DNA of 64,000 nucleotides, taken from the NCBI GenBank assembly GCA_963924555.1, contig OZ004596.1:868001-932000 (forward strand), written 5' to 3'. The number at the start of each line of letters is the position of its first letter. The first letter of the stretch is position 1. Made by a program: the position numbers and the translations under genes. Origin of the DNA: Crambe crambe. Lineage: Eukaryota; Porifera; Demospongiae; Poecilosclerida; Crambeidae. The notes under the pieces were generated by a model. That model made no database searches. It was not told the DNA's origin and saw nothing but the letters and a program-made list of their open reading frames with translations. Positions 1-64,000 of the stretch are shown here, in pieces.

Positions 1-387
1 GAATATGCTTCAGTAAGCTCAGTGAACTTTTGATGAGCATCAGGAGTGCCTTTGTTGCGGTCTGGGTGATATTTCATCGATAGCTTGTAGTAAGCTTGCT
101 TCACTTGCTGTTGGGTTGCTGCAGGTGACACACCAAGGACAGCATAGAGGTCCTTTGGTTTTTCTTTATGGATTCCTCTGTGACCTTTAGTGGAATACCA
201 GGATACAGGAGGACCTCTGTGACCTGATAGCAGAGGATTTCTAGGCTTTGTAGTGGTGGAGAGGGTCCTATAGTCCGGTTGATAGAGTAGTTTGGTTCCT
301 GGGCTGGAGGAAGAGCTGTAGCACTCAAGTATAAACCTCCGAGACGCTCCAAAACACTGTCTCCAGCTCCTGCCAAACATCGCCATC
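1..387 (-). CDS. DNAJC30: DNAJC30-like mitochondrial J-domain protein (N-terminal part, cut by window edge)
   Basis: Reading the minus strand from an ATG at 387 gives 129 residues without a stop up to base 1, so the C-terminus lies outside the window. The first about 20 residues (MAMFGRSWRQCFGASRRF) are basic and lack acids, like a mitochondrial presequence. A J domain starts near residue 90 (LYAVLGVSP), with helix II basic residues and the HPD motif in KYHPDRNKG, followed by FTELTEAYS. The spacing and wording of the J domain most resemble DNAJC30, an inner-membrane J-protein linked to ATP synthase and complex I repair in vertebrates. It lies head-to-head with BUD23, 110 bp apart, exactly as the human pair does. 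An alternative is another small mitochondrial J-protein; the J domain itself is certain. A longer open frame at 101-376 is an out-of-frame shadow. Confidence 0.85.
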
Positions 388-497
388 AGCCGCACTATAG
401 GTAACCACGCCTACCACAAATGAACTTTGAACTTCAGAAGTCACGTGGACAATCCGCTGACGGTGCACTTTTTTTTGCAGTCACCTCTTCAATATGC
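388..497. promoter_or_regulatory. Short divergent promoter between DNAJC30-like gene and BUD23
   Basis: Only 110 bp separate the two divergent start codons, so both genes must share a promoter or have overlapping ones. I see no TATA box or other decisive motif. The assignment rests on gene arrangement. Confidence 0.6.
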
Positions 498-3400
498 ATG
501 GCGTCGAAAAGGCCTGAACATCGAGCACCCCCAGAATTGGTAAGGATATGGACAACTCAAGCAATGCATATGTCACTGAATATTATTTTATTTAGTTTTA
601 CAACGATGAAGAAGCCAGGAAATACACTCAGAAGTGAGTGATATTTAGTAGCAAGCTACCTAGAGCTAGCAGTAGTTGTAGGTAAACCGAACTACTATAA
701 CTTCTCCACTGAGATAAACACTTATTATAAGCACATTTTGAGACGCCATCATGTCGACTACCCCTTCGTTAAAGAAACCTTCATTCCAATGCCCCTTTCA
801 GTGGCCACAAAACCAATACTGTCTCATCCTACGAGCAATACTGGTGATAATCGGTGGATTTCTAGTCCACCTATCCCTAGGAACTATTTACACTTTTGGA
901 AACATCTCTCCGTATATCGTGTCATATATTCGCAATCGTTCTCACCCTGCTGACTTTAGTCAGGCTACCTCTACCTGGGTCTTTGCATGTGCTCTTGTAG
1001 GACAGGGAGGATCCATGTTTGTTGGAGGTTGGATGGTGAAGAAAATTGGTCCCCGTTGGACAACTTTGATAGGTGGCTGGCTGATGAGTGTAGGAGTTGG
1101 TCTTTCGTATTTCACCATCAAAGTTTCTTTCTGGTTGCTACTAGTAACATATGGTCTATTATTTGGAGTGGGTGTGGGAATCGCTTACATAGGACCTCTC
1201 AACTCCGCCATGAACTGGATGCCAAAGTGGAAAGGCCTTGCTAATGGAATAGTCGTTGCTGGTTTTGGATTTGGAGCTTTTGTGTTTAATTATGTCCAAA
1301 CTTTTTTCATAAATCCTCACAACTTAGAGGTAGTGAAGGATGATCATGGAGATAAATACTTTACTGACCCAGAGTTAGTTAGTCGTGTTCCAATGGTGTT
1401 CATCATTTTGGCTGCCACTTATGCTGTGATGCAGCTGGTAGGGTCCTTACTCATCACCAACCCTCCAGACGGTTATGCTGACCAAGATTCTGATGAATCC
1501 CCTGACCTTCAACAGTCTGGGAATTATCGTGAAGTGGACGATAGTCATAGCATCAATACTAAGAAGTTGAAGCCCAAAGAGCAACAGGACTGCTCTAAGA
1601 CTAAAAATCTGGACTCGACTAGCCCTCCTGATTCACCAAAACACGGTCCTCAATTGAATGGATTTGCTAGTTACAATGAAGATTTGGAAGACCAGGAAGA
1701 CAGCGAGAGTATGGAACTGCTCAAGGAGAAGAGAACCGTCACCAAGTACTCTGATGAATCTGATAACAGCCGCAACAGCAGTCGTGTTGGTAGCCCAGAC
1801 TGGAATGATAAGTTAGAAAAGCAGTCAGTCACTTCAAGTGTGTCGTGGTCTAAGAATGTTATGACAAGCCTGAAACCTTCACAGGTCTTAAAGAAACCTA
1901 GTTTTTACCATTTATGGTGTATGTTCGCAACCAATGGCTTTGGTGTTATTCTCATTGCAACGCAATATAAAGCCTTTGGTCAAGATATCACACAGGATGA
2001 CCATTTTTTGGCTGTTGTGGGATCCGTAGCAGCTGTCTTTAACTTTGCTGGTCGAATTGTCTGGGGACTCATAGCCGACAAGATTTCTTATAAGTTTGCT
2101 CTTGTGCTTCTTTCTGGTATCATGACTATGTTTGGGCTTACTTTCTATGCTTGTTCAATGGGAGGTAAAGGCATGTTCTTTGTCTGGGTTTGTGTGTTGT
2201 TCTTCTGCATAGGGGGGAATTTCTCCCTCTTTCCAACAGCTATAGGACGAGCCTTTGGACTCCAGTACGTCGCAGTGAACTATGGCCTTTTATTCACGTC
2301 CCAAATCATCGCAGGTATGCTGGGTGCTTTCTTGTCTACCATCCTCCAAGCAAGGATCCAATTCTATGGCATTTTCTTCCTAGTGAGTGGCTTTGCCTTT
2401 GTAGGCTTCATCTTGGCTATTCTGTACAAGCCAAAACGATACATTTCCCTCCAGCCAAAATAGAACTAAAAATTAATTATAATAACTGTTGGTTGTAATA
2501 ATTATTTATCATTAGCTACCATAAAATTCACTGATTTTTGTAACACACCTTTCACTTGTAAGTCACCCAATGATAGAAAGTTTTGCGAATCTTGCTTCTA
2601 TTAAGTCAATACACTTAGGTTGCTATTTTGCTTATGTAAGATAAGATATGGGCTCTTACATTGAGCTTTCAGTGAGTGCACCACATTCTATAGAAAATGC
2701 ATCACTGTAACTCGAGGCATAGTTCTCTTCCTCATAGTAACCACAGGACTAAGTAACCTATAGTTAACAGTTTTTTTCACAGAGCTATTAGATTCTCATC
2801 TGATTGCTATTATTATAGCTAGTAAAGTTTTTCTTCTTCTTCACCATGTCATCAAAGTTTCGGTGCCCCAAGTTTCAATGTCCTTATTTTCCAAACCGTT
2901 TGCTCTATCTGCAAGGCATACTAGTGGTCCTTGGTGGGTTTATAGTCGAACTCACTACTGGATCTCTCTACACCTTTGGAAACATGGCTCCATATATCGT
3001 GTCGTACATCAGAAATCGCTCCTCCCCTGCTGACCTGCACCAGGATGAAACTCTAGCACTCTTTTCAGTTGTTATCATGGCTGAAGGGATGGGCAATATC
3101 CTCAGTGGTGTGATGTTGGCCAGAGTTGGTCCCCGTATGACTACCATTATAGGCAGTGTATTATTGAGTGCTGGTGTCAGTTTATCTTTCTTCACCATCA
3201 AATCCTCCTTCTGGGCACTCTTAGTGACTTACGGGATCATGTATGGATTGGGAGTGGGGATAAGTAGTATTCCACCCCTGGGCTCAGCTATGAGGTGGTT
3301 TCCAGAGTATAAGGGTGTTGTAGGTGGCATAGTGTCAGCTGGATATGGACTAAGCCCTTTGATATTTGACGTCTTGGAAACTGCGTACATTAATCCACGT

Positions 3401-6307
3401 GATGTGACCACAGTAATGGCAGATGGTGACAAGGCGAATTATTTCACTGATTCCAACCTGCTTGATCGCATTCCGTATGCTTTCCTCCTCCTTGCTGGCA
3501 TATATACTATCATGCAGTTCATAGGGTGTCTGTTCATTGATAATCCACCAAAAGGATACGCCAAAAGCCAACAAGATGAGCGCACAGTTGACTCCAGGAA
3601 TGTTCTGGAAGTAGATGATGATCCAGCTAAGAGGGAAAAATCACCATCCTTATTTTCAGCCATTGTGAAGTCGTTAACAAAGAGATATAAATCTCTATCT
3701 GTAGAGAAAAATCCATTTCATCATAATGGATCATCAAGTAGCACTAGAGGAGATGTAATGGACGTTAAACCATCTACTTCCAAGGAACACGAGAGAAAAG
3801 TGTTGTCTGAAGACATAGATAATGACAAACAATCATTGATATCCGCAGAATCTGGTGATGAGACACAACCATTCATCTCTAAAGGACAGTCTAGGAAAAG
3901 TGACGATCTTACCAACACAGAGCCTGTATCTGATGATGTCGGTACAACATGGACTTCTGATGACATCATCTCTCTAACACCTCTTCAGTCCCTCAAAATG
4001 CCATATTTCTATGTTCTCTGGGTGATAATGGATCTCGAACTTACCAGCACTCTCTTCCTTACGGCATATTACAAGTTCTTCGGTAACACGTTCATCAGAG
4101 ATGATAAATTTCTGGCCCTGGTGGGATCAATCTCTTTCTGCTTCAATGGTATTGGTCGAATTGCTTGGGGATTCTTAGCCGATTGGACAACATTCAAGTT
4201 AGCACTAATCCTCATTGCCACTGTCTTAACCATTTTCCAGCTTACTTTCTACGCCACCATTTCAGGAGGGAAGGCTATGTTCTTCATCTGGATCTGCACA
4301 ATGTTATTCAGTGTTGGTGGTGCATTTTCTCTATTTCCAAGTGTTCTGGGATACACTTACGGACTCAAACACGTCTCAATGAATTATGGTATTTTCACCA
4401 TTTCAAAGATAGTCAGCGCTCCATTTGTGGCTGTGATATCTGTTTTTCTTGTACCACATATAGGATTTTCAGGATTGTTTTTTCTGTCCAGTGCTTTCAG
4501 TGGAGTAGCTTTGGTCCTATCTCTTTTGTATAGACAGAAAGTTTATATTGCAGTGAATCGAGATAATTCATCCTAGTACTGTCTATAGCACTACTCCAAA
4601 CATCACAATACATTTATTTCATGCACATTTCTTATATAATATTGAGTGATATTGAGCTGCAAGGGAAACATATCTACTGTGTGTAGCTACAGCATTGTTG
4701 GAGTGTGTGATGAGTTTTGGTTATCTCTGGATAATTCTAGTTCTCGGATGATAGAGATTCAGATGCAAATGGCCGAGAGAGCCATTGAATTGTTGGCCCT
4801 GCCTGACGACTGCCCCTCCTACATCCTTGATGTGGGGTGAGTCTACTAGTAGGCTTCTTGACTGCCTTTAATACTTAACTAGCTACTAAACCAAATGGTG
4901 CACTTTTATTAGATGCGGTTCCGGACTTAGTGGACAGGCACTCACTGAAGCAGGTCATTACTGGGTTGGCGTGGACATTAGCAAGAGCATGCTAGGTCAG
5001 CTTCCCTCTATATTTGTTGTCATCTGTACATGTGCATGCCTGTCATCTGTACATGTCATGTCATCTGTACATGTACATGTTTGTCATCTGTACATGTACG
5101 TGTGTCATCTGTACATGTACATGTCACTGTACATATACATATTGTGTATGTACATCATACAGTGGGACCTCTCAATACACAGACGAGTTAGGACCGTCCG
5201 TTATAGAGAGGTGTCCTTTGCATAAATGCAGTTATCCTTTATTTGGAGGTTATCCTTTGTTCAGAGTATGGAAGTTTCACTGTATGTGAACATGCACACA
5301 CATGCACACACATGTTTGTGTTCTACACATTCCTCACAATTATAATGATATCTTGTGAGTGATCTTCCTTCTGCTTCAGCCGTGGCAAGGGAGAGAGAGG
5401 TGGAAGGTGACTTGTTTGTGTGGGATATGGGAGAAGGATTGGGATTTCGGCCAGGAACCTTTGATGGAGTGATTAGCATATCTGCACTCCAGTGGTTATG
5501 CAATGCGGACAGGAAAGACCACCACCCACCAAAACGACTTTACCACTTCTTCTCCTCTCTTTATGCAAGCATGGCAAGTCATAACAATAATAAAAACAAT
5601 AACAACTGGTCTTGTGAGCCAAAGCTTCACTTGATTAATTCTGTAGAGTCGTGGTGCCCGGGCTGTCTTCCAGTTTTATCCAGAAAATCCAGCTCAGATG
5701 GAACTGATTACCCAGCAGGCCATGAGGGCAGGTTTCACAGGGGGTGTGGTCATTGATTATCCCAACAGCTCTAAAGCCAAGAAGTAAAAAGAATTCAAAA
5801 TCATAAAGACTTGATTGAGAGTTGATTGCTTTGTGCTTGTAGGATATTTTTGTGCCTTTTTACTGGCGGTGCTCCAGCACAAATGCCTCAAGTAAGGGAA
5901 TATTCGTATTGTAGTTGTGAGTATCCCCTTTTCATATCCCTTTTAATAGAAAGGATGATGCTGGTCGTATTACATTGATTATACTTACTGTGCAGGGATT
6001 AGGGACTGAAACACAGGAATCTTCTTGCATTGATACACCTCGATTCACCACTAAAAGGTTAATGAAACCTGACATGTTAGCTAATAGTGAGCACTTATGG
6101 AATGTTGTATAGAAGAGGTCAGAAAAAGCAAAGAGTACCTGTTAAGAGTCGTGATTGGGTAGTGGCCAAGAAAGAGAGGATGAGAAAACAGGGGAAGTAA
6201 GTGCTGTGCTGAACATTTGTGTAGCCACTAATTTGAATTTTTAATTATGTAGAGAAGTGAGGTCTGACTCCAAATACACAGGACGAAAGAGAAAAACAAA
6301 ATTTTGA
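498..6307 (+). CDS. BUD23: BUD23 18S rRNA (guanine-N7) methyltransferase, split by a 4.1-kb intron that hosts two genes
   Basis: Ten exons close exactly to 279 residues (human 281): 498-539, 596-633, 4741-4836, 4913-4995, 5380-5573, 5647-5783, 5843-5891, 5996-6057, 6113-6196, 6253-6307. The enzyme methylates N7 of the 18S rRNA guanine in the P-site region, with TRMT112 as partner, during 40S maturation. The protein starts [14 protein letters not shown]. It carries the SAM-binding motif I (ILDVGCGSGLSG), then [40 protein letters not shown], and the family C-terminus [10 protein letters not shown]. Exon 5 ends in a GC donor (gcaagt at 5574), which is needed to keep the frame. Intron 2 (634-4740) contains two same-strand transporter genes; the phase-2 junction across it (AA|T) restores the expected NSRMIEIQ stretch, so the exons belong together. 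Confidence 0.93.
751..2463 (+). CDS. Major facilitator transporter, OFA/monocarboxylate-like, copy 1 (intronless, nested)
   Basis: One uninterrupted 570-residue frame from ATG 751. Hydrophobic segments suggest 12 membrane helices in two halves, separated by a long acidic and serine-rich cytoplasmic loop (about residues 245-370). Signature loops are present: [11 protein letters not shown] between helices 2 and 3, and [15 protein letters not shown] in the second half, the usual MFS motif-A position. The general pattern ([17 protein letters not shown], then [27 protein letters not shown]) resembles oxalate/formate-antiporter and monocarboxylate-transporter relatives. The substrate cannot be read from sequence; a small organic anion is a guess. 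It lies inside BUD23 intron 2 on the same strand and has a paralogue 380 bp downstream. It has no introns although its host and most neighbours have many. An ATTATAAG stretch about 25 bp upstream could act as a TATA-like element. Confidence 0.88.
   Translation: MSTTPSLKKPSFQCPFQWPQNQYCLILRAILVIIGGFLVHLSLGTIYTFGNISPYIVSYIRNRSHPADFSQATSTWVFACALVGQGGSMFVGGWMVKKIGPRWTTLIGGWLMSVGVGLSYFTIKVSFWLLLVTYGLLFGVGVGIAYIGPLNSAMNWMPKWKGLANGIVVAGFGFGAFVFNYVQTFFINPHNLEVVKDDHGDKYFTDPELVSRVPMVFIILAATYAVMQLVGSLLITNPPDGYADQDSDESPDLQQSGNYREVDDSHSINTKKLKPKEQQDCSKTKNLDSTSPPDSPKHGPQLNGFASYNEDLEDQEDSESMELLKEKRTVTKYSDESDNSRNSSRVGSPDWNDKLEKQSVTSSVSWSKNVMTSLKPSQVLKKPSFYHLWCMFATNGFGVILIATQYKAFGQDITQDDHFLAVVGSVAAVFNFAGRIVWGLIADKISYKFALVLLSGIMTMFGLTFYACSMGGKGMFFVWVCVLFFCIGGNFSLFPTAIGRAFGLQYVAVNYGLLFTSQIIAGMLGAFLSTILQARIQFYGIFFLVSGFAFVGFILAILYKPKRYISLQPK
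2464..2845. other. Spacer between the two nested transporter genes
   Basis: 382 bp of AT-rich DNA holding the 3' end of the first transporter gene and presumably the promoter of the second. I see no coding frame of note, no repeat array and no decisive promoter motif. Confidence 0.5.
2846..4576 (+). CDS. Major facilitator transporter, OFA/monocarboxylate-like, copy 2 (intronless, nested)
   Basis: A single 576-residue frame, clearly a tandem paralogue of the upstream gene. Shared stretches include [34 protein letters not shown] and [11 protein letters not shown] at matching positions. The layout is again 6+6 helices with a long variable charged central loop (about residues 245-385), which is the most diverged part. 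Conservation is concentrated in membrane helices, as expected if both copies are functional. It ends 164 bp before BUD23 exon 3, still inside the host intron. As for copy 1, substrate is unknown and intronlessness is notable: retroposition of an ancestor followed by tandem duplication, or horizontal acquisition, are both possible and neither is shown. Confidence 0.88.
   Translation: MSSKFRCPKFQCPYFPNRLLYLQGILVVLGGFIVELTTGSLYTFGNMAPYIVSYIRNRSSPADLHQDETLALFSVVIMAEGMGNILSGVMLARVGPRMTTIIGSVLLSAGVSLSFFTIKSSFWALLVTYGIMYGLGVGISSIPPLGSAMRWFPEYKGVVGGIVSAGYGLSPLIFDVLETAYINPRDVTTVMADGDKANYFTDSNLLDRIPYAFLLLAGIYTIMQFIGCLFIDNPPKGYAKSQQDERTVDSRNVLEVDDDPAKREKSPSLFSAIVKSLTKRYKSLSVEKNPFHHNGSSSSTRGDVMDVKPSTSKEHERKVLSEDIDNDKQSLISAESGDETQPFISKGQSRKSDDLTNTEPVSDDVGTTWTSDDIISLTPLQSLKMPYFYVLWVIMDLELTSTLFLTAYYKFFGNTFIRDDKFLALVGSISFCFNGIGRIAWGFLADWTTFKLALILIATVLTIFQLTFYATISGGKAMFFIWICTMLFSVGGAFSLFPSVLGYTYGLKHVSMNYGIFTISKIVSAPFVAVISVFLVPHIGFSGLFFLSSAFSGVALVLSLLYRQKVYIAVNRDNSS
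5025..5150. repeat. TGTACA-rich simple repeat in BUD23 intron 4
   Basis: Imperfect reiteration of catctgtacatgtacatgt within the intron between BUD23 exons 4 and 5. The alternating purine-pyrimidine, self-complementary unit can form hairpins. No gene function seen. Confidence 0.7.
5158..5284. mobile_element. Small inverted-repeat element (Tc1/pogo-type MITE candidate)
   Basis: About 127 bp bounded by TACAGTGGGACCTC at the left and the complement of TACAGTGAAACTTCC at the right, i.e. CAGTG-type ends next to a TA dinucleotide. There is no coding capacity. CAGT ends with TA target duplication are typical of Tc1/mariner/pogo MITEs. The terminal match is imperfect, so the call is tentative. Confidence 0.5.
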
Positions 6308-6473
6308 TTACTTATGCAATTATTATGGCAATTCATCCTCTAATTATGCGCATGCAATCAAAAGAAATATTGGGAAAATGAAGGAGGTGTGGTGTTGGCT
6401 TATTAGTACATAGATTATATGGTACCAGGAGTACGAGTTGGGTATTTGTCTTACAATCTCTAGTCAGTCTAGG

Positions 6474-7756
6474 ATGAGTAGCTCACAATCTTACCGGTCA
6501 GATAGGCGTAGGTCCATCAACGATATAGACTTACCTCCAAATGTCGTGAAGGGTCTCTCTATAGAAATGCTCAAAGAACTTAGTGCTCAAGATGAGGCCA
6601 CTTTTTACCAGTTCTTCGAGGGTCTGCAGCTGGAGGAGGTAAGTCGGTGTGTCTTTAGGTACAACCAAATAAACTGGCGAGTAACTTAGCTAAACAAGTA
6701 TTTCAAAGGGGAACTATCAATTTATAAATCATTCCTTATTCTGTCCATCTCAAAAGTTGTGGTGCATTAAAATTGTAGGTGAAGAAGGCACGAGAACGCT
6801 CTCAGCAGATACGGGAGGAAAACAAACTAATAGCTCTCAAAAATTTGGAGTTGAAACCAAAGTTTGAAGAGTTAAAGACCCAGCTGATTGAAAGAAGCAG
6901 TGTGTTGAGTTCATTGAAGGAGGAATATGATAAGGGAATTCTAGAGCTAAGTGAGTTGGTTATGTGTTATTTAATAATAATGTCTGTGATGTAATGTTGT
7001 AGGCATTCTATGACATCCTGACCTGACCACTAAGTAGCTGCACTCAGCCTTATTGTGGCTGAAGTGGGAGAATACTTTTCTCACTTTAGTAACCCATGCA
7101 CATGTGATGTTTTTTGTAGAGGGGATTCAGAATAAAACAAATCACCAGGCCATTGAAAAGGAACTGTCTCAAATTGCACGAAAGACGGAACAGGATTCCG
7201 AGGTAGTTATGGTCAGGAAGTTGGGGAGACTGGATACTAAAAACTTATTTTATTGTAGGATATGGCATCAGAGTTTATTGGTGGAAAATCTACTCTCAGT
7301 TTGGAAGATTTTCAGGAGGATTTTATCAAACAACGTACTTTATATTGGCTGCGTAGAGTGAAGTCAGAAAAGATGAAGGAGCTGCTTCAGAACTCTAGGC
7401 CTATTCCAGCTCCCAGAAAAGCTCATACCTCTGCTTCTGCTCTTCCCGCTGCTAATGTTGCCACTACCAACCCTCCACCTGTCCAATCTCTCCCCCCTCA
7501 GCATGCCCACCCATCTTCATCTCCAGGTTACCCTTCGGAACCTACTGCCTCCCTTCCTCCCTATCCTTCCCGTCCAGTTATGCCAATGCCACAGCAGCAG
7601 CACCAGGCTGGCCCTTTCCCTGCTGCAGCATATACATCTTACAGAAACCCTGCTCCCCCTGTTGCCAGGCCTCCAAGCAATCCTGTTCCCCCTGTCCCCA
7701 GACCACAACCTTATGGTGGCCATGGTTATAATAGATTCAATCAGCATAGATACTGA
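6474..7756 (+). CDS. VPS37: VPS37 subunit of ESCRT-I (B/C/D-type, proline-rich tail)
   Basis: Four exons (6474-6638, 6779-6950, 7120-7202, 7259-7756) close to 305 residues. The N-terminal two thirds is a helical Mod_r region rich in heptad-like charged residues (LKNLELKPKFEELKTQLIER, then IQNKTNHQAIEKELSQIA). It ends with FIGGKSTLSLEDFQEDFIKQR, YWLRRVKSEKMKELL, the conserved C-terminal Mod_r signature. After it comes an about 125-residue proline-rich tail, as in vertebrate VPS37B/C/D. VPS37 locks TSG101 and VPS28 in the ESCRT-I stalk for sorting ubiquitinated membrane cargo. An in-frame upstream ATG at 6438 would add 12 residues; 6474 is preferred because it directly precedes a typical polar N-terminus. 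It lies 166 bp downstream of BUD23. Confidence 0.9.
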
Positions 7757-7900
7757 AACTCATATATTTCTCTGCACGTGCACCATAATAATGCTTTGCT
7801 TCCTAAATTATTTTATTAGCTGATTTTATAGCCTTAATTATTAATTTTGATGTGTTTGTTTATTTGATGTGCTGCATTTCGCGCGTGCGCCATATGTTGG

Positions 7901-7908
7901 TGACGTCA
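7901..7908. promoter_or_regulatory. Perfect CRE palindrome in the CFAP251 promoter
   Basis: TGACGTCA lies 74 bp upstream of the CFAP251 start codon. It is preceded by a GCGCGTGCGC stretch (NRF1-like) and followed by GTTGTCTTGGAGAT, an imperfect X-box-like site that would fit RFX control of a ciliary gene. Function is inferred from motif only. Confidence 0.5.
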
Positions 7909-7981
7909 TCAATTGGTTGTCTTGGAGATACTGTGCTCTTGCAAACAAAGAAGGTGCGCTTCAAAAAAAATTCGATGTGAG

Positions 7982-10900
7982 ATGGAGGAAGAGGAAGATA
8001 AGACTAACAGTGTGGAAAAGCCACAGGCTGAGGATTTCACGGTGTCGAAAAGCCAGGAAGAAGATTTCAAAGCCTCAAATGCTTCACAGCAAGAAAAGTC
8101 GTCGGAAGAGAATGGACAGAATGATCAGTCTCCGATTACCTCCAAACCCACAGCAGTACCTGCTGCTGCACCAGTACATCCTAGTTCCAAAGTGGAAACT
8201 GCATCTCCTAATGATGCTTTCAAAAATGACCAGGAGGACCAAACCTTTCATCACCCTCTAGTAAGTTTCTGTGGAACACAGCAGTTCGACCTGCTGGCCT
8301 GCAGAGTATAGTTTACTGGACCTGGCCACTGTTCTTTTGTCCTAAATACAGTCACTGAATTGGTGTTTTGGTTATAATTCGGACCTTCCAGTGCACAATA
8401 TATCAGAAGGAAATCGAAAGGTGCTTGGCATACTTCCAATATTTAAATTTAACTAGCTATTTTTTTGTACAGATGATATTCTATGTGTGTGCTCACACTG
8501 GAGTGTTGCTTGACATTGCCAGCAATGAGCAGTGTCTCCTGCAAGGACATAACAATCCCATCTCCTGTACAGCAGTCAGCTCTGATCGACGCTGGCTCGC
8601 CACAGCTGACTGTGGCAGGGATTGTGTTCTCATCATTTGGGATTCATTCTCTGGGTATTATAAATGACTTTACTTTCCACACTAGCCAGAATCTCTATGT
8701 TGACTCCTTGATAATAATTCTCAATGTCCAAAGGATTCCCAAAATTCAATACAAAATTATTATCTTTTTAGTGTTCCTGTACGGACCATGTTCGATGGAT
8801 TGGGGAAGGGCACAGCAGCTGTTGCATTTTCATCCAATTCACAATTCTTAGCCACCATCAGTGCTGACCCAATACAAGTGAGAGCTTGACAGCCAATAAC
8901 TTCAATAACTTCTTCCCTCTTTGTAGGTGATAAGTGTGTGGGAATGGACAATAGAATCGGAGAAGCCACTCTGCCAAGTATCTCTTACTGAAGATTACAC
9001 CTATCAGGCATATCTGACTTTCCACTATGATGATCACTATCAGTTGGTCTCCAATAGTGAAGACTTGGTTATCTTTTACCACTGGGTATTAACTATTACA
9101 ATTACTACTTCGTAAGCTCATTTGTCATACCAAATGTATCAATTTGATTCTTGCAGAAGGACGAGTTCAAATATCATGCTCATCCTGTATTGGACAAGGT
9201 TAGCAAAATATTGCTTTGATTGTGGAAGCTAGCTGAATGATTTTATATGCCATCATAGGACTTTAACAAGACCATTGGGGTGTTTTCTGAGACAGTGTTC
9301 GTACCAGGTTCCACAATTGGGATCACAGGCACTGCTGAAGGTCATGGCATTGTGTGGCAAACTGTTGATGGTGATTTTTACCACCGTACATGAATGTCAT
9401 ATTATTTGGTACATGCACTGCAGGAGAAGGTAAGGAACCACATATCAAGAAAGGCATCAAGCTGATGAGAATGCATGATTCTCCGATAACAGTTGTTACT
9501 TCTACATCTGAGTAAGCTCCCATTATCATCAAGGAGAATTGCATGTTAAAACTGTGCTATGCGTTATCAGAATGGTGGTTACTGGGGATACAGAGGGAAA
9601 AATAAAGTTTTTTGATAGTGAACTGAAGCTGTTAAATTGGTATGAAGACACAATGAAGTATGGAACTCTCTGCTCCATATCCTTTTCCTATTCACCCAAT
9701 CTCTCCTTGATAATGTCTGCATATCACTCTGGGAAAAGGTAGGCTAACTCCGTGTGAACGTGTTACCACCATGGTGTGTACATGTCCAAACAGTAGCTGC
9801 CAAAAAAAAAAAAAAAAAAAATGTGACACTTTCTTTATGATAATATTACCAGTAGATGATAATATTATTATTTTAATAGTGGTGTAGATGTGTTGGGTGA
9901 ACATTACTACCCTTCAGAGTCCACTAAGGCAGCCACTCCTTTTATCATTCCCAATTTTACTATCAGTACTACTTCTGCCTCTGTGGCACACATTACAGCA
10001 AATGGATCTGTCGTTGAGGTGAGATGATCAGTGAAAGTAGTAAGTTTTCCTCCAGTAGTAAGAAGCATTATCCAGCCTCCTTAATTACTGGGTAGAACCC
10101 TGGTCGCAATGGTCATTATCCAGCCTCCTTAATTACTGGGTAGAACCCTGGTCACAATGGTCATTATCCAGCCTCCTTAATTACTGGGTAGAGCCCTGGT
10201 CACAATGTAATTTCTTCCTAGCTTTTGCTGAGTGAACACGATGCTGCTGTGAATGCTCTAGCTACTCACCCTCACCTCCCACGTATTCTCATCAGCAGCT
10301 ACTCCTGCAAAGTAAAACTGTGGGACTATGAAACAAGGTGAAAATGTCATCAAGTAAAAAAAGAATGATATACATTATTCCTCCCTTCTTTATTTCACAT
10401 GTGATTAACAGGACTGTGTTGGGTAGTAGAGAGTTTAGTGAACCTAACTATATCCAGTGTGTCTGTTTTGATCCCAAAGGAGAATTCATAAGTGAGTTTT
10501 TGGAAGAACTTACAACCCAGTATTATTATTTAAACATGCACTAAGGTATTGGATTCACCAACGGCACTTTACAAGTGCTAGATGCCATCACCCTCGAAGA
10601 TGCCTGCAATCCATTTCGCTTCTCCAGAGATGCAGTGACTCACATTGCTTTCTCTCATGACTCAGCACTCATGGCAACTGCTGTAAGTCAGGCAGGCTCC
10701 TGGTAGATCTGTATAACTCAGTTGTGGTGCAATTGACTCGCATTTGTAGGACCTTGATAAATGTGTGTCAGTGTATGTTTCTCAGCAAGAAGAGAATGCT
10801 GAAGCTCCCTGGTACTTCCTGGCAAAATACCGTTCACACTACAAGAAGATAGAAGGTGGGGGATATTGGCAAGGGGTAGATGTAGTATACTAACTTCACC

Positions 10901-12856
10901 TTTTCCCTCTCATGCAGGTCTTTTATTTGGTGTGAAGTTAGATAGTCAAGACCACAGACTTCTATCTCTGGGGAGTGATAGAACATTGGTAATTTATAGG
11001 GGTGGTTAATTAACATCTTAATAGAGAAACTTGACTGTCAATTTGTCAAATTCCTTACCTTGCAATTGACACAGGTGGAGTATGATCTGGTCAATAGTGG
11101 AAGTGATAACTTGCATCTTCTGTCTTCTCATCGGCTGGAACAGAGTGCTATTCCCACTGCCTTTGTGTGGTATCCCCCTCTGACCAAAGAGTCGTTCTTT
11201 CTGCTTGTTAATGACCAGGTGATTGCAGTCGGGGGTTCACTCATGGGAAAGACACTATAATAAGTTTAAAATAATGATGTTTCCAACTCAGTACAAGATT
11301 AAACTTTACAATGCAACAACTAAGATGTGCAGAAAGACCTTGCTAGGCCCCACTTATGGTTCACCACTGAAAAAGTAAGTATATAATAATGCTTAGCTAT
11401 TATTGTGTGATGACCAATGGATTATCACTTTCAGAATCTTGGTACTCCCGGCCCCAATTGTGAAGGAGTCAAAGAGTCCTGTTGAATTGAGGCGTTATAT
11501 GGCCTACTGCACTAAAAACAAGGTACTGTAGTGAGCAAGTGGATTCTATACAGGTCAAATTATTGATCTCCAGGTTGGTCTGCTCCTACTTCCACATGAT
11601 GGCAATCCACATAACTCAAGGTGCATGATGGCACATCCAGGGAAGGTAGGAAGTATAATAATTATGGGGAGAACTCTCAATTATGATGTGTTCATGATAC
11701 AGGTAGCTGATATGACATGTTCCTTTGATGGAAAGTACTTGTTCACTGCTGGAGGGGAAGACTACACAGTCAATATGTGGACCATCAATACAGAGTACAA
11801 CTCCATATACTTTATAATCAGTTAGTTTTAAACTTTACTTTTGTGTTCAGTGCTCTTGAAGCAGCCTCTCACCTTGGAGGTGAAGATCTCGAGCCCTTTT
11901 ATGCAATGCTGGAAGGAGGGCGGGATGGGGAGTTCTATGCTGAACTTGAAGAGTATTTTTACTATGCTCAAATTCGAAAGTATGATTGTGATTTCCGAAT
12001 ACATGAATAGAGGTCCATATTTATTTTGTTATAATCCAGTCGAGGACCAAATGTTACCACCACCAGACACATCTCCGTCAACATCCCTACAGAGGAGATC
12101 CCTAATGTCATGAGAGCGATAGGCTTTTACCCATCTGAACAAGAGGTGATTAGATTTTTTTGTTTTTATGGTTATCAAATTTAGCTATTCATTTCAAGTT
12201 TACTAAAATAGATGTCAACGTTCTTTCGTTTGTAGATTGAAGACATGCTGAATGAAGTGAAATTCAGTAAATATGTGGATACTGATACTTATGTCACTGA
12301 AATAGACTTGGAGGATTTCATTCGATGTTAGTCCCACATTCAGAACAATGGTGCCATGCTCTCTGGAATAACTATTTTGGATACATGTCTCAAAGAGTGC
12401 AGAGTGCATGGATCCAGTGATAGTTTTTTATAGTGATCTATTCTCTCTACCTGTATCTTTCTCCAGTGTATATTAATCATCGTCCAGTGTTTGGCCTCTC
12501 ACCCCTCCAGATAGGCCATGCTTTCAAGACCCTAGGAAATAGATTGGAAGATGAGAAATACTGGTCTATTCAAAAGCCCAAACTGTTCTCCCTCCTACAA
12601 GAAAAAGGTGATAATGTGGTAACACACCTCCTAAAATATGAAACGCCTTCATCATGAATATGATTATTATTATTTAGGGGAGCATTTAACAGAAACAGAG
12701 GTAGTGGAGTATCTGATGACTCTGATGGGCCATTCTGACAATCCTGAGGTGGAAGGATCCTTTGTTGAAGACACAATGACTGCTCTCAGACAAATTCCCG
12801 AAAGAATATCAGCACCTATGTTTGCTGAAGAAATTATTGGCCTCAGTACACAATAA
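7982..12856 (+). CDS. CFAP251: CFAP251 (WDR66) axonemal WD-repeat protein
   Basis: Twenty-five exons close to 992 residues: 7982-8260, 8352-8420, 8473-8654, 8772-8877, 8927-9085, 9157-9198, 9259-9370, 9424-9511, 9571-9738, 9880-10018, 10222-10337, 10412-10491, 10546-10682, 10750-10855, 10918-10988, 11075-11218, 11292-11374, 11435-11522, 11574-11645, 11703-11794, 11851-11979, 12040-12145, 12236-12326, 12467-12607, 12678-12856. An acidic, low-complexity head of about 93 residues precedes [13 protein letters not shown] and a double WD-repeat propeller region. Landmarks are [50 protein letters not shown] and [17 protein letters not shown]. The C-terminal calmodulin-like part has [21 protein letters not shown] and [13 protein letters not shown]. 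In cilia the protein sits in the calmodulin- and spoke-associated complex at the base of radial spoke 3. Start chosen at the first ATG not followed by a stop. Confidence 0.95.
10066..10207. repeat. Three tandem 48-bp copies in a CFAP251 intron
   Basis: Three nearly identical 48-bp units, beginning cattatccagcctcctt and containing gggtagaaccctggtc, fill the intron between exons 10 and 11. No coding role. Confidence 0.85.
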
Positions 12857-13003
12857 TTCTCATATCAATAGCAATTCAGCTTAGACTTCAACCCTGAAAA
12901 TGACACAAAGTTATAATTAATACAGTACAGCACGCAAAGAGGTTAATTAATATGTGTACACATTTACATTCTTTCAGAACCAAATCAGCTGTTAAAGTCC
13001 TTA

Positions 13004-13043
13004 TGCGCATGCGTATCCTTCTCCCGCCATCAGATTGGCGGGA
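13004..13043. promoter_or_regulatory. NRF1-like site and inverted pair of E2F sites before the F-box gene
   Basis: TGCGCATGCG at 13004-13013 matches the NRF1 palindrome. TCCCGCCA at 13022-13029 and TGGCGGGA at 13036-13043 form an 8-bp inverted pair 6 bp apart; the right half reads TTGGCGGGAA, a full E2F consensus. The pair lies about 70 bp upstream of the start codon, consistent with G1/S-phase transcription. Confidence 0.6.
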
Positions 13044-13111
13044 AAGAAGGCGGGGGCCTTCATACAGAGTGAGAGTCGTTTGCAACTAGGTAGTTAGTTG
13101 GAGCAGTCGAG

Positions 13112-14188
13112 ATGTATCCTTCATCCGCGTTTACAGTCAAATATTCACCGGTTCTGGTAGTCTCTGGCAGCAAATCACCGGAGGAGGAAAACTTTTCTCG
13201 ACAGCCAGAAGAAAGAAGTGGTGGGCATGGGTTTGTCTTCCAACCCTCTTTTACACACTATCAAGTCCCCAGATCCTTTATTTTATCTCCTACCTCCATG
13301 CCAAGGAGATCTACTTCACCCGCAACTGCCATTACGCTGTTCCCAACCAATGGAAGAAACGGTTTGAGTTCGTCCTGGCTTCAAGAACTATCTGATTCAT
13401 TTAACTTCGATCTCTTGACCCATCTTCCTCCAGAAATTAGCGTGAAAGTGTTGATGTATCTACACCCTCAGGATATCTGCAAGTGAGTCAGCTAGCTAGA
13501 TAACTAGCCAGGTAGGTTTAATACTGGTAGGTTGCCTAAGTAGACCTGGTTGGCAGGTAGGCAACTGCATTATATCTATGCTCGCTCTGGCTTATAATTA
13601 GGTATGTAGGTGGCTCTATAGCCAGCTAAAGTAGCTATTGTGTTGTGTGACATATTTCAAATTTTTCTTCTTCTTCTAGTGCATCACTTGTGTGTAGCAG
13701 GTGGCATCAATTAACACGATACAAAAAGCTCAACAAGAGAAGGAAAGTTTATGTACAAGAGCAACGTAAAGAATACAGAGAATATAAGGTAGGTGTGCCT
13801 CCTTTGAAAAAAACATTGTATTTATCTGCTAAAAAAATTTATTTAATAGGAAAATTATACACCAGCAAATTATAATCAAGTACCACGTCATATGACTAAA
13901 GCCCCCAGTCCTCTTAGTATCATACAACCAACCAATCCCACCAATGACCGAGTGGTCACCTCCCCACAAAGCCACACCCCTAGCCCCACCTTCTTAGTGG
14001 ATGGTGTGAACAAGTTATCACTGGAGGATCAGCAAGATGGGACCATACGACGCTGTCTCTTTCCTGATCTTATCCTCTCGCCCGATGGTAGTGGGAAGAA
14101 AAAACAGCTGGCCTTCTCCACCAGACACACAATGATCAAAGAAGTTGCAGGGAAAAAAATGAACAAAAACCGCCTTAGAAGATTGTGA
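13112..14188 (+). CDS. F-box protein with Emi-type LRRL tail (FBXO5/FBXO43-like, no zinc-binding region)
   Basis: Three exons (13112-13482, 13680-13788, 13850-14188) close to 272 residues. The first 100 residues are polar with S/T-P sites. An F-box follows at about 102-145 (LPPEISVKVLMYLHPQDICN, then VCSRWHQL), predicting SKP1 binding. Next come a basic stretch and a proline/serine-rich part. RRCLF at 227-231 fits an RxL cyclin-docking or D-box-like motif. The last residues are KNRLRRL, the same tail type with which Emi1/Emi2 bind and inhibit the APC/C. Emi1 and Emi2 also have a cysteine-rich zinc-binding region between F-box and tail; here that interval has a single cysteine, so the region is absent. 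E2F-like sites lie just upstream, as expected for an Emi1-type gene. An unrelated F-box protein with a chance tail remains possible. Confidence 0.7.
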
Positions 14189-14411
14189 CCAAAACCTTCC
14201 AGAATAGTATGTTCAAACAGACTGTGTGTATGTAATATACAAGAGAAAAGCAGCAGAGGAAAATCTTAGTGTTTCTTTTTATAGAAATTTGTATTTAGCA
14301 GGTCAAGAAGTAGAAGTGTAAAATCATAATTATTATTTATTATGCAGAAATTATTATTGTGATATTAATTTTGTTTCATCATAATGATTTTTGTCATAAA
14401 ATGTTTTTATT
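14189..14411. other. Convergent 3' spacer between F-box gene and TBL3
   Basis: 223 bp, AT-rich, between two stop codons facing each other. It should hold both poly(A) regions. No other feature seen. Confidence 0.6.
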
Positions 14412-16568
14412 CTACTGTGACTCGACTCTCTTCGTTTTTGGAAAGAAAGAGCTGCTGGTGTGGAGAGACATCACTGCTCTCTTCTTGGCTAGCAACTGTT
14501 TCTTATGCTTCTTCAATTTCTCTCTCACTTTTTGCTTTCTCTTCTTAAAGTGTCTGGACTAGAAAAGAAGGGTTTATGTAGAGAGAAATCATTTTTTGAA
14601 AAAATCAGGGGAATAGAGGATTTGTGTGTAACTTATGATCGAGGTGGGCATAACAAAGAAAACTTGGTCAATGAAAATATGGGAATATGGCAGTAGTATG
14701 GTCAGCATAAAGGAGAAGACCACCATTGAGTCTTATAAAGGATGTGGACCATAAAGATCCACACTTCAAACTACTTAGGGACAGTCACGATTGAATCAGC
14801 TGTGAAGCTGGAAAGGTGCTAAATAAAATAAGTTGTTAAAACAAGTGTTTATGCAGGATTCAAAAATTATTACACCTCTGGGAAATGTCTTATAGCTCCT
14901 CGTGCAATTAATTATGCAAAGAGCATAAAGAGTCCATACAGTGTGCACTGGGAAAGGGAATCCCCCTTTTAAATTAAAATGGGGTAAACCCATCAATTAT
15001 AGTAACAATTAATCATTACCTCTTTCTCATCATTGCCGATGTCAGTAGTTGATGTCACATGATCCAATTCAGAGTGAGTGCAAGCCACATGAGAACTGTC
15101 AGGAAATTGCCGTTCAGCTCCATCTATTAATTGGAGGTCAGAGGATAAACACAGCCCAAGGCCATTATTTCAACTTCTAGGCACCAACTGTCATTTAATA
15201 TTTAACAACTTTGGGTGATTATTATAATCAGCCATTCCACAGAGGGTTATCTTCATCTGATAATAGCTACTTATGATCGATTATTCCATTATTAGCAGGT
15301 ATCGTACATGTTGTCCAATTTAAAGTCATTACCAGCTGCTTCAGAGGTGGTCGATGAGTCAGCAGTTGCAACCAGAGTGTTTGGAGACTGAGCGCTTGTT
15401 TCCATGGGAACTGGTTCACTAATGGAAGTGGGCAAACTGGGCAACTTCATACATTGTGCTGTATACTCCACAAATTTTGATAGCTGGAAACAATATGGAA
15501 GGATTGATAACTTAAGTCAGTGGTAGGTCTTGAAAAATCTCACCTGTTGCAAGCGAAGAACCCTCTGAAAATGTCTCTCAGTATAAGAGATGAGGTTCTC
15601 TAGAACTGGCTTTAAGTCATCCATTTTGAGCAATTCTTCGTGTGAGTATTTCTTCAAGATCACTGTCAACACACTCTGAGCAACACGGCAGTGACGTGCA
15701 TTCTGGTTCCACCTACTTGCATGCTTCAGAATGGAATCTGAATAGGATTGGAAAGTCCACTAGTTAGATCATCCCAAACTTACATAGTAGAGGCACTTAC
15801 GGATCTGATCTTCCCTCAAACTGTGTATGACCTCAGTGAACTCACCATCTATTCCACCATTCTCCAGCAATTCTAAAGAAGAACAAACTTTTAAGTAACG
15901 TTTCTGGCCATTTCAGTTCAAGGTGACTGGTGACTGGTAACACACACAATACCTTGCAGAATAGTGCGAGTTCTGAATGGCTGGTCAAGAGTTAGAGCCA
16001 CACCTACTGCCTTCACATAGTTCTTCTGGTGTAAGAAATTGGAGAGGTCTTGCTCACGAAGCAGCTGCAACTCTCTCTCTGCATTGGCCTGGCATTCCTC
16101 TTCCTCACTTACATCCTAATCAAATACAAAAGCTTGTTGGACCTAACCTCTATTGCAGAGGGGTCTAATTAATAGGGGGTCTCAAATTAGTTACGAACCC
16201 TCCAGAGACAGATGACAGAATCAGCGCCTCCAGAGACTAGCACTTCTCCATCGGAGGAGGTGGCTAGAGACCATATCTTCTCTGTGTGTTCATCCATAGT
16301 GGCCACACACTCATTTGTCTTGATCGTCCACAGCTTCACAAGACCATCACTTCCACTACAACACAAATAGAGAGAAGTAAGACTACCATTATCTTGGTTA
16401 CCCACAAGTCTACTCTATAGAATGTACCTTGAGGCTATCTGCATGCCTTTTGTGAGGAAGATTGCTTTGAGGACTGAGTTGGTGTGACCTTCAAAGGTCT
16501 TTATGCATGTAAAGTCTCTGAGGGCCCACAACTTCAGAGTGGCATCACCAGATGCTGTTAATAAACAC

Positions 16569-16652
<84 letters not shown>

Positions 16653-19154
16653 GCCTTCCTCCAAACTTGTATGGGAAAATACCTGGTCTACAGGTGAGAA
16701 CTTAACACTCCAAATCCCTCTTTTGTGACCACAGAAAGTTCCAAGAAGGTTTCCATCTGACGCTTGCCATAGCTGAAGGAAATTAATTGCAGAATCAGTT
16801 TTTTTCTACTTTCCAACCTTGTTGTCATTCCATCACCTTGGCAGTCTTATCCTGAGAGCCTGTAGCCACCAGCTTATCATTGGGCGACACATCCAAAGAA
16901 TTGATATCCTGGTGGTGGTGAAGAACACAGTATAATTGTGATAGGCAGTAATGGATGAGTAATTACCTTGTCATGGGCCAATTGAGTGTACTTCACCTTC
17001 AACTTCATCACATCGCCCTTTTGCGAGCCCTTTATCATACCCCTTGCACTCCACATTTTCAGCGTACAATCCTGACCAGCACTCACAACAAAATTTCCTT
17101 TCACTCTACAAAAAAGTCATTAAAACATGTTAAAAAAAAAAAAAAAAGGTTCCCATTTCCTCCCTATTTCGTTATACCTTGCTACAACCACAGCTCCAAC
17201 TGCATGGGTATGGCCTGTTCCCACACCAACACATTCAAATTGATTAGAAGATTTTTTGAGTCTCCATAGTCGGATAGTATTATCCTTTGAGCTGGTGGCT
17301 AGTACGGTGCCATCTGGACTGCAGTCAAGGGACAAGACTATTCCTGTGTGTCCTGTCAGCAGATGACAGCTGAAAGAACTCTTTTCAAACACTTTGACTT
17401 GTTCGCTATTTGTGGCCACTGCAAGCAGTTCATTTGACTCGCCAACAAAACGCATGTCCAAAATCTCATCCAGGTACCCTATAAACTGAAAGATGGCCAG
17501 GGCAAAATACTCGGTAAGCCATTCATGAAATAAATGGATACATGAATTGCCTCTTCCCTTCCCTCCTTTCTCACTTGTTTTTGTATTTGAAAAAACTGTG
17601 TATCCAAGAAGGTTATGTTATGGTCATAAGTGACAGCTGCTATCATCTTAAGGGACTGGCTATGAAGGAGACCAACATAAGTGCTAGGGGTTGTCGTCAT
17701 CTCCCTCTCCTCTCCTTCCGTCTCTTCGCATTCCTGAAGGTCATGTGACTTGGCGAGGGGTTCTAGTGAGTGCAGTGGGTGTGGCTTGTCAGTACTCCAC
17801 ACTTGGATAACACCCTTGCTACCAGCAGTTGCAAACAAAATGGGTGAATATTGAGAGGTTTTCGTTGTAGCTTCATTAGTATCAAGTGCTTGCTTAATTG
17901 GACCATTCTGTTCTTGTAGCATGCTTGGTAGCACCACCAAACCTTCCAAAGACTGAAAAAGAAATGGTTAATTTCAGGAGTGGATAGTGTCACTCCTTCT
18001 AATAATTTACCTCAAATACAGGGATGGTCTTGATTGTAGTGCCAGTCTCCAAGTCCCACACATGAATCACCTGATCACGACCACCACTAGAGAAGTTGAA
18101 AAGAATCACTCGAAAGAACAAATGCTTCTAGTTATAAGTCTCCTGAACTCTCACATTTATTACCGTATATTAATTCTTCAAAATCCATGAAAATTTCCCA
18201 CTAATACAGTGATACCTACCTCAATAGAGTCTGGCCATCTTCAGAAAACCCAAGGCAAGTGATAGCACTCACATGGTTGGAAAGAATCTGTACACATCTG
18301 TGGAAACCAAAATTTATCCCCTTACAATAATTAATTTTTCTGAACTCACTCGCTTGAGGTGAGGTCCCAAACTCTGATATTACAATCTGCTGAGCTGGTG
18401 AAAAGGTGGAGAGTGCTCCGATCAGGATGAAACCTGACCAGATTCACGACACCTTTGCACCCACGAAAGTTATGAGTGCAATACTGCTTCTCACAGTCCC
18501 ACACTTTCACTATGCTATCACTGGACCCTACAATAACAACAACAACAACAACAACAATAACAGGAAACAATAAACACAAACAAACTAAAGTCTCTGGGAA
18601 TCAAATAATACCTGTAGCTAGTAATGTCGACGAAGCATCAAAAGCCATAGACATTACTGGTCCAATATGACCCTGCAAATATGGTAAGGTATAGTCAAGG
18701 CAAAAAGCTCATATTGATTGTACCTTCCATGAGCGAATGCATTTCTCAGTTTTCCAATGGTACTGCTTCAATAGGAGAGACCTCCAGCCCACAACAAGCC
18801 ACTCTCCATCGTCACTTGCAGTGAAACATGTCACATGATCTTCTTCCTATGTCGATGCAGGTATTATGTTCAGAGCTACATACGGTCATTAATGACCACC
18901 TCTTCCACAGAATACTCCACTCTTCCAGTGCTACAGGACACAACCTTCACTGCATTGCTACATGTTGTGAAGATGTGTTGACCATCTCCAGAGAATTGCA
19001 CAGGTCCCCCACTGTAAAATGCTCCCAACTTGTCTTCAGCTTTGAAACTATCAATTGAATCTACACCTTAAGGTAATGAGATTTCAAGGAAAACATACTT
19101 GGTTTTGAGCTTAACTATTTCACCAGAAGATATCTTGATACTTTTAGACATCAT
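14412..19154 (-). CDS. TBL3: TBL3/UTP13, WD-repeat subunit of the UTP-B complex (SSU processome)
   Basis: Twenty exons close to 944 residues: 19099-19154, 18900-19047, 18724-18846, 18612-18672, 18350-18527, 18220-18297, 18011-18086, 17575-17952, 17178-17485, 16967-17105, 16837-16908, 16683-16772, 16428-16567, 16199-16355, 15953-16115, 15801-15872, 15544-15737, 15333-15483, 15020-15123, 14412-14558. Two WD propellers are obvious (VKVWDCEKQYCTHNFRG, HTGIVLSLDCSPDGTVLATS, DKLVATGSQDKTAK, GSDGLVKLWTIKTNECV). The C-terminal Utp13 helical domain follows (FLHQKNYVKAVGVALTLD to YTERHFQRVLRLQQ). It nucleates pre-rRNA processing at the U3 snoRNP. Exon 2 may instead end at 18884, paired with a shifted next acceptor (adds four residues). 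The last exon adds a 48-residue lysine/arginine-rich tail, nucleolar in character, not found in human TBL3 as I remember it. Confidence 0.93.
14559..15019. other. Last intron of TBL3
   Basis: 461 bp of AT-rich DNA between the two 3'-most TBL3 coding exons. I see no repeat array or nested gene; small open frames here look like chance. Confidence 0.5.
16572..16649. repeat. (GA)n microsatellite in a TBL3 intron
   Basis: About 78 bp of pure GA dinucleotides directly adjoining the polypyrimidine tract (on the minus strand) of the TBL3 exon ending at 16567. On the gene's sense strand it reads (CT)n and may serve as an extended pyrimidine tract. Confidence 0.95.
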
Positions 19155-19307
19155 TGCATTAAGTACACGTGGGTCAGTCTGACGTAGACGACCCTTTACC
19201 ATGAAGGATCGCCACGTTTTGTTTACCTGGATGACGTCATGCCCGCCGAGGCCATGCGTATGGAAACGCCCACTTCTTTGTTTATTTTCTAGCTATTGCC
19301 ATACATC
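19155..19307. promoter_or_regulatory. Divergent TBL3/TBCK promoter with perfect CRE
   Basis: 153 bp between two divergent start codons. It contains the full CRE palindrome TGACGTCA at 19232-19239 and GC-richer DNA than its surroundings, with no obvious TATA box. A shared housekeeping-type promoter is inferred. Confidence 0.65.
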
Positions 19308-22300
19308 ATGGCTGTACCGCTGGGAGAAGCACTGCTAGGGGCCACCACCTTCTGTGCCAAACAACATGGGGCAGATGAATGTGATTCCAAGGGCTTACCC
19401 CTCACTCTCAACTCCACCAACATAATTGGAAGATTCCAAAGCTTGAAGAATCTCTATCATCCACACCTTACCGTCTACCTTGACGCCAAGAGACTCAAGA
19501 ATGGTGTGTTTGTGATTATAAAGCACGACATTGATACCACTGATCGATTGCCTTCAGGCAACACTAAGTAGTTAAATCATTCCCCTGAAAGGAAATCTTG
19601 TTCAGCAGTTGTGCATAGTTTGAATTCTTACTTTTTATAATAGTTACAGACATACAGATACTATGCATGTGACATACTTCCAGTGATGTTTCATTAACGT
19701 AACCCTGGTCCCTTTTTTGTCTCTCCAGATGGTCTCCTACCCCTTTCAATCTAATTTCAGTAATTCCGATCAACATTCTCAGTCACACTAAATCCATATG
19801 ATGTCTGACAGAGCAATTACCCACTCAATTTTTGGCCATTAAAAAATTAAAGAAATGTCATTCATTTTGTTCTGTACATACAGAACGGATGATAATTGTT
19901 TCAGAGTGGTATGATGACTGTCTTGGAAATCACATCAAGTCATCTCGTTTCTCTTCCCCCTCTGCCCTCTCTCTGTTGTCTCGGCAGCTGGTGTCTGCAC
20001 TAGCTTACCTCCAGGATAAAGGGATTACTCATAGAGCTCTCTCTACTGATAATGTGCTAGTCACTCCAAAGGTATTGTCTCCCCTCCCCTTCTTCACTTC
20101 CCCTTCCGTATATCCCCTCCCCTTCCATATGTCCCCTTCTCTCCTCCCCTTCCATATGTCCCCCTTCTCTCCCCTCCCCTTCCATATGTCCCCTTCTCTC
20201 CTCCCCTTCCATATGTCCCCCTTCTCTCCCCTCCCCTTCCATATGTCCCCCTTCTCTCCCCTCCCCTTCCATATGTCCCCCATCTCTCCCCTCCCCTTCC
20301 ATATGTCCCCCTTCTCTCCCCTCCCCTTCCATATGTCCCCCTTCTCTCCCCTCCCCTTCCATATGTCCCCCTTCTCTCCCCTCCCCTTCCATATGTCCCC
20401 CTTCTCTCCCCTTCCATATGTCCCCCTTCTCTCCCCTCATATGTCCCCCTTCTCTCCCCTCCCCTTCCATATGCCCCCCTTCTCTCCCCTCCCCTTCCAT
20501 ATGTCCCCCTTCTCTCCCCTCCCCTTCCATATGTCCCCCTTCTCTCCCCTCCCCTTCCATATGTCCCCCTTCTCTCCCCTCCCCTTCCATATGCCCCCTT
20601 CTCTCCCCTCCTTCCATATGTCCCCCTTCTCTCCCCTCCCCTTCCATATGTCCCCCTTCTCTCCCCTCCCCTTCCATATGCCCCCTTCTCTCCCCTCCCC
20701 TTCCATATGTCCCCCTTCTCTCCCCTCCCCTTCCATATGTCCCCCATCTCTCCCCTCCCCTTCCATATGTCCCCCTTCTCTCCCCTCCCCTTCCATATGT
20801 CCCCCTTCTCTCCCCTCCCCTTCCATATGTCCCCCTTCTCTCCCCTCCCCTTCCATATGTCCCCCTTCTCTCCCCTCCCCTTCCATATGTCCCCCTTCTC
20901 TCCCCTCCCCTTCCATATGTCCCCTTCTCTCCTCCCCTTCCATATGTCCCCCTTCTCTCCCCTCCCCTTCCATATGTCCCCCTTCTCTCCCCTCCCCTTC
21001 CATATGTCCCCCATCTCTCCCCTCCCCTTCCATATGTCCCCCTTCTCTCCCCTCCCCTTCCATATGTCCCCCTTCTCTCCCCTCCCCTTCCATATGTCCC
21101 CCTTCTCTCCCCTTCCATATGTCCCCCTTCTCTCCCCTCATATGTCCCCCTTCTCTCCCCTCCCCTTCCATATGCCCCCCTTCTCTCCCCTCCCCTTCCA
21201 TATGTCCCCCTTCTCTCCCCTCCCCTTCCATATGTCCCCCTTCTCTCCCCTCCCCTTCCATATGCCCCCTTCTCTCCCCTCCTTCCATATGTCCCCCTTC
21301 TCTCCCCTCCCCTTCCATATGTCCCCCTTCTCTCCCCTCCCCTTCCATATGCCCCCTTCTCTCCCCTCCTTCCATATGTCCCCCTTCTCTCCCCTCCCCT
21401 TCCATATGTCCCCCTTCTCTCCCCTCCCCTTCCATATGCCCCCCTTCTCTCCCCTCCCCTTCCATATGCCCCCTTCTCTCCCCTCCCCTTCCATATGTCC
21501 CCTTTCTCTCCCCTCCCCTTCCATATGTCCCCCTTCTCTCCCCTCCCCTTCCATATGCCCCCTTCTCTCCCCTCCCCTTCCATATGTCCCCCTTCTCTCC
21601 CCTCCCCTTCCATATGTCCCCTTCTCTCCCCTCCCCTCCCATATGTCCCCCTTCTCTCCCCTCCCCTTCCATATGTCCTCCTTCTCTCCCCTCCCCTTCC
21701 ATATGTCCCCTCCCCTTCCATATGTCCCCCTTCTCTCCCCTCCCCTTCCATATGCCCCCCTTCTCTCCCCTCCCCTTCCATATGTCCCCCTTCTCTCCCC
21801 TCCCCTTCCATATGTCCCCCTTCTCTCCCCTCCCCTTCCATATGCCCCCTTCTCTCCCCTCCTTCCATATGTCCCCCTTCTCTCCCCTCCCCTTCCATAT
21901 GTCCCCCTTCTCTCCCCTCCCCTTCCATATGTCCCCCTTCTCTCCCCTCCCCTTCCATATGTCCCCCTTCTCTCCCCTTCCATATGTCCCCCTTCTCTCC
22001 CCTCATATGTCCCCCTTCTCTCCCCTCCCCTTCCATATGCCCCCCTTCTCTCCCCTCCCCTTCCATATGTCCCCCTTCTCTCCCCTCCCCTTCCATATGT
22101 CCCCCTTCTCTCCCCTCCCCTTCCATATGTCCCCCTTCTCTCCCCTCCCCTTCCATATGCCCCCTTCTCTCCCCTCCTTCCATATGTCCCCCTTCTCTCC
22201 CCTCCCCTTCCATATGTCCCCCTTCTCTCCCCTCCCCTTCCATATGCCCCCTTCTCTCCCCTCCCCTTCCATATGTCCCCCTTCTCTCCCCTCCCCTTCC

Positions 22301-25300
22301 ATATGTCCCCCATCTCTCCCCTCCCCTTCCATATGTCCCCCTTCTCTCCCCTCCCCTTCCATATGTCCCCCTTCTCTCCCCTCCCCTTCCATATGTCCCC
22401 CTTCTCTCCCCTCCCCTTCCATATGTCCCCCTTCTCTCCCCTCCCCTTCCATATGTCCCCCTTCTCTCCCCTCCCCTTCCATATGTCCCCTTCTCTCCTC
22501 CCCTTCCATATGTCCCCCTTCTCTCCCCTCCCCTTCCATATGTCCCCCTTCTCTCCCCTCCCCTTCCATATGTCCCCCATCTCTCCCCTCCCCTTCCATA
22601 TGTCCCCCTTCTCTCCCCTCCCCTTCCATATGTCCCCCTTCTCTCCCCTCCCCTTCCATATGTCCCCCTTCTCTCCCCTTCCATATGTCCCCCTTCTCTC
22701 CCCTCATATGTCCCCCTTCTCTCCCCTCCCCTTCCATATGCCCCCCTTCTCTCCCCTCCCCTTCCATATGTCCCCCTTCTCTCCCCTCCCCTTCCATATG
22801 TCCCCCTTCTCTCCCCTCATATGTCCCCCTTCTCTCCCCTCCCCTTCCATATGCCCCCCTTCTCTCCCCTCCCCTTCCATATGTCCCCCTTCTCTCCCCT
22901 CCCCTTCCATATGTCCCCCTTCTCTCCCCTCCCCTTCCATATGCCCCCTTCTCTCCCCTCCTTCCATATGTCCCCCTTCTCTCCCCTCCCCTTCCATATG
23001 TCCCCCTTCTCTCCCCTCCCCTTCCATATGCCCCCTTCTCTCCCCTCCTTCCATATGTCCCCCTTCTCTCCCCTCCCCTTCCATATGTCCCCCTTCTCTC
23101 CCCTCCCCTTCCATATGCCCCCCTTCTCTCCCCTCCCCTTCCATATGCCCCCTTCTCTCCCCTCCCCTTCCATATGTCCCCTTTCTCTCCCCTCCCCTTC
23201 CATATGTCCCCCTTCTCTCCCCTCCCCTTCCATATGCCCCCTTCTCTCCCCTCCCCTTCCATATGTCCCCCTTCTCTCCCCTCCCCTTCCATATGTCCCC
23301 TTCTCTCCCCTCCCCTCCCATATGTCCCCCTTCTCTCCCCTCCCCTTCCATATGTCCTCCTTCTCTCCCCTCCCCTTCCATATGTCCCCTCCCCTTCCAT
23401 ATGTCCCCCTTCTCTCCCCTCCCCTTCCATATGCCCCCCTTCTCTCCCCTCCCCTTCCATATGTCCCCCTTCTCTCCCCTCCCCTTCCATATGTCCCCCT
23501 TCTCTCCCCTCCCCTTCCATATGCCCCCTTCTCTCCCCTCCTTCCATATGTCCCCCTTCTCTCCCCTCCCCTTCCATATGCCCCCTTCTCTCCCCTCCTT
23601 CCATATGTCCCCCTTCTCTCCCCTCCCCTTCCATATGTCCCCCTTCTCTCCCCTCCCCTTCCATATGTCCCCCTTCTCTCCCCTCCCCTTCCATATGTCC
23701 CCCTTCTCTCCCCTCCCCTTCCATATGTCCTCCTTCTCTCCCCTCCCCTTCCATATGTCCCCTCCCCTTCCATATGTCCCCCTTCTCTCCCCTCCCCTTC
23801 CATATGCCCCCCTTCTCTCCCCTCCCCTTCCATATGCCCCCCTTCTCTCCCCTCCCCTTCTTCACACCCCCTCCTCTCCCCTTCCCTCCTGTGTGCAGCT
23901 GGTTAAAAGAAACCAATCAAATTACACATCAAAGTGTGCAAGAGTATAATTAAAGGTTTATCTATAGCATTACAAATGATTAGCAAAGGGGATACCCCTT
24001 GTGAAATGTGATAGCATGATGTCATAATGTTTAACAACTGTGTTTATGGGTGCACATTCTTTCTCTCTCTCTCTTTTCAGGGTGACGTGAAACTGCACAA
24101 CTATGGTCTCTATTTCACGACTAATAACGGCAATGGAGTCGGTTTCCCAATAGGGTTAGTTTGGCCACTCCTCCTTTGATTGGTCCACCCATGATTGTAC
24201 ACCTGGTTGGCCTCATAAATACATACATACATACATGCATGCATTCCATGGGAAATGCAATAGGGTCGGTTGCCATGATATGTGCAATGTCCTAGTTCAT
24301 TGTATATGTCACATAAGTATGAGATCGGGGGGAGGGAGGGTACTGGAATTTCCCCTCCTCCCCCTCATGGACTCGCATCACGTATGTATTATAACGTCTC
24401 GTCCTTCGTTCTGGCCAGTGGCGTCTCTCCTCTCTACTGTTCAATGTCTTGACATGGTTCAACTTTATAGGAGCAGAAGTTGTTTTTTTTTGTTTTTGTT
24501 TTTTTGCTCAGAGCAAGTTTGGAGAGAAATGTGAAATATCTAGTGGTTGACTCATTATGAGCATGTGGTGGTATTGCATTTCATACAAAGAATTATGATG
24601 TGAATTGGTGCCTAATTTCACATGTGGTTGCATGTGCCTCAGTGATGGTATTGCATTTCAACTGTGGAAATAAAATGAGATAGTGTGCATTGCTCTGCCA
24701 CCAAACATATGGTTGGTTAATTCCATGCAAGGTGTTTTTCATTCCTGCATGATGTCATCCGTATTCATGCCTCCACTTGTACATCTGTGTACTCCATGTC
24801 TGCGCTCCCTCCTCCACTTCCCCCCCTGTAATCATCTTTGTTGTTATCGATGTTTTAGATTCCCACGTTATATGGCTCCTGAGCTCATCATATCTGGTCA
24901 TATCACCAAAGAGAAAAGCAGTCCCAAGGTAAAAAAAAGTTGACTTTCAGGATGGTCTGTCATCTGCACACTGTGTAGGTTGATGTCTGGTCCGTGGGGA
25001 TAGTACTGCTGGAACTCTTCATGGTTAATAGACCACCTTGCTTGTCCAGATAAGTATCTAATCACTGTTCTCTTGTGTACGTAGGGGACTCCACTCTACC
25101 CCGACTTGTTCCAGAGCAATGCTGTTGGGACTCTCTTCAAGAGAATTGTCCTTCTGATGCAGAATTATCAAAGTATGAATCAAAATGTCTGTGTATTTGC
25201 TGCTCTGGGGAGGCATAAGGGAAGGGGAGGGGATGAAGGTGAAAAGATCAGGCCTGGGCTTTGGCAATCTAAAGTCTACTTTGTTTATGAACTTTGGCCA

Positions 25301-28300
25301 CAGAATAATACTTACTACAAAACTACAAAGTGAAAAAAGATCTAAGGCAAGAAGACTGACTTATGATTCTTGAGTTTAGACTCTGAATACCAACTGCACG
25401 AAAGGGAAAAGATCTGAGAAGAGCTAAGCTTTGACGTGACATAATGGTACAATACTGCAGGTGGCATGCTGGAAATATCTGTAAAATGTGTATGAGTAAG
25501 ATAGCATACATGCTAGGAATGCCAGCATGCATGCATGCATGCATGTATGCTACTTCTGATTTAATTCTGAACCACAGTACTCTTCAGGTTAAGTGAGCTG
25601 GGCCACAGCTCTTGGTCTGGGCAGCAGATCTGAAGAGTCCAGGCCCAGAACAAATGCATTCTGCTACGCCAGAAATAATCAAATTAACTTCAAACACTTT
25701 TCATCTGCTGCTGAATTGGATTAGATCTTCTCAGAGATGGGATGGCAGCCTTACCAGTGCCTCTGCTAATTGCCTTAATGGCACTATTATTTTTACACTG
25801 GCAAAAGTCAGTAATTTGCATGTTTCATTGTATTTAGCAGGTATCATGTTGGCTATATTGAGAAAAAAAATTTTTTTTTTCTTGATAAAAGGATGTTTAG
25901 CTTTATTGGATAACTAAGGCAATTAATGATATGTAAATTTCCATTAGTGAGTACACAATAAGTTTAGTGATTATTACATTCTCTCACTGCTAATTAGTCC
26001 TGCATTGTCGCTAATAATAGCCAAAATTACTACCAGTTTATAAGCTGCATGCGCAGCTTGCAGCAAGACTTTCTTCATGGTATATTCAATTTTAATATTT
26101 ATTTATTTTTTCACACATTGCCTTATGAGCTGATATCAAAAATATTTTTTGGAATCATCAAAGTTTGCAACTTTTTCGTAAGGCAGTGTTAAGTTACAAT
26201 TGAGTGTTGCTATGACACCCAGTTACTATTTAGTCTGAAGAATTTCTAGTCTGTATGCATGATCAATACTCCTTGGAAAAGGAAATTTAAGAAGTGAGAC
26301 ATTGTAAATGCTCCAGATTTTCTTATGATTAATGTCAGTCTGTATCCTCCAATAGCTCTAAAAAATGATTTTTTTGCAAAGACAATGAACTATTCAAAGT
26401 AAGGTATGCATGCAAGTAGTGGTGGCTAGATTTGCTTTCAATTATTCAGCTCGCTTCTTCATTGCATTGATCGTAGCATCATTGCATGATAAGATTTTCT
26501 TTGGTAAATAGATAATATTATTACACACAATACATATGATGGAGGTATATGGTAATATGAAGGAGAGGGACTAAATTGTTAGCCATGAGTCATGAATTCC
26601 AGTTAAAGGCAAGGAGTTGGTGTGGTGGGGGGTAGTGTTGGAGGTTCGAAGTAGACTGGAACACTCTTACAACTTCTTATCCTTGGAAAATATATCGTGT
26701 GATTTTCACTTTTCCCTCCGCAGTTGAACCTCAGAACGCGAGACTTTCTTGAGTTGTAGTGTTCTGGAGCACATTTCAGTGCAGATTTACGACTCATCAG
26801 TCCATGCCTTGTCTGTGAGGTTCCCATGAGCTCAAAGCTTGTCATTGTCCCTTCACAAACCAACATTCTGACCCTCACTGGGTCACAGCCATCATAGTTC
26901 ACTTTGAAGTGGCGGCGTACCTTTCGACAATAGTCCTTTTCTGCTGTGGCATTTGCTAGTGATGAAAGTGTTTTGCTGACTGATACTTGAGCATGTGCTG
27001 CAGAGAAGGTAATCAGTACTGCAGCCAGAAAAGGCAAAAGATATACTCTGCAATTTCCCATCTTTGTGTGTCCTGCCAGTGAGCCAGAGGAGTTAAAACT
27101 GCAGCTTTTGCAACTTCCAGACCAAATAAAATGATTGTGTGGTGAAAAGCTACACTGAACTTTAGCCTTGGATAATAACTTATTAGCAACTGCATTGTGA
27201 GCTGCAAAAGTGGCCTTTTATGCACTTGGCACAGCTGTTGTTGATTTCCTGGTCAGGAAATTATCTCCACTTGTGGTTAAGGTCGAGTTACTTAAACGTG
27301 CTAAATTAAGTGCTGCCCCTCCCACTCTGATGATAGCTATGAATATATGAATATTACAGTAGTTTGCAGAACAGTTGTCATGCAGGCAGAGATACTCTGG
27401 AGTAGCTAGTGGCTAAGAACAATAGGGCTATGAAAACATTTTATTGTTCCCCAGCCACAAATACTTCAAACCCACCACCTATCCCTGCCTGATGCATGAC
27501 AACTGTTCTGCAAACTACTGTATTATAAACTTCCTGCCTGTGATGATGGTGAAGAGTTATCATTGTCTGCATGGCATGAGAAAATAAGATGCTTCATTTC
27601 ATTAAAAATTTAAGTAATTCTGTTTAGTTAGTTTCTTTCTCCAATTATTAAACAAGATATTGCCAAATTCAGCAATTTTTGATAGGATTCCCTCCAACAG
27701 CTTGGTTTGGTCATTTGTTTAACAACTGCACAATTGAACTGAAGCAACTTGAAAGGGAGATCTGAAGAGGAAGAACTGAAAAGGAAGTCTTCTCATGAAC
27801 CAAGAACTGACTTAAAACCTCCACAATTGGAGCCAATGATAGCAAGAGTTGTTCATATTTCTTGTCTAGTTCTTCATAATAACATTGTTGTTATATTTTT
27901 ATACATTCCTTTTTATTTCTTAGGGAAGTCCATTAACCCTCTCCCCACTCTGCTTGAAACCCACAACTGCTCTGACAAGGTTAATTAATGCACTAAATAT
28001 TGATTTATATAACAGATAGAAACTTCTTTGGATGACATTTAAAAAAAAATATATATTTTTTTTACTTTGTAACATAGGAAATGAATGATGATCTCAAGTC
28101 CTTCCTGATGGCATGCCTTACTCCCCTCCCCTCGAAAAGGTGCGTGCTCGGGTCTGGGTTCACTTAATTAAGTGATTACATTACTGCTTGAGGTTCGAAC
28201 TGAATTCCTGCAATTAATTTTTTTAACGCATCATCACTTATTGGGTTAATCTAGATTAGGGCTGTTTGATTCATTATTTTTCGGAATATTACTCCCACTT

Positions 28301-30510
28301 TGAAGTCGTGTCTAGTCAACACCCAGTGCATGTTGATGATGGGATTCAAATTGCAGGGTTTTACTCGTCAGTAACAATGTTATGGAGAGGAAAACTGCAC
28401 TATTGCAACCTTTTATTTTGTGTGGTCTAACAAGTTTATTACACAAATGAGAAGAATTGAGTGTGTCTGTGGTGATGTCATAGTGCTTGAATATTTCATT
28501 CACCACAGCTGATGAATCATGTTTAAGGTGTGGATCTTTTTGCACTCCATCTTCTCAGTTGGATCAACTTTCAGTTCCCAATGGAATACAATTCACACAT
28601 GAATTAAAACTCTCTCTCCCCCCTCACCCCACCCCCACCCCACCATATATTTTTTGGCACCTCAGTCTAGTCATAATCTATTATGTTGTCAATTTTGTCG
28701 TTATTGTTGTTGTTTTTGTTGTTATTATTTGTTGTTATTTGCAGACCAACTGCCAAAGATCTGCTGGAACACCCTTTTATCGTCAACCAGACCCCGCTCC
28801 TTTCTCGTGTTGATCCTGCTAAGCAATCCACACCATACCCAATTCTTCCAGATCCTTTTTCCACCCTCGTTCGATGTAACTCGCCAGAGATCAAAAACAT
28901 TGACCTCCAACAACTGGATGAGGAGCCACACCCACCTGATCACTTGAGCGAGCGTCCAATGAAGGAGGTGTATTATCTCTGGAGTTTGGCAGGTGGCGAC
29001 TTGGAGATGGAAATGAAGAAAATTGGCTTGATATTGTCAAAGCCACCCATCTTCTACATGCCAAGGTTTGTCTAAGTGTTACAGGGGAAAAGAAGGGGGA
29101 GGGGTGTAGGGTAAGAGGGAGGGAGAGGGTGATGGAAAGGGATGGAGGATGGGGGAGAGGAGGGGGAAAGAAGAGAAAGGGGGGTAGGTCCTAACTATGT
29201 ATGATCTCGAAATGATCTCATTTTCCCCCAGCTGTGCTTAAATTACTGACAATTACCAGAAACAAGCAATTTCCCGCTTTCTAGTCACCATGGCAGCCAT
29301 CATGTTCAGTGTGTAGTATGCACACATGTGTACATAAATACACTGTGAAATGATTACATGCTTGTTGCTCACTCACTCGCTTGCTTGGCTTTCTCTTTGG
29401 GCAGCATGTGGTAGTGTGCCATTCACACACACACACACACACATGGAGGGATGGGGGAGAGAGTGATGAGCATATAATTGCATGATTGTGACTTGAAGAG
29501 TGAATGATGTGGATGAGTGGATTTCCACTTGTTTTTGTTATAGCATGGTGACCAGCACAGGGACTACTTATGGTACTTCCAAAGATCATGTTTCCCTCTA
29601 TGATGGCACCGTCGTCCAGCTCTCTCTTGACCAGCTGAGAAAGGTGAGAAAGAGGGCAGATTCCTGAAGGCCAAGGGAGGGAGCATGAAAATTGTTCACC
29701 CCTGCCCTCCCTCTGGTGCCCCCCCCCCCCAAACTTGAGTACATTATCATTCCTCTGATTTTTAAAATGTACTTTCACACCAAGTGCCAGTCATCATAAC
29801 AGTCTATTGATTAATTACCATTACTGATGGGTTCCCTCCAGTCAAGGACATGTGTCTTGTGTCTTGTCCAACATACATAACTGACCTCATGTCTGCCATG
29901 GCTTGGAAGTGCCAGCCATCATAGCAGTCTTTATCTTAATTGCCCATCCAGTCCAATTTTATCAAGGACATGTGTCTTGTATCTTGTTCGTGTACATAAC
30001 TAACCTCATGTCCGCCATGGCTTGGTGTGTTGTTGGTATTGTTACATCCACGATAAGTCCTATCAGTTGTGTTGACATGAACTCTCGGGTATTAGTGGGA
30101 AGTGCGTAAGTATTGGCAGCTGCTACATCAGCTGATCAGCTAGCCATCACCTGCTTGAGTGGTGTCTGTATTATGATTTGAGGATGCAGCCACAACATTT
30201 TTAACACAGAGAATATGCCACCTTTTAAGAGCTAGCAATGACTACTTTACGACCATTTAAGGAAATGATTGAAGCTTGACTCACTTACCAGCTTTGTTAG
30301 TTCTTTATCTTTCCTTTCCTCTGTACCAAGAAGACCCTCTGATATCATGATCCTGCAGCACACATCTTATGGGAAATCATTTTAGTGGCTATAATCTGAA
30401 AGTGGAAGAGATCGAAGAAAGTAATCTTATAAATTACCTCATATTCTCTATGCGGAGAAAGTTTCAGGGAACTATTTATTATTAGAGATTCCTTTTAGCT
30501 GTCTTTGGTA

Positions 30511-30563
<53 letters not shown>

Positions 30564-33500
30564 TGTGTGTGTGTCTGTGTAGGTGTGACTACTCACCATT
30601 TGATTCCATGAAAAAATGTAAAATGATCACCAGCAAGTGTGCACTGGCCTTATGACCACATAATATGGCCAGCGCCCTGCAATTAATATCCGTCTTTGAA
30701 GAGAAATTAATCGATTATTCTCTCCACCACTCCTTAATACAGTTAGTCAACTTCTTAAAATCACTCCTTAATCAGATAGTAAACTTAATTTCGAGTGGAA
30801 TGTAGACATTTCTGTCGTGGGACTACGTATTCTTTAAGACAGCTCATGTGTGGTAACCATGCACATTGTGATAATTACTTCCTCCTTTGCCAAAAATGTG
30901 CCGTCCCATATCAAATATTTGCACACCGCCAAAAAATCTTTTTTCATGTGGAAAGAAAGAAGATTGATTGATTGTTCACACTATAATTGAGTTATGGTGT
31001 GTTTTTTTTGGTTTTTTTCCCTTGTCATTTGATGGTGATTTTTTTCTCCTTCCTTCCTCTCTCAGAGATTGGATAATTTGACCACTGAGGACTACTATCC
31101 TTTGTTGGAAGCCAATGAGTGAGTATCAGAAGTGATAGCAGCCCTTAAAACTACAGGAGTAATCAGCAGGGTGCACCCCTTGATACTACAGGATTAATTA
31201 GTAGGGTGCACCCCTTGATACTACAGGATTAATTAGTAGGGTGCACCCCGCAATACTATAGGATTAATTAGTAGGGTGCACCCCTTGATACTACAGGATT
31301 AATTAGTAGGGTGCACCCCTTGATACTACAGGATTAATTAGTAGGGTGCACCCCTTGATACTACAGGATTAATTAGTAGGGTGCACCCCGCAATACTACA
31401 GGATTAATTAGTAGGGTGCACCCCGCAATACTACAGGATTAATTAGTAGGGTGCACCCCTTGATACTACAGGAGTAATTGGCAGAGTGCATTATGTAGAT
31501 TATTTATATCCTCAACTTTGAGCTCAGAAGTCTCAGTTGTTTTGACTACCACATTAATACAGATGTAGGAACAACACATACATCTAGGATGCACTCCACT
31601 GGAGGGTAGTGTTGGCACAAGGACCCCCCCGGATGAAGTTGCATCCTGGATGTACTTCATCCTGCCAAGTATGGATATACTTCATGTACTGGATGTACTG
31701 CCAAGTATGGATGTACTTCATCCTTCCAAGTACATCCAGGATGTACTTCATCCTGCCAAGTACATCCAGGATGTATATAATATTTTTGTTTTGTTATTGT
31801 TATCATTATTTGTGCGTTACAAATCCAGTGACTTATTCTTTTTCATTTTTAATTCTTCCAGGGACAGTCCAAGTTTGCCCAGAACTCCAAACTCCTCCCT
31901 GCACGAGTCAGCAAAACTGCCCCTGGCAATCAAAGAGAAAGACGTGGAGTACCAGTTCCATAGGACCATTATGTTCGCCAGACTCCTGGAGAGTTACCCT
32001 TTCTCGCGCAAACTGATAGTCGCAGAGTCTAAAGTGGACATCTGTCCACTCATGCGAGGGGAAATTTGGGCCGCTATTCTGGGAGTGAAGGTGAGGCTCA
32101 GTTAATTCACTGGCTTGGGCCTTCCTGCCTAATACCAGCACCACAATGGTGAAATTGTCGAGTAAGGGTCGTCCCCATAACTGAAATGGCATTATTACTA
32201 ATATTATTATGCAAGGATGTTGACAAGATGATTTTGGTTGGTCTTTTTTTTTTCTTTCCTGCCTTTGATCTGTGGCTCTCCTGGATCTTTGATTGGTCTG
32301 GTTTTCCTGACACTTACGGCCTTACCTGTGACTTTTTTCCTTGTCTTCCTGCAACCTTTACCTGTAACCTGAAACCTTTACCTATAACCTTACATGTACA
32401 TGCAAATTAAAAAAAATATTTTACACACACATGGGGTTTTTTTTACAAGCATATATTTTTCCACTCATTGTGGTTGCTATGGAGGAAAGCCTTCCTGGTG
32501 TTTATGTGCGGTGGAGGGGTGAACTCTCTTGTGATTGCACCCAACCTTTGTAATGGTTTCACCTCTATGGTGACCAACTGCACCGGATGAGTTTCTCCTC
32601 TTAATGGAATTTTTAGAACCTGGATGCTAATAATATATGGATACTGTTCCCTTTGACAAGCAAGTTGTTGCAGCTGTACCTAGCTAGGAATAATCTGAGT
32701 TCAAAGTTCATACCCACAGTGGCTATATCTATGTGAACTTTGTAACAAGAAAAAAAATTTTTTTTCTAGGGGTTCATTCCTTTATCGGCTGATTAAAGGC
32801 ATCAGTTAACTCGTGGATGTCCGTTCTCATTGACCCTTGACTTCCTTGCAGGGTGACCTACAGTGGCAGTATTCAATGATTGATAAGGACTTGGTGACTG
32901 CTACAGACAGACAAATTGATGTTGACATCCCACGCTGCCATCAATATGACACCCTTCTCTCTTCAGAACAAGGCCACAAGAAATTCAAGAGAATCTTAAA
33001 GTCATGGGTTGTAGATCATCCAAACTTAGTCTATTGGCAAGGTGTGTTGTTGTTGTTGGTTTGTTTGTTTGTTTGTATGTATGTATGTATGTATGTATGT
33101 ATGTTTGTTCACTGGCTTGCAGGATTGGATTCTTTGTGTGCTCCGTTTCTAGCCCTCAACTTCAACAATGAAGGTGTGACCTTCTTAAGTTAAAAGCTTC
33201 AATTCTGGTGTATTAATTCTATATGTAGCATTGGCCTACTCCTGTCTCAGTGCATTCATAGATCGATTTCTCTACAAATTTTTCCTTAAGGACAATTCTC
33301 CTGTGATGCAAGGTGAGCAAATATCCTCTCTCCTTCCCCTCCCCCTTCCCTCCTCCTATTCCACTCCTTCCCACTCCCCTCCCCCTTCCCTCCTCCTATC
33401 CCTATCCCTCCCACTCCCCTCCCCCTTCCCTCCTCCTATCCCTATCCCTCCCACTCCCCTCCCCCTTCCCTCCTCCTATCCCCATCCCTCCCACTCCCCC

Positions 33501-34930
33501 AAAGCATGGCTTACTCTCCTCTGTTAACTTTTGCAGAGTATCTTGCGATCTTCTCTCAACTGATTGCTTTCCATGACCCGGAGTTGTACAATCGTTTGGA
33601 TGAAATTACATTCTTCCCAGAAGTGAGTCAATAATTAAGCTAGTTGCCATATCGATTATGATTATTGTTTCAACCTTACTTACAGTTGTATGCTATTCCC
33701 TGGTTCCTCACTATGTTTACTCGTGAGTTTGTTAATGAATGCATCAGCTGGTAGATCTTTCCTCTCTTCTCATTAGAGGGGAGCAGCTGGTCTACCCATA
33801 AATTTAAAATTTATACCACCTGCTATTAAATGGTGCTTCCACTCCACCTCCAGATATCCTTCCACTGGACAAGATTTATCACCTGTGGGACACTATGCTC
33901 CTTGGAAACTGCTCTTTCCCCATCTTTGTTGGCTTGGCAATCCTTGAGCAGCTAAGGGAGGACCTTCTCACTCCTAGGCTTGGCTTCAACGAGTGCATCC
34001 TCATGTTCTCAGATATGCCAGGCAAGTTCAAAGTACAAAGGTCATATAGACCTTTATCAGCAATTGATTTGTGCAGTGATCGACATTCAGTCATGTATAC
34101 AGACAGCCATCAAACTCTTCCAGACCACACCCATCAGCGGATACATGCGCATTCACCAAACCCAATCCAGTGGTGTCCCAGTGGAAGTTGTAAGGCACAA
34201 ACCATTTGAACCAAGTTAGGTTTTTATAAATGTTTGCTACAGGATCGTCAGGCACTTCCACTGGAGGTCTTGAAGGCTGAGTCTTGCCCCCAAATATCTG
34301 CCCATGATTTGATTGTCCTATGTAAACTGGAATCACAAGCCCGTAGCTATAGTATTACTAAGGCAACTGATCCCATTGGTGCAGAGGATGGGACCTACTT
34401 GCTCAAAGGTCATTCTAAAGGTGCAGGAAAGAAAGGTCGTCCCAAAGCTACTGTGGTGGACATTCGCTCAAATGAAGAGTTTCGATCGGGTCATGTTCCT
34501 CACTCCATTAACATACCCAGTGACACTGCATTCCAGGCTGATGGGACCCTCACTCCTTCTCAAGCCTCTTCCATACTTACTGCTGTCCCTCGGGGGAGGG
34601 TCATAGTTATTGTGGGAAATAAAGGAGAGGCTCCTTCCATAGTGAGTATTTATGCCATTCATTGTAATAACCATTATCATGGTGACAGCTGTATCCAACC
34701 AATTTGTCATTGCCATGGTAATAGCCAGTGCCATAGTAATTGTTGCTGTTGCCATAGTAATAGCATTTGTTGTCATGGTGATATCAGTGTTGTCATAGTA
34801 ACCACTGTTTTGGTTACAGTTTGGTCGTCAGCTGGTTAGACTGAACTTCTCAAAGGTGTGTGTTCTTTATGGTGGTGCTGGAGTATTGAGGACATTGGGC
34901 ATCCTTTCCTCTTTACAAGACGATGTGTAA
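19308..34930 (+). CDS. TBCK: TBCK: pseudokinase, TBC and rhodanese-domain protein (FERRY complex)
   Basis: Twenty-one exons close to 906 residues (human 893): 19308-19503, 19884-20071, 24081-24154, 24859-24928, 24979-25023, 25085-25172, 27924-27979, 28078-28139, 28745-29065, 29544-29643, 31066-31118, 31862-32090, 32852-33041, 33123-33173, 33229-33312, 33537-33622, 33686-33722, 33854-34021, 34077-34189, 34243-34641, 34820-34930. The kinase-like domain lacks catalytic residues: HRA replaces HRD and NYG replaces DFG, while APE is kept (YMAPEL). The TBC domain retains the arginine-finger motif ([10 protein letters not shown]) and the glutamine finger (YWQG), so Rab-GAP activity is possible. The C-terminal rhodanese fold ends its active loop in VIVIVG without a cysteine, hence inactive. 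Exon 18 ends at a GC donor. Intron 2 is a giant minisatellite and intron 6 hosts an antisense gene. Exon 5 uses a weak donor (gttaat). Confidence 0.94.
20090..23880. repeat. 3.8-kb pyrimidine-rich minisatellite in TBCK intron 2
   Basis: About 125 copies of a 30-bp unit (ccatatgtcccccttctctc plus ccctcccctt) with shortened variants of 25-29 bp. Rare variants (ccccatctctcc, tgtcctccttc, ccctttctctcc) recur 1.5-1.7 kb apart, showing higher-order duplication of blocks. The plus strand is almost pure C/T apart from the CATATG core of each unit. All frames of a 30-bp stop-free unit stay open, which explains the very long open frames on both strands here; they are not genes. Confidence 0.97.
24155..24858. 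other. TBCK intron 3
   Basis: 704 bp with a short ATACAT/GCAT simple run near 24222-24243 and a T-rich stretch near 24482. No nested gene is convincing; the 99-residue frame here starts in the simple repeat and has no recognisable domain. Confidence 0.5.
26603..27061 (-). CDS. Secreted cystine-knot-like protein nested antisense in TBCK intron 6
   Basis: A single 152-residue frame. Residues 1-24 are a clear signal peptide ([17 protein letters not shown], cleavage before QVSV). The mature part has seven cysteines. Their order (C-13-GC, C-x-G, then KCAP, LRFNC, RSCKS) follows the C-terminal cystine-knot pattern of DAN/gremlin/norrin-type ligands. The second cysteine of CxGxC is methionine and the last cysteine of CxC is serine. 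Two N-glycosylation sites are visible (NAT, NHT). The tail is proline/threonine-rich and ends PTPCL. The frame lies wholly inside TBCK intron 6 on the opposite strand, with A at -3 and G at +4 around the ATG. The family call is a pattern judgement; a lineage-specific secreted cysteine-rich protein is the alternative. Confidence 0.65.
   Translation of the reverse strand: MGNCRVYLLPFLAAVLITFSAAHAQVSVSKTLSSLANATAEKDYCRKVRRHFKVNYDGCDPVRVRMLVCEGTMTSFELMGTSQTRHGLMSRKSALKCAPEHYNSRKSRVLRFNCGGKSENHTIYFPRIRSCKSVPVYFEPPTLPPTTPTPCL
27355..27522. mobile_element. MITE with 30-bp terminal inverted repeats (Tc1/mariner type)
   Basis: 168 bp starting TACAGTAGTTTGCAGAACAG and ending with its complement. The terminal repeats match over at least 30 bp. 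CAGT ends flanked by TA indicate a Tc1/mariner-derived MITE. Noncoding, in TBCK intron 6. Confidence 0.85.
29784..30030. repeat. Tandem duplication of about 125 bp in TBCK intron 10
   Basis: Two diverged copies share aaggacatgtgtcttgt, cataactgacctcatgtc (second copy cataactaac) and ccatggcttgg in the same order about 124 bp apart. Confidence 0.75.
30516..30572. repeat. (GA)n(GT)n microsatellite in TBCK intron 10
   Basis: A run of GA dinucleotides passes directly into GT dinucleotides. The rest of this 1.4-kb intron shows no coding signal. Confidence 0.9.
31140..31480. repeat. 35-bp minisatellite in TBCK intron 11
   Basis: About ten direct copies of a 35-bp unit (aggattaattagtagggtgc, then accccttgatactac). 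Copies alternate between cttgata and cgcaata variants. They are contiguous, without spacers. Confidence 0.95.
31655..31780. repeat. Short tandem repeat of about 20-25 bp, TBCK intron 11
   Basis: Reiterated gatgtacttcatcctgccaag and tacatccaggatgta segments in direct and inverted order, just upstream of TBCK exon 12. Confidence 0.8.
32091..32851. other. TBCK intron 12
   Basis: 761 bp, T-rich, with an imperfect ctgtaacctgaaacctttac-type short repeat near 32345-32390. I see nothing coding in it. Confidence 0.5.
33340..33500. repeat. 40-bp C/T minisatellite in TBCK intron 15
   Basis: Four copies of a 40-bp unit containing cactcccctcccccttccct and cctcctatccctatccctcc, pyrimidine-only on the plus strand, like the intron 2 array but unrelated in sequence. 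Confidence 0.93.
34690..34803. promoter_or_regulatory. Cluster of X-box-like (RFX-type) imperfect palindromes in TBCK intron 20
   Basis: Repeated GTTGCCATAGTAAT, GTTGTCATGGTGAT and GTTGTCATAGTAAC, the last at 34789-34802 fitting the nematode X-box consensus RYYNYYATRRNRAC. They may be regulatory or merely a degenerate tandem repeat ending in the splice acceptor at 34819. Confidence 0.35.
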
Positions 34931-35068
34931 CTAGTTCAGCACAGCAAAACAGTTGTTCTTGTCATAATTGTTATGACAGACTGTATAATACATGACAATG
35001 GAAGTTGAATTTGTTAAGTTTTATAAAAATAATTATTTTGCACACTACAGTGCTTCATTCTTCTTTGG
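34931..35068. other. Convergent 3' spacer between TBCK and RyR
   Basis: 138 bp between facing stop codons, AT-rich, expected to hold both cleavage and polyadenylation regions. No other feature seen. Confidence 0.6.
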
Positions 35069-63601
<28,533 letters not shown>

Positions 63602-63944
63602 ATTATCAGCTTAGGCCTAATAGATCTTCTTGAACTAAACTGTTCGCATGCATGCCACATTATTTATAGAGGATTTACAATATTTCTTTCTATTTACGGT
63701 ATGCATTAAGCTTGAATTCAAAAAGTGGATTATTTCAAACCCGCCATCTATAAAAGTGCGCCGTCAGCAATCTTCAAATGACCAATGAAATTTGCTCATT
63801 TCAACCAATCAGATTTTCCTTCTTAGATTTGGCGCGCCAGTTTGAGAAGATAAAACAAGAAGCTGGGCACAAAACACTCATTCAACTCTTCTCACTCATC
63901 TCTGCAAGAAAGAATCTTCTTCTAGCAACTCTCGTCTGAAAGCA
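63602..63944. promoter_or_regulatory. RyR/histone H3 divergent intergenic region with histone-type promoter elements
   Basis: Two CCAAT boxes (about 63782 and 63805), an E2F-like TTTGGCGC at 63828-63835 and a histone-style GATAAAA at 63849-63855 point toward H3. A further TATAAAAG lies at 63750-63757. RyR begins at 63601 on the other strand. Confidence 0.65.
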
Positions 63945-64000
63945 ATGGCTCGTACCAAGCAAACCGCCCGAAAATCTACTGGAGGCAAGGCCCCAAGGAA
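63945..64000 (+). CDS. H3: Histone H3, N-terminal tail (cut by window edge)
   Basis: The ATG at 63945 opens MARTKQTARKSTGGKAPRK, the invariant H3 tail including lysines 4, 9 and 14; the gene runs off the window. Only the first 18 codons and part of the next are visible, so the variant cannot be told, but the upstream CCAAT, E2F and GATAAAA elements suit a replication-dependent histone gene. No intron is seen in the part present. Confidence 0.97.
   Translation, partial: MARTKQTARKSTGGKAPR

Follow-up and report, generated by a model that had tools for sequence, protein, structure and literature searches.

A DNAJC30-BUD23-VPS37 neighborhood in the sponge Crambe crambe and its relation to human 7q11.23 and 12q24.31

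The three-gene core

The window analyzed here, a stretch of 64,000 nt from the sponge Crambe crambe (contig OZ004596.1, positions 868,001 to 932,000, of the chromosome called C19 below), opens with DNAJC30 (minus), BUD23 (plus) and VPS37 (plus), all spliced as expected. Exons of these three genes were spliced by hand, and the spliced models together with their Pfam domains bear out the grouping of a DNAJC30-like gene, BUD23 and VPS37 as direct neighbors that an earlier sequence-only reading had pointed out. The features are as follows, in window coordinates:

1..386, minus: in-window part of DNAJC30 exon 1 (gene model, J domain, PDB 2yua, family alignment)
387..497, no strand: divergent interval between DNAJC30 and BUD23, 111 bp, candidate shared promoter
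498..6307, plus: BUD23 (rRNA methyltransferase family; Pfam WBS_methylT and Methyltransf families), ten exons, 279 aa
498-539, 596-633, 4741-4836, 4913-4995, 5380-5573, plus: BUD23 exons 1-5
5647-5783, 5843-5891, 5996-6057, 6113-6196, 6253-6307, plus: BUD23 exons 6-10
751..2463, plus: MFS transporter ORF 1, single exon, in BUD23 intron 2, 570 aa (MFS_1, 139.9 bits)
2846..4576, plus: MFS transporter ORF 2, single exon, in BUD23 intron 2, 576 aa (MFS_1, 62.4 bits)
6474..7756, plus: VPS37 of B/C/D type (ESCRT-I subunit; Mod_r domain), 305 aa
6474-6638, 6779-6950, 7120-7202, 7259-7756, plus: the four VPS37 exons
7982..14321, plus: CFAP251 (WDR66), ciliary WD40 protein (PDB chains; model approximate)
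14771..19367, minus: TBL3/UTP13-like WD40 protein, outside the human block (PDB 7mq8_LR; model approximate)

Because the window start cuts exon 1, the sequence-only reading had only the first part of the J-protein gene. Extended beyond base 1, it becomes a complete predicted DNAJC30 orthologue of 249 aa, with a start codon at 386, exon 1 from 386 to -83 and exon 2 from -178 to -457 (C19:867543). The J domain (PF00226, 82.2 bits, residues 79-141) carries its HPD at residues 107-109, and the best PDB chain is 2yua (WBSCR18/DNAJC30) at 66.3 bits, 4.7 bits above the runner-up at 61.6. The C-terminal part holds the stretch FDFDxFYxxHYG followed by one hydrophobic helix, as judged by eye, and the N-terminal 75 residues look, also by eye, like a transit peptide, suggesting a putative mitochondrial location. 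The 60-residue tail has a single match in the sponge genome. Among the best 120 of 122 homologue matches, the motif [FY][DN]F[DE]xFYxxHY occurs in 60, including both that are named DnaJ family protein C protein 30, while the 41 lowest-ranked ones listed (P0080-P0120) all lack it.

A J-domain tree of 128 leaves, based on about 65 positions, agrees with the PDB ranking and the tail motif. It includes 116 of the 119 rows P0002-P0120, a length/HPD filter having removed three, all motif-bearing (57 of the 60 such rows are thus in the tree), and seven of eight sponge paralogues taken from a PF00226 search that gave 52 matches, some of them weak. The sponge gene, human 2yua and all 57 motif-bearing rows used form one 77-leaf clade with a support of 0.875, and 7/7 sponge paralogues fall outside it. 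Membership in another J family, for example of DNAJA3 or DNAJB type, with an accidental resemblance to 7q11.23, is extremely unlikely: the DNAJC30 and DNAJA3 J domains lie only 5 bits apart in PDB scores and the tree draws on few positions, but the PDB ranking, a tail motif present in the two named DNAJC30 matches and missing from the lowest-ranked ones listed, and the placement with human DNAJC30 speak against such families.

BUD23 contains both the SAM methyltransferase core and the C-terminal WBS_methylT domain (73.9 bits). The latter family has one match in the whole sponge genome, and a second BUD23 copy elsewhere was accordingly rejected. The intron at 5574-5646 is of GC-AG type, the only such one in the gene. 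Intron 2 (634-4740) spans 4107 nt, the remaining eight measuring 55-384 nt, and holds two single-exon MFS transporter ORFs on the same strand as BUD23; the nearest solved structure to the first is the oxalate:formate antiporter (93.2 bits).

For VPS37, Mod_r (81 bits) is the sole Pfam family found; there is no N-terminal UEV domain, and the tail is proline-rich by eye. The only PDB match is VPS37B, at 24.1 bits, and a protein search returned three matches, none bearing a name. A second copy was rejected, as an exon-by-exon genome search gave one Mod_r match (28 bits), a search that might miss a divergent VPS37A. VPS37B, C and D probably arose by duplication in vertebrates. By its sequence, the sponge gene is of the B/C/D type and not specifically of the D one.

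The wider block and its chromosome

The segment C19:818001-952000 additionally carries HIP1, CFAP251, ORAI and Mondo (MLXIPL/MLXIP), which places HIP1, DNAJC30, BUD23, CFAP251, ORAI and Mondo within about 75 kb of VPS37. Gene models beyond the trio are rough predictions that vary with settings and fuse some neighbors, and serve for orientation only. The PDB chains named CFAP251 score 484.5 (8j07_d2) and 478.5 bits (9d2f_K), and the top chain for that gene, 9fqr_Xj (492.6 bits), is labelled Adenylate kinase 7; the TBL3/UTP13-like gene matches Transducin beta-like protein 3 (7mq8_LR) at 592.2 bits. Mondo lies at window coordinates 76283-81099, about 69 kb past VPS37 and about 12 kb past the far end of the window. 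Since its bHLH region gave only MAX-type PDB matches of at most 25.7 bits, its identity rests on protein matches: among the best 120 of 455 are ChREBP of Geodia barretti (62%), a protein of Ephydatia muelleri (58%), and coral, lamprey, mollusc, fish and bird proteins, many named MLXIPL/ChREBP. HIP1 is represented by an I_LWEQ domain (181.3 bits) whose best genome match, at C19:828050, is about 40 kb from DNAJC30; of the 15 I_LWEQ matches, two are on C19 and 13 on C10, the latter presumably talin-like. ORAI has a single genome match, at C19:942264. Domain matches to a TRAFD1/XAF1 zinc finger, a RIMBP2 Ig domain and Na_Ca_ex were also counted for the shared block.

Linkage extends to the whole chromosome. 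The best genome match lies on C19 for six of seven families (BCL7, syntaxin, HIP1, TMEM120, SETD1 and ORAI); BAZ1, though in the same human core, has its best match on C13, as does syntaxin its second. As C19 makes up 4.6% of the genome, the binomial probability is 6e-8, for families hand-picked from the human map with VPS37C neighbors left out. Syntaxin, TMEM120, BCL7 and SETD1 lie at distances of 2.4-5.2 Mb from VPS37, and much of the human block is therefore not local in the sponge. At close range, three of the four listed immediate neighbors of human VPS37D and VPS37B (MLXIPL, DNAJC30 and HIP1R; the fourth, ABCB9, was left out of the count) lie less than 80 kb from sponge VPS37. Random placement on C19 would yield this at about 6e-5, with a radius set after inspection of the data.

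Comparison with the human regions and other known systems

The match to human 7q11.23 proposed from the sequence stands in one part and fails in another. Published gene lists give MLXIPL-VPS37D-DNAJC30-BUD23 in human and make VPS37D, DNAJC30 and BUD23 neighbors in mouse too; VPS37, however, flanks BUD23 in the sponge and DNAJC30 in human. Gene order is thus not conserved: the trio is out of collinearity between sponge and human, which differ by one or more rearrangements. What the sponge shares with the human Williams-Beuren core (MLXIPL-VPS37D-DNAJC30-BUD23-STX1A) is the direct contact of DNAJC30 with BUD23, the presence of VPS37 and Mondo within the block, and the linkage of a syntaxin and BCL7 to that chromosome. 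The contact is head-to-head in both, human DNAJC30 lying on the minus and BUD23 on the plus strand. In contrast to human, Mondo does not adjoin VPS37, BAZ1 is on another chromosome, and the sponge block includes ORAI and CFAP251, with HIP1 nearby.

The last three genes point to a second human region. The published list for 12q24 contains ORAI1, CFAP251, MLXIP, HIP1R and VPS37B, without DNAJC30 or BUD23. Relative to 12q24.31 (ORAI1, TMEM120B, SETD1B, CFAP251, BCL7A, MLXIP, HIP1R, VPS37B), the sponge order differs, but ORAI, CFAP251, Mondo, HIP1 and VPS37 all fall inside about 125 kb, and TMEM120, SETD1 and BCL7 are on the same chromosome. As the block holds families of both regions, one sponge segment matches both.

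Ancient microsynteny is already known as a kind, and the sponge locus is a new and strong instance of it. Irimia et al. in 2012, a study cited in PMC5429095, reportedly described ancient metazoan microsyntenic pairs whose adjacency is kept between sponge and vertebrates; the pair here differs in being divergent and made of housekeeping-type genes. Animal ancestral linkage groups, as described in PMC10232365, likewise keep orthologues on one chromosome across phyla, but disregard order, whereas the sponge locus keeps local proximity too. None of the literature matches listed, judged by titles and abstract openings, dealt with DNAJC30 and BUD23 as a pair, with a promoter common to them or with the deep synteny of the locus. 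The main texts of PMC8851819 and PMC10719294 name neither VPS37, DNAJC30 nor BUD23, and the main text of PMC2670823 names neither WBSCR22, WBSCR18 nor DNAJ. A gene-pair scan of viral and prokaryote contig collections gave 19 loci, 0/19 with the DNAJC30 tail motif, and BUD23 scans of such contigs returned no eukaryote locus, their sole yield being a weak methyltransferase match from a bin assigned to Acidimicrobiaceae.

Probable common descent of the neighborhood, and the DNAJC30-BUD23 interval

The closeness in the sponge of several genes of the human regions suggests that the neighborhood probably arose before sponges diverged from other animals, and that sponges and vertebrates inherited it from their common animal ancestor. 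The vertebrate segment would then have been duplicated, one copy becoming 7q11.23 (MLXIPL, VPS37D, DNAJC30, BUD23) and the other 12q24.31 (ORAI1, CFAP251, MLXIP, HIP1R, VPS37B), each retaining part of the set. C19 as a whole appears to behave like an ancestral linkage group, in which genes stay on the chromosome and their order does not, and on it the divergent interval probably keeps DNAJC30 and BUD23 together. Taken as a whole, this explanation is in our judgment very likely.

Given common descent, what has kept the pair together is a separate matter. The interval, a candidate rather than a demonstrated conserved bidirectional promoter, claimed as 110 bp and measured here at 111 bp between the divergent start codons, has 47% GC, five CpG and one CACGTG box at 442, and a break within it would deprive DNAJC30, BUD23 or both of a promoter. 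Passive retention, in which so short an interval is unbreakable without harm and common regulation is unneeded, has nearly an even chance. The neighboring gene pair on the upstream side shows the same head-to-head layout with a gap of 122 bp, so that close divergent packing seems ordinary in this genome, and PMC5429095 describes head-to-head arrangement as common in Amphimedon. Against purely passive retention, mouse work links the products of both genes to mitochondrial respiration, which makes shared control, and with it selection for a common promoter, plausible, even though heart homogenates of Bud23+/- mice gave no significant respiratory difference (both from PMC10298715).

Also given common descent, the block may be a genomic regulatory block, in which enhancers that serve a regulated gene, for example Mondo or ORAI, lie within neighboring genes and fix bystanders in place. 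The great length of BUD23 intron 2 would fit this rather unlikely reading, but the two transporter ORFs fill most of that intron, and DNAJC30, BUD23 and VPS37 are genes of housekeeping type.

It is quite unlikely that only chromosome linkage was inherited, with the tight grouping of DNAJC30, BUD23 and VPS37 produced independently in the sponge and vertebrate lineages as genes were shuffled along a conserved chromosome. Linkage groups defined without gene order (PMC10232365) and the poor microsynteny of sea anemones (PMC10719294) are compatible with such shuffling, as are the different sides taken by VPS37 and the scattering of BCL7, syntaxin, TMEM120 and SETD1 along C19. The clustering of VPS37D/VPS37B neighbors, with the caveat on its radius, and the direct contact of DNAJC30 with BUD23 in both sponge and human argue instead for common descent.

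A bolder extension of common descent, which we regard as improbable, would place in the last common animal ancestor a compact Mondo/ORAI/CFAP251/VPS37/BUD23/DNAJC30/HIP1 cluster. Its divergent DNAJC30/BUD23 promoter would have tied the modification of ribosomes to ATP synthesis in mitochondria, the energy-sensing Mondo being close by, and Williams-Beuren syndrome would delete one surviving piece. Under that reading the CACGTG box would be a candidate for Mondo-MLX access to DNAJC30 and BUD23.

If common descent is true, the gene surroundings of a familiar human microdeletion go back beyond the divergence of sponges from other animals, and an undivided segment exists of which 7q11.23 and 12q24.31 may be regarded as two copies, each partly emptied. 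The sponge locus also makes testable whether the DNAJC30-BUD23 interval is kept for shared control of mitochondrial respiration or is merely unbreakable.

Core gene models and identity of the J-protein

Exons of the three genes at the left end of the window were joined by hand from bases 1-9000 and the upstream flank (negative positions lie upstream of window base 1), and none of the resulting models contains an internal stop.

Hand-spliced models of the core genes
386 to -457, minus strand: DNAJC30, one intron of 94 bp
498-6307, plus strand: BUD23, ten exons
6474-7756, plus strand: VPS37, four exons

These stop-free models confirm the sequence-only reading of three side-by-side genes with DNAJC30 and BUD23 head-to-head, their start codons lying 111 bp apart, and extend the J-protein gene beyond base 1, to -457. 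Intron 2 of BUD23 (4107 nt) contains two single-exon MFS ORFs on the same strand.

Nested ORFs
751-2463, plus strand: first MFS ORF, intronless
2846-4576, plus strand: second MFS ORF, intronless

Among solved structures the first matches an oxalate:formate antiporter (93.2 bits) and an L-lactate transporter (69.7 bits), both bacterial, and, weakly, monocarboxylate transporter 8 (MCT8, 22 bits). The nested ORFs may stem from horizontal transfer, retrocopying or an old family.

The top PDB match of the sponge J-protein is the J domain of WBSCR18, the former name of DNAJC30 (66.3 bits), followed by DNAJA3 and DNAJB9 (61.6 bits); as this margin is small, the rest of the protein was examined too. 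Its tail reads FDFDEFYRAHYGDALKR, followed by a hydrophobic stretch, and has one match across this genome. In a search of 5.8 billion proteins, among the best 120 of 122 matches listed, the tail motif occurs in 60 of 120, with both of those source-named DnaJ family protein C protein 30 among them, and is absent from the 41 lowest. A FastTree phylogeny of 128 J domains groups sponge DNAJC30 with the human domain (2yua) and all 57 motif-bearing rows used in a 77-leaf clade (support 0.875), whose remaining 18 leaves come from entries 142-183 aa long that lack the motif and may be partial; all seven sponge J paralogues used fall outside it. On these sequence grounds, orthology to DNAJC30 is taken as settled. 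Four J-domain exons with identical scores lie on another contig, C1 (8222176, 8369958, 8810655 and 9150714), which suggests recent dispersed duplication.

Mod_r is the sole Pfam family detected in sponge VPS37, and its single PDB match is VPS37B (24.1 bits). Judged by sequence, the protein is of the B/C/D type; VPS37 B, C and D probably arose by duplication in vertebrates.

Neighbourhood and chromosome linkage

Gene order over 818001-952000 of C19, the contig on which the window occupies 868001-932000, was assembled from rough gene models and domain or PDB-chain matches. The names SGSM-like, CDIPT-like and SLC8B1-like are our own assignments.

Genes flanking the core, left to right
-49.4 to -45.7 kb, minus: TRAFD1-like, TRAFD1/XAF1 zinc finger 33.1 bits
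-43.0 to -39.4 kb, plus: HIP1, I_LWEQ 181.3 bits
next, plus: RIMBP-like, RIMBP2 Ig domain 48.2 bits
next: subtilisin-type protease, by eye
next: long HTH gene, by eye
next: SGSM-like (RUN 43.9 bits, Rab-binding domain PH_RBD 80.9 bits)
next: weakly supported models, up to the gene at -1775
start codon -1775, minus: gene with no family name, just left of the CDIPT-like gene
from -1.65 kb (start codon -1652), plus: CDP-alcohol phosphatidyltransferase (CDIPT-like), left of DNAJC30, CDP-OH_P_transf 39 bits
after VPS37, plus: CFAP251, PDB chain 484.5 bits (top chain, 492.6 bits, labelled Adenylate kinase 7)
next, minus: TBL3, PDB match 592.2 bits
next, plus: TBCK-like, by eye
next, minus: ryanodine-receptor-like, by eye
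next: transposase-like ORF, by eye
C19:942264-942737 (window ~74.3 kb), plus: ORAI, Orai-1 family 87.8 bits
next, plus: SPATA22-like, by eye; no Pfam match in a Pfam search
C19:944283-949099 (window 76.3-81.1 kb), minus: Mondo (ChREBP/MondoA), HLH 49.1 bits and named protein matches
next, minus: sodium/calcium exchanger (SLC8B1-like), Na_Ca_ex 89.8 bits

The SPATA22-like gene sits inside the ~1.5 kb gap between ORAI and Mondo, outside the window. Among the best 120 of 455 Mondo matches listed, the closest named ones come from Geodia barretti, at 62% identity, and Ephydatia muelleri, at 58%, with a coral, lampreys, molluscs and other vertebrates ranking below; five matches without names score better than or equal to the named ones. 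This ranking puts the DNA within the sponges. Other features of the window are a 3.7 kb tandem array (20113-23860) whose C/T-rich unit is 30 bp long and which has several open frames on either strand; a GA dinucleotide array of ~500 bp (37384-37882) near the 3' end of the ryanodine-receptor-like gene; and, near the 5' end of that gene, a histone H3 ORF recognized by eye (63945-64355, plus) that crosses the right end of the window.

Linkage was assessed in the whole genome (143 Mb, 119 contigs, C19 making up 4.6%) with seven families hand-picked from the human regions in three rounds.

Placement of family matches
BCL7: 2 of 2 on C19
syntaxin: best on C19, second on C13
I_LWEQ/HIP1: best on C19; 2 of 15 on C19, 13 of 15 on C10
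TMEM120: 4 of 4 on C19
SETD1 N-SET: 1 of 1 on C19
ORAI: 1 of 1 on C19
BAZ1 (WAC): one match, on C13

Six of the seven have their best match on C19 (random-placement probability 6e-8, for families hand-picked over three rounds), in contrast to one of 52 J-domain matches genome-wide. The thirteen C10 matches, several equal-scoring, spread over 1.9 Mb (C10:157798-2067727) and are presumably talin-like. The distance to VPS37 is 47 kb for HIP1, 67 kb for ORAI and 72 kb for Mondo, but 2.4 to 5.2 Mb for syntaxin, TMEM120, BCL7 and SETD1; two layers can therefore be distinguished, chromosome-wide linkage and a tighter local set. The former is what ancestral linkage groups are known to show (PMC10232365).

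Comparison with the human regions

For HIP1, TRAFD1, SLC8B1, RIMBP2 and CDIPT, human map places were taken as background. A GRCh38 case table gives the 7q11.23 (Williams-Beuren) order as FKBP6, FZD9, BAZ1B, BCL7B, TBL2, MLXIPL, VPS37D, DNAJC30, BUD23, STX1A (PMC10502022), and a mouse table, said to follow genomic position, accords with it (PMC13076566). A 12q24 deletion report lists ORAI1, MORN3, TMEM120B, RHOF, SETD1B, HPD, PSMD9, CFAP251 (printed as CFAF251), BCL7A and MLXIP (printed as MLIP), and farther along HIP1R, VPS37B and ABCB9 (PMC11867633). Set against these published lists, the sponge block combines counterparts of genes from the two human regions. Of the four genes listed directly beside VPS37D and VPS37B, three have counterparts within 80 kb of sponge VPS37 (probability ~6e-5 given the chromosome, with the radius picked post hoc and the neighbours ABCB9 and those of VPS37C left out).

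The earlier equation of this neighbourhood with the human locus holds in part: DNAJC30 and BUD23 are immediate neighbours in both, whereas VPS37 adjoins BUD23 in the sponge and, in the listed order, VPS37D adjoins DNAJC30 in human. Should human VPS37D lie on the plus strand, as assumed here, getting from one arrangement to the other takes more than one inversion.

The divergent interval and retention of the pair

The next upstream pair, the minus-strand gene and the CDIPT-like gene, is likewise head-to-head, its start codons lying 122 bp apart, and in Amphimedon genes arranged in this way are reported to be common (PMC5429095), so that the divergent layout is unremarkable by itself; the evidence therefore rests on DNAJC30-BUD23 adjacency and little on orientation. 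The 111-bp interval most likely serves both genes, and a break in it would harm at least one. It contains one CACGTG box; the 134 kb examined carry 13 of them, roughly one every 10 kb. Several bHLH-zip factors, Mondo-MLX included, bind this sequence, and the box as a predicted Mondo-MLX site is thus only a lead.

In mouse, mitochondrial function is reported to suffer when DNAJC30 is lost, or when heart muscle cells lose BUD23, and Bud23+/- hearts showed no significant difference (PMC10298715). The shared mitochondrial effect of these losses makes joint control of the two genes a plausible candidate; passive retention of the pair explains as much.

No account of the DNAJC30-BUD23 locus in deep animals was found in the open-licence literature, among the matches listed. 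Ancient animal microsynteny is already known as a kind: for Amphimedon, 80 units were reported earlier, of which 60 were confirmed as unambiguous (PMC5429095). Within the block studied here, DNAJC30-BUD23 is the only immediate adjacency demonstrably common to sponge and human.
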